Assembly: GCA_017634275.1 (NCBI GenBank)
Contig: JAGBNQ010000073.1
Coordinates: 1-42,481, forward strand
DNA: 42,481 bases
Direction of reading: 5' to 3'
From: Ruminococcus sp.
GTDB taxonomy: Bacteria; Bacillota; Clostridia; Oscillospirales; Ruminococcaceae
Part shown: positions 1 through 42,481 of the stretch, one piece after another
Position numbering within the stretch: position 1 is the first letter of the stretch
Layout: each line of letters opens with the position of its first letter
The notes under the pieces: model-generated
Told to the model about the DNA's origin: nothing
Seen by the model: the letters and a program-made list of their open reading frames with translations, nothing else
Databases searched by the model: none
Position numbers and translations under genes: made by a program

Positions 1-165
1 AAAAAAGAATAAAGAATAAATAATAAAAGATGTGTCCGCCTTTGGCGGACAGATGCCCATTCGGGCTTGTAAAGGCACATACCGAAGGGGGTTCGGGGGG
101 GTTTCCGTTCGCCCCCCGTACCCCCTTCGGGTTCGCATCGGCAAAGCCCCAACAAACTCCAATTT
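1..165. repeat. Dispersed intergenic repeat, copy 1 (heptads plus palindromes)
   Basis: Three 7-bp units (AATAAAG, AATAAAT, AATAAAA at 8-28) are followed by a perfect palindrome, TGTCCGCC-TTT-GGCGGACA (33-51), and a second hairpin, GCCC-ATTC-GGGC (54-65). A G-rich then C-rich inverted segment follows (about 85-139) and ends near the motif AACAAACTCCAATTTT. The same blocks recur at 16035-16290, 37233-37298, 40499-40600 and 42441-42481. No coding potential is convincing here; this is seen directly in the sequence. Confidence 0.7.
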
Positions 166-176
166 TCCTTTCCCTC

Positions 177-205
177 TTGATAACTTTACCAAAATGGTGT
201 ATAAT
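177..205 (+). promoter_or_regulatory. Sigma-A promoter of pepF
   Basis: TTGATA (177-182) and TATAAT (200-205) are separated by 17 bp. They lie about 30 bp before the RBS of the downstream peptidase gene. Confidence 0.75.
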
Positions 206-238
206 ATCATTATAGCATCTTTAGAAAGGAAGAAATTT

Positions 239-2038
239 ATGGCTGAAAAAAGAATACCTAAAAGAAATGAGATAGATAAGGAATTTACCTGGGCGATAGA
301 GGATATTTACCCGACTGATGAGGCATGGGCTGATGACCTTGTGAGGCTTAAGGCTATGCCCGAAAGGATAGCTGCATTCAAGGGAAGGCTGTCGGAAAGC
401 GGAGATACCTTGCTTGAATTTTTAAGGCTTTCCGATGAGATCTCCGTGCTGGTGGACAGCCTTGCAAATTACGCGCAGAGAAAGAGCGATGAGGATACCG
501 CTGTTTCCAAATATCAGGCTATGACGGGGCAGCTTATGAGCTGCTATGTTGAGATAAACTCTGCAGGCAGCTTTGAAACGCCCGAGCTTATCGCAATTTC
601 CGATGAGAGAATGGCAAAGCTTTACAAAGAGCAGCCCGAGCTTGAACTCTACAGGCTCAACCTTGACAGAGTAAGGCGCAAAAAAGCCCACGTCCTCTCG
701 GAAAACGAGGAAAAGATACTTGCGCTTGCAGGCGATGCACTAAGCACCCCAGAGAATATCTTCTCGATGTTTTCCGATGCCGACCTTAAGTTCCCCGATG
801 CTCTTGATAAGGACGGGGTCGCTCATCAGGTAACTCACGGCAGCTATACACCCCTTATGCAGCAGTCTGACAGGGTGCTTAGAAAGAGCGCCTTTGAGTC
901 GATGTATCACACCTATGACAAGTTCAAAAACACTATGGCATCGACCCTTTCTGCGCAGATAAAAAGCGTGCAGTTCTATTCAAAGGCAAGAAAGTATAAC
1001 TCCTCGCTTGAGGCATCTCTTGAGGCTCACGAGGTTCCCGTAGAGGTCTACACAAATCTTATTGAGGCCGTTCATCAGAATATGCACTATATGTATGACT
1101 ACGTTGCCCTGAGGAAAAAGCTTATGGGGCTTGACGAGCTGCATTTTTATGACCTCTACTCCCACATAGTTTCTGACGTTGAGATGAAGATAACCTTTGA
1201 GGAGGCTAAGGAAACAGTTCTCAAAGCGCTTGCGCCTATGGGCGAGGATTACCTGAACATCATGCGCGAGGGCTTTAATAACCGCTGGATAGACGTTTAT
1301 GAAAACGAGGGCAAAACGAGCGGCGCATATTCAGCAGGCGCAAGAGTTCACCCGTTTGTAATGCTAAATCACAAGGATACGCTCAATTGTATGTTTACAT
1401 TGGCACACGAAATGGGTCACGCGATACATTCCTACCTTTCTAACAAAAACCAGCCCGTTGCCTACAGCGATTATGTTATTTTCGTGGCCGAGGTAGCATC
1501 GACCTGCAACGAGGCGCTTTTAATGCAGTATCTCTTAAAGACCACCGACGATAAGCGCCAGAAGGCTTACCTTATAAATTACTTCTTAGAGCAGTTCCGC
1601 ACAACGCTCTACCGCCAGACGATGTTTGCGGAGTTCGAGCTTAAGATAAACGAGCTTGTTGCCGCAGGCGAGAGCCTTACTGCTGATATGCTTAACAATA
1701 TCTATATGGAGCTCAACAAGCTCTATTTCGGCGAGGGCATGACCTATGACCCCGAGATAGCTTTGGAATGGGCGCGCATACCGCATTTTTACTATAACTA
1801 CTACGTTTATCAGTACGCTACGGGCTATAGTGCAGCTATTGCGCTTTCTACGCGCATTCTCAACGAGGGCGAGAGCGCTGTCAAGGATTATATCGGTTTC
1901 CTTTCGGGCGGCTGCTCAAAAGACCCCATTTCCCTCCTGCGCGGCGCAGGCGTTGATATGGCAAGTGCAAAGCCGATAAACGATGCCCTTAAGCTTTTCG
2001 GCGAGCTGATAGAGCAAATGGACGAGCTGATGAAATAA
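239..2038 (+). CDS. pepF: Oligoendopeptidase F (M3 family zinc metallopeptidase)
   Basis: This is a cytoplasmic peptidase of the M3B family that cuts short peptides, mainly for peptide turnover and nitrogen supply. The 599-residue length is normal for PepF. The zinc site is visible as HEMGH (H390, E391, H394), followed about 25 residues later by the glutamate-containing stretch AEVASTCNE, the expected third ligand region. The N-terminal half is helical, as in the family, and no signal peptide is present. The open frame extends upstream to position 32, but that part lies in the intergenic repeat and overlaps the promoter. The ATG at 239 is preceded by AGAAAGGAAG and gives the usual PepF N-terminus. 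It appears monocistronic, with its own promoter at 177-205. Confidence 0.95.
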   Translation: MAEKRIPKRNEIDKEFTWAIEDIYPTDEAWADDLVRLKAMPERIAAFKGRLSESGDTLLEFLRLSDEISVLVDSLANYAQRKSDEDTAVSKYQAMTGQLMSCYVEINSAGSFETPELIAISDERMAKLYKEQPELELYRLNLDRVRRKKAHVLSENEEKILALAGDALSTPENIFSMFSDADLKFPDALDKDGVAHQVTHGSYTPLMQQSDRVLRKSAFESMYHTYDKFKNTMASTLSAQIKSVQFYSKARKYNSSLEASLEAHEVPVEVYTNLIEAVHQNMHYMYDYVALRKKLMGLDELHFYDLYSHIVSDVEMKITFEEAKETVLKALAPMGEDYLNIMREGFNNRWIDVYENEGKTSGAYSAGARVHPFVMLNHKDTLNCMFTLAHEMGHAIHSYLSNKNQPVAYSDYVIFVAEVASTCNEALLMQYLLKTTDDKRQKAYLINYFLEQFRTTLYRQTMFAEFELKINELVAAGESLTADMLNNIYMELNKLYFGEGMTYDPEIALEWARIPHFYYNYYVYQYATGYSAAIALSTRILNEGESAVKDYIGFLSGGCSKDPISLLRGAGVDMASAKPINDALKLFGELIEQMDELMK

Positions 2039-2039
2039 A

Positions 2040-2083
2040 GGCAACACCGCACAAAGACCGCCTGAGAGCTTTGCGGTGCTGCC
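2040..2083 (+). other. Stem-loop after pepF, possible weak terminator
   Basis: The arms at 2040-2052 and 2071-2083 pair over 11 of 13 positions (GGCAACACCGCAC with TTGCGGTGCTGCC). No T-run follows, so intrinsic termination is uncertain. Confidence 0.4.
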
Positions 2084-2176
2084 TAAATACCGAGGCTGCG
2101 GGGGGCTTTCTCTGTTCACACAGCAGATAAGCGCCCCCGAGCCATTTGCCGACCTTCGATTTTGTGATATCATCTA

Positions 2177-2205
2177 TTGACAAAATTCTATCAAAGTGCT
2201 ATAAT
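2177..2205 (+). promoter_or_regulatory. Sigma-A promoter of the cobalamin uptake operon
   Basis: Perfect consensus boxes TTGACA (2177-2182) and TATAAT (2200-2205) with a 17-bp spacer. Transcription would start near 2212, just ahead of the riboswitch, leaving a leader of about 300 nt. Confidence 0.85.
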
Positions 2206-2221
2206 ATAACCATAATATGTA

Positions 2222-2335
2222 TTGCGCCCCGAAGAATTGACGTGAGCTTACGTCAAAGCAGGAGAGAAGTGCAGTGAAAATCTGCCGCAGCAGCCACTAC
2301 CGTTATAGTCGGATCGCTCGTCGGGGTTTGCAGGT
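2222..2335 (+). promoter_or_regulatory. Cobalamin (AdoCbl-type) riboswitch aptamer
   Basis: Core elements appear in the expected order. A closing helix pairs CCCCGA (2227-2232) with TCGGGG (2321-2326). A hairpin GACGT-loop-ACGTC follows, then a GGAGAGAA stretch and the short stem GCAG-TGAAAAT-CTGC (2271-2285), which corresponds to the family's GGTGAAAATCC element. Next come GCAGCCACTACCGT, resembling the conserved GCC-ACTGT core, and AGTCGGAT, resembling the AGTCAGGA end. The boxes deviate from consensus, so this may be a variant or short cobalamin class. Downstream genes encode B12-carrier-like proteins and an ECF importer, which supports the ligand call. A covariance-model scan was not possible here. 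Confidence 0.75.
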
Positions 2336-2441
2336 TTTGGGGTAATTCCCGCCGCTTTTGGGCAATGAAAGGCGTGACCGTAAATATCGGCTTTTGGTGT
2401 TTCTTTTTAAAAAGGAAACGGCAAGGGTCTTTTATCGGTGC

Positions 2442-2482
2442 GCTCTTTTAAAGGCTGTGGCTTTTAAAAGAGCTTTGTTTTT
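2442..2482 (+). terminator. Riboswitch-controlled intrinsic terminator
   Basis: An 11-bp perfect stem pairs GCTCTTTTAAA (2442-2452) with TTTAAAAGAGC (2463-2473) and is followed by TTTGTTTTT. It lies between the aptamer and the first gene, the normal position for an expression platform that turns the operon off when ligand is bound. A preceding helix around 2397-2419 (GTTTC/GGAAAC) could take part in an alternative fold. Confidence 0.8.
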
Positions 2483-2514
2483 GCGGTGAGATACCTTAGG
2501 AAAGGATGGTAAAA

Positions 2515-3525
2515 ATGAAGAAAATGAAGAAGATCTCGGCTGTTACGGCGGCATTTATGCTCAGTATCAGCACGATGGCAATGACTGCAATGGCAGAGGA
2601 GAACGCTGATGCCGAGGCCGTAAATGATACGGCAGCAGCACAGGTGAGCGAGGCAGAGCCTATCACTGTAGTTGTAAATGTTTCCGTTGAGGGCGAGGCA
2701 AAAATGTTCAACAGCTCTGTTTACGTTACTGATATTGATAAGGACGGCACTATCACTATTGATGAGGCACTTTATGCTGCACACGATGCAGGGTATAATG
2801 AGGGCGTTGAAAACGGCTATGCTACTGCCGAAACTCAGTGGGGCTTGTCGCTCACAAAGCTGTGGGGCGTTGAAAACGGCGGTAGCTATGGGTATTATGT
2901 AAATAACAAGGCTGCTATGTCGTTGTCGGATCCGCTTGCTGAGGGTGATTATCTTGACGCTTTTGCCTATAAGGATACAACAGGCTATTCTGACGCATAC
3001 ACCTTCTTTGACAAGAGAAGTGTAGAGCTTGACCTTTCTGAGACGAGTACATTTGAGCTTAACCTCAGCTATGTGGGCTATGATGCTGACTGGAACACCG
3101 TTACCCTCCCTCTGAAGGACGCGGTTATAACTATAGACGGTGAGAGGACAGACTTTGTTACCGATGAAAACGGTAATGTAACGATAACAGTCGATCAGGA
3201 TGGCGTGTTCCGTGTAAGCGCTGTTTCGGATTCCATGATACTTGTTCCGCCTGCCTGCGACCTTGCGGTCGAAGGGGCAGAAGAAAAGCTCCCCGAGGGT
3301 GAAACTGAGAAAGAGCCCGAGGAGACCGAGAAAGAGCCTGAGGAGACCGAGGAAGAGCCCGAGGAGACAGAGGAGACCCCCTCTAAGGAGGAAAAGCCCG
3401 CAGCACAAACACCTAAGGCAACTGCAACTACAAACCCTAAGACATCAAGCTGCGGCACGCTCGCTTTCGGCATTGCATCGTTAGGTTTAGCAGGAATGCT
3501 CGTTTCAAAGCGCAGGAATAAATAA
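2515..3525 (+). CDS. Secreted DUF4430 (transcobalamin beta-domain-like) protein with sortase-type anchor
   Basis: Predicted cell-surface protein of 336 residues. A signal peptide (1-28, ending AMA) is followed by a DUF4430-type domain (about 40-150) with the family pattern YYVNNKA then EGDYLDAFAY. DUF4430 is the bacterial relative of the C-terminal B12-binding beta domain of transcobalamin and intrinsic factor. A second beta-rich segment (about 155-245) and an acidic Glu/Pro spacer with TEKEPEE repeats follow. The C-terminus is NPKTS (307-311), a hydrophobic stretch, then SKRRNK, which looks like a class B cell-wall sorting signal. ATG 2515 is preferred over ATG 2506 because AGGAAAGG (2498-2505) is correctly spaced only for the former. 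The stop overlaps the next start (TAATG), implying translational coupling. Corrinoid binding is inferred from the domain, riboswitch and neighbours; no binding residue can be assigned. Confidence 0.85.
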   Translation: MKKMKKISAVTAAFMLSISTMAMTAMAEENADAEAVNDTAAAQVSEAEPITVVVNVSVEGEAKMFNSSVYVTDIDKDGTITIDEALYAAHDAGYNEGVENGYATAETQWGLSLTKLWGVENGGSYGYYVNNKAAMSLSDPLAEGDYLDAFAYKDTTGYSDAYTFFDKRSVELDLSETSTFELNLSYVGYDADWNTVTLPLKDAVITIDGERTDFVTDENGNVTITVDQDGVFRVSAVSDSMILVPPACDLAVEGAEEKLPEGETEKEPEETEKEPEETEEEPEETEETPSKEEKPAAQTPKATATTNPKTSSCGTLAFGIASLGLAGMLVSKRRNK

Positions 3526-5498
3526 TGAAAAATAAAAAAGCTGCATTTATTGCCGCTTTGCTTATGATGATAAGCTGTTTTGCTTTCCCCGTCGAAGCTT
3601 TGGGGAAGGACGCTGATACCGCCGCGCAGTTGCAAGGCGGTATTTGTGTTTATAAAGCAGGCGGCGATATTCAGGGGTGGATAAACGGCGAGCTGACGCA
3701 AAAGGCAGGCTCTATGAGCGAGTGGTATATCATGGCGCTCGCGCAGTCGGGGAAATATGATTTTTCCGCGTATGAAGGGGCTTTGCTGGGGTATTTAGAG
3801 AAAAACAAGGTCGCCTCCGCGACATCGCGGCAAAAATATGCACTTGCACTTATAAGCATCGGCAGTAATGATGAATATATCTTAAAAACGCTTTCCGATT
3901 CGGTCGGGGGGCAGGGGCTTATGAGCCTTATCTTCGGGCTGCATATTGTTAATAACGGCTATACTGTAAGCGGCATTACCGCAAAGGGGATAATCGCTGA
4001 TATCCTTGCACTTCAAAAGCAGGACGGCGGCTTTGCGATAATAGGGGATAAAGGCGACCCCGACTGCACGGCTATGACTATCAGTGCCTTAGCGCCTTAT
4101 TATAAGAGCGACAGCAAGGTAAAAAACGCTTTGGGCAGGGCGACCGAATTTTTATCATCTATCCAGCAATCAAGCGGTGCATTTAAAAGCTTTGGGCAGG
4201 AGAACTGCGAAAGCACGGCGCAGGTGATGCTCGCGCTTTGCTCTTTGGGCATTGACCCCGAAAAGGACAGCCGCTTTATCAAAAACGGCAATAGCCTTTT
4301 TGATGCGCTTAAGGGCTTTGCGCTTGATAACGGCGGCTTTGAACACGCAAAGGGCGAGGGGGTCAACGAAAGTGCAACTATGCAGGCGCTTTACACGCTT
4401 GTGGGCTATGAGCGCTTGCTTGAGGGGAAAGGTCCATTTTTCATATTTGACAACAAAAGCCCCGAGACTGCAAAAAGGCCTTCAGAGGACAAGCCTGCCG
4501 CAACACAAAAGGTGACGGTGACAAAGCAAAGTGAAACTGCACCAAAGCAGACCCAAAGCAAAGCGACGGCTAAATCAACTAAAAGCACTGCACCCCAAAA
4601 CGGCGGCACAAAGGCGCAGACCACCCAAAAAAGCGTAACTGCCGCAGGCGAGATCATAACAAAAAGCGAGACTGCAAAAGCGCCTACCACTTCGGGCAAA
4701 AGCACTTCGGGCACGGCTGACATAAGCACATCTGCAAGCAAGGCAGGCTCGGAAACAAAGAGCGAAAAGCAGACCGATGATACCGCCGCCGCGATAACAA
4801 CTACCCTTCAAAGCGAGCAGGGCGGCGAAAGCACGCAGGGCGCTGAAACTATAGCATCAAGCGAGAGCGTCACCGCCTTGCAGACTACCCTGACCGAAAA
4901 GAAAACCGAGCAAAGCAGTGAAAAAAGGAGCATAAAGCTTTATATCTATATTGCTGTCGGTGCGGCTGCTCTGGCAGGGTGCGCGGTTTTGATAGTAAAG
5001 GGCAAGAGGAATATCAAGAGCTATATTTTTGTTATAGCTGTTGCAGGGGCGCTTTGTGCTGTCACGGCATTTATTGATATTGAAACAAAGGAGCAGCACT
5101 ATTCCGAGGACAGCAGTATAGCAAAGAGCGAAAGCGCAGGCAAGGTAACGGTGAGCATTGACTGCCTGACTATCTTAGGCGAGAGCGAGGATCTGCCTGA
5201 TGACGGATATATCTTAGCGCAGACAACCGCCGACATAGCCGAGGGCGAAACGGCATTTGACCTTTTAAACCGCCTTGCAAAGCAAAACGGCATTATCCTT
5301 GACATCAAGGGGAGCGATGAGATGATATATGTCGCAGGTATATCGGGGATATATGAATTTGACTTTGGTGAGCTTTCGGGGTGGATGTATTATGTAAACG
5401 GCAAAGCGCCGTCAGTCAACAGCTCGCAGTATATCCTAAAGGACGGCGACAAGGTAGAGTGGCGCTACACTAAGGAAATAGGGCACGATATAGAATAA
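3525..5498 (+). CDS. Membrane-tethered transcobalamin/intrinsic-factor-like protein (alpha-barrel plus DUF4430)
   Basis: Predicted surface corrinoid-binding protein of 657 residues. Domain order: signal peptide (1-26); alpha/alpha-barrel repeats of the terpenoid-cyclase/prenyltransferase fold (about 40-305), with the recurring pattern of an acidic residue then TAM/TAQ/SAT and a short helix, as in animal B12 carriers; a Ser/Thr/Lys-rich linker (about 310-465); two membrane helices (about 470-490 and 499-517) with a basic KGKRNIK loop between them; and a C-terminal DUF4430 domain (about 540-655, with GWMYYVNGKAP and KDGDKVEWRY). With the signal peptide the topology places both domains outside. 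No DxDD motif of squalene or terpene cyclases is present, so an enzyme role is unlikely. It overlaps the preceding gene by 1 bp and precedes ecfT by 43 bp. The domain architecture is seen; the ligand is inferred. Confidence 0.85.
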   Translation: MKNKKAAFIAALLMMISCFAFPVEALGKDADTAAQLQGGICVYKAGGDIQGWINGELTQKAGSMSEWYIMALAQSGKYDFSAYEGALLGYLEKNKVASATSRQKYALALISIGSNDEYILKTLSDSVGGQGLMSLIFGLHIVNNGYTVSGITAKGIIADILALQKQDGGFAIIGDKGDPDCTAMTISALAPYYKSDSKVKNALGRATEFLSSIQQSSGAFKSFGQENCESTAQVMLALCSLGIDPEKDSRFIKNGNSLFDALKGFALDNGGFEHAKGEGVNESATMQALYTLVGYERLLEGKGPFFIFDNKSPETAKRPSEDKPAATQKVTVTKQSETAPKQTQSKATAKSTKSTAPQNGGTKAQTTQKSVTAAGEIITKSETAKAPTTSGKSTSGTADISTSASKAGSETKSEKQTDDTAAAITTTLQSEQGGESTQGAETIASSESVTALQTTLTEKKTEQSSEKRSIKLYIYIAVGAAALAGCAVLIVKGKRNIKSYIFVIAVAGALCAVTAFIDIETKEQHYSEDSSIAKSESAGKVTVSIDCLTILGESEDLPDDGYILAQTTADIAEGETAFDLLNRLAKQNGIILDIKGSDEMIYVAGISGIYEFDFGELSGWMYYVNGKAPSVNSSQYILKDGDKVEWRYTKEIGHDIE

Positions 5499-5541
5499 AG
5501 GCAATGCCCGTGCGGCGGCGCATGAAGAAAGAGGTGAACAT

Positions 5542-6420
5542 ATGAAAACGCTTGAAAGCTCAAACCCGATAGTTTTGTTTTTCTTCTTTTTGTATGTTAC
5601 AGCCCTTTCTATGTTTATCTCGTTTCCGTTTCTGATAATTATCTCGCTTTTCGGGGCAATGGCTTATTATTACAGCTCGCCTGCCCCTAAAAAGGGGAGC
5701 TTTACTGTGTTTGTGTGGGTGCTGTTTTTAGTGCTGTCCGCAGCAAATCCGCTTATTTCACACAAGGGCGAAACTATCCTGCTTTTTATAAATAACCGCC
5801 CCATTACCCTTGAAAGCTTTTATTTCGGGCTTAACAGCTCTGCAATGATAGTTTCGGCACTTTACTGGTTCAGAACTTTAACTGTAGTGCTGACAAGTGA
5901 TAAGCTTATCTACCTTACATCATTTTTATCAAAAAATCTCTCGCTGATAATTTCAATGTCGGTAAGGTTTGTGCCGATGTTTGGCAGGCAGAGAAAGAAA
6001 ATAAAGGAAACTCAGCTTGCAATGGGGCTTTATAATGATGACAGTATAGTTGACGATATCCGCTCAAATATAAGGGTATTCTCTATCCTTATAACATGGG
6101 CGCTCGAAAACGGGATAACGGCGGCAGACAGCATGGAGGCGCGCGGCTTTTCGCTCGGAAAAAGGAGCTGTATGCGCCAAAAGCGGATAGATATATTTGA
6201 TATCATGCTTATAATTCTTATGAGCGCGCTTTTTGGCATAACGCTTGCAGGCAGGCTTTTTGGGGGAATGAGCCACAGCTTTTACCCGAGGCTTAGCATT
6301 TCCTTTAACGGCATCAAGGACACAGCAGCGCTTTTAAGCTTTGCGCTGCTTGCCTTTTTGCCCGTGATCTTAAAAGCGGAGGTGAGCCTTAGATGGCACT
6401 TGTTAAAACAGAGGGTCTGA
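5542..6420 (+). CDS. ecfT: ECF transporter transmembrane component EcfT
   Basis: Integral membrane coupling subunit of an energy-coupling-factor importer; it links the ATPase to the substrate-binding S component. The 292 residues include hydrophobic segments near 10-45, 55-70, 100-120, 215-235 and 260-285. The second coupling motif is present as SMEARGF (A200-R201-G202). At the first motif position the family normally has Ala-Arg-Gly, but this protein has QLAMGLY (A160-M161-G162), so the arginine is replaced. The start at 5542 follows a strong GAGGTGA. The 3' end overlaps the ATPase gene by 28 bp. The operon position after B12-carrier-like proteins suggests a dedicated rather than shared module. 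Confidence 0.9.
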   Translation: MKTLESSNPIVLFFFFLYVTALSMFISFPFLIIISLFGAMAYYYSSPAPKKGSFTVFVWVLFLVLSAANPLISHKGETILLFINNRPITLESFYFGLNSSAMIVSALYWFRTLTVVLTSDKLIYLTSFLSKNLSLIISMSVRFVPMFGRQRKKIKETQLAMGLYNDDSIVDDIRSNIRVFSILITWALENGITAADSMEARGFSLGKRSCMRQKRIDIFDIMLIILMSALFGITLAGRLFGGMSHSFYPRLSISFNGIKDTAALLSFALLAFLPVILKAEVSLRWHLLKQRV

Positions 6421-8024
6421 CATTTACCTACCCCGAATGTGAAAGCCCTGCGATAGCAGATATAGAGCTGACGATAGAGCGCGGCAGCTTTAACGTGCTT
6501 GCAGGCTCGACGGGGTGCGGAAAATCCACGCTGCTGCGGCTTTTAAAGCGCGAGCTTGCACCGCTTGGGGATATGCGCGGCGAGATATTCTTTGACGGTG
6601 TCAGGCTTTGCGAGCTTTCTGACAAGGACTCTGTCAGCAGGATAGGCTTTGTAATGCAAAGTGTCGATGCGCAGATAGTGTGCGACAAGGTGTGGCACGA
6701 GCTTGTGTTTGTGCTTGAAAGCCTTGGGAAGGACAAGGGCTTTATCGCTTTTCGCGCGGCGGAAACAGCAAGCTATTTCGGCATTGACAGCTGGTATGAG
6801 AGGGATACCGCCTCACTTTCGGGCGGCCAAAAGCAGCTTTTGAACCTTGCATCGGTCATGATGTGCGAGCCGCAGCTGCTTATCCTTGATGAGCCGACAG
6901 CGCAGCTTGACCCGATAGCCGCATCGGAGTTTATCCACACGGTAAAAAAGCTCTGTGACGAGCTGGGGCTGACTGTCCTTATAGCCGAGCATAGGCTTGA
7001 TGAGCTTATCCCCCTTTGCGACAAGCTGTTTATTATGGAAAAGGGCAGGCTTATCCACAGCGGCGCGCCTGCCGAGGTCATATCAAGGCTTGATGACAAA
7101 AGCCCCATAGCAAAGGCGATGCCTGCCGCCGCAAGGCTTTACAAGGCACTCGGCGCGGTGGGGGAGCTGCCCCTTACCGTATCAAAGGGGCGGCAGCTTG
7201 CAGCAAGGTATGATAACAAAATTAGTACGCTGCAAAGAAAGAGGTATACCCATTCGGGAGAAAAGGCGCTGGAGCTTAAGGACGTATATTTTCGCTTTGA
7301 GAGAAACTCGCCCGACATTTTAAAGGGGCTGACGCTTGACGTTTACAAGGGCGAGATATTCTGCGTGCTTGGTGCTAACGGCAGCGGAAAATCGACTGCG
7401 GCAAAATGCATATCAGCACTATTAAAGCCCTACAGCGGCAGTATAAAGGTATTTGGCAAAAGGCTTAAGGAATACAAAAACCGCACGCTTTACACAAACT
7501 GTCTTACTCTTGTGCCGCAGGACGTACAGACCTGTTTTTTATACACTACTGTAAGGGAGGAGCTTGATGAGGCAGGCATTTCCCCCGATGAGCTGCCGTT
7601 TGATATGAGCGAGGTGCTTAATAAGCACCCCTATGACCTCTCGGGCGGCGAGCAGCAGCTTTTAGCGCTTGCAAAGGCACTTGGCAGCAAGCCGAGGCTG
7701 CTTATTTTAGACGAGGCCACAAAGGGAATGGACGCGCAGCTCAAACTAAAGACCGCCGAGATACTCAAAGAGCTAAAGAGCAATGGAGTTACCCTTTTGG
7801 TAGTCACTCACGATATCGAATTTGCCGCCCTTTGCGCTGACAGATGCGCTATGTTTTTCGGGGGCGAGGCGGTGAGCGTTCTGCCGCCGTACGAGTTTTT
7901 TGACAAGGGCAGCTTTTACACCACCGCCGCAAGCCGCATTGCAAGGGGGCAGTATGAGGGCGTTGTTACGGTAGATGACCTTGCCGCCCTCTGCCTAAAG
8001 AATGAAAAGAAGGTGGCGCGCTGA
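6393..8024 (+). CDS. ecfA: ECF transporter ATPase, two ABC domains fused (EcfA-EcfA')
   Basis: Cytoplasmic ATPase driving ECF import. Its 543 residues hold two complete nucleotide-binding domains in one chain, where many ECF systems use two separate proteins. Domain 1 (about 1-225) has Walker A GSTGCGKST (38-46), signature LSGGQKQ, Walker B LLILDEP and switch histidine IAEHR. Domain 2 (about 285-510) has GANGSGKST (327-335), LSGGEQQ, LLILDEA and VVTHD. Domain 2 ends its Walker B with DEA rather than DEP, as several EcfA proteins do. A GGAGGTGA RBS (6378-6385) lies inside ecfT and supports the ATG at 6393. The stop overlaps the next start (TGATG). Confidence 0.95.
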   Translation: MALVKTEGLTFTYPECESPAIADIELTIERGSFNVLAGSTGCGKSTLLRLLKRELAPLGDMRGEIFFDGVRLCELSDKDSVSRIGFVMQSVDAQIVCDKVWHELVFVLESLGKDKGFIAFRAAETASYFGIDSWYERDTASLSGGQKQLLNLASVMMCEPQLLILDEPTAQLDPIAASEFIHTVKKLCDELGLTVLIAEHRLDELIPLCDKLFIMEKGRLIHSGAPAEVISRLDDKSPIAKAMPAAARLYKALGAVGELPLTVSKGRQLAARYDNKISTLQRKRYTHSGEKALELKDVYFRFERNSPDILKGLTLDVYKGEIFCVLGANGSGKSTAAKCISALLKPYSGSIKVFGKRLKEYKNRTLYTNCLTLVPQDVQTCFLYTTVREELDEAGISPDELPFDMSEVLNKHPYDLSGGEQQLLALAKALGSKPRLLILDEATKGMDAQLKLKTAEILKELKSNGVTLLVVTHDIEFAALCADRCAMFFGGEAVSVLPPYEFFDKGSFYTTAASRIARGQYEGVVTVDDLAALCLKNEKKVAR

Positions 8025-8710
8025 TGCTGATGATAAAAAACGACAGGCTCTCGGCGGCAGTGCGCTACAGCGTGCCTTTTGTGCTTGTGCCGTGTCTTGC
8101 CGTGCTGGGGGCTTTGGTACTTGATGAGAGCAGGCATCTGCTTGTGTCGCTCATAGCGGCGGCGCTTGCGCTTTTGCTCTTTGCAGCAGGCTTTGACAAG
8201 AAAAAGATAGGCACGCGCCGAATGGTCATCTGTGCTGTCATGACAGCGCTTGCATTCGCAGGGCGGTTTATCCCCTTTTTAAACCCCATAACCGCTATGG
8301 CTATCATCACGGGCATTTATATGGGCAGCGAGGCAGGCTTTCTGGTAGGCTCGCTTTCGGCGCTGCTTTCTAACTTTTATTTCGGGCAGGGGCCGTGGAC
8401 GGTCTTTCAGATGCTTGCATGGGGGCTGATAGGCTTTTTTGCAGGCGCATTATCAAAGCCGCTTAAGAGCAATACGGTTTTCCTACTTATCTACGGCGCG
8501 CTTTGCGGTGTGCTTTATTCTTTTATTATGGATATATGGACGGTGCTTTGGTATAACAGAGGCTTTTCGTGGGGGCTTTACGCAGGGGCTATAGTTTCTG
8601 CAATTCCCTACACGGCATCATATGTATTTTCAAATGTGCTGTTTCTGTTCTTTCTTTTCAAGCCCTTTGGTGTTAAGCTTGAAAGAATTAAAACTAAATA
8701 CGGTATATAA
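8024..8710 (+). CDS. ECF transporter S component, predicted corrinoid specificity
   Basis: Small polytopic membrane protein of 228 residues with about six hydrophobic segments, the size and shape of an ECF substrate-capture subunit. A glycine-rich segment (GSEAGFLVGSLSALLSNF) is followed by FGQGPWTVFQM, a motif I associate with a group of clostridial S components. It ends the ECF operon and overlaps the ATPase stop by 1 bp, with AAGGTGG as RBS. Specificity cannot be read from the sequence alone. Corrinoid or a B12 precursor is inferred from the riboswitch and the two carrier-like proteins upstream. It is not clearly a match to any named S protein (CbrT, CblT, RibU) by eye, so no symbol is given. 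Confidence 0.8.
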   Translation: MLMIKNDRLSAAVRYSVPFVLVPCLAVLGALVLDESRHLLVSLIAAALALLLFAAGFDKKKIGTRRMVICAVMTALAFAGRFIPFLNPITAMAIITGIYMGSEAGFLVGSLSALLSNFYFGQGPWTVFQMLAWGLIGFFAGALSKPLKSNTVFLLIYGALCGVLYSFIMDIWTVLWYNRGFSWGLYAGAIVSAIPYTASYVFSNVLFLFFLFKPFGVKLERIKTKYGI

Positions 8711-8742
8711 AAACGGCTGATGGATAATTTCATCAGCCGTTT
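8711..8742. terminator. Bidirectional terminator between S component and HTH gene
   Basis: A 12-bp perfect stem pairs AAACGGCTGATG (8711-8722) with CATCAGCCGTTT (8731-8742). A T-rich stretch on one side and the A-run on the other let it serve both converging genes. Confidence 0.8.
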
Positions 8743-8746
8743 GCCT

Positions 8747-8986
8747 TTATCTGTCGTCCTTTGATTTTTCCTTCTCGGGTGGGTAGTACTTTAATATATC
8801 ATACAGATCACATTCAAGATAATCACATATGCGTGTCAGCACATCAAGGTCTACCCTTTGCAGTGAGTTGTTGCAATATGCGTTTAGCTGTGTTTGCTGA
8901 AGGTTGCACTCACGGCATAGCTTGTATTTTGATACGCCCTTTTCTTTTCTGAAATCATCAAGTGTCAGAACTATCTTTCCTCTCAT
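8747..8986 (-). CDS. Small Cro/CI-type HTH regulator
   Basis: A DNA-binding protein of 79 residues consisting almost only of a lambda-repressor-like helix-turn-helix (about 8-65): KYKLCRECNLQQTQLNAYCN covers the two HTH helices and LDVLTRICDYLECDLYDIL the last ones. The frame is open 11 codons further upstream. The ATG at 8986 has AGAGGAGA at correct spacing and gives a normal family start. It faces away from the membrane-protein/zinc-ribbon pair at 9166-10609, with about 180 bp of AT-rich DNA between, so it is a plausible regulator of that pair or of itself. The target is not determined. Confidence 0.85.
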   Translation of the reverse strand: MRGKIVLTLDDFRKEKGVSKYKLCRECNLQQTQLNAYCNNSLQRVDLDVLTRICDYLECDLYDILKYYPPEKEKSKDDR

Positions 8987-9025
8987 ATCAATTCTCCTCT
9001 GTATAATATATGTATCCATTTACAT

Positions 9026-9031
9026 ATTATA
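9026..9031 (-). promoter_or_regulatory. Candidate -10 box of the HTH gene
   Basis: On the minus strand TATAAT lies at 9031-9026, about 40 bp before the chosen start. No good -35 box is visible at 17 bp, so activity may need a partner or the call may be chance. Confidence 0.4.
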
Positions 9032-9104
9032 CAAAAACTATGCACATATTAAAAGATGTATTTGTATGCAATGTAGAAATATACATATATTTTATCCTTT
9101 TTTA

Positions 9105-9133
9105 TTGAACTTAGGCGAAATAAGTGGTATACT
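9105..9133 (+). promoter_or_regulatory. Promoter of the membrane/zinc-ribbon pair
   Basis: TTGAAC (9105-9110) and TATACT (9128-9133) with a 17-bp spacer, located 33 bp before the start codon at 9166. Confidence 0.65.
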
Positions 9134-9165
9134 TTCTATGTAATATTCATATGGGAGGAATGATC

Positions 9166-9513
9166 ATGAAGAAAAAATGTTTGTTTATCAGCTGGGGAAT
9201 AGCAGCTGTAGTGTTTGTTGTAATGTGGGTAGCATCTATTGCAACGGGTGATTTTGATATTACATATTTGTATCAGGTGCCGATCGTTGCAATCATGTAT
9301 GGCGGTCTTGCTGCCGGTATAGGACACCTTGCCCCTAAGCTTAAGCAGATTTATTCATCTATCGTCAGCAAGCTGTATATTGTTCCCGTTATGGGCTTTA
9401 TTATCGGAACGTGCGTATTTCTGGGGCTGTCGATCGCACTTGTGTTTTTCACAGGCTGGTTCTTCGCAATTCTCGACACGGTGAAATTTATACAGAAAAA
9501 GCCGTTAGACTAA
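9166..9513 (+). CDS. Small membrane protein of unknown function
   Basis: 115 residues with three hydrophobic segments: about 5-25, 37-55 with a glycine-rich AIMYGGLAAGIG, and 73-103. The tail (KFIQKKPLD) is basic. No family is recognised. ATG 9166 is chosen because GGGAGG (9153-9158) is seven bases away; the in-frame ATG at 9160 is too close and the extension to 9124 overlaps the promoter. It lies 19 bp before the zinc-ribbon protein gene and was probably co-transcribed with it. The two proteins end in similar membrane segments (TGWFFAILDTVKFI here, LGWLFMVIDLIRLI in the neighbour), which suggests related C-terminal membrane modules. This pair is less GC-rich than the flanking ECF genes. Confidence 0.75.
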   Translation: MKKKCLFISWGIAAVVFVVMWVASIATGDFDITYLYQVPIVAIMYGGLAAGIGHLAPKLKQIYSSIVSKLYIVPVMGFIIGTCVFLGLSIALVFFTGWFFAILDTVKFIQKKPLD

Positions 9514-9532
9514 GCATTAAGGAGGAGAATAA

Positions 9533-10609
9533 ATGCTTTGCACAAGCTGTGGATGTGAACTTGAGGATCATGTAAGGTTTTGCTATAGCTGCGGTGCTGC
9601 CGTAGAATTGCAAAGGGAGAATAATGAGCAAAAACAGCCCGAGGAAATATCGTTAAAGGACGTTTTGCCGCAAAACAGAGTTGTGTACGGCAATGTCAAT
9701 GACGCAGTCAAAGCGTTTTTTGCTGATATAAAGGAAGAGATCGACTCGACAAAAGAGATTTTTATCCTGGCAATTCGTGATGCTAAGGTAAGAAAATTTA
9801 AAAGGTCTGACAGAAAACTTCTGATTCAGGCAAAACAAAACTTTATCTCGGTTGTTTCTCTGGATGCAAAAAAGATAAAGGAATGTGAGAGAATAGCCGA
9901 TGAATATGCAGGGCTTGACAATAAGAATATAAATGAGCTGTTTTCGCGTTTTGATGCTGCTTTGGAGCAGTTTGACAAAAAGGCCGATGAAATGGCAGAA
10001 ACTACTAAGGCAGGCGCTCTTGGCAGCAGTGAGGCAGAATACAGCATAAGCGAGTTTTATGATATATTCTCAGCCTTGAAAAGCAGCATTCGCTTTGCAG
10101 AGGCAGGCGTTTATGATAATTTACAGTGCCTTTTGATAAAGCCGATAAATATCAAAAAAATACAGAAGGCAATTAAAAAGAGCCCCGTATTAAAAGAAAA
10201 GCCAAAGGTCAAGGCATCGAGCAGCAGGAAATATAACTCTGTTGGTGAAATAACTTTCGTGATACTTACATGGGTGGGCTTTTTCGTTCTTCTTTTATCA
10301 AAAAAGCTTATGGGTGATTTTGTTGATAATGAAACGAAAAATCTTTTTTTTAGTGCATTTTTTGCAGGCGCACCGCTCGGCGTTGTACACGCCTTAAAGG
10401 ATGATACAGTCAACGGGCTTATATTCGGCTCGCTTGCATCAGCTCTAAGTGTGTGGTACATGATTTTTATTCCGCCGGTATTTGTTGTTATGATGCTGCC
10501 TCTTGCATTTGGTGTTTTTTTGGTTGTTGCGTGTATGTGCCTGGGCTGGCTTTTTATGGTTATTGATCTTATCAGGCTTATCTTTGGAAAATATATATTC
10601 CCTATATAA
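9533..10609 (+). CDS. Zinc-ribbon membrane protein of unknown function
   Basis: 358 residues. The N-terminus is a zinc ribbon with two CxxC pairs (C3/C6 and C17/C20). A charged, helix-rich middle follows (about 25-230; many Lys/Glu, possibly coiled coil). The last about 120 residues hold three or four membrane segments, ending near LGWLFMVIDLIRLIFGKY. No signal peptide, so the ribbon and middle should be cytoplasmic. RBS AAGGAGGAG is well spaced. It forms a likely two-gene operon with the membrane protein upstream, near a divergent HTH gene. Function is unknown; zinc ribbons of this kind often serve as protein-interaction modules, which is only a general expectation. Confidence 0.8.
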   Translation: MLCTSCGCELEDHVRFCYSCGAAVELQRENNEQKQPEEISLKDVLPQNRVVYGNVNDAVKAFFADIKEEIDSTKEIFILAIRDAKVRKFKRSDRKLLIQAKQNFISVVSLDAKKIKECERIADEYAGLDNKNINELFSRFDAALEQFDKKADEMAETTKAGALGSSEAEYSISEFYDIFSALKSSIRFAEAGVYDNLQCLLIKPINIKKIQKAIKKSPVLKEKPKVKASSSRKYNSVGEITFVILTWVGFFVLLLSKKLMGDFVDNETKNLFFSAFFAGAPLGVVHALKDDTVNGLIFGSLASALSVWYMIFIPPVFVVMMLPLAFGVFLVVACMCLGWLFMVIDLIRLIFGKYIFPI

Positions 10610-10615
10610 CATATA

Positions 10616-10650
10616 CCCCCGAGTGCTGTCATGAGCATTCGGGGGTTTTA
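10616..10650. terminator. Terminator between zinc-ribbon gene and histidine kinase
   Basis: A 12-bp stem pairs CCCCCGAGTGCT (10616-10627) with AGCATTCGGGGG (10634-10645), with one G-T pair, followed by TTTT. It lies between convergent genes and may work in both directions. Confidence 0.85.
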
Positions 10651-10655
10651 TCTTC

Positions 10656-12017
10656 CTATTTATTTTTATCCTGTTTTTTGCTTTCTGTCTTGTTATCCTT
10701 TCCTGCCTTGCCCTTTATAAGCGTGGCAGTAAACAGAATTCCGCCGTCTGTGTTCTTTGCGGTGATCTCGCCCTTGTGCGAGGTGACTATCGCTTTTGCT
10801 ATCGAAAGGCCTATACCGCTGCCGCCCGTTTCACGGGTGCGCGATGAGTCCTCTCTGTAAAATCTGTCGAACAGCTTTGGCAGGCTTTCCTCGGCTATCG
10901 GCTCGCCTTTATTGAAAACGCAAAGCTTTGTTTCCTTGCCCTGCCTTGAAAGGCTTAGCTTTATAGTGGTGTTTTCCTCGGCATATTTTACCGCGTTTTC
11001 GGTAAGTATCGAGGTAAGCTCCCTTATCTGCGCCTCGTCGCCCGTGAACATAAGCCCCTCGGCAACATCGAGCGTTAAGTCTTTATTTTTTGACTTAGCA
11101 AGGGTGATAAACGGCTCTGCTACATCTATCACCGCATCTGAAATATTAAACTCGGTGATTACCATTTCCTGCCTTACCTCGTCCTCCATTTTTGCAAGCT
11201 TAAGCAGCATCTGCACAAGCTCTGACAGGCGCTTTGTCTGGTGGCGAATGCTCTGCGTCCATTCATTCTCGCCCTCAAGCATTTCAATTACCTCGGTATT
11301 TGCGGAGATTATCGCAAGGGGGGTCTTTATCTCATGCCCTGCATCGGTTATAAAGCGCTTTTGCCGCTCCATATTCTCAACCATAGGCTTTATTGCGCGC
11401 TTTGACAACAGTGCGACTAAGACCGTCACCACAATAAGCGAGCTAAAGCCCACAAGGCAGGAGATAAGGAAGAAATTCGTCGCCGTGTTTATGTCGGAAT
11501 TAAAGTCGATAACGACCACGAGCTTGTCCTTATCCGATGTTGTGACTAAAAACTTATACCCGTCGATATACCCCGTTTCCTTGCCGCTTTCAAGTATCTC
11601 CGCGGCGAATGCGCGCGATTCCTTTGAGCTTAGTGCCGCGATGTGGCTTGTGTTTATTATCTTGATCTTGTTTTCAAGGTCTGTCCTGACATAGAAATAT
11701 CTTGTCGCATAGCGCGTTTCTATATCAACATCGCCTGCACCTATGAGGTTTGAGAGGTTTCTCTTTCGCTTTTCTACCTCGGGCGGCTCGGGGTGTGAGC
11801 TGTCATCACCCGGGGCGCTGTCCTTTGAGTCATACCTTTTTAAATGCTCGGTATCAAATTTGCCGCCGCCGTCGGAGATCATCTGCAAAAGCGCGTCGGC
11901 TCGCTCGTTGAGGTTATAGAAGTTTATGCCGCTAATTATCCCGATAATTACAAGCTCTACCGTGAAAAGCGACAGCACAACTATCAGCACGAACTTGCGG
12001 CGAAGTTTATTAAACAT
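10656..12017 (-). CDS. Membrane sensor histidine kinase (orphan)
   Basis: Two-component sensor of 453 residues. Membrane helices at about 9-31 and 182-205 flank an extracytoplasmic sensor region (32-181) of no recognised type, with an acidic/Pro stretch near 66-82. The phospho-acceptor is H228 in DAGHEIKTPLAI. The ATP-binding domain shows TENAVKY (N341) and GSGIGLS (399-405). The tail is lysine-rich. The start at 12017 follows AGGGGTGAC. Kinases of this class are usually encoded just after an OmpR-type response regulator. Here the upstream neighbour is a divergent VTC gene, so the partner lies outside the window or elsewhere. The 11-bp repeats in front of that VTC gene are a candidate target of the missing regulator. 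Confidence 0.93.
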   Translation of the reverse strand: MFNKLRRKFVLIVVLSLFTVELVIIGIISGINFYNLNERADALLQMISDGGGKFDTEHLKRYDSKDSAPGDDSSHPEPPEVEKRKRNLSNLIGAGDVDIETRYATRYFYVRTDLENKIKIINTSHIAALSSKESRAFAAEILESGKETGYIDGYKFLVTTSDKDKLVVVIDFNSDINTATNFFLISCLVGFSSLIVVTVLVALLSKRAIKPMVENMERQKRFITDAGHEIKTPLAIISANTEVIEMLEGENEWTQSIRHQTKRLSELVQMLLKLAKMEDEVRQEMVITEFNISDAVIDVAEPFITLAKSKNKDLTLDVAEGLMFTGDEAQIRELTSILTENAVKYAEENTTIKLSLSRQGKETKLCVFNKGEPIAEESLPKLFDRFYREDSSRTRETGGSGIGLSIAKAIVTSHKGEITAKNTDGGILFTATLIKGKAGKDNKTESKKQDKNK

Positions 12018-12036
12018 AAAGTCACCCCTTTTTCAA

Positions 12037-12064
12037 TGCACAATGCATAATGCACAATGCACAA
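12037..12064. repeat. Heptad array TGCACAA x4 before the kinase gene
   Basis: Four units in a row: TGCACAA, TGCATAA, TGCACAA, TGCACAA. The array lies in the kinase 5' leader about 10 bp before its RBS. Identical units occur at 40499-40526 and 42441-42461. Confidence 0.9.
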
Positions 12065-12119
12065 TTTTTTTGCTGCCCTCTTCTCTTTTATAAGGGAAGG
12101 GGGTATCACCTTTTTGCAT

Positions 12120-12152
12120 ATTATACCATATATATGTTAATATTTAATTAAC
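12120..12152 (-). promoter_or_regulatory. Kinase promoter -10 with overlapping inverted repeat
   Basis: On the minus strand TATAAT lies at 12125-12120. Upstream, covering the expected -35 zone, is the perfect inverted repeat GTTAAT-N5-ATTAAC (12136-12152), a plausible operator. The regulator is unknown. Confidence 0.5.
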
Positions 12153-12288
12153 ACGGCGCGGTATTCCTTAAAAAAATTATAGCGCCTTTAGCTTAAGTTT
12201 AATTAAAAATAGAATATTTCCGGGGAAATAAAAATAAATTTTGTGCGCAAACGGCGTATTTTCGGGATAAATCAGATTTTTAAAAAAC

Positions 12289-12343
12289 TTTAGGTAAACT
12301 TTAAGTAGGATTTAAGGTTCATTTTAGGTTTGGAAGTTATAAT
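12289..12343 (+). promoter_or_regulatory. Four 11-bp direct repeats and -10 box before the VTC operon
   Basis: Units start at 12289, 12300, 12311 and 12322: TTTAGGTAAAC, TTTAAGTAGGA, TTTAAGGTTCA, TTTTAGGTTTG. A weaker fifth unit may start at 12278. TATAAT follows at 12338-12343, with no good -35 box at 17 bp. Direct repeats at one helical turn just above a -10 are the arrangement known for OmpR/PhoB-family activators, so an activator-dependent promoter is inferred. Confidence 0.6.
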
Positions 12344-12379
12344 AAAACCATAGCAAAGAGAGAAAAGGAAGTGACCGTT

Positions 12380-13102
12380 ATGGCAGGACAGATATTTGAA
12401 AGAGTTGAAAAGAAATACTTGCTTGATGAGTATCAATATACAGAGCTGCAAAAAGTCCTTAAGGGAAGGTTTCAGATAGATAATTACGGTAAGACGACTA
12501 TCAACAACATCTACTACGATACCCCCGATGATCTGCTTATCAGGCGCTCGCTTGAAAAGCCCGTCTACAAGGAAAAGCTGAGAGTTCGCTCCTACGGCAG
12601 GGCGGACGAGGATACTAAGGTCTTCATCGAGCTTAAGAAAAAGTATAAGGGCGTAGTTTACAAGAGAAGAACGAGCATGAAACTCAGGGACAGCGACAGC
12701 TTTTTATCCTGCGAAACAAAGCCAGGCAAGAGCCCGCAGATAGAAAACGAGATACAGTATTTCATGAATTTTTATGAGGGAATAGCCCCTGCAATGTATA
12801 TAGGCTATGACAGAATAGCAATGTTCGGCCTTGAAAACAAAGACCTGCGTATAACATTTGATACGAGTATACGCTACAGACAGACCGATTTAAGGCTTGA
12901 CAAGGGCTCTTACGGCGAGCAGCTTTTAGAGCCGGGGCAGACCCTTATGGAAATAAAGATACCCGGAGTTATGCCGCTGTGGCTTTCAAAGGAGCTTACA
13001 AGGCTCAGGATATTCCCGACAAGCTTTTCAAAGTACGGCAAAGCATATACAAAGGTTTTTACACAGGCAATAGAGAAAGGTAAGGTGTATTATTGTGCTT
13101 GA
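12380..13102 (+). CDS. VTC-domain protein (polyphosphate-polymerase-like)
   Basis: 240 residues spanning one VTC/triphosphate-tunnel-type domain. Basic and acidic tunnel residues typical of the fold are visible: FERVEKKYLL (5-14), KEKLRVRSYG (64-73), FIELKKKYKG (82-91), YIGYDRIAMF and MEIKIPG. Eukaryotic VTC4 domains make polyphosphate from ATP; activity of this stand-alone bacterial form is inferred from the family. A GTG at 12371 is also open, but AGGAAGTG sits correctly for the ATG at 12380. The stop overlaps the GTG start of the DUF4956 gene. A VTC, DUF4956, Cthe_2159 order recurs in Firmicutes (recalled, not checked) and suggests one membrane-linked system. Confidence 0.88.
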   Translation: MAGQIFERVEKKYLLDEYQYTELQKVLKGRFQIDNYGKTTINNIYYDTPDDLLIRRSLEKPVYKEKLRVRSYGRADEDTKVFIELKKKYKGVVYKRRTSMKLRDSDSFLSCETKPGKSPQIENEIQYFMNFYEGIAPAMYIGYDRIAMFGLENKDLRITFDTSIRYRQTDLRLDKGSYGEQLLEPGQTLMEIKIPGVMPLWLSKELTRLRIFPTSFSKYGKAYTKVFTQAIEKGKVYYCA

Positions 13103-13793
13103 TAATTTATATAAATCAATTTTTGATGTGGCAGCAGACGGAACAGTAAGCCTGACTGGCGGAGATTTTATTATATGTATGCATACGGCGGTGGCGCTGG
13201 GGCTTTTGATAGCCTTCTCGTTCAGGTTTAAGCATAAGATGACAAAGGGCTTTGCGGTAACGCTTGCACTTCTTCCTGCGGCGGTAGCGCTTGTTATAAC
13301 CTTAGTAAACGGCAACCTCGGCACGGGCGTTGCGGTAATGGGTGCATTCTCACTTGTTCGTTTTCGCTCTATCCCCGGCTCGGCTAAGGATATATGCGCG
13401 ATATTCATAGCAATGGCAGCAGGCCTTGCAGCAGCAACGGGCTTTATAGCGGTAGCATTTGTATTCACTATACTTATCTGTTTGCTGAATATCCTCTACA
13501 CATATATCCCCTTCGGCGGCAAGGACGATGATGAAAAGACACTTAAGGTAACTATCCCCGAGGGGCTTGACTACACAAGTATATTTGACGACCTTTTTGA
13601 AAAGTATTTAACAGATGTTTCGCTTGACAGCGTAAAGACAACAAATATGGGCAGCCTCTTCAAGCTCGATTACTCTATCAAGGCCAAGAGCGCTGAGGAC
13701 GAAAGAAAGCTTATTGATGAGATAAGAACAAGAAACGGAAATCTTGAGATATCCATTTTAAGAAAGCAGTATGGTGTTAAAGAGGAGCTTTGA
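13095..13793 (+). CDS. DUF4956 membrane protein
   Basis: 232 residues. About four membrane segments (near 25-43, 52-72, 97-117 and 118-140) enclose the strongly conserved-looking GTGVAVMGAFSLVRFRS. A cytoplasmic domain of about 85 residues follows (TLKVTIPEGLDYTSIFDDLF onward). The start is GTG at 13095, inside the end of the VTC gene, with AAGGTG seven bases upstream. DUF4956 proteins commonly accompany VTC-domain proteins. A channel or anchor for polyphosphate synthesis is a reasonable but unproven idea. Confidence 0.88.
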   Translation: MLDNLYKSIFDVAADGTVSLTGGDFIICMHTAVALGLLIAFSFRFKHKMTKGFAVTLALLPAAVALVITLVNGNLGTGVAVMGAFSLVRFRSIPGSAKDICAIFIAMAAGLAAATGFIAVAFVFTILICLLNILYTYIPFGGKDDDEKTLKVTIPEGLDYTSIFDDLFEKYLTDVSLDSVKTTNMGSLFKLDYSIKAKSAEDERKLIDEIRTRNGNLEISILRKQYGVKEEL

Positions 13794-13807
13794 TAAAGCT
13801 CCTCTTT
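13779..13807 (+). terminator. Perfect 13-bp hairpin over the DUF4956 stop, possible attenuator
   Basis: AAAGAGGAGCTTT (13779-13791) pairs completely with AAAGCTCCTCTTT (13795-13807) around a three-base loop and includes the DUF4956 stop codon. Only three T follow within the stem end, so it may act as a partial terminator or 3' stabiliser that lowers expression of the next gene. Confidence 0.55.
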
Positions 13808-13827
13808 GAAAAGAAAGGGAGAAAACT

Positions 13828-15948
13828 ATGAGCTACAAAAAGATAATGGCTTACGCGCTGGCTCTGTCTGTAGCTGTGATGAGCTTTGCAGGCTGTTCAA
13901 AGACGGACAGCTCATCAGGCGGTGAGGAGAGCAGCTCAAAGGTTCAGATAAGCTCAAAGGAAACAGATATAGACGATACTATCTCGCAGCTTGACCTTGA
14001 TTTTACGGCTAATGACCTTGATGTGGGGTATGACGAATCATCGGCTACAAGGATAATCTATGAGGCGGATACTCCGACGGTATCAGGCGAGGGCGCTGAG
14101 ATAAGTGAGAGAAACGTAACGATAACCTCGGCAGGCTGCTATATTATCAGCGGCACGATAAGTGACGGGCAGATAAAGGTAGAGGCAGGCAAGGAGGATA
14201 AGATACAGCTTGTTTTAGATAATGCGTATATCACCTGCAAGACGGGCGCGCCTATCTATATAAAGAGCGCCGAAAAGGTCTTTATCACCCTTGCTGACGG
14301 CTCGACAAACGGCCTTACCGATACGGCTGATGAATATGCGGCAGACGGCGATATAAGCCCCGATGCGGTCATCTTCTCAAAGGAAGACCTTACCGTTAAC
14401 GGCAGCGGCAAGCTGATAATTGATGCAAGCTATAAGCACGGCATAGTTTCTAAGGACGACCTTGTTATAGCAGGCGGCGAGTTTGAGATAACAAGTGCTA
14501 AAACAGCTATCGAGGGTAAGGATTCTGTAAAGATAGCAGACGGCACATTCAAGATAAATGCAGGCACAAACGGTATAGTTTCCTCAAATGATGAGGACGA
14601 GAGCAAGGGCTATGTGTATATCGAGGGCGGCAGCTTTGATATCACTGCCGCTACTGACGGCATTCAGGCAGAGAGTATACTTACCGTTACTGACGGCGAG
14701 TTTAATATGGTAACGGGCGGCGGCTCGGCAAACGCTCAGCAAAAGCAGGGCAATGACTTCGGCGGCAAGGGCATGGGCGGCGACCGCGGCGGCTTTAATA
14801 AGGAGCAGATGCAGCAGGGCAATGCAGATATGCCGCAGATGCAGGAAGGGCAGACGCCCCCCGAAATGCCAAGCAGCGAGATGCCGCAGGACGGGCAGCG
14901 CCCCGATATGCAGGGCGGCGGCTTTGGCGGCAGAGGGCAGCAGATGCGCGGCTTTGATGACGCAGCTGTACCTACGGAAAACACAGCCACCGAGCTTTCG
15001 GCTATGACCCAAACGACAGCAAACGACAATTCCGCACAGGGCTTTACAGATGCCGACAACACGGGCTCTGAAAGCATGAAAGGCTTAAAGGCAGGAAAGG
15101 GCATAGCTATCTCGGGCGGAACATTTAGCATAGATTCGGCAGACGATACTATCCATTCAAACGCGAATGTCGTGATAAGCGGCGGCAAGCTCACCCTTAC
15201 AGCAGGCGATGACGGAATACACGCTGATGAGATAATCGAGGTCTCGGCAGGAAATGTCGAGCTTACAAAGTCCTACGAGGGCGTTGAGGCTAAGTATATT
15301 AATATAAGCGGCGGCGATATCACGGTAAACGCATCTGATGACGGCTTTAACGCATCGGACGGCTCGGGAGAAAACTTCGGCGGCATGGGCGGCAAAGGCG
15401 GAATGCAGCAAAACGCTGACACATCTGACAGCCCCTACCTTAAAATATCGGGCGGCAAGGTATATGTAAACGCCAACGGTGACGGCCTTGATTCAAACGG
15501 CTCTATGCTCATAGAGGGCGGCGATATAACGGTTGACGGCCCGACAAACGGCGGCAACGGCGCGCTTGACAAGGGCGACGGGAACTACTCGCTCAAGGTC
15601 ACGGGCGGAACGCTTGCAGCCTTTGGCGCAACAGGCATGGAGGAGGGCTTTACCGAGGATTCCACGCAGGCAGGATTTCTGCACAACTTCTCATCAACAG
15701 TTGCAGCCGGTACAGAGGTAACGGTCAAGGACAGCTCGGGCGAAGTGATAGCCACCTACACCCCTGCAAAATCATGGCAGAGCCTTGTATTCACAAGCAG
15801 CGCTCTTAAGCAGGGCGAAACATACACGATAACTGCGGGCGAGCAGTCGGAGACTGTAACGCTTGACAGCATAAACACCTCAAATTCAACGTCGAACGGC
15901 GGCTTTGGCGGCGGCATGGGCGGCGGCAGAATGCGAGGAAACAACTAA
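13828..15948 (+). CDS. Cthe_2159-type carbohydrate-binding beta-helix lipoprotein
   Basis: Predicted surface lipoprotein of 706 residues. The lipobox SFAGC places the lipidated cysteine at C23, followed by a Ser-rich spacer. The rest is a repetitive right-handed beta-helix with many ISGGxxxIxA and DDGIHA-like rungs, as in the Cthe_2159/DUF4353 family, a structural relative of polysaccharide lyases reported to bind acidic sugars. A Gly/Gln/Met/Pro-rich insert (about residues 298-376) interrupts the helix, and a second Gly/Met patch lies near 515-530. The tail is Gly-rich (GGFGGGMGGGRMRGNN). RBS AAAGGGAG. It ends the VTC operon and is followed by a clear terminator. Ligand and role with the polyphosphate-type genes are unknown. 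Confidence 0.88.
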   Translation: MSYKKIMAYALALSVAVMSFAGCSKTDSSSGGEESSSKVQISSKETDIDDTISQLDLDFTANDLDVGYDESSATRIIYEADTPTVSGEGAEISERNVTITSAGCYIISGTISDGQIKVEAGKEDKIQLVLDNAYITCKTGAPIYIKSAEKVFITLADGSTNGLTDTADEYAADGDISPDAVIFSKEDLTVNGSGKLIIDASYKHGIVSKDDLVIAGGEFEITSAKTAIEGKDSVKIADGTFKINAGTNGIVSSNDEDESKGYVYIEGGSFDITAATDGIQAESILTVTDGEFNMVTGGGSANAQQKQGNDFGGKGMGGDRGGFNKEQMQQGNADMPQMQEGQTPPEMPSSEMPQDGQRPDMQGGGFGGRGQQMRGFDDAAVPTENTATELSAMTQTTANDNSAQGFTDADNTGSESMKGLKAGKGIAISGGTFSIDSADDTIHSNANVVISGGKLTLTAGDDGIHADEIIEVSAGNVELTKSYEGVEAKYINISGGDITVNASDDGFNASDGSGENFGGMGGKGGMQQNADTSDSPYLKISGGKVYVNANGDGLDSNGSMLIEGGDITVDGPTNGGNGALDKGDGNYSLKVTGGTLAAFGATGMEEGFTEDSTQAGFLHNFSSTVAAGTEVTVKDSSGEVIATYTPAKSWQSLVFTSSALKQGETYTITAGEQSETVTLDSINTSNSTSNGGFGGGMGGGRMRGNN

Positions 15949-15985
15949 GCTTTATCCCTACATACTTCCCTATATTTCCACAAAG

Positions 15986-16025
15986 CGAGCGGCGCACCCC
16001 ACACACAGGTACGCCGCTCGTCTTT
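15986..16025 (+). terminator. Intrinsic terminator of the VTC operon
   Basis: A 9-bp perfect stem pairs CGAGCGGCG (15986-15994) with CGCCGCTCG (16012-16020), followed by TCTTTT. Confidence 0.8.
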
Positions 16026-16034
16026 TGGTAAATG

Positions 16035-16289
16035 GGAGGTTGGCGAAGGGGGCAATGCGAAGGGGTTCGGGGGCGACCGCAAAGCCCCCGAAAAAGTGCG
16101 TGAGACTTGCTTTGACCTTTGACTTAGCTTTGAGCGTGAAACAAGCAAAAAACTTGTATCACGAGCACTAAGCTAAGGCTTTGTTCAGCGCTCCGAGGGG
16201 GCAAGCCGCCTTCGGGCGGCTTGTTGGGGGCTTTCCGGTCGCCCCCAAACCCCTTCGGTATGCCCCCTCCCAACACCTCGCCAAACTCC
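16035..16289. repeat. Large imperfect inverted repeat, dispersed repeat copy 2
   Basis: The left arm (16035-16089) and right arm (16225-16288) share blocks in inverse order: GGAG(G/T)TTGGCGA, AGGGGGCA, CGAAGGGGTT, GGGGGCGACCG and AAAGCCCCC. A 10-bp indel separates the first two blocks. Between the arms lie about 130 bp with a UUCG-capped hairpin, AAGCCGCC-TTCG-GGCGGCTT (16203-16222), and the segment AAGCTAAGGCTTTGTTCAG, which resembles 22214-22231. The region separates convergent genes and no ORF in it is credible. The arms match the G/C-rich parts of the repeats at 1-165 and 40540-40600. Confidence 0.75.
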
Positions 16290-16300
16290 AATTTGTTATG

Positions 16301-17635
16301 CTAAATTGTCAGCACTCCGCTCTCGTTTTCGGTGAGCATGAGTATCTGCTCCTCGGCGGCGGTTTTGGCGTTTATATATACCAATACCTTGCGCCCCGTG
16401 TCGGAAAGGCAGTAAAATTCATAGCAAAGCACCTCTCTGCCGCCCTGCGTCGGGATAAAGCAAAGGCGGTTTGATCTTACGTCAAGCACGGGGCTTACTT
16501 CCTTTACTGCGCGCTTTGCCGAAATTACGTTTTCGCCCTTTTTGCGCTCGGTGTGGTTGACGATATAGCCGCGCGCGTCATAGCCGACAATGTCGCCGTT
16601 TGACATATCCACCTGCACCTTTACAAGGTCGGTGTACATGATAATGTTTTCCCTTGTCGCGGCAAAGTTTATCGTGCATACGTTGTCGTAGACCTCGTAG
16701 TAGGTCGATTCCATTTCGATCATTCCAAGCTTGTCAAGAAATTTTTCGGCATAGTCTATCGCCTGCTCGTTTGTGATATCGGTAGAGTTTACTCTCCTTG
16801 CTTTAAGAAAATATGAAACCAAGCCGCCCTGCTTTGTAACGGCGCAGCAGATACCGCCGTTGTCATCATAAAATCTGTAAGAGGGCATTTTTCCGTACTC
16901 CTCACTTACGTTCGGAACATCTTTGATGTCAATGCCGAGCGTTAATATGCATTTTTGCAAAGCCGTGTCCTCATCGACCTCTTTGAGCCCCTTTAAAAGC
17001 CGCGGCTCCTTGTCTAAGATGTTGTCGGAAAACGGGCCGTCGTAGATGAGCTTGGGGTAGTTTTCAAAGCTGTTTTCAAAATCGCCCCAGCTTTTGCTGT
17101 CACCTATCAGCTCGGCATTTTTCTTTTCCTCATCGGGGATCGTCAGCACCTCGCCCGTGCTTACCTTGTCATTTAGCTCCCACATCATGTCCGACATCGA
17201 CTGCGAGTAATCATGCAGCGCCTTAAGGCTTTTGTATTCCTTGTCGGTCAGCTTTTCACCGCGCGCGAGCTTTTCGCTCATCGCCTGCGAAAAGCTGCCG
17301 ACCTGCGAGAGGAATTTGTAGGTGTTTGACAGCCCCATTCCCTCAACGGGCAGCTGCGTCAGCGTTGCCTTTGCATTTGATGCGTAGTTCATCAGCTGCG
17401 CCGAAAGCTTTGAGTGCATAAGCGGCGTGCCTGCGTAAAGCTCCTTTTCAAGGGTGGAATTTATGCTGTCGGTCGATTGTGATAAGTCCTCAACGGCGCG
17501 GATATAGCTGTATCTCAGCGCCTCCTCGCTGTCAAGCGCGCGGCTGCGGTATAGCCCTGCCTTAATTCCCAAAACCGAAATTATCGCCGTGGAAAAGGCT
17601 ATTACCCTTACTGCTAAACGTTTTGAAATATCCAT
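16301..17635 (-). CDS. ypeB: Spore germination protein YpeB
   Basis: 444 residues, the usual YpeB length. An N-terminal membrane helix (about 9-27) is followed by a helical domain (30-190, with SQSTDSINSTLEK) and PepSY-like repeats (about 225-440, with ITNEQAIDYAEKFLDKLG, NGDIVGYDARGYIVNH and INAKTAAEEQILML). In Bacillus, YpeB sits in the spore and stabilises the cortex-lytic enzyme SleB; the genes are usually adjacent. Here no sleB adjoins, but an SleB/CwlJ-type hydrolase lies 5 kb away at 22250. RBS AAAGGAGA. Its presence indicates a spore former or descendant of one. Confidence 0.9.
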   Translation of the reverse strand: MDISKRLAVRVIAFSTAIISVLGIKAGLYRSRALDSEEALRYSYIRAVEDLSQSTDSINSTLEKELYAGTPLMHSKLSAQLMNYASNAKATLTQLPVEGMGLSNTYKFLSQVGSFSQAMSEKLARGEKLTDKEYKSLKALHDYSQSMSDMMWELNDKVSTGEVLTIPDEEKKNAELIGDSKSWGDFENSFENYPKLIYDGPFSDNILDKEPRLLKGLKEVDEDTALQKCILTLGIDIKDVPNVSEEYGKMPSYRFYDDNGGICCAVTKQGGLVSYFLKARRVNSTDITNEQAIDYAEKFLDKLGMIEMESTYYEVYDNVCTINFAATRENIIMYTDLVKVQVDMSNGDIVGYDARGYIVNHTERKKGENVISAKRAVKEVSPVLDVRSNRLCFIPTQGGREVLCYEFYCLSDTGRKVLVYINAKTAAEEQILMLTENESGVLTI

Positions 17636-17749
17636 AGTAGCTAATCTCCTTTTAGTACAAAATAATGTATAAATATATAGAATAGTACATTTATCGGTAC
17701 TCGTTTTTACTATTGTTTCCGCAAATTTCTAAAAAATACGCGCAGATGT

Positions 17750-17778
17750 TTGAAAAATTCATAAAAGTGTGTTATAAT
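17750..17778 (+). promoter_or_regulatory. Promoter of the cysteine desulfurase-thiI pair
   Basis: TTGAAA (17750-17755) and TATAAT (17773-17778), 17-bp spacer, about 34 bp before the start codon. Confidence 0.75.
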
Positions 17779-17811
17779 AAAAATAATTATGTATTTTGGG
17801 AGAGGAAAATG

Positions 17812-18942
17812 ATGATTTATCTTGATAATGCGGCAACAACTAAGGTGTGCGATGAGGCAAAAGCGGCGGTAATGGAGGGGCTTGAGGCCTTCGGCAACCC
17901 GTCCTCGCTGCACCATTTGGGTGTTGTTTCGGAGGAGATATTAAATAACGCGCGAAAGACCCTCGCAGGCAGCCTCGGTGTTAAGGATAAGGAGATATTC
18001 TTTACCTCCTGTGCTACCGAGAGCAGCAATACCGTTATCTTCGGTGCGGCTAAGGCTTGCGGCAAAAGGCGCAAAAAGATAATCACTACAACGATAGAAC
18101 ACCCCTCGGTGGCTGCACCGATAAACGAGCTTGAAGAGCAGGGCTTTGAGGTCGTGCGCGTTTCGCCCGACGAAAACGGCAGGATAACCCCCGAGAGCAT
18201 TATTTCTCTGGTGGATAAGAACACTCTGCTCGTCAGCGTGATGTATGTCAATAACGAAACGGGCTATATTCTCCCCGTTAAGGAGATCTTTAAGGGTGTC
18301 AAGCGCGCAAACCCCGATACCGTCTGCCATTGCGACTGCGTGCAGAGCTTTATGAAACTCCCTTTCAAGGCAAAGGATATCGGCGCTGACTGCATTTCTC
18401 TTAGCGGCCACAAGCTCCACGCGCCCAAAGGGGTAGGGGCTTTGTATGTTAAAAGCGGTGTGAGGATACTGCCGCTGATGCTCGGCGGCGGGCAGGAAAG
18501 CGGATTTCGTTCGGGTACGGAAAATGTCGCACTTATTAATTCCTTTGCGGCGGCAGTGAAAAAGCTGGAGCCCACAGTTATGCAAAGATATGAAACTGTT
18601 TTATCGCTTAAGAAAAGGCTTATAGCCGCCCTCTCGGGCAAAGAGGGGATAGCCGTAAACTCGGGCGATGACTGCTCGCCATATGTTATAAGCGTGTCGG
18701 TCGAGAGGATAAAAAGCGAAACGATGCTCCATTTTTTGGAGAGCAGGGATATCTATGTTTCCTCGGGCTCGGCCTGCTCAAAGGGCAAGAAAAGCTCGGT
18801 CTTAAAGGAGCTGAAAATTCCCGAGAAATACCTTGACTCAACTATAAGAGTTTCCCTCTGCGCGGAAAATACCGAGGGGGATATCGACGCTTTTGTGTCA
18901 GCCCTCCTTGAAGGGCAGGCAAGTCTTGCCAAGATAAGATAA
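17812..18942 (+). CDS. nifS: Cysteine desulfurase (NifS/IscS type)
   Basis: PLP enzyme that removes sulfur from cysteine as an enzyme persulfide. 376 residues from the ATG at 17812. The PLP lysine is K201 in SLSGHKLHAPKG, and the persulfide cysteine is C322 in SSGSACSKGKKSS. The N-terminal MIYLDNAATT is typical. An adjacent ATG at 17809 is also possible, but the GGGAGAGG RBS spacing favours 17812. The next gene is thiI, so this is most likely the dedicated sulfur donor for tRNA 4-thiouridine formation, as the Bacillus NifZ-ThiI pair. Iron-sulfur cluster supply is less likely because no scaffold gene is near. Confidence 0.93.
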   Translation: MIYLDNAATTKVCDEAKAAVMEGLEAFGNPSSLHHLGVVSEEILNNARKTLAGSLGVKDKEIFFTSCATESSNTVIFGAAKACGKRRKKIITTTIEHPSVAAPINELEEQGFEVVRVSPDENGRITPESIISLVDKNTLLVSVMYVNNETGYILPVKEIFKGVKRANPDTVCHCDCVQSFMKLPFKAKDIGADCISLSGHKLHAPKGVGALYVKSGVRILPLMLGGGQESGFRSGTENVALINSFAAAVKKLEPTVMQRYETVLSLKKRLIAALSGKEGIAVNSGDDCSPYVISVSVERIKSETMLHFLESRDIYVSSGSACSKGKKSSVLKELKIPEKYLDSTIRVSLCAENTEGDIDAFVSALLEGQASLAKIR

Positions 18943-19012
18943 ATAATCGAAAATTTGTTTTGTACTATATATAATATATATAAGTCGAAAAATGACGGAA
19001 AGGAAAACCACA

Positions 19013-20188
19013 ATGAAAGAAATGATACTTTGCAAATACGGCGAAATAGCACTTAAGGGGCTCAACCGCAACACCTTTGAGGCGGTAATGCAGAAAAACA
19101 TAAAGCACAGACTTAAAGAGCTTGGCAACATTGAATACAGCCGCTCGCAGTCAACGCTTTACGTCGAGCCCGATGAGGACGTAGATATCGACGAGGTCAT
19201 AGACAGACTTTCAAAGGTCTACGGGATAGTAAAGCTCTGCCGTGCTAAAAAGGTCGAGAAAAGCATGGAGGCTGTTTTGTCTGAGGAAACTACCGACTAT
19301 CTTCGTGAGGCGCTTGAAAATGCTAAGACCTTCAAGGTCAACGCTAAAAGGAGTGATAAGCATTTCCCTTTGAAATCCCCCGAGATATGCAGAGAAATGG
19401 GTCACGTTATCGGCGAGCGCTTTCCGCACCTTACCGTTGATGTGCATGACCCTGATGTTACCGTAATTGTCGAGATAAGGGAAACGAGCGCTTATGTTCA
19501 CGCAGGCGCTATCGACGGCGCAGGCGGAATACCGATAGGAACGAGCGGCAAGGCTCTGCTTTTGCTCTCGGGCGGAATTGATTCACCCGTTGCAGGCTGT
19601 ATGATAGCAAAGAGGGGGGCGACTATCCAGGCCGTTCACTTTGAGGCACCGCCATACACCTCCGAGCGTGCAAGGCAGAAGGTCGAAAAGCTTGCCGAGA
19701 AAATGTCCGCCTACTGCGGCGATATAAAATTCCACTGCGTTCCCTTTACAAAAATACAGGAGGCGATAAGGGATAACTGTAAAGAAGAATACTTTACAAT
19801 AATCATGCGCCGCCTTATGATGGAAATAGCTGTAAAGATAGCGCACAAGGAGGACTGCCAGTGCCTTGTTACGGGCGAAAGTTTAGGGCAGGTGGCAAGC
19901 CAGACGATGTATGCTATGGTTTGTACCGATGCTGTAAGCACGCTGCCCGTATTCAGGCCGTGCATAGGTATGGATAAAAGCGAGATAGTCGAGATTTCCC
20001 GAAGGATAGATACCTTTGAAACGTCTATCGAGCCGTATGAGGACTGCTGCACGGTGTTCACCCCCAAGCACCCCAAGACGCGCCCGACACTTGCAGATGT
20101 TGAATCAGAGCAGAACCGTTTTGATTTTACCGAAATGGTGGAAACTGCCGTGAATGATACGAGATCCTACTATATAAAAACTTACTGA
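19013..20188 (+). CDS. thiI: tRNA 4-thiouridine synthase ThiI
   Basis: Uses ATP and a persulfide sulfur donor to make 4-thiouridine at position 8 of tRNA. 391 residues: N-terminal ferredoxin-like/THUMP region (about 1-165) and a PP-loop ATPase domain with SGGIDS (186-191) and CLVTGESLGQVASQT. The C-terminal rhodanese domain of enterobacterial ThiI is absent, as is normal for Firmicutes, so sulfur transfer must rely on the partner desulfurase just upstream. The ATG at 19013 is chosen over 18992 because GGAAAGGA lies between them. It lies 70 bp after nifS, with an AT-rich gap, and ends before a good terminator. Confidence 0.95.
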   Translation: MKEMILCKYGEIALKGLNRNTFEAVMQKNIKHRLKELGNIEYSRSQSTLYVEPDEDVDIDEVIDRLSKVYGIVKLCRAKKVEKSMEAVLSEETTDYLREALENAKTFKVNAKRSDKHFPLKSPEICREMGHVIGERFPHLTVDVHDPDVTVIVEIRETSAYVHAGAIDGAGGIPIGTSGKALLLLSGGIDSPVAGCMIAKRGATIQAVHFEAPPYTSERARQKVEKLAEKMSAYCGDIKFHCVPFTKIQEAIRDNCKEEYFTIIMRRLMMEIAVKIAHKEDCQCLVTGESLGQVASQTMYAMVCTDAVSTLPVFRPCIGMDKSEIVEISRRIDTFETSIEPYEDCCTVFTPKHPKTRPTLADVESEQNRFDFTEMVETAVNDTRSYYIKTY

Positions 20189-20527
20189 GATGATTTTTGT
20201 ACTGTAAAACGGTTACGGAAAGGTTACAATGTAACCGAAAATAAACCGTAAAACACTTGCAAAGAGTAAAAAAATGTACTTGTCTTTGAAATGATAAATG
20301 TGTGAAAGCCCGAGTTTATCGGGCTTTTGCCAGACGGCAATATTAAGACGCTGTTTGCAAAATGTTACATAGATTTGAATACAAACGGTTTACAGCCGTA
20401 ACAGTTTTGTAAATAGAGCGGCTCGAAATTTGATAAAAAATAAGTTTGCACAATCTGTCGAGTTAACAATCCGTACAAAAACGGGGTAATTTTTATGTGC
20501 AAAATTGCTTGAAAGGGGCTTTTTTAG
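20189..20527. other. Intergenic region with inverted repeats, no gene seen
   Basis: After thiI comes GGTTAC-AAT-GTAACC (20222-20236), flanked by copies of GTAAAAC and the direct repeat GGTTAC at about 20210, then the terminator at 20305-20328. From 20340 to 20500 the DNA is AT-rich, with ACGG/CCGT inverted segments near 20386-20398. No ORF with an RBS is visible. A promoter for pncC should lie here but no convincing boxes were found. Confidence 0.5.
20305..20328 (+). terminator. Terminator of the nifS-thiI unit
   Basis: AAAGCCCGA (20305-20313), a GTTTA loop and TCGGGCTTTT (20319-20328) form a 9-bp stem with a short T-run. Confidence 0.8.
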
Positions 20528-21067
20528 GTGTGCGAATTTGCTGACCCTTACAAAGTGGTAACAAAAACCCTTGACATAGTTACACAACGTGTAGTAAAAT
20601 ATATGAAAGACAAGGGGCTGACTCTGTCTGCGGCGGAGAGCTGTACGGGCGGCCTTGTGTCAGCGAGCGTCACTTCGGTGTCGGGGGCGTCGGCCGTGTA
20701 TAAGGGCGGCGTTTGCTCCTACAGCGAGGAGATAAAGATGAGCGTGCTCGGCGTGAGTGAGCAAACGCTTGAAAAATACAGCGTGTACTCCGAGCAGACG
20801 GCGTCTGAAATGAGTGAGGGCGTTATGCGCCTTATGAAAACGGATGCCGCGATAGGCATCACGGGCATCGCAGGGCCTGACGGCGGAACTGAGCAAAAGC
20901 CCGTCGGCACGGTGTATGTCAGCGTAAGGTACAAAGACCGCGAGCAGGTCAAAGACCTCGCACTTTATAAAGAATATGAAAAATTAGACAGAAATACAGT
21001 CCGTTATCTTGCGGCAACAAGGTCGCTTGAAATGCTGCTTGATTTGATGATGAAGGATGAGGGCTAA
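20528..21067 (+). CDS. pncC: Nicotinamide-nucleotide amidohydrolase PncC (CinA C-terminal domain)
   Basis: Deamidates NMN to nicotinate mononucleotide in pyridine nucleotide salvage. 179 residues; only the amidase domain is present, while many Firmicutes encode it fused after a COG1058 domain in CinA. Motifs: AAESCTGGLVSA near the N-terminus and GITGIAGPDGG in the middle. The start is GTG at 20528 after GAAAGGGG; no ATG lies upstream of the AESCTGG motif at a better site. It is followed by the sortase gene with a 4-bp gap, and the sortase RBS lies in its 3' end. Confidence 0.9.
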   Translation: MCEFADPYKVVTKTLDIVTQRVVKYMKDKGLTLSAAESCTGGLVSASVTSVSGASAVYKGGVCSYSEEIKMSVLGVSEQTLEKYSVYSEQTASEMSEGVMRLMKTDAAIGITGIAGPDGGTEQKPVGTVYVSVRYKDREQVKDLALYKEYEKLDRNTVRYLAATRSLEMLLDLMMKDEG

Positions 21068-21071
21068 GAAA

Positions 21072-22178
21072 ATGTCTATGGCAGAAGAAATAAACACAAC
21101 ACACGTTAAGGATAATACAAACTTCTTCGTAAGGGCTGCAAGGTACTTTATCCCGTGGAAGGGCGACGGCTTTTCTGAAATATTCAGAAAGCTGATGTTT
21201 ATCGCCTCTATCGCGGTGTTTGCCGTGTCGCTCGATTCGCTTGCCGATTATCTGAGGGCTGATGAGCAGGAGCTTAGCTATTTTGAAGAGATACGCTCGC
21301 TTGAGCCTGATTTCGGCGATGACAGCTCCTCAAAGGGCAGCGGCGATGAGATAGATACCACAGCTAACGAGGGTAAGATAACAAAGATAGAAAACCCCGT
21401 CATAACGGTTGAGCCGAGAGAACTGCAGGAATGGGCGCTGCCGCTGCTTGAAAGAAATGACGATGTGATAGGGTGGCTGAAGATACCTGCAATTAAGGAT
21501 TCTAACGGCGAAGTTATCATAAACTACCCCGTTTTGCAGCACGAATCGAGTAATGATTATTATCTGCACCACAATATCGACGGCGCACAGACTGAGTCGG
21601 GAAGTATTTTTGCTGACTGCGTGGTGCCCGTAACGCTTGAAGGGCAGGCTGACAATATAACGCTTTACGGCCATAATATGATGGCAGGAACGCAGTTTGC
21701 AGGCTTGCAGAAATTCAAGAAGGGCGCAGATTTTATAAGGAAAAATCCTCTGATAGATTTCAATACGATATATGAAAAAAATCAGAAGTATGTTATAATC
21801 GCCACATTCATCGGGATAGATGCCGAGGATCAGGACGGCGGCGAGGGCAAGGCCTTCGATTATTGGAACTACCGCGATTTCGCGGCTGAGGGGCATTACA
21901 GCTTTGATACCTGGAAAACGAATATTTTAAAGTATTCGTGGATAGAAAGCTCGGTCGATTTCAATGAGGATGACGATTTTCTTACACTTTCCACCTGCAC
22001 CTATGAGCTTGGCTCATACAGAACGGTAAGGTGGGTAGTGGTAGCAAAGAAATTAACAGCAAAGGACAGCCTTGATGAGATAGTCGAGTCCTATAAGGAC
22101 AAGGCGGATAAGGATATCTACTTCTTCAGGGCGTGGAGAGATACCTACGGCAACAGAAAAGTTATCGTGGGTTCGTAA
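21072..22178 (+). CDS. srtB: Class B sortase
   Basis: Membrane-bound transpeptidase that joins sorting-signal proteins to the cell wall. 368 residues: a cytoplasmic start, one membrane helix (about 40-60), an acidic/Ser linker, then the sortase domain. Catalytic His is in LYGHNMMAG (H201), Cys in TLSTC (C309), and Arg in SYRTVRW (R317 or R320). TLSTC and the spacing fit class B. The in-frame ATG at 21057 lacks an RBS, while GAGGG (21059-21063) serves ATG 21072. It adjoins pncC. One likely substrate in this window is the DUF4430 protein at 2515-3525, which ends in NPKTS, a class-B-like signal. Confidence 0.9.
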   Translation: MSMAEEINTTHVKDNTNFFVRAARYFIPWKGDGFSEIFRKLMFIASIAVFAVSLDSLADYLRADEQELSYFEEIRSLEPDFGDDSSSKGSGDEIDTTANEGKITKIENPVITVEPRELQEWALPLLERNDDVIGWLKIPAIKDSNGEVIINYPVLQHESSNDYYLHHNIDGAQTESGSIFADCVVPVTLEGQADNITLYGHNMMAGTQFAGLQKFKKGADFIRKNPLIDFNTIYEKNQKYVIIATFIGIDAEDQDGGEGKAFDYWNYRDFAAEGHYSFDTWKTNILKYSWIESSVDFNEDDDFLTLSTCTYELGSYRTVRWVVVAKKLTAKDSLDEIVESYKDKADKDIYFFRAWRDTYGNRKVIVGS

Positions 22179-22181
22179 ATT

Positions 22182-22229
22182 CCCTTAAAGCTAAGGCTTA
22201 AGGGGTGGTACAAGGCTAAGGCTTTGTAC
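22182..22229 (+). other. Two tandem hairpins sharing a GCTAAGGC apex
   Basis: Hairpin 1 pairs CCCTTAA (22182-22188) with TTAAGGG (22198-22204). Hairpin 2 pairs GTACAAGGC (22208-22216) with GCTTTGTAC (22221-22229). Both present TAAG loops closed by GC pairs. They occupy the sortase-to-hydrolase gap with no T-run, so an RNA processing or binding site is possible. Confidence 0.5.
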
Positions 22230-22249
22230 AGAAAGGCAAAGGGATCAAA

Positions 22250-23371
22250 ATGAATCAGACAAATTCTTCGGAGGGCGTCAAGGCGCAGGTGAAAACCGTT
22301 TCTGCTAAGAAGGTTTTCGCCGCATTCGGACTTGTGCTTACGGCAGCGGCTATCGGCGCAGTAGCTATCTACGGCGTTTCGAGGAGCAACAGGCTTGAAA
22401 CTACAGATGCGGTAGAGGCAGTTGCAACAACAGCCTCCTCAGTTACAACAGCTGCTCCCGAGGCTGATAAGGAAGAGGACGTTGAATACTCCGAAACAGT
22501 TACCTGGTGGAAGGCGGGCGTTGAGGACTATGATTTCGCTGAGGTGACTCAGGCAGAAACAACAGCGGCGACCACTAAGAAAACTACCGCGGCTGCAAAG
22601 GAAAGCAAGACTGTAACAACAACAACCGCAGCTGCAAAAACCACTAAGAAAACTACAGCTAAGAAAACAACAGTCGAGGAGATAAGCGGCCTTAAGGTGT
22701 ATGCAACAGCTGCCGTAAATGTAAGGTCTGATGCTGATACATCAAGCGAAAAGCTCGGCACTCTTGCTCCCGATACGGGCGTAAGCGTTACGGGCAAGAC
22801 CTCAAGCGGCTGGTATAGAATAAAGTACGGCGATAAGACGGGCTATGTTTACGCTGAGTATTTTACAAAGACTGAGCCCTCGGCTAAGGCTGCTACAACA
22901 ACAGCTGCTAAGGCTGCAAAGACAACTACAACTACCGCCGCAGCAACTGCAAAGAAAACAACAACAGCTGCCCCTGCTGCAACTAATTCGGGCACTATAA
23001 GCTATACCGATGAGGAGTTTGAGATGCTTTGCTACGTTCTTCAGGGCGAGGTCGGCAATTGCTCCGAGGCAAGCAAGATAGCTGTTGCAAATGTTGTTAT
23101 CAACAGAGTAAAGAGCCCCTATTTCGGCAGCAGTATCAAGGAGGTACTTACAGCCCCCAATCAGTTTACGGCTATTTATGGCTACTATGACGGCTCTAAG
23201 GTGCCCTCACAGAACACGAGAGATTGCGCTTTAAGAGCATTGAACGGTGAGGATAATTCAAACGGCGCTGTTTATTACTACGCTCCGCAGTACTGCGGCG
23301 GCGCTACGGCAGCTTGGTTTGAGTCACTTACATTCTGCCTTGAAATTGACGGCCAGAGATATTTCAAGTGA
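22250..23371 (+). CDS. Membrane-anchored SH3 plus SleB/CwlJ-type cell-wall hydrolase
   Basis: 373 residues. A cytoplasmic start and membrane helix (about 21-43) are followed by WWKAGVEDYDF (86-96), a motif that also appears in the next protein. Thr/Ala/Lys-rich linkers flank a bacterial SH3 domain (about 145-205, with VNVRSDADTSSEKLG). The C-terminal Hydrolase_2 domain (about 255-373) is related to the spore cortex lytic enzymes SleB and CwlJ; YVLQGEVGN carries the probable catalytic glutamate E267. The Thr-rich linker is typical of Ruminococcus surface proteins. The function may be vegetative wall remodelling or germination; the distant YpeB gene would allow the latter. It is transcribed after sortase and has its own terminator. 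Confidence 0.88.
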   Translation: MNQTNSSEGVKAQVKTVSAKKVFAAFGLVLTAAAIGAVAIYGVSRSNRLETTDAVEAVATTASSVTTAAPEADKEEDVEYSETVTWWKAGVEDYDFAEVTQAETTAATTKKTTAAAKESKTVTTTTAAAKTTKKTTAKKTTVEEISGLKVYATAAVNVRSDADTSSEKLGTLAPDTGVSVTGKTSSGWYRIKYGDKTGYVYAEYFTKTEPSAKAATTTAAKAAKTTTTTAAATAKKTTTAAPAATNSGTISYTDEEFEMLCYVLQGEVGNCSEASKIAVANVVINRVKSPYFGSSIKEVLTAPNQFTAIYGYYDGSKVPSQNTRDCALRALNGEDNSNGAVYYYAPQYCGGATAAWFESLTFCLEIDGQRYFK

Positions 23372-23415
23372 TTAATCTGCACAAAAGCTGTGTGAATAAT
23401 TTGTGAAAATTTACG

Positions 23416-23456
23416 AAAAGTCAGGACGTATTATTTGTATGTCTTGACTTTTTTTG
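23416..23456 (+). terminator. Terminator of the SleB-like gene
   Basis: AAAAGTCAGGAC (23416-23427) pairs with GTCTTGACTTTT (23441-23452) with one G-T pair, and T residues continue to 23456. The right arm also contains the -35 box of the next promoter. Confidence 0.8.
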
Positions 23457-23471
23457 TGCGTATGGTAAAAT
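23444..23471 (+). promoter_or_regulatory. Promoter of the SpoIID-domain gene, embedded in a terminator arm
   Basis: TTGACT (23444-23449) and TAAAAT (23466-23471), 16-bp spacer. It overlaps the preceding terminator and lies about 50 bp before the start codon. Confidence 0.55.
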
Positions 23472-23521
23472 AAAATAGAGTAAGTGTGTTTTTATTTGGA
23501 TTTATAAGGTGGTAATCAAAT

Positions 23522-25108
23522 ATGAAACTTAGCGGCTTAAAGCTGATGAGGAACAAGGGGCTCGTGCTTGTCTGTGCGGCGGCTGTGTCAAGCGTTGGTA
23601 TCAGCGCTGCGGCTGTCGAGAACATCAGAAAAAGCAATGAGGAGCTTAAGGCTGTTCAGAAGGTCGTTCAGAGTGCTGCCCCTGCGGCTGTAAAGGAGGC
23701 TGTGCCTGCGGCGGAAACTGTCGGGGATATCGACGTTTTAGAGGGCGTTGTAAGCTTTAAAAAGGCAGGCATCGAGGAGTATGATATGGACGTTTCTTCG
23801 GTCGATTCCGTGCTTGTTTCCGCAGGCAAAAATAAGGAGAGCGAGAAAAAGGCCGAGGAGCTTGATAGCGATACCCATTTTACAGTAAAGCTCCCCGAGG
23901 ATAAGTCTACTATTCTTAAGCCCGAAAAGGGGCCTTCGAGCAACCCCGGAACAAGGAGCATCGCAGGTGAAACATATACCGTTTATGACGAGATATCGGG
24001 CGGTTATGTCACCCTTAACGGCCACGAGCTTTTGTGCAGGATAGTTTTCAGCGAGATAAGCGATTCCTGGGGCGAGGAGGCTATCAAGGCACAGGCTGTT
24101 GCGGCGTATTCCTATGTTAGGTATAACGATGAGCATGGGTATATCCCACAGGTCGGCTTAAGGGCTAACTATTCGGCGAAAATAGAGAGATGTATCTCCG
24201 CTGTCGAGGGGCAGGGGATATATTATAACGGCAGCCTGATAGATGCTGTATACTCCGCATCAAGTGCAGGCGCGTCTGCACCGAGCGAGAAGATATGGGG
24301 CGGCGCTTACCCTTACCTCAGGGCTGTTGAGAGCGTTTATGACAGTAAAGACCCAAACTACGGCGTTGTAAAGACCTTTACAAAGGAAGGCCTTAAGTCG
24401 ATAATCGAAAAGAATACGGGTATCAAGCTTTCTGATAACCCGAGGAACTGGTTTGAGATACAAAGCGTTTTCAGCGGTAAGTATATCGACCTTATGAAAC
24501 TTGACGGCAAGGAGTATATATCCGTAAACGGCAGTATGCAGAGGGTCACGGGTGCTTTGATGAGGAGTACGATCTTAGGCACTTCAAACCTTAAATCCAC
24601 CGCGTTTGATATTTCCTATGATAACGGCGTGTTTACCTTCAAGACCTACGGCTGGGGGCACGGCGTTGGTATGAGCCAGTGGGGCGCTTGCTACTACGCG
24701 CAGGCAGGCTATAGCTATGACCAGATATTAAGACACTACTACGTTGGCACGACAGTCAGCGTTTCAGACGTTAACTCCAAAGCGGCATCAAGAGCAAATA
24801 TGACGCAGGAGGAGCTTGATAACGAAACTAACGAGTCGCAGACAGCTAAGCCTGCGGCAGAGAACGAGCAGCCTGCACAAGCTGATGAAACAGCACAGCA
24901 GCCTGCCGAAACTCAGGGCGAGCAGACAGAGCAGGCCGAGCAGACAGAGCCGCAGGAGAGCGCTGCCGATAATGAGAGCAGCAATAGCGATGAAAGCGCC
25001 GAGCCGAAATATGAGGGCGAGGATATGGGCTCTGATGAAGAGCTTAGCCCCGACAGCGAGCTGATGCCCGAGGGCGAGCCTACGGAGAGTACCGATCAGA
25101 TAGTATGA
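23522..25108 (+). CDS. SpoIID/LytB-domain cell-wall protein
   Basis: 528 residues. An N-terminal membrane helix or signal (about 10-32) is followed by a linker containing FKKAGIEEYDM (near 79-89), the same motif as in the preceding hydrolase. The SpoIID domain (about 150-425) includes FSEISDSWGEEAIKAQAVAA and GWGHGVGMSQWGA (377-389), the family hallmarks. A long acidic Gln/Glu/Ala/Pro-rich tail runs from 430 to the end. SpoIID proteins are lytic transglycosylases acting on peptidoglycan with stripped stem peptides; in sporulation they drive engulfment. The long tail and position beside wall genes suggest this may be a vegetative paralogue rather than the true SpoIID. Start ATG 23522 follows AAGGTGG. 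Confidence 0.88.
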   Translation: MKLSGLKLMRNKGLVLVCAAAVSSVGISAAAVENIRKSNEELKAVQKVVQSAAPAAVKEAVPAAETVGDIDVLEGVVSFKKAGIEEYDMDVSSVDSVLVSAGKNKESEKKAEELDSDTHFTVKLPEDKSTILKPEKGPSSNPGTRSIAGETYTVYDEISGGYVTLNGHELLCRIVFSEISDSWGEEAIKAQAVAAYSYVRYNDEHGYIPQVGLRANYSAKIERCISAVEGQGIYYNGSLIDAVYSASSAGASAPSEKIWGGAYPYLRAVESVYDSKDPNYGVVKTFTKEGLKSIIEKNTGIKLSDNPRNWFEIQSVFSGKYIDLMKLDGKEYISVNGSMQRVTGALMRSTILGTSNLKSTAFDISYDNGVFTFKTYGWGHGVGMSQWGACYYAQAGYSYDQILRHYYVGTTVSVSDVNSKAASRANMTQEELDNETNESQTAKPAAENEQPAQADETAQQPAETQGEQTEQAEQTEPQESAADNESSNSDESAEPKYEGEDMGSDEELSPDSELMPEGEPTESTDQIV

Positions 25109-25147
25109 TCATTACTTATAATTTATATAATCAGGAGGAGAAATACA

Positions 25148-25999
25148 ATGGCATTTTTCAACTCAAACCCCAACGCAGGACAGATAAACCAGCTGAACCG
25201 CCAGATCAACCAGAACCTTGCGGATATCAACAATAAGTATACCGAGATAGGGCGTATCACAAAGCTTAAGTATCTCGATAAGTTTGATGACCCCGATGTT
25301 AAAAGGCTTGCAGGCGAGATAGATTCTATGCTTGCAGCACTTCAGAATATGACAAAGCAGATAAACGAGCTTAAGGGCTTGAGAGAGTGCGCTGGCTGCC
25401 ATATGCAGATAGGAATGAATGTTGCATTCTGCCCTAACTGCGGAACTAAGCAGCCCGTTGCGGCTCAGCCTGCTCAGCCCGTGCCGCCCGTGCCGCCTAT
25501 GCAGCCGATGATGCAGCAGCCTATGCAGCCCCAGCAGCCGAGCCCGTGGGCTCCGCCGCAGCCTGCCCCTGTGCCGCCTATGCCGCCGCAGGGCTTTGCT
25601 CCCGTGCCGCCTATGATGCAGCCGATGCCCGATGCTGTTCCTCCGATGGTGCAGCCCGAGCCTGTTCCTGCGCCTGCTCCCGCACCTGCTAAAGAGGCTG
25701 CTCCTGAACCGACAGAAGAACCCGAGCAGACAGCTGCACCGACAGAAACCGAGCAGCCCTCAAACGAGCTGCCGCCTATTCCCGAGTATCAGCCGCCCGA
25801 GATGAAACCTCTTCCCGAGCCTATGGCTATACCCGAGCCTGCACCTATCCCCGAGACTGTAAAGCCTGAGCCTGCACCTGCTCCTGCGCCCGTGCCTGCT
25901 GCTGCAAATGCGCCGCAGTTTATCTTCTGCACGAGCTGCGGAAACAAAGAGGTGGCAGGAACAAGGTTCTGCTCGGAATGCGGCGCTGTATTAGAATAA
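25148..25999 (+). CDS. Coiled-coil, proline-rich protein with two zinc ribbons
   Basis: 283 residues, soluble. The N-terminal helical part (about 10-75) looks like a coiled coil. A first zinc ribbon with CAGC and CPNC follows (about 82-101). A long Pro/Gln/Met/Ala-rich low-complexity region (about 105-255) has PVPPMP and PAPAPAP repeats. A second zinc ribbon closes the protein (CTSC and CSEC, 260-280). No membrane segment or signal. Strong AGGAGGAG RBS. It is 39 bp after the SpoIID-domain gene and is followed by a terminator. Function unknown; the shape suggests a scaffold joining partners through its ribbons, which is only inference. Confidence 0.8.
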   Translation: MAFFNSNPNAGQINQLNRQINQNLADINNKYTEIGRITKLKYLDKFDDPDVKRLAGEIDSMLAALQNMTKQINELKGLRECAGCHMQIGMNVAFCPNCGTKQPVAAQPAQPVPPVPPMQPMMQQPMQPQQPSPWAPPQPAPVPPMPPQGFAPVPPMMQPMPDAVPPMVQPEPVPAPAPAPAKEAAPEPTEEPEQTAAPTETEQPSNELPPIPEYQPPEMKPLPEPMAIPEPAPIPETVKPEPAPAPAPVPAAANAPQFIFCTSCGNKEVAGTRFCSECGAVLE

Positions 26000-26009
26000 A
26001 TAATACATA

Positions 26010-26045
26010 ACGGCAGCATTTATTTAACGAGTGCTGCCGTAGTTT
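26010..26045 (+). terminator. Terminator after the zinc-ribbon gene
   Basis: ACGGCAGCA (26010-26018) pairs with TGCTGCCGT (26032-26040), followed by AGTTTT. The stem is 9 bp and perfect. Confidence 0.75.
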
Positions 26046-26067
26046 TAAGTAAAAGGAATGTTCACAT

Positions 26068-26709
26068 ATGCAAGACCTTATCAAAACCGATAAACTGACA
26101 CTTGAACGCGCATCACGGCTGAAAGCCCGTCTTGCAGGCAGGGAGGTTATCCTCGCCTCGGCATCACCGAGGAGGAAGGAGCTGCTTGCTTGTATGGCGG
26201 AGGGCTTTAAGGTCATTCCTGCGCAGACGGATGAAACGCTGCCCGAGTATATCCCTGCAAGAATGGCAAGCGAATACCTTGCAAGGGAAAAATGCTTAGC
26301 AGTTGCAAGGCAGTACCCCGAGGCACTTGTCATAGGTGCTGATACTACCGTTGTGGCTGATGATGAGATACTCGGAAAGCCCGTGGATAATGAAGATGCA
26401 AGGCGTATGCTCTCATTGCTTTCGGGAAGGCAGCACAGCGTTATCAGCGGCATCGCCGTTTCGTGCAGGGGTAAAACGAAAAGTGCATCTGATGTGACGG
26501 CGGTGGGCTTTAAAAAGCTTGACAGCAAGACTATAGATGCCTATATCGAAACGGGCTCGCCGTTTGACAAGGCAGGCGCTTACGGTATTCAGGACTTTGA
26601 AAAGGGAGAGGTGTATATCGAGCAGGGGAGCTATTCTAACGTTGTGGGGCTGCCCGTTGAGGAGCTTACACTTCTTTTAGAGGCCTTTCTTAATACGGAG
26701 GGGCGCTGA
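26068..26709 (+). CDS. maf: Maf-family nucleoside triphosphate pyrophosphatase
   Basis: Hydrolyses non-canonical or specific NTPs (dTTP, UTP and modified forms in characterised members) to monophosphates, and is linked to division control. 213 residues: a 25-residue N-terminal extension, then LASASPRRKELL (the catalytic start of Maf), GADTTVV and SGRQHSVISGIAV. The domain itself has normal length. RBS AAAAGGAATG lies about 10 bases upstream. The stop is one base from the start of the next gene, whose GGAGGGG RBS lies inside maf, so the two are co-translated. Confidence 0.93.
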   Translation: MQDLIKTDKLTLERASRLKARLAGREVILASASPRRKELLACMAEGFKVIPAQTDETLPEYIPARMASEYLAREKCLAVARQYPEALVIGADTTVVADDEILGKPVDNEDARRMLSLLSGRQHSVISGIAVSCRGKTKSASDVTAVGFKKLDSKTIDAYIETGSPFDKAGAYGIQDFEKGEVYIEQGSYSNVVGLPVEELTLLLEAFLNTEGR

Positions 26710-26710
26710 T

Positions 26711-27025
26711 ATGGGGCTTTTCTCAAAATCGAAAAAGGATAAGGGCAGCCCCTTGTCAGAGCTTAAGAAATACGATAAAAAGGCTATATCTTACGTCGTA
26801 AAGCGGCAGGGCGGCGAGGAAACTATCCTCGGGCGTCAGGGGGCTATATCTGTTAAGGACGATGAGATAATCATAGTCTGCAACGGCTCGCAGGCGCTCA
26901 GGGTAAATACCTCGGGCGCTGTTATGGCAACACTTATGAGCGGCAACGGTGTCGATATCAAGGGAACTGACAGCAGCGGCGAGAGCGTTCACGCTATAGC
27001 ATATTACTCAAATCTTCGCCAGTGA
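26711..27025 (+). CDS. Small conserved-looking protein after maf, function unknown
   Basis: 104 residues, soluble. A basic start (GLFSKSKKDKG) is followed by a compact alternating beta pattern (ISYVVKRQGGEETILGRQG, ISVKDDEIIIVCNG, ALRVNTSGAVMATLMSGNGV, HAIAYYSN), suggesting a small beta-barrel or SH3-like fold. No family is recognised. The RBS GGAGGGG (26697-26703) is strong. Tight coupling to maf suggests shared expression, not necessarily shared function. Confidence 0.75.
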   Translation: MGLFSKSKKDKGSPLSELKKYDKKAISYVVKRQGGEETILGRQGAISVKDDEIIIVCNGSQALRVNTSGAVMATLMSGNGVDIKGTDSSGESVHAIAYYSNLRQ

Positions 27026-27241
27026 TATATAAACTTTTTGTAAATATTTATTTTCGGAGTAAAAAAACGTACAGAACCCTAAAAACGCATATCTGCGCGA
27101 TTTGATAAAGTTAAATATAATAAGTTAGCTAATGCTAATATATATTATGTTAATAAATACAAATAACTCGCCTAAATGTCAAGTATATTTTATGTAAAGT
27201 TACAAATATTTAGGAAAATGCCGAAAATAAGGCGCAAATAT
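27026..27241. other. AT-rich intergenic DNA upstream of the HU promoter
   Basis: Three copies of AAATATTT (about 27041, 27206, 27236) and the palindromic TTAGCTAA (about 27124) are seen. No ORF or RNA gene is supported. The region may hold binding sites for control of the HU promoter. Confidence 0.4.
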
Positions 27242-27270
27242 TTGACAAACGGCGTAAAATCGGCTATAAT
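27242..27270 (+). promoter_or_regulatory. Strong promoter of the HU operon
   Basis: Perfect TTGACA (27242-27247) and TATAAT (27265-27270) with a 17-bp spacer, followed by a GGAGG RBS before 27306. Confidence 0.9.
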
Positions 27271-27305
27271 ACAAACAGAAATTAAAAAACGGAGGTCGTT
27301 AACTT

Positions 27306-27584
27306 ATGAAAAAGTCAGAATTGGTTGCACTTATCGCTGAAAAAGGCGGCTACACAAAGACAGAGGCTAACAAGGCTCTCGGCACAGTAATAGACGCTAT
27401 TTCACAGTCACTCGAAAAGGGCGAGAAGGTTTCTCTCGTAGGCTTTGGTACATTCGAGGTTAGAGACAGGGCTGCTAAGAAGTCCATTAACCCCGCTACA
27501 AAGCAGCCTATCGAGGTTCCTGCTAAGAAGGTTCCTGCATTCAAGGCAGGCAGAGCCCTTAAGGACGCTGTAGATAAGAAGTAA
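27306..27584 (+). CDS. hup: DNA-binding protein HU
   Basis: Histone-like nucleoid protein that bends and compacts DNA as a dimer. 92 residues, normal length. The signature VSLVGFGTFEVRDRAAKKSI and the arm INPATKQPIEVPAKKVPAFK are present; the usual RKGRNP of the arm reads KKSINP here. Strong promoter and RBS. It is 38 bp before a lysine/alanine-rich protein gene, with no terminator between, so the two nucleoid-type proteins share a transcript. Confidence 0.95.
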   Translation: MKKSELVALIAEKGGYTKTEANKALGTVIDAISQSLEKGEKVSLVGFGTFEVRDRAAKKSINPATKQPIEVPAKKVPAFKAGRALKDAVDKK

Positions 27585-27622
27585 TTAAATTTACACAAAA
27601 GTGTGAAGGGAGATCATTTACA

Positions 27623-28060
27623 ATGGCTGATACAAAGAATGTAAAGGAAGTAGCTGTTGAGGTAAAGACAGCTGCTGCTGAGAAGGTAGAAAAGGCTGTT
27701 AAGGAAACAAAGACAGCTGCTAAGAAGACTGCTGCAAAGGCTAAGACAGCTGCTGATAAGGGTGCTGCTAAGGCTAAGGCTACAGCTAAGAAGACAGCTA
27801 CAAAGGCTAAGGCTACAGCTGAAAAGACTGCTGCTAAGGCTAAGACAGCTGCTAAGAAGGTCGCAGAGGATAAGCAGGCAGTATTCGTAGAGTACGCAGG
27901 CAAGCAGGTAGCTGCTAAGGACGTTTTAGAGGCTGTTAAGGCTGATTTCAAGGCTAACAACAAGGGTACAGTAAGAACTGTTCAGGTTTATATCAAGCCT
28001 GAGGACAATGCTGCTTACTACGTTGTTAACGGCAAGGTAGAGGGCAAGGTTGACCTCTGA
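27623..28060 (+). CDS. Histone-H1-like Ala/Lys-rich protein with DUF6465-type C-terminal domain
   Basis: 145 residues. Residues about 15-90 are almost only Ala, Lys and Thr in AAKKTAAKAKT-like repeats, as in the H1-like tails of bacterial nucleoid proteins. A small globular domain follows (about 90-145, with VFVEYAGKQVAAKDV and YIKPEDNAAYYVVNGK), which I place in DUF6465 from memory. The codons GCT and AAG dominate, consistent with high expression. Located directly after hup under the same strong promoter. DNA binding by the basic tail is inferred; the C-terminal domain has no known activity. Confidence 0.85.
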   Translation: MADTKNVKEVAVEVKTAAAEKVEKAVKETKTAAKKTAAKAKTAADKGAAKAKATAKKTATKAKATAEKTAAKAKTAAKKVAEDKQAVFVEYAGKQVAAKDVLEAVKADFKANNKGTVRTVQVYIKPEDNAAYYVVNGKVEGKVDL

Positions 28061-28080
28061 TACCTAAAAAAGTAAGTATG

Positions 28081-28114
28081 GCAGGCTGCGCTTAGATGTG
28101 CGGCCTGCTTTTTT
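28081..28114 (+). terminator. Terminator of the HU operon
   Basis: GCAGGCTGCG (28081-28090) pairs with TGCGGCCTGC (28099-28108) with two G-T pairs, followed by a T-run to 28114. Confidence 0.85.
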
Positions 28115-28178
28115 GTGAGGTATCGCATCAATGCGACCATTCCCGGCTGCCGATTTTCTATCTGTAACCAATTATTCA

Positions 28179-28207
28179 TTGACATTTGTGAGATTTTTTA
28201 GTATAAT
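28179..28207 (+). promoter_or_regulatory. Promoter of the SH3 membrane protein gene
   Basis: Perfect TTGACA (28179-28184) and TATAAT (28202-28207) with 17-bp spacer, 40 bp before the start codon. Confidence 0.85.
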
Positions 28208-28246
28208 TGATATATATAAGTGTCTTAGGGAAGGAATGATATATAA

Positions 28247-28819
28247 ATGGCTCAGAAGAAAAAGGGCACGGCAAAAAAGGCATCGTCAAAGCCCGTGCGC
28301 GTTCAGTATGAGGATGAATATGATGATGAAGAGGATGACAAGAACTTTGCGACTACCGTAAAGGGCGTTATCGCTGTTATGATAACATTTATGTGCGTGG
28401 TCATCGTGCTTATGTTCACGGCGCGCAGTATGTTTATCTTGCAGGGCAATGAGTATCACGAGGACGTTCCTACGGGTATCGTCACATCAACTCAGCCTAC
28501 CGTTTACGAGGGCGGCGGCACTACCGCGGCTGAGGAGGATTCCTCAGGCAAGAAAAAGCGCACCGCATCGCCTAACGCTAAGGATAATGATGACGGCCAG
28601 GGAACTACCACAAGCAAGCTTACGGGTACAACGCAGTACAGGTGCGTTAGTGCAGTCTACCTCCACCCTCAGCCCTCGGCTGACAGTGAGAACCTGCTCG
28701 TTATCCCTCAGGGTGCAGTTGTTGATGTTCAGAAGGACGAGAATGACTGGCTCTACCTTGATTATAACGGCACGATAGGCTGGGCATACGGTCCCGGGTT
28801 CTTTATAGTTAATCAGTAA
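28247..28819 (+). CDS. Single-pass membrane protein with extracellular SH3-like domain
   Basis: 190 residues. A cytoplasmic tail (1-37) is Lys-rich and then strongly acidic (EDEYDDEEDD). One membrane helix (about 38-62) and a Thr/Ser/Gly linker follow. The C-terminal bacterial SH3 domain (about 125-190) shows SAVYLHPQPSADSENLLVIP and WLYLDYNGTIGWAYG. Such domains bind peptidoglycan. No catalytic domain is present. It is monocistronic between its own promoter and a bidirectional terminator. The charged cytoplasmic tail may bind a partner inside the cell; this is not established. Confidence 0.82.
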   Translation: MAQKKKGTAKKASSKPVRVQYEDEYDDEEDDKNFATTVKGVIAVMITFMCVVIVLMFTARSMFILQGNEYHEDVPTGIVTSTQPTVYEGGGTTAAEEDSSGKKKRTASPNAKDNDDGQGTTTSKLTGTTQYRCVSAVYLHPQPSADSENLLVIPQGAVVDVQKDENDWLYLDYNGTIGWAYGPGFFIVNQ

Positions 28820-28827
28820 TAAAATCA

Positions 28828-28869
28828 AAAACCGATACAGCAAGCAGATAAGCTGTATCGGTTTTTTTT
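28828..28869. terminator. Bidirectional terminator between convergent genes
   Basis: AAAACCGATACAGC (28828-28841) pairs perfectly over 14 bp with GCTGTATCGGTTTT (28852-28865), with a T-run to 28869 on one strand and an A-run on the other. Confidence 0.9.
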
Positions 28870-29921
28870 CAGTCAAGCCTGTGGCTTGCCGTCTTGCCTG
28901 TTTTTACGTTTATGGCGATTATCATTTCCTCGCCGTTTTTGTCGGTGCCGTAGAATGCCCAGCAGGGCTGCGCGGTTATTTTGTCGCCATTCTCCGAAAC
29001 GGGGCGGTATTCAAGCTGGCAGTGGTTTAGCGTGTAGTCTGACGGCTTGCCCTCGACTTCGCTCTCTATTGCTTTGAGTGCAGCCTCGGGCTCCATGGCC
29101 TGCGGGATAGTTTCGCCCTGCTCTACGCTGTCTATAAGGCAGTTTTGCGCCCATATGCCCTGAATGTCATCAGCATTGTAATAGTAAGCGTGTATTTCGG
29201 GGTAGGCAATGGCTGCAAAGCTCGCACCAAAGGCGCTGTCGCCCGTATCGTAAAATGACTCGGTAGTCATAACGCCAGTGCCGAACTTTACCGAGTAGTC
29301 GATCGCCGTGTAGATAACATTTCCGTTTTCGTCGGAATAATCCCTTGCGCTGAGAGGTGTTACCTCAAGGCTTGCGCCTATCGCCTCAAAGCAGTCATAT
29401 ATCTTTTCCTGTGCATCTAAGGTCAGCGTCGAGTAGGCGACACTCTTGCCGTCAAGCGTTACCTTTTTGTCAAAATCCTCAGCATAAACTATTCTTGACA
29501 GTGTCGGGGTCAGCTCCTCGTTTTCATTGTATTTCAGCGAATATTTTCCTTTAAAGAAGGAAAAGCTGCCAAAAGCATCAAGGTGTGAGGATATCTGCTC
29601 GGCCTCGTTGTACCAGTCAACGCTCGGCAAATCGTCATGCCCTTCGACTGCCATATTATTAGTTGATTCCTTTCCCTTGCCGTAAGCTCCGCTGCCGTAG
29701 ACTACCTCGGTGAGGTCGTTTATCTTCGCGGTGTCGGCATTCATCACCTTGTAGGTGTATTCGCTCATCGGCGGCGCGGTCGGCAGCACAAAGCTGTCTG
29801 AGGTTTTAAAATCTGTGTCATAGCTGACTGTTTTTTTGCTGTCATCATTCTTTGACGAGCAGCCTGCGAGCGCCAGAGCAAGTGCCGCGGCGGTCATTAT
29901 CCCTGTCATTTTCCTTAACAT
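28869..29921 (-). CDS. Lipoprotein of unknown function
   Basis: 350 residues. The signal peptide ends in the lipobox LALAGC, lipidated cysteine C21, followed by a Ser/Asp/Lys spacer. The mature part has mixed alpha/beta composition with no recognised domain. The last third (EAALKAIESEVEGKPSDYTL, then PCWAFYGTDKNGEEMIIAIN) resembles PepSY-like or YycH/YycI-like folds, an impression only. RBS GGGAGGA. It stands alone between a bidirectional terminator and the repeat-rich region 29922-30339. No neighbour hints at its function. Confidence 0.8.
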   Translation of the reverse strand: MLRKMTGIMTAAALALALAGCSSKNDDSKKTVSYDTDFKTSDSFVLPTAPPMSEYTYKVMNADTAKINDLTEVVYGSGAYGKGKESTNNMAVEGHDDLPSVDWYNEAEQISSHLDAFGSFSFFKGKYSLKYNENEELTPTLSRIVYAEDFDKKVTLDGKSVAYSTLTLDAQEKIYDCFEAIGASLEVTPLSARDYSDENGNVIYTAIDYSVKFGTGVMTTESFYDTGDSAFGASFAAIAYPEIHAYYYNADDIQGIWAQNCLIDSVEQGETIPQAMEPEAALKAIESEVEGKPSDYTLNHCQLEYRPVSENGDKITAQPCWAFYGTDKNGEEMIIAINVKTGKTASHRLD

Positions 29922-30048
29922 ATCTATTCCTCCCTGAGTGGTAAACTATGCCTTTTATAATAAAGACGTCCGAAAGTGAAAATATGTGACATCTGAAAAT
30001 AAAAACTGTAGACTTTCACAAATTGAAGGTATAGATCTTGTTAAAAAA

Positions 30049-30332
30049 ATCAAAAGCACTCACTTTAAGCGAGGGCGCGTTAAAGAAGTACTATTTATCA
30101 TAAAGCCTTCCGCGCGCCCTCTAAAATAAGAAATAAAGAAAGAATAAAGAATAAATAATAATAGAGGTATCGGCTGCGCCGATAGATTTAAAATAAATCG
30201 CGCGCGTTTTCTGCCTAATGCAGATAATGCTGATACCTTAACTATTATTTATTAATTGTTATTTTAGCGGTGGCGCACATAGCTTAATAAAACTTCCTTA
30301 CCGCTTTCTCGCTTACTGCGAGTGCTTTTGAT
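30049..30332. mobile_element. MITE-like element with imperfect terminal inverted repeats
   Basis: The left end (30049-30073) and the right end (30308-30332, inverted) agree at 22 of 25 positions (ATCAAAAGCACTC...TAAGCGAG). Weaker agreement continues inward for about 20 more bases. Inside the left arm lies a perfect 9-bp stem, GAGGGCGCG (30071-30079) with CGCGCCCTC (30113-30121). The centre holds a heptad-flanked repeat copy (30142-30265). There is no transposase ORF. The right end stops 8 bp before the hom stop codon, so the element may also supply the hom transcript end. No clear target duplication was found. Confidence 0.6.
30142..30265. repeat. Heptad/palindrome repeat, copy 3, nested
   Basis: Left heptads are GAATAAA, GAATAAA, TAATAAT (30142-30162). 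The core runs from GGTATC (30166) to GATACC (30237) and starts with the palindrome TATCGGC-TGC-GCCGATA (30168-30184). Right heptads are TTAACTA, TTATTTA, TTAATTG, TTATTTT (30238-30265). Confidence 0.75.
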
Positions 30333-30339
30333 AATTAAG

Positions 30340-31584
30340 TCATAAAAGCCTTATCTTGCTTGCTATCTCTGCCGAGTGGGAGAGGATAGTGAGGTTTGCA
30401 TCAATATCAGCCTCTTTCATTGAGGGGGTGATGAATGCCAGCTCGTTATCGGGGCGCGATGCCCTTTCGATATATATGAGCTTGCCGAACATCTCCGATA
30501 CAGCAGGCTTTAGCTGCTCTGCATTATCAGCCTTTATGCGGACGTACATTGATGTTTCTACCTGCTTGTAATGCTCGATGAAGTCGGCGTTTTTGCTGTC
30601 CTCCCAGCTCAGCATGAGAACTGTGTGGCGGTGCTTTAAGCAGTCGATAATATCGCCTACAACAGCCGATGCTGTCGGCAGCTTGCCTGCGCCCCTGCCG
30701 TAGAAGAGAACATCGCCCACACCGTCGCCCGTAACTGATATAGCATTATAAACATCATCAACGCTTGAAAGCAGGTTCGACTTAGGAACGAGCCTCGGGC
30801 ATACCATGCACCCGAGCTTGCCGTTTTCAAGCTTTTTGACCGAGCCTATCAGCTTTATGCCAAAGCCTGCATTCTCGGCATACTCAACGTCATCGAGCGT
30901 TATGCCCGAAATACCCGAGTGATGTACCATTTCGGGGTATATATGCTGCCCGTAAACCAGTGAGCCTAAAATGCATATCTTTCTCTGTGCGTCTATTCCC
31001 TCTATATCGGCAGTCGGGTCAGCCTCGGCATAGCCGTTTTCCTGTGCCAGTTTAAGTGCCTCGTCAAAGGGCATCTGCTCCCTTATCATCTTTGTGAGGA
31101 TAAAGTTTGTAGTGCCGTTTAAAATGCCGCATACCTGCAAGATATCATTTCCTGCAAGGCACTTGTTCAAAGGCCTGATTATCGGTATACCGCCGCCTAC
31201 AGATGCCTCAAAAAGATAGTTGCAGTTATGCTCTGCGGCTATCTTCAAAAGCTCTGCACCCTTTGCCGCAACAAGCTCCTTGTTTGATGTAACAACGCTC
31301 TTGCCTGCCTCTAAAAGCCTTTTTGTGTAGTCGTAAGCAAATGTCTTTCCGCCTACTACCTCGGCCACTACCTCTATGTCGGGGTCATTTAAGATGACCT
31401 CAAAATCCTTTACCATTCTGTCGGCATATGGTGAATCGGGGAAATCACGAAGATCGAGGATATACTTTATATCGGTATCCCTTCCTATCTTTTTCCTGAT
31501 AGAGTCAAGATTTTTCTCAAAAAGCTCTACCGTTCCCGAGCCTACAACTCCATAACCTATTACCGCTACATTACCATTTGACAT
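30340..31584 (-). CDS. hom: Homoserine dehydrogenase
   Basis: Reduces aspartate semialdehyde to homoserine on the way to threonine and methionine. 414 residues: NAD(P)-binding start VAVIGYGVVGSGT, the catalytic domain with GILNGTTNFILTKM and the family stretch EADPTADIEGIDAQRK, and a C-terminal ACT-like regulatory region (about 345-414), where threonine feedback would act. RBS AGAAAGGG. It is the second gene of a two-gene operon, 15 bp after the PheB-type ACT gene, an arrangement also seen in Bacillus-type threonine loci. The transcript would end in the inverted-repeat element downstream. Confidence 0.95.
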   Translation of the reverse strand: MSNGNVAVIGYGVVGSGTVELFEKNLDSIRKKIGRDTDIKYILDLRDFPDSPYADRMVKDFEVILNDPDIEVVAEVVGGKTFAYDYTKRLLEAGKSVVTSNKELVAAKGAELLKIAAEHNCNYLFEASVGGGIPIIRPLNKCLAGNDILQVCGILNGTTNFILTKMIREQMPFDEALKLAQENGYAEADPTADIEGIDAQRKICILGSLVYGQHIYPEMVHHSGISGITLDDVEYAENAGFGIKLIGSVKKLENGKLGCMVCPRLVPKSNLLSSVDDVYNAISVTGDGVGDVLFYGRGAGKLPTASAVVGDIIDCLKHRHTVLMLSWEDSKNADFIEHYKQVETSMYVRIKADNAEQLKPAVSEMFGKLIYIERASRPDNELAFITPSMKEADIDANLTILSHSAEIASKIRLL

Positions 31585-31599
31585 TTGTTAAAACCCTTT

Positions 31600-32064
31600 C
31601 TATTCTCCTGATATTATTTTTACATCTACAACACCGTCAATACCCTTAAGCGCCGCTTTAAGTGCGCCCGTTTCAAGCGTTCCCTTTTCAAACCTGCACG
31701 AAACAGTCACGCTTGCTACCGAGTCAACGGGGATATTCTGGTTTATCGTGAGTATGTTCATCCCGAGCTCATACAGCCCCTTGATGATAGATGACAGCAC
31801 GCCCTTCTCGTCCTTTAAAACAAGGTATATCGAGATGATACGGTTTGTAAGCTGCTCCTCATAGCTCCATACGCAGTCCTTATATTTATAGTATGCGCTC
31901 CTTGAAATGCCGACAGCCCTGCAAGCCTCGGCTGACGAGCCTACCTCGCCCCTTGCCCTCATGCTCTTTGCATCAAGCACCTTGAGCACTATATCGGGCA
32001 GCACATCGGTGCTTACCAGAACAAGCCTTCCGCTGCTTTTCTCTGCCGCCTTTTCTGCCGCCAT
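31600..32064 (-). CDS. pheB: ACT-domain regulator, PheB/UPF0735 family
   Basis: 154 residues, the length of the UPF0735 family. An N-terminal DNA-binding-like helix-turn-helix (about 38-65: SSAEACRAVGISRSAYYKYK) precedes an ACT domain (about 78-150) with LVLKDEKGVLSSIIKGLYEL and ILTINQNIPVD, the usual amino-acid-binding fold. The link to phenylalanine in the name is historical. Pairing with hom suggests sensing an aspartate-family or branched-chain amino acid. RBS GGGAGGTGG. First gene of the hom operon; an inverted repeat at its transcription start may be its own operator. Confidence 0.85.
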   Translation of the reverse strand: MAAEKAAEKSSGRLVLVSTDVLPDIVLKVLDAKSMRARGEVGSSAEACRAVGISRSAYYKYKDCVWSYEEQLTNRIISIYLVLKDEKGVLSSIIKGLYELGMNILTINQNIPVDSVASVTVSCRFEKGTLETGALKAALKGIDGVVDVKIISGE

Positions 32065-32087
32065 TAGTCCACCTCCCGAAAACAGAT

Positions 32088-32134
32088 GTATTTATGACAA
32101 ATACAACTATACCACTTTTTTGTCTATTTGTCAA
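32088..32134 (-). promoter_or_regulatory. Promoter and candidate operator of the pheB-hom operon
   Basis: On the minus strand TTGACA (32134-32129) and TATAGT (32111-32106) have a 17-bp spacer. Just downstream, at the expected start, is the inverted repeat GTATTT-N5-AAATAC (32088-32104), well placed for repression. Confidence 0.7.
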
Positions 32135-32358
32135 GGGCGCAGGGGGTGGCATAATAGGTAAACTTTTAATGAAGAACCCCATGTTTTTATGCACAATTAC
32201 ATAAATATCATGCTGTTATTTATGCATTCTGCATTGTTTCAAAAATAAACTATCAATGTTCATATTGTGTTAATGTTTTTGTATTACTATTAAGTAAAAT
32301 TTGCAAAGAAAATCATTGATAATAAGCAAATTTATCCTTTTACCGAGGGGTGAATACT
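32135..32358. other. Divergent upstream region of the V-ATPase operon
   Basis: AT-rich DNA. The only promoter-like pair is TTGTGT (32265-32270) with TATTAA (32288-32293), 17-bp spacer, which is weak. GAGGGGTGA (32345-32353) is the RBS of the first ATPase gene. No ORF or RNA gene is seen. Confidence 0.4.
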
Positions 32359-32679
32359 ATGGAGCTCATAAGCGAGATGATAAGGCTTGATGATGAGGCA
32401 AAAAAGCTTGTAAATGATGCAAAGGAGCAGGCTGACAGCCTTAAGCTGAAAGCAAGAGAGCAGGTAGAAACGCTGAAGGCGGAAAACGCTAAAAAGCTTG
32501 AAGAGCTTAAAGCTCAGAGCATTAAGGCGCAGCAGGATGCCGTTGATGACGCAAGGGCAGCAGGCAGCCGCTATGAGGACGAAAAAAAGGCAGAGCTTGA
32601 TAAGTATTTCGGGGCGAATGCCGATAGTCTTGCGCAAAGAATTGCCGATGAGATATATGCAGAGGCAGCTGAGCATTAA
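32359..32679 (+). CDS. ntpH: V-type ATPase subunit H/G-like stalk protein
   Basis: 106 residues, almost all helix with a regular Lys/Glu/Ala heptad pattern (AKKLVNDAKEQADSLKLKAR), consistent with the peripheral stalk coiled coil that pairs with subunit E. It opens the ATPase operon. A GTG at 32350 is in frame, but it lies inside the GAGGGGTGA RBS; ATG 32359 is five bases beyond and preferred. The assignment rests on coiled-coil character, size and position, since this subunit is poorly conserved. Confidence 0.75.
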   Translation: MELISEMIRLDDEAKKLVNDAKEQADSLKLKAREQVETLKAENAKKLEELKAQSIKAQQDAVDDARAAGSRYEDEKKAELDKYFGANADSLAQRIADEIYAEAAEH

Positions 32680-32729
32680 GCGCAAGGGAACTCTTGCCTC
32701 ACTAAGCAACTAAAGGAAGGCGGTGCTGT

Positions 32730-33746
32730 ATGGGCGGAAATGCCACAGTCGCAAAAATAAGAACTGTATTCGGCCGTGCTCTTACTGCGGCCGATTATCA
32801 CGAGATGACCAATAGGCAGAATATCACGGAGCTTTGTGATTACCTCAAAACGCACAAGCGCTATGAGGAGGCTCTGAGAGATGTTGAGCCTGCAACTGTC
32901 CACAGAGGCTATCTTGAACAGCTTATCAAAAAGGAAAACTTTCTTACCTACAGGCGGCTTGTAAAATTCCAGCAGCTTGACAGGGGGGAGTTTTATAAAT
33001 TCTATATCAAAAAGGCGGAAACGGTGCAGCTTATAAGCTTTCTGCATATGTATGAGGCAGGGCTGAATGAGGAATACCTCGCATCTGTCCCCGGGTATAT
33101 GACTGAGTATTCAAAGCTGGGGCTTTTTGAGCTTGCGGCCTGCCACAGCTTTGAGCAGATACTTAAGACACTCAGAAAGACGGAGTATTACAAGCCGCTC
33201 AAAAAAATAATGCCGAAGGACGGCGGCGAGCCCGAGCTTGCAAAGGCCGAGAGGGCTCTGAGAGTGCATTATTATAAGCACGTTTTGGAAAGCGCTAAGG
33301 CGGAGCTTTCCGAGGAAGAGTATAAGGAGATAGCAAAGCTTGTTGGAACAGATGCCGACCTTATAAACTACACAAACGCCTACCGAATGAAAAAGTATTT
33401 TTCACTTGATAAGGAGCAGATAGAAAAGCGTTCGCTGCCCTTTTCAAGGATAGGAAAAGCAAAGATGAGCGAGCTTTACGCCTGCGATGAAACGGAGGAT
33501 ATGGAGCATCTTATGGACAGGACGGTCTACAGAAACGATGACCCCGACCAGACGATAGAATCGCGAAACGCAAAAGCGCGGCTAAAGGCGGTAAGGCACG
33601 TTATCGAGCTTACCTCATCATCAGCGGCGGCGCTGTTTGCATATATGATGATATGCGATATCGAGGCGGCAAATATAACCCATATAATCGAGGGCATCAG
33701 ATATAAAGCCGACCTTTCCGAGATCGAATCACAGCTGGCGGTATAA
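32730..33746 (+). CDS. ntpC: V-type ATPase subunit C
   Basis: 338 residues, helical, with the pattern of V/A-ATPase subunit C, which links the central rotor (D/F) to the membrane c-ring. Recognisable parts are ARALTAADYHEMTNRQNITE near the start, KAETVQLISFLHMYEAGLN, and YKEIAKLVGTDADLINYTNAYRMKKYF in the second half. RBS AAGGCGGTG. In known operons (Enterococcus, Thermus) C follows E; here it stands near the front, before subunit I. A repeat element lies between it and ntpI. Confidence 0.85.
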   Translation: MGGNATVAKIRTVFGRALTAADYHEMTNRQNITELCDYLKTHKRYEEALRDVEPATVHRGYLEQLIKKENFLTYRRLVKFQQLDRGEFYKFYIKKAETVQLISFLHMYEAGLNEEYLASVPGYMTEYSKLGLFELAACHSFEQILKTLRKTEYYKPLKKIMPKDGGEPELAKAERALRVHYYKHVLESAKAELSEEEYKEIAKLVGTDADLINYTNAYRMKKYFSLDKEQIEKRSLPFSRIGKAKMSELYACDETEDMEHLMDRTVYRNDDPDQTIESRNAKARLKAVRHVIELTSSSAAALFAYMMICDIEAANITHIIEGIRYKADLSEIESQLAV

Positions 33747-33853
33747 TAATTAATAATTAATAATTATGGTGTCGGCTGCACCGAGTATATAAATGTAAAA
33801 CCTCGCCGTAAGGCGAAACAATACCTGTTAACTGTTATCTGTTATCTGTTAAC
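33744..33853. repeat. Heptad/palindrome repeat, copy 4, between ntpC and ntpI
   Basis: Left units: TAATAAT three times (33744-33764). Core: the partial palindrome GGTGTCGGCTGCACCGA (33768-33784) and the hairpin TCGCC-GTAA-GGCGA (33803-33816), ending AATACC. Right units: TGTTAAC, TGTTATC, TGTTATC, TGTTAAC (33826-33853). The ntpI RBS follows within 10 bp, so the element sits in the operon mRNA directly ahead of a start site. Confidence 0.8.
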
Positions 33854-33870
33854 TGAAAAGGGGTGTTTAT

Positions 33871-35820
33871 TTGGCTACCGAGAAAATGGAGCTTGTAAAT
33901 ATAAACGGCAAACTTGACAGACTTGACGAGGCAATTGAGGCTCTGCTCAAAAGCGGGAGCTTTCATATGGAGGAGGGCTTTTCCCACTCGTCGGGCTCGG
34001 GCTATAAGCCGCTTAATGAGAAAAATCCTTACGCCTTGCTGTTAAAGAAATACCTTACTCTTTGTACGGGGCTTGACTGCGAGAGCGAGGGGGGCGACAA
34101 GGATAAATGCAAAGCCTCCACCTACGAGGAATTTGATGAGCTGTATCAGAATATTTACAGCCACTACAGCGAGCTTGAAAGCAAAAAAGCATCGCTTGAT
34201 AAGGACATAGCCCTGAGAAATGAGGCGAGCCTGCAAACGGCGCACCTTAAGGGCATGAATGAAGACCTTACAAGGCTTTTTAATCTTGAATATATAAGCA
34301 TTCGCTTTGGTAAGCTGCCGAGCGATAACGCAAAAAAGCTTGAATACTTTGACAGGAATTTCTTCTTCTTCCCGTTTGATGAGGATATGACGTATACCTA
34401 CGGAATGTACGTCTGCCCGAAGGGTGAGAAGGAGGAGATAGATGAGATATTCAAAACGCTTTACTTTGAGCGCACAAGGATACCCGATTTTGTATCGGGA
34501 AGTGCATCAGCGGCATACTCCACCCTGCAAAGCGAGATAGAGCAGGGGAAAAAAGACCTTAAGCTTACCGAGGAGCAGATAAGCGAGCTTTCCGAAAAGT
34601 ATAAGGACGAGCTTAAAAATGCCTGCGAAAAGCTAAGATACCTAAAGGGCGCGTTTACGCTGAGGCGAAAAGCAGGCGTGCTTAAGGATAAATTCCTGAT
34701 AAAGGGCTTTATTCCCTCAAAGGATAGGGCGGAGCTTGAATCGGCTTTCAAAGGCCATGATGAGCTTGAGCTTACCTTCCTTCCCCCGGACAGCGACCCC
34801 GGCTGTAAGCCCCCGACGATACTTAAAAACGGCATTTTAACACGGCCGTTCAAAATGCTTGTCGGAATGTACGGCTTGCCGACCTACGGCGGCTTTGACC
34901 CGACTGCGTTTGTGGCACTTACCTATTCGCTTTTGTTCGGTATAATGTTCGGTGACCTCGGGCAGGGCTTTCTGATAGCGCTTTTGTCGATCCCCGTGGC
35001 AAGAAAGCTCAGCCGCGATATGGGCGGCATGATGCTCAGGTGCGGAATATGCTCGATGATATTCGGAACTCTTTACGGCTCGGTATTCGGCATTGAGGAT
35101 CTGCTTGACCCCGTGTATGAGAATATAGGGATCGATTTCCTGCCGCTCAGGGCGTTTGAGAGTACGAACTTTATCCTCTTTACGGCTGTAGGCATTGGAA
35201 TATTCCTGATAGTCGTTTCGATGCTTATAAATATTTTCACATCGTTTAAGCGACGGGATATAGAAAGTGCCGTGTTCGGCTGCAACGGTATCTGCGGACT
35301 CGTCTTCTACGGCTCGATAGTTTTCGCAGTCGTTGCAACTATGATGCTTGATATGAAGGTGATGAGCGCACCGTTTGTTATCTTCCTTATAGTGATACCT
35401 GCGCTTTGCATTTTCTGCCGCGTGCCCTTTGCGATACTTGTAAAGTATAAAAAGTGGAAATTCTCGGATACGGACGAGAAGATGACGCTCGGCGGCTTTA
35501 TAGTTGAGAATTTCTTTGAGATGTTTGAGTTTGTGCTTTCCTATATCTCAAATACAATGTCCTTCCTTCGTGTCGGCGGCTTTGTAATGAGCCACGCAGG
35601 TATGATGCTCGTGGTAATGACGCTTATGGAGGGCATGAGCAAGGTAGGTCAGCCTATAGTTTTCGTAATAGGCAACCTTTTCGTTATGGCTATGGAGGGC
35701 ATGATAGTTGCCATTCAGATAATCAGGCTCGAATTTTACGAGATATTCTCCCGTTTCTATTTAAGCGGCGGCAAGGAATATGTTCCCGTGACAGCCGAGC
35801 TTGCAAAAGAAGAAAATTAG
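33871..35820 (+). CDS. ntpI: V-type ATPase subunit I (a-subunit)
   Basis: Membrane stator subunit that provides the ion half-channels. 649 residues: a cytoplasmic N-terminal half with coiled-coil segments (about 1-320) and a C-terminal half with about seven or eight membrane helices, including FGIMFGDLGQGFLIAL, SYISNTMSFLRVGGFVMSHA (with the essential arginine region) and a long final helix. The start is TTG at 33871, five bases after AAAAGGGGTG; the next ATG (33886) is 20 bases from the RBS. Ends 18 bp before ntpK. Confidence 0.92.
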   Translation: MATEKMELVNINGKLDRLDEAIEALLKSGSFHMEEGFSHSSGSGYKPLNEKNPYALLLKKYLTLCTGLDCESEGGDKDKCKASTYEEFDELYQNIYSHYSELESKKASLDKDIALRNEASLQTAHLKGMNEDLTRLFNLEYISIRFGKLPSDNAKKLEYFDRNFFFFPFDEDMTYTYGMYVCPKGEKEEIDEIFKTLYFERTRIPDFVSGSASAAYSTLQSEIEQGKKDLKLTEEQISELSEKYKDELKNACEKLRYLKGAFTLRRKAGVLKDKFLIKGFIPSKDRAELESAFKGHDELELTFLPPDSDPGCKPPTILKNGILTRPFKMLVGMYGLPTYGGFDPTAFVALTYSLLFGIMFGDLGQGFLIALLSIPVARKLSRDMGGMMLRCGICSMIFGTLYGSVFGIEDLLDPVYENIGIDFLPLRAFESTNFILFTAVGIGIFLIVVSMLINIFTSFKRRDIESAVFGCNGICGLVFYGSIVFAVVATMMLDMKVMSAPFVIFLIVIPALCIFCRVPFAILVKYKKWKFSDTDEKMTLGGFIVENFFEMFEFVLSYISNTMSFLRVGGFVMSHAGMMLVVMTLMEGMSKVGQPIVFVIGNLFVMAMEGMIVAIQIIRLEFYEIFSRFYLSGGKEYVPVTAELAKEEN

Positions 35821-35838
35821 TTTTTGGAGGAATTTGTT

Positions 35839-36288
35839 ATGTTGATATTCATTTTACCGCTTATCGTAGTTGTGCTGCTTATGGTGCCGTTTCTCATTTA
35901 TGCTAAGAGGATAAAAAACGGCGGCAGCCCTAAAAAGGCATTTATCGGAAACCTTTGTACATTCTTCGGCACAATGGGTCTTGCACTCCTTTTCCCGATA
36001 GGCAAGATAGTTTTCGCAGCTGAGGAAACGGGCAGCGTTTCTACAGTTCTTTCTACCGGCGCAGGTATGGGCTACCTTGGTGCGGCTTTAGCAGTTGGAC
36101 TTGCCTGCGTTGGCTCGGGTATCGCGGTTTCGGCAGGTGCGTCTGCGGCTATAGGTGCTACGAGCGAGAACCCCGATGCCTTCGTTAAGTCGCTTATCTT
36201 CGTTGTTCTCGGTGAAGGTATCGCTCTTTACGGCCTTCTTATCGCTATCCTTATCATCTCCAATGTCGGCTCTGCAATAGGTCTTTGA
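35839..36288 (+). CDS. ntpK: V-type ATPase subunit K (c-ring)
   Basis: 149 residues, proteolipid of the rotor ring. Membrane segments at about 2-21, 37-56, 73-100 and 115-145. The last two form a canonical c-type hairpin, with GAGMGYLGAALAVGLACVGSG, the loop ATSENPDAF and VVLGEGIALYGLLIAI, which carries the ion-binding glutamate. The first two segments are a diverged hairpin without an obvious acidic residue, so the protein probably offers one ion site per four helices, as in NtpK of Enterococcus. The first-hairpin sequence differs from NtpK, and Na+ versus H+ use cannot be decided. ATG 35839 has GGAGG eight bases upstream; the in-frame TTG at 35824 overlaps that RBS. Confidence 0.88.
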   Translation: MLIFILPLIVVVLLMVPFLIYAKRIKNGGSPKKAFIGNLCTFFGTMGLALLFPIGKIVFAAEETGSVSTVLSTGAGMGYLGAALAVGLACVGSGIAVSAGASAAIGATSENPDAFVKSLIFVVLGEGIALYGLLIAILIISNVGSAIGL

Positions 36289-36289
36289 T

Positions 36290-36592
36290 ATGAAGATGTA
36301 TCTTATAAGCGATAATATGGATACGCAGATGGGGTTTCGCCTTGCAGGTGTTGACGGTGTAGTTGTTCACGGCGAGGAGGAAACGGGTGCCGCACTTGAT
36401 GCGGCTATGGAGCGCGATGATGTAGGCATTATCCTTATGACCCCCAAGGCTATACAAAAGTGTGAGGAGCTTGTGAGAAAGTATAAGCTTGAACGCGCTA
36501 CGCCGCTTATTATCGAGATACCCGACAGACATGGAAACAGTAACGTTACCGAATCTATCAGCAGATATCTTAAAGAGGCGGTGGGCGTCTGA
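36290..36592 (+). CDS. ntpF: V-type ATPase subunit F
   Basis: Central-stalk subunit of 100 residues. The Rossmann-like pattern YLISDNMDTQMGFRLAGVDG and a middle strand GIILMTPKA, then TPLIIEIPDRHG, are typical of the F (Enterococcus NtpG) family. Starts one base after the ntpK stop, with only a weak RBS (AATAGG), so translation is likely coupled. The symbol follows the general subunit name F, not the Enterococcus letter. Confidence 0.85.
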   Translation: MKMYLISDNMDTQMGFRLAGVDGVVVHGEEETGAALDAAMERDDVGIILMTPKAIQKCEELVRKYKLERATPLIIEIPDRHGNSNVTESISRYLKEAVGV

Positions 36593-36641
36593 TAAGGCGC
36601 GCGGTTATTGATAAGTGCGTTACGATTTAAGGAGTTTTACT

Positions 36642-37229
36642 ATGGATGAAAATAAAAGACTTGAGGCCTTCCGCGCGGCTGTGCTTGAAAACAGCAGGCA
36701 AAAGGCTCAGGCTATAACCGACTCAGCCCAAAGTGAGGCGGACGCTTATCTCAAAGCTCTGACCGATGAGGAAACCGTTTCCTTTGCAAGGCAGAAGGCG
36801 GAAATAGAAAACGAGGTGAGCCTGCGGCTCCAGCGTGAGAGCGCAGGGCAGGAGCTTAGCGTCAAAAGAGCGGTCCTCTCCTACAGAGAAGAGCTTATAG
36901 GCGAGGTCTTTGATAAGGCGCAGGCTATCCTTTTGAAAAAGGCGGCATCGCCCGAGCATGAGAATTATGTCTTCTCCTGCCTAAAAAGGATAAGCGCGCA
37001 GTATAAGGGCGAAAACGGCATCTGCCTTCTTTCCCCTGCGCATATGTCATACGCTGATAAGATAAAGAGCGATTTCGGCTATGAATGCAAAAGCGATGAT
37101 TCCCTTACCCTCGGCGGAGTAATGGTAAGGTTTGACAGGCTGGGCATTTTGATAGATAATTCCGTAAACTCCGCCCTTGATAAGCAAAGGGCAGATTTTG
37201 CCGGGAATAACAGCTCTATTAGCGTATAA
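36642..37229 (+). CDS. ntpE: V-type ATPase subunit E (peripheral stalk)
   Basis: 195 residues: a long N-terminal helix (about 1-100, with KAQAITDSAQSEADAYLKAL) and a C-terminal alpha/beta head with SLTLGGVMVRFDRLGILIDN, the family pattern of E. It pairs with the H/G coiled coil to fix the catalytic head. ATG 36642 is chosen because AAGGAG (36629-36634) is seven bases upstream. A repeat element separates it from ntpA. Confidence 0.88.
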   Translation: MDENKRLEAFRAAVLENSRQKAQAITDSAQSEADAYLKALTDEETVSFARQKAEIENEVSLRLQRESAGQELSVKRAVLSYREELIGEVFDKAQAILLKKAASPEHENYVFSCLKRISAQYKGENGICLLSPAHMSYADKIKSDFGYECKSDDSLTLGGVMVRFDRLGILIDNSVNSALDKQRADFAGNNSSISV

Positions 37230-37232
37230 GCC

Positions 37233-37298
37233 GCCCGAATGGGCATTTATCGGCGCTTAGCGCCGATACCTTAATTATTCATTATTCATTATTAATTA
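37233..37298. repeat. Heptad/palindrome repeat, copy 5, between ntpE and ntpA
   Basis: Hairpin GCCC-GAAT-GGGC (37233-37244) is the reverse complement of the one at 54-65. It is followed by the perfect palindrome TATCGGCGC-TTA-GCGCCGATA (37248-37268), then CC and four 7-bp units TTAATTA, TTCATTA, TTCATTA, TTAATTA (37271-37298). The ntpA start follows 18 bp later. Confidence 0.85.
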
Positions 37299-37316
37299 GA
37301 TATAACGGGGTGTAAT

Positions 37317-39077
37317 ATGGACGTTATATATTCGGTAAACGGCCCTGTCGTTAAGGTCAAGGGCACAAAAAGCTTTTCTATGCAGGAAATGGTGTATGTC
37401 GGTAAAAAGCGCCTTATTGCTGAGGTAATAGGCGTTGCGGCTGATTTTACTACCATTCAGGTATATGAGGGCACAACAGGCCTTCTCCCGGGAGAGCCTG
37501 TAGAGGGTACGGGCGCACCAATGTCGGTAACGCTCGCACCGGGAATAATCACAAATATCTTTGACGGAATCGAGCGCCCTCTTAACAAGCTTGAGGAAAT
37601 AAGCGGCGCGTTTATTGCAGACGGCGCAAATGTTGAGCTGCTTGATACCGAAAAGACCTATGATACTACCGTGACCGTAAAGGTGGGCGATAGGGTATCG
37701 GCAGGCGTTTGCTACTGCACCTGCCCCGAGTCGGCTGTAGTTATACATAAGTGTATGCTCCCTCCGCTGTCTAAGGGCGGCGAGGTCACATGGACGGCCG
37801 AAAACGGCGAGCATAAGATAACTGATGAGATAATAAGGGTAAAGGACGAAACGGGTAAAGAAACATCATATACAATGATGCAGAAATGGCCTATAAGAAC
37901 ACCGCGCCCCTGCAAGGAAAGACTTCCTATCTCACGGCCGCTTATCACGGGGCAGAGGGTGATCGATACTATCTCGCCTATAGCTAAGGGCGGAACTGCG
38001 GCTATCCCGGGCGGTTTCGGAACGGGTAAGACTATGACGCAGCACCAGCTTGCAAAGTGGTGTGATGCGGATATTATAATATATATCGGCTGCGGTGAGC
38101 GCGGAAATGAGATGACGCAGGTGCTTACCGAGTTCTCCGAGCTTATCGACCCGAGAACGGGCAAGCCGCTGACTGACAGAACTATGCTTATAGCAAACAC
38201 CTCAAATATGCCTGTTGCGGCGCGTGAGGCGAGCATTTATACGGGCATAACCATAGCTGAGTATTACCGTGATATGGGCTATCATATCGCTATCATGGCA
38301 GACTCTACCTCGCGCTGGGCTGAGGCTTTGCGTGAGATATCGGGAAGACTTGAGGAAATGCCTGCCGAGGAGGGCTTTCCTGCTTATCTTCCCTCGCGTA
38401 TTGCTGATTTCTATGAGCGCGCAGGCTATGTAAAAACGCTTGGCGGCAATGAGGGCTCTGTTACTATCATAGGTGCGGTATCTCCGCAGGGCTCTGACTT
38501 CTCCGAGCCGGTAACGCAGAATACAAAGCGCTTTGTAAGGTGCTTTTTGGCACTTGATAAGAATTTGGCTTATGCAAGGCATTACCCTGCTATCAACTGG
38601 AATGATTCCTATTCGGAATATATCGACGAGATAGCCGACTATTTCAAGGAAAACGTGGCAGAGGACTATATGCAGACAAGGCAGCGTATAAGCTCTATCC
38701 TCTCAAAGGAAAATGAGCTTATGGAGATAGTAAAGCTTATGGGCGCAGATGTTCTGCCCGATGACCAGAAGGTTCTTATCGAAACGGCAAGGGTAATAAG
38801 AGTAGGCTTTTTGCAGCAGAACGCTTTCCATAAGGACGATACATATGTTGACCTTGATAAGCAGTACAGAATGATGAAGATAATCCTTCTTCTGTTTGAT
38901 AAGGCAAATGAGGCGGCAGGCAGAGGTGTTTCCGTGAGCAGTATCAGGGAAACAGGCTGGTTTGAGCGCCTTATCAAGATGAAATATGATATACCGAACG
39001 ATAAGCCCGAAATGTTTGATGAATTCAGCTTAGAGCTTACCACACAGCTTGACGGATTGGAGGCGCAGGAAGAGTGA
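37317..39077 (+). CDS. ntpA: V-type ATPase catalytic subunit A
   Basis: Catalytic subunit of 586 residues, normal length. Walker A GGFGTGKT (232-239; the family usually has GPFGSGKT), the glutamate-bearing [35 protein letters not shown] and the [14 protein letters not shown] stretch are all present, as is the bulge domain typical of A (about 110-190). Catalyses ATP hydrolysis or synthesis coupled to ion movement. RBS ACGGGGTG. The stop overlaps the GTG start of ntpB by 4 bases. Confidence 0.97.
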
Positions 39078-40474
39078 GCCTGAAATATATAGGTCTTAGT
39101 GAGATAAACGGCCCGCTCGTGGCGCTTGAAGGCGTTAAGGGCATAGGGTATGATGAAATGGCGCAGATAAAGCTCTCTGACGGCACAAAGCGCCTTGCAA
39201 GAGTTGTTGAGGTAAGCGAGGATAAGGCTATACTTCAGGTTTTTGAGGGAACAAGGGGCTTGTCGCTTGAAAACACCGTTACCGAGTTTGAGGGCAGGCC
39301 TATGGAGCTGCCGCTTGCCCCTGAAATGGTAGGGCGGATATTTAACGGCGCAGGCAGGCCTATCGACGGTCTCGGTGAGATATTCCCCGAGAAAAGCGCT
39401 GATATCAACGGCGCGCCGATAAACCCCGTATCAAGAGTATATCCGCAAAACTATATAAACACGGGCATTTCGTCGATAGACGCGCTTACTACCCTTATCA
39501 GAGGGCAAAAGCTGCCTATCTTCTCGGGCTCGGGTCTTTCGCATAACAAGCTCGCCGTTCAGATAGTAAGGCAGGCTAAGATAGCAGACGAATCGGGAAA
39601 AGGCTTTGCGGTAGTTTTCGGCGCTATGGGTGTTAAGAATGACGTTGCCGATTACTTTAAGCGCTCATTTGAGGAAACGGGTGTTCTGTCAAGAGTCGTT
39701 ATGTTTTTAAACCTTTCAAACGACCCGATAATCGAGCGTATACTTACACCGCGCTGTGCGCTTACCTGTGCGGAATATCTCGCATTTGAAAAGAATATGC
39801 ATATTCTCTGTATCCTGACGGATATGACATCCTACGCTGAGGCGGTAAGAGAATTTTCCTCCTCAAAGGGCGAGATACCCGGAAGAAAAGGCTACCCCGG
39901 CTACCTCTATTCCGACCTTGCGTCTATCTATGAAAGAGCAGGCATTGTAAAGGGCGCTGAGGGCTCTGTTACACAGATACCTATCCTTACCATGCCCAAT
40001 GACGATATCACACACCCCGTCCCCGACCTTACGGGCTACATCACCGAGGGGCAGATAGTTCTGGACAGGACCTTAGAGCAGGAGGGCGTTTACCCTGCCG
40101 TTTCTATACTGCCGTCACTTTCCCGTCTTATGAAGGACGGCATAGGTGAGGGCTTTACAAGAGAAGATCATCAGACCTGCGCCAATCAGCTTTTTGCGGC
40201 ATACGCGCGCGTTCAGGACGCTAAGGCACTTGCATCGGTCATCGGTGAGGAGGAGCTTTCCGCAAGCGATAAGGCATTCCTTAATTTCGGCAGGCTGTTT
40301 GAAAAGCATTTTCTGGGTCAGGATTTCAACGAGAACAGAAGTATCGAGCAGACCCTTGATCTCGGCTGGGCGCTTTTGTCACAGCTCCCGCGCGAGGAGC
40401 TTGACCGCGTTGACGAGGAGCATTTAAACAAATTCTATGACCCGGGCGCGCTCGTGGCGCTGGGGTATGATTGA
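39074..40474 (+). CDS. ntpB: V-type ATPase regulatory subunit B
   Basis: 466 residues, normal length. The non-catalytic B subunit alternates with A in the head and lacks a Walker A; instead [11 protein letters not shown] is seen, as expected. Other hallmarks are [12 protein letters not shown] and [17 protein letters not shown]. The start is GTG at 39074, overlapping the ntpA stop (GTGA), so coupling is tight. The usual next gene, ntpD, is displaced by 724 bp holding a repeat and a small gene. Confidence 0.97.
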
Positions 40475-40498
40475 TAGGTAATTCGGAGTCTGTTTCAA

Positions 40499-40600
40499 TG
40501 CACAATGCACAATGCACAATGCACTATTGAGGTGCGCCGATGCGAAGGGGTTCGGGGGGCGTCCGCAAAGCCTCCCGAGCAAGCCGTTTTATAGCAAACC
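40499..40600. repeat. Heptad/G-rich repeat, copy 6, after ntpB
   Basis: TGCACAA three times and TGCACTA (40499-40526), then TTGAGGTG, then the G-rich module GCGAAGGGGTTCGGGGGG and GTCCGCAAAGCCTCCC, which matches the inverted-repeat arms at 16035-16089. From 40600 to 40728 only AT-rich DNA is seen, with no firm promoter. Confidence 0.75.
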
Positions 40601-40728
40601 CTATTTGCTTGCAAAAATGTGGTGCGTCAAGTATATAACAATAAAATATATTAATTATACTGATGTGGATTTTTGTGACGTTTATGGTGTGGGATATAGT
40701 TTTTCATTATTAAGAGGGAATATTGCTA

Positions 40729-41160
40729 ATGTTAAACAGAATAAGAACGATTTTTCCTTATCTGCTTGCAATAGGTGTTATAGTTTTTGTTATCTTATTT
40801 GTTGTAATTGATTTGTTTTTAGACAAGCCCGGTGAAACAGCAGGTCCCGGTGCTGTGCAAGAGATCAAAGCAAAAATCGAAACGATATCTGAAGATGAAC
40901 TCATCTGCTATACTGATGAAGATATAGACGGCAATGATGCACTCGGCTTTAGAGCGTTTGACAAGGGAACAAGGTTTTTACTTCGTAAGGACGGTATAAA
41001 GTTTGATATAAAAAAGCTTAGTGAAAATGATATTATACATTTTAACCTATATGGTGAAGAATTGATATCAGATAATAAGTATTTAGCACATTTTGGTGAT
41101 GTTTATCTGAATGATGAAGAGATCACATATGTAAATGCGAAAGAAAATATCGGTGATTAA
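40729..41160 (+). CDS. Small single-pass membrane protein inside the ATPase operon
   Basis: 143 residues. One N-terminal membrane helix (about 8-31) and an extracytoplasmic part rich in Asp, Glu, Ile and Lys (DEDIDGNDALGFRAFDKGT, LYGEELISDNKYLAHFGDV), probably a small beta-rich domain. No family recognised. ATG 40729 follows GAGGG (40714-40718); a TTG at 40723 is less well placed. Its codon use is more AT-rich than the ATPase genes, suggesting insertion of foreign DNA, together with the repeat before it. Whether it joins the ATPase is unknown. Confidence 0.75.
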   Translation: MLNRIRTIFPYLLAIGVIVFVILFVVIDLFLDKPGETAGPGAVQEIKAKIETISEDELICYTDEDIDGNDALGFRAFDKGTRFLLRKDGIKFDIKKLSENDIIHFNLYGEELISDNKYLAHFGDVYLNDEEITYVNAKENIGD

Positions 41161-41198
41161 GTATATATATTCAACCACTATGAAAGGAGATTTCCCGT

Positions 41199-41837
41199 AT
41201 GGCACAGCAGGTCTTTCCTACTAAAGGCAATTTAATAGCATCAAAGAAAAGCCTTGCTTTAGCACAGCTCGGGTATGATCTTCTTGACAGGAAAAGAAAT
41301 ATCCTTATCCGCGAGATAATGCTGCTGACAAATGAGGCAAACGAGCTAAAGGGCAGTATTGACTCGGCGTTTAAGGAGGCATACGATGCGCTCAGGGCGG
41401 CTAATATCTCTCTCGGCGTTATCTCGGGGTTTGCTAAGTGCGTGCCGATAGATAAGGGGCTTACCCTCTCTACACGCAGCGTTATGGGAACAGAGCTTGT
41501 CGGCTGTGAGCTTGCTCATAAGGAAAATAAGCTCTACTACGGCCTTTCGCAGACGGATTCAAGGCTTGACGAGGCTTTTATAAAGTTCAATAACGTCAAG
41601 GAGCTTACCGTAAAGCTCGCCGAAACGGAAAATAATATCTACCGCCTTAGTGTGGGTATCAGAAAAGCAGGCAGGCGCGCAAACGCCCTTAAAAATATAA
41701 TGATCCCCAAATATCAGGAGCAGGTTCGGTTTATCTCCGCGGCACTTGAAGAAAAGGAAAGAGAAGAATTTTCACGAATGAAGGTAATAAAGTCAGCAAA
41801 GCTCAGAAAGAGCAGGGCAGCTCAGCAGGAGGAATGA
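41199..41837 (+). CDS. ntpD: V-type ATPase subunit D (central rotor shaft)
   Basis: 212 residues, long antiparallel coiled coil. The start (FPTKGNLIASKKSLALAQLGYDLLDRKRNILIREIM) and the end (RRANALKNIMIPKYQEQVRFI) are diagnostic. RBS AAAGGAGAT. Encoded after an interrupting segment that separates it from ntpB. Followed with overlap by the HdeD-like gene. Confidence 0.93.
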   Translation: MAQQVFPTKGNLIASKKSLALAQLGYDLLDRKRNILIREIMLLTNEANELKGSIDSAFKEAYDALRAANISLGVISGFAKCVPIDKGLTLSTRSVMGTELVGCELAHKENKLYYGLSQTDSRLDEAFIKFNNVKELTVKLAETENNIYRLSVGIRKAGRRANALKNIMIPKYQEQVRFISAALEEKEREEFSRMKVIKSAKLRKSRAAQQEE

Positions 41838-41839
41838 AA

Positions 41840-42433
41840 ATGGCTCAGACACTCAGAAAAATGTTCAAAAACTACCTCGTTGTCTGCATTTTAAGCATAG
41901 CCTTAGGAGTAGCCCTTGTTATCGAGCCGACCTTTTTAACTAAGCTTGTAAGCTATATCTTAGGCGGTGTTTCGCTCGGCTTTGGGATATATAATATAGT
42001 TATGTATTTTTTAGGCGACCACGAGGGAATGGTCTTTTTGATGATAAAGGGGCTTATTCTTGCAGTTATCGGCATTTTCCTCTTTATCAGGCCTGATTTT
42101 ATCCCGAGAATGATATCAACAGCGTTCGGCATATATATGCTTGTAAACGGCGTTATCGGCCTTACAAACGCCACAGAGATAAAGCGCTATGGCGACAGTG
42201 AGTGGCAGTTTACGATGATTTCGGCAGCGGTCACATTTGTTTTGGGCTTTGTTATGCTTATAAACCCGATGCTCCCCGTTAAAGCGGCGATGATAGTTTT
42301 AGGCATATGCCTTATAATCTCGGGTGCGAGCAATCTGTTTTCAAGCTTTACCGCACGCTCAAAGCTTAAGGAAATAGAAAAGCAAGCCGAGCGCGCCGAC
42401 AAGTCAGAGAGAAATGATATTATTGATATCTGA
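41840..42433 (+). CDS. HdeD-like (DUF308) membrane protein
   Basis: 197 residues with about six membrane segments in two repeats of the DUF308 pattern (GVALVIEPTFLTKLVSYILG, GIFLFIRPDFIPRMISTAFG and VMLINPMLPVKAAMIVLGI are three related units). The tail is charged (KEIEKQAERADKSERND). HdeD of enteric bacteria is tied to acid resistance, but function here is unknown. ATG 41840 has AGGAGG seven bases upstream; the ATG at 41834 lies too near. Possibly co-transcribed with the ATPase. Confidence 0.88.
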   Translation: MAQTLRKMFKNYLVVCILSIALGVALVIEPTFLTKLVSYILGGVSLGFGIYNIVMYFLGDHEGMVFLMIKGLILAVIGIFLFIRPDFIPRMISTAFGIYMLVNGVIGLTNATEIKRYGDSEWQFTMISAAVTFVLGFVMLINPMLPVKAAMIVLGICLIISGASNLFSSFTARSKLKEIEKQAERADKSERNDIIDI

Positions 42434-42440
42434 TAATTAA

Positions 42441-42481
42441 TGCACAATGCACAATGCACAATTGAGGTGTCCGCCTTTGGC
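42441..42481. repeat. Heptad/palindrome repeat, copy 7, cut by the window end
   Basis: TGCACAA three times (42441-42461), TTGAGG, then TGTCCGCC-TTT-GGC (42468-42481), which is the start of the palindrome seen at 33-51. Confidence 0.85.

Follow-up and report, generated by a model that had tools for sequence, protein, structure and literature searches.

The animal cobalamin carriers transcobalamin (TC), intrinsic factor and haptocorrin are soluble, secreted proteins in which an alpha/alpha toroid is followed by a flexible linker and a DUF4430 beta domain, and they operate with an endocytic receptor. On its own, the TC beta domain binds both Cbl and Cbi, whereas the two TC domains co-elute only in the presence of Cbl (PMC5599065). 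Among bacterial transporters, ECF-CbrT of Lactobacillus delbrueckii (PDB entry 6FNP) contains CbrT, described as a proven cobalamin S component, together with EcfT and two ATPase domains, a module reported to be common to several S components (PMC5997447). A table entry for Lacticaseibacillus rhamnosus reads 'Additional lipoprotein component of putative cobalamin ECF transporter', and a DUF4430 protein that adjoins rtpR, LGG_02295, is mentioned in the same paper (PMC9963975); in our reading the two are probably one protein. Annotation of a lipoprotein partner for a cobalamin ECF transporter is therefore already known from that source, and among the matches listed from the open-licence PMC literature it was the only one to link a bacterial DUF4430 protein to B12.

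The window analysed here, a stretch of 42,481 nucleotides from Ruminococcus sp., contains an operon encoding two extracellular proteins (P1 and P2), EcfT, a fused ATPase and an S component, which is probably a dedicated, B12-repressed corrinoid importer. Like ECF-CbrT, it combines a CbrT-type S component with EcfT and two ATPase domains, but its S component is supplied with a dedicated EcfT and fused ATPase within the operon, carries ~60 extra N-terminal residues relative to CbrT, and is accompanied by two extracellular partner proteins that ECF-CbrT is without. The BtuG and BtuH loci of Bacteroides are outer-membrane, TonB-linked systems. BtuG and BtuH are described as surface B12-binding proteins (PMC6143338, PMC8941943) and resemble the proposed role of P1 and P2 in that B12 is captured at the surface ahead of the transporter. 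The L. rhamnosus lipoprotein is likewise an annotated partner of a cobalamin ECF transporter; it is known by annotation, and the passages of the source that deal with it mention neither a toroid nor an anchored P1 (PMC9963975). More generally, finding the systems that carry out B12 transport across numerous gut genomes is presented as an open problem (PMC6593275).

The leader and the gene order

All of the features lie on the + strand. A sigma-70-type promoter (TTGACA-17-TATAAT, 2177..2205), with 12 of 12 consensus bases and a 17-nt spacer, precedes a putative AdoCbl-II cobalamin riboswitch aptamer (RF01689, 2249..2325). This aptamer is the sole Rfam match across the whole window, and its assignment to the AdoCbl-II class follows from a score narrowly above the gathering value (37.8 versus 36.5 bits, E = 1.5e-5). 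Across 64 matches to model R1, double changes were seen at 9 of 13 aptamer pairs. An intrinsic terminator hairpin followed by a T run occupies 2442..2473, and a 13-nt stretch at 2422..2434, with 85% pairing to the terminator 3' arm (2465-2477), may be the 5' arm of an antiterminator. The original prediction had placed a cobalamin-type riboswitch and a terminator before the genes, and both are present, the former recovered by the Rfam check of the leader.

All components were present in 62 of the 80 public loci kept, and a cobalamin riboswitch was found upstream in 60 of the 73 that have >400 nt of upstream sequence (48 loci, L130 and 11 more, four of the 48 being contigs used to build model R1). 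At the thresholds used, 13/73 loci had no aptamer, and a five-gene Latilactobacillus version had no cobalamin aptamer above the gathering score. Absence of a cobalamin aptamer, which would have spoken against the original prediction, can be set aside because the aptamer is present, covaries and is conserved with the operon.

Downstream of the leader are five tightly packed ORFs, in the order P1, P2, EcfT, fused ATPase and S component. P1 and P2 overlap by 1 base, as do EcfA and S; EcfT is separated from P2 by 43 bases and overlaps EcfA by 28 bases. The gene order and overlapping starts described earlier hold, with every part in its place, except for the DUF4430 label given to P1.

The ECF importer and its substrate

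EcfT, the transmembrane energy-coupling subunit (5542..6420), matches PF02361 (E = 2.3e-7) and carries an EARG motif. The fused EcfA-EcfA' ATPase (6393..8024) consists of two ABC ATPase halves with two Walker A, two signature and two Walker B sets, and the S component (8024..8710) matches PF07155 and PF12822. With EcfT, the ATPase pair and the S component all within one operon, the system has the composition of an ECF transporter with its own module. When the S component was compared as a single sequence with the PDB, 6FNP chain A was the sole significant relative (E = 3.2e-8), and the S profile gave 6FNP at E = 5.2e-13, the next entry being 4HZU at 0.0013. These PDB matches place the S component as CbrT-like, above other solved S components, and the ECF importer expected in this transcript is borne out. 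Pfam and NCBIfam searches with ten small S-like proteins returned nothing relevant; a profile built from 15 such proteins matches CbrT with E = 8.7e-23.

CblT-type S components have been proposed to import alpha-ribazole or dimethylbenzimidazole, and a B12-responsive leader would equally control salvage of lower ligands. That the operon imports a B12-related fragment of this kind, and not whole corrinoids, is nevertheless quite improbable: among solved chains CbrT stands far ahead as the closest to the S component, the TC beta domain, a DUF4430 member, has corrinoids as its ligands, and the corrin-synthesis family CbiC was found in 0/7 genomes of the window's genus. We give next to no weight to another tetrapyrrole (haem) or cobalt as the substrate. 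A haem ECF system exists (PMC7299338), but the operon here has a cobalamin aptamer upstream, and its S component is closest to CbrT, with no match to cobalt or nickel S-component families in domain-family searches. Corrinoid uptake by the operon is very likely.

The two extracellular proteins

P2 (3525..5498) is predicted to comprise a signal peptide, an alpha/alpha toroid (residues 29-310, 3609..4454), a low-complexity linker, a transmembrane hairpin identified by hydropathy (residues 469-521, 4929..5087) and a DUF4430, or transcobalamin-beta-like, domain (residues 574-650, 5244..5474). The hairpin was absent from the original prediction. The DUF4430 domain matches PF14478 with E = 1.8e-18 (67.2 bits against a curated cut-off of 23.8), and Y602, G615, S618, G619, W620, N625 and Y648 are invariant in 72/72 DUF4430 domains. 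The human TC beta piece also passes PF14478 (E = 2.4e-6), which puts the TC beta domain and the predicted P2 C-terminal domain in one Pfam family. Direct comparison of the DUF4430 profile with TC beta gave E = 1.1, not significant alone; a single-sequence PDB search with the DUF4430 region of P2 reached a best E of only 0.66, and a PDB profile search with the first, shallow P2 alignment returned no transcobalamin.

The toroid of the window's P2 matches PF00432 with E = 2.3e-4 and 21.1 bits, under the cut-off of 26.5. PF00432 was found in ten of ten P2 toroids at E up to 1 and, at E up to 10, in 60 of 73, with PF13243 matching 69 of the same 73. In the PDB, the toroid profile matched SQHop_cyclase_C proteins (E = 1.7e-14), and transcobalamin was absent from its 37 matches. 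By these matches the P2 N-terminus is assigned, at superfamily level, to the alpha/alpha toroids, and the alpha-barrel plus DUF4430 composition proposed for the second protein is upheld. The further proposal, that the same two domain types make up the animal B12 carriers, holds for the beta domain, through PF14478, and fails for the toroid as a PF01122 (Cobalamin_bind) domain. PF01122 exceeded its cut-off in 0/61 genomes, had no match at any P2 locus and, among the toroids, appeared in 1/73 at E = 0.11; we rejected the P2 toroid as the PF01122 animal alpha domain, which is not recognisable in it by sequence. In overall layout P2 does resemble the animal carriers, with toroid, linker and beta domain in the same order. 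Unlike those proteins, it has a transmembrane hairpin within the linker, which would act as a membrane tether, and it would serve a transporter.

P1 (2506..3525), delineated from the ORF list and domain searches, has a signal peptide and a sortase-type C-terminus, NPKTS (3433-3447), both judged by eye, an EF-hand-like DxDxDG loop at residues 76-87, and weak Ig-like and regulatory-like matches. It had been called a DUF4430 surface protein. The signal peptide and NPKTS agree with a surface protein, but the DUF4430 part is not established: PF14478 gave zero matches in the window's P1, which falls below the curated cut-off, and 0/42 in the P1 family at E 0.001. Five proteins occupying the position of P1 in other loci pass PF14478 and three others tested fail it, the five having been chosen because the P2 DUF4430 profile had matched them. 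P1 alignment A3 matches four of these five (hhalign probability 98.3, E = 1.6e-14) over a region that also spans the signal peptide and a following domain; against the DUF4430 set of P2, the P1 alignment gave a probability of 1.4, not significant. A PDB profile search with the first, shallow P1 alignment yielded acidic low-complexity stretches as its best matches and no transcobalamin. P1 is possibly a diverged DUF4430 protein. Dockerins are sometimes present in the P1-position proteins of other loci.

The weak Ig-like and regulatory-like matches of P1, the occasional dockerins at its position, and a P2 toroid nearest to terpene-cyclase-type proteins and not to PF01122 would also suit an arrangement in which the ECF part imports corrinoid and P1 and P2 either bind B12-carrying partners (proteins, polysaccharide or neighbouring cells) or are co-regulated scaffolds or adhesins. 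We consider this rather unlikely, as DUF4430 has a CbrT-like neighbour at 15/24 further loci that lack a toroid or P1, and seven of its residues are invariant throughout.

A proposed corrinoid relay and its distribution

We infer that P1 and P2 capture corrinoids and hand them to the transporter. At low intracellular cobalamin, transcription would continue past the leader and the five genes would be expressed. In the least supported step, cell-wall-linked P1 would gather corrinoids on the cell surface. The transmembrane hairpin would hold P2 at the membrane, with its toroid and DUF4430 domain both on the outer side; these would close around the corrinoid in the manner of the two transcobalamin domains and retain it close to the membrane. 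From P2 the corrinoid would pass to the CbrT-like S component, which would then dock on EcfT/EcfAA', and ATP hydrolysis would lead to its release inside the cell. In bacteria without corrin synthesis, the imported corrinoid would supply methionine synthase.

A broader reading, which we hold tentatively and at less than even confidence, is that DUF4430 is a bacterial corrinoid-binding family and that a 'bacterial transcobalamin' relay operates in many Clostridia and in at least one strain of Lactobacillales, leading from a cell-wall collector (dockerin-bearing in some relatives) through a membrane-tethered alpha/beta clamp to a CbrT-type ECF importer; the animal carriers would then re-use a bacterial uptake design, by inheritance or convergence. 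If this were true, a ligand would be assigned to a domain of unknown function, clostridial extracellular proteins in their hundreds would be candidates for B12 scavenging, and the question of where the design of the animal B12 carriers arose could be put to the test.

Of the 46 DUF4430 places in the window's own genome and 60 relatives, 25 are preceded on the same strand by a cobalamin riboswitch at a distance of <6.5 kb, against 0.07 expected, and the co-occurrence anticipated by the original prediction is thus far above chance. CbiC was found in 4/36 DUF4430 genomes versus 14/25 others. CbiC accompanies DUF4430 in four genomes, of which G024, G025 and G034 also have toroid genes, so the system extends beyond bacteria that do not make corrins. 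In the window's genus, a B12-binding domain is present in 7/7 genomes.

A conserved operon for a probable corrinoid importer

There is good support for reading the operon as a conserved corrinoid importer that is regulated by B12 and has an extracellular partner made of a toroid and DUF4430. A promoter of perfect consensus (2177-2205, plus strand) is followed by an AdoCbl-II aptamer (RF01689; 2249-2325, plus strand; 37.8 bits against a gathering score of 36.5) and by a 14-pair terminator hairpin with a T tail (2442-2473, plus strand), as expected from the original prediction of a cobalamin-type riboswitch and terminator. Five ORFs follow, all on the same strand, and promoter, aptamer, terminator and ORFs read as a single transcription unit. 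The leader (2326-2500) folds better than 200 of 200 shuffles (z -4.75); within it, 2422-2434 is able to pair with the 3' arm of the terminator hairpin (13 nt, 85%) and is a plausible antiterminator.

The last three ORFs encode the predicted ECF importer. EcfT matches PF02361 and contains an EARG motif, and in the fused ATPase (EcfA) the Walker A, signature and Walker B motifs each occur twice. Among solved structures, a single-sequence search with the S component gave one significant match, 6FNP chain A (E 3.2e-8, over residues 60-227). A profile with ten orthologues reached 6FNP at E 5.2e-13, the next match being 4HZU chain S (0.0013). According to the available text of PMC5997447, 6FNP is the ECF-CbrT entry; as no chain name is stated, we take chain A to be CbrT because of its length and its label, 'Membrane protein'.

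Scanning GTDB genomes with an alignment of P2, the second gene product, yielded at least 580 encoding stretches, of which the best 80 were kept. Most carry the label Ruminococcus or that of a relative and come from rumen and gut; strains of R. flavefaciens are among them, as is Pseudoruminococcus massiliensis. This survey and our set of the window's genome and 60 relatives (G000-G060) overlap, six of the 80 loci being on contigs present in both. With component profiles made from the window's relatives, 62 of these best 80 loci contain P1 (the first gene product), P2, EcfT, EcfA and S, six lack only a P1 match, four have P2 and S alone and eight have other subsets. The ECF genes precede P1 and P2 in L112, L137 and L140. 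When 61 genomes were sampled evenly across the phylum (the window's own included), 15 had a match to the toroid with an E-value of 1e-10 or lower, counted whether or not ECF genes lie nearby.

Among the best 80 of at least 580 loci, 73 have more than 400 nt upstream, and 60 of these have a cobalamin riboswitch there, three sources combined. R1, the riboswitch model built here, matched 48 of the 73 at E 0.001 or better, including the contigs it was built from (L071, L072, L073 and L075). To the R1 count was added L130, whose aptamer (E 3.9e-16) lies within an over-long ORF start, and Rfam added L098, L101, L102, L105, L106, L108, L109, L110, L119, L123 and L131 above gathering score. At these thresholds no aptamer was found at L076, L082, L090, L092, L094, L096, L097, L100, L104, L118, L132, L138 and L142; the genome of L094 has a sub-threshold riboswitch match at a fitting place. 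In an alignment of 64 R1 matches (all those at E up to 1, two of them on the minus strand), pairing holds in 95.9% of cells, both partners vary at 9 of 13 pairs, and covariation scores 0.391 versus 0.188 in shuffles; the alignment was fitted to the model and is thereby biased towards the structure. Two loci have a further cobalamin riboswitch 3' of P2: at L144:9572-9712 it lies ahead of EcfT, and at L145:6334-6475 it lies in a locus within which no ECF gene was found.

P2 and its relation to transcobalamin

P2 (657 aa) begins with a hydrophobic segment (5-27), followed by the toroid (~29-310) and a linker rich in Ser and Thr. Hydropathy then marks two transmembrane stretches (469-494 and 496-521) separated by a basic turn, and, as predicted for the alpha-barrel protein, a DUF4430 domain lies C-terminal to them (574-650, E 1.8e-18). 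Judging from hydropathy, both toroid and DUF4430 should lie outside the cell. In one relative (L036:8067-9942) they occupy two overlapping frames, through a natural split or a sequencing error.

On homology, P2 is best read as a putative transcobalamin-like clamp. Searched against the PDB, a profile of 72 DUF4430 domains gave three matches with E-values of 10 or less. Third among them was the beta domain of transcobalamin-2 (5NO0), whose E of 1.1 is not significant by itself, in an alignment that spans most of the domain. The aligned piece of the human chain itself scores above the PF14478 (DUF4430) cut-off (28.3 versus 23.8 bits), bearing out the stated relation of DUF4430 to that domain. All 72 bacterial domains share Y602, G615, S618, G619, W620, N625 and Y648, of which W620 and Y602 line up with a tryptophan and a tyrosine in the human domain. 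The available text of PMC5599065 reports that the human beta domain alone bound cobalamin and cobinamide and that the carrier's two domains co-eluted only with cobalamin; that of PMC11107200 describes cobalamin binding as possible for isolated domains, and a beta domain without an alpha domain in some organisms.

The claim that P2 combines the same two domain types as animal B12 carriers held for the beta part, which belongs to the same Pfam family, whereas the alpha part differs by sequence: the toroid did not pass PF01122 and is not recognisable as the animal alpha domain. Its nearest solved relatives are squalene-cyclase-type proteins (E 1.7e-14), and its 37 PDB matches include neither transcobalamin nor intrinsic factor. 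H274, present in 99% of 73 toroids, is, speculatively, a candidate cobalt ligand. In Lacticaseibacillus rhamnosus, a lipoprotein that accompanies a cobalamin ECF transporter is annotated in the available text of PMC9963975; this is probably, though not with certainty, a DUF4430 protein. Among the matches listed in searches of open-licence PMC papers, none described the form with toroid, DUF4430 and anchored P1.

The surface protein P1

The proposed role of P1 in corrinoid import is the weakest part of the case. By eye the N-terminus of P1 (339 aa) resembles a signal peptide; the hydropathy scan flagged residues 315-334 alone. At the C-terminus, NPKTS is followed by a hydrophobic stretch and then by basic residues. 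Among 42 sequences, D76 and D80 of its DxDxDG loop are invariant and D78 is at least 90% conserved. It had been described as a DUF4430 protein, which the Pfam search did not bear out: PF14478 was matched neither by the window's P1 nor, at E 0.001, by any of 42 P1-family proteins. Eight P1-position proteins were also tested, five of them chosen for a prior match to the P2 DUF4430 profile; those five passed PF14478 (L128, 1.5e-13; L126, 1.7e-8; L124, 9.2e-9; L146, 2e-5; L044, 5.2e-25), and L118, L120 and L121 did not. By profile comparison, the P1-family alignment A3 matched four of the five at E 1.6e-14 over 222 columns, which take in the signal peptide and a following domain; its match to P2's DUF4430 set was not significant. 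Possibly P1 is a DUF4430 protein that has diverged; alternatively, DUF4430 proteins may stand in for it at some loci.

A loose sortase-type pattern lies near the C-terminus of 50 of 69 P1-position proteins (at least three of these weak) and dockerin-like repeats occur in two; most of the 17 with neither have a TPKTG-like or similar anchor-type tail. The Pfam cut-off for dockerins was passed by three P1-position proteins with type I dockerin repeats and DUF4430 (L128:7749-8720, L146:6906-7850 and L044:7672-9348), which might dock on a cellulosome-type scaffold. A sortase (PF04203, E 4.7e-10) encoded at 21057-22178, 12 kb downstream, could anchor P1.

DUF4430, CbrT-like genes and corrin synthesis among relatives

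DUF4430 occurs in 36 of the 61 genomes of G000-G060, at 46 places (one under the Pfam cut-off). The proposed co-occurrence with cobalamin riboswitches was borne out: for 25 of the 46, an RF00174 or RF01689 match at E 0.001 or better lies upstream on the same strand at a distance of under 6.5 kb, versus 0.07 expected under uniform placement, and 20 of these 25 exceed the gathering score. Of 12 RF01689 matches, five of which exceed the gathering score, 10 have a DUF4430 gene beside them; of the other two, one is on a different contig from DUF4430 (G001) and one is in a genome without it (G012).

In 24 further DUF4430 loci (L047-L070) most frames are ~130-180 aa, and in 15 a membrane protein of ~165-190 aa is encoded directly 3' of DUF4430, as scored with a profile made from these 15 proteins themselves. 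Their profile matches 6FNP (E 8.7e-23), which indicates that CbrT-type S components accompany DUF4430 in two arrangements. The two-gene cassettes, small DUF4430 protein then CbrT-like protein, are L050, L051, L052, L055-L059, L061, L062 and L064-L068; ten of their CbrT-like proteins had no relevant match in Pfam or NCBIfam. Toroid and DUF4430 are separate neighbouring genes beside ECF genes in L037, L040, L041, L042 and Latilactobacillus curvatus. In the last, the DUF4430 protein passes Pfam, the toroid was detected only against P2 (E 4e-14 in a single comparison), S shares 31% identity with the window's S, and Rfam found no riboswitch above gathering score.

CbiC, of corrin synthesis, was found in none of seven genomes of the window's genus, three of them at least 93% complete (the window's own is 59% complete), and all seven encode a B12-binding domain in frames of ~820 aa, a size suggesting methionine synthase. 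CbiC and DUF4430 tend towards mutual exclusion across the 61 genomes: CbiC is present in 4 of the 36 with DUF4430 versus 14 of the 25 lacking it (Fisher p 4e-4, uncorrected for kinship), and in 4 of 26 versus 13 of 20 among the 46 that are 90% complete. This scarcity fits scavenging; G024, G025 and G034 are counter-examples, having CbiC plus toroid genes of P2 type.

Elsewhere in the window, 13828-15948 encodes a protein with a Cthe_2159 carbohydrate-binding domain (E 9.8e-95), and the genes at 32730-41837, their translations judged by eye, look like a V-type ATPase cluster.
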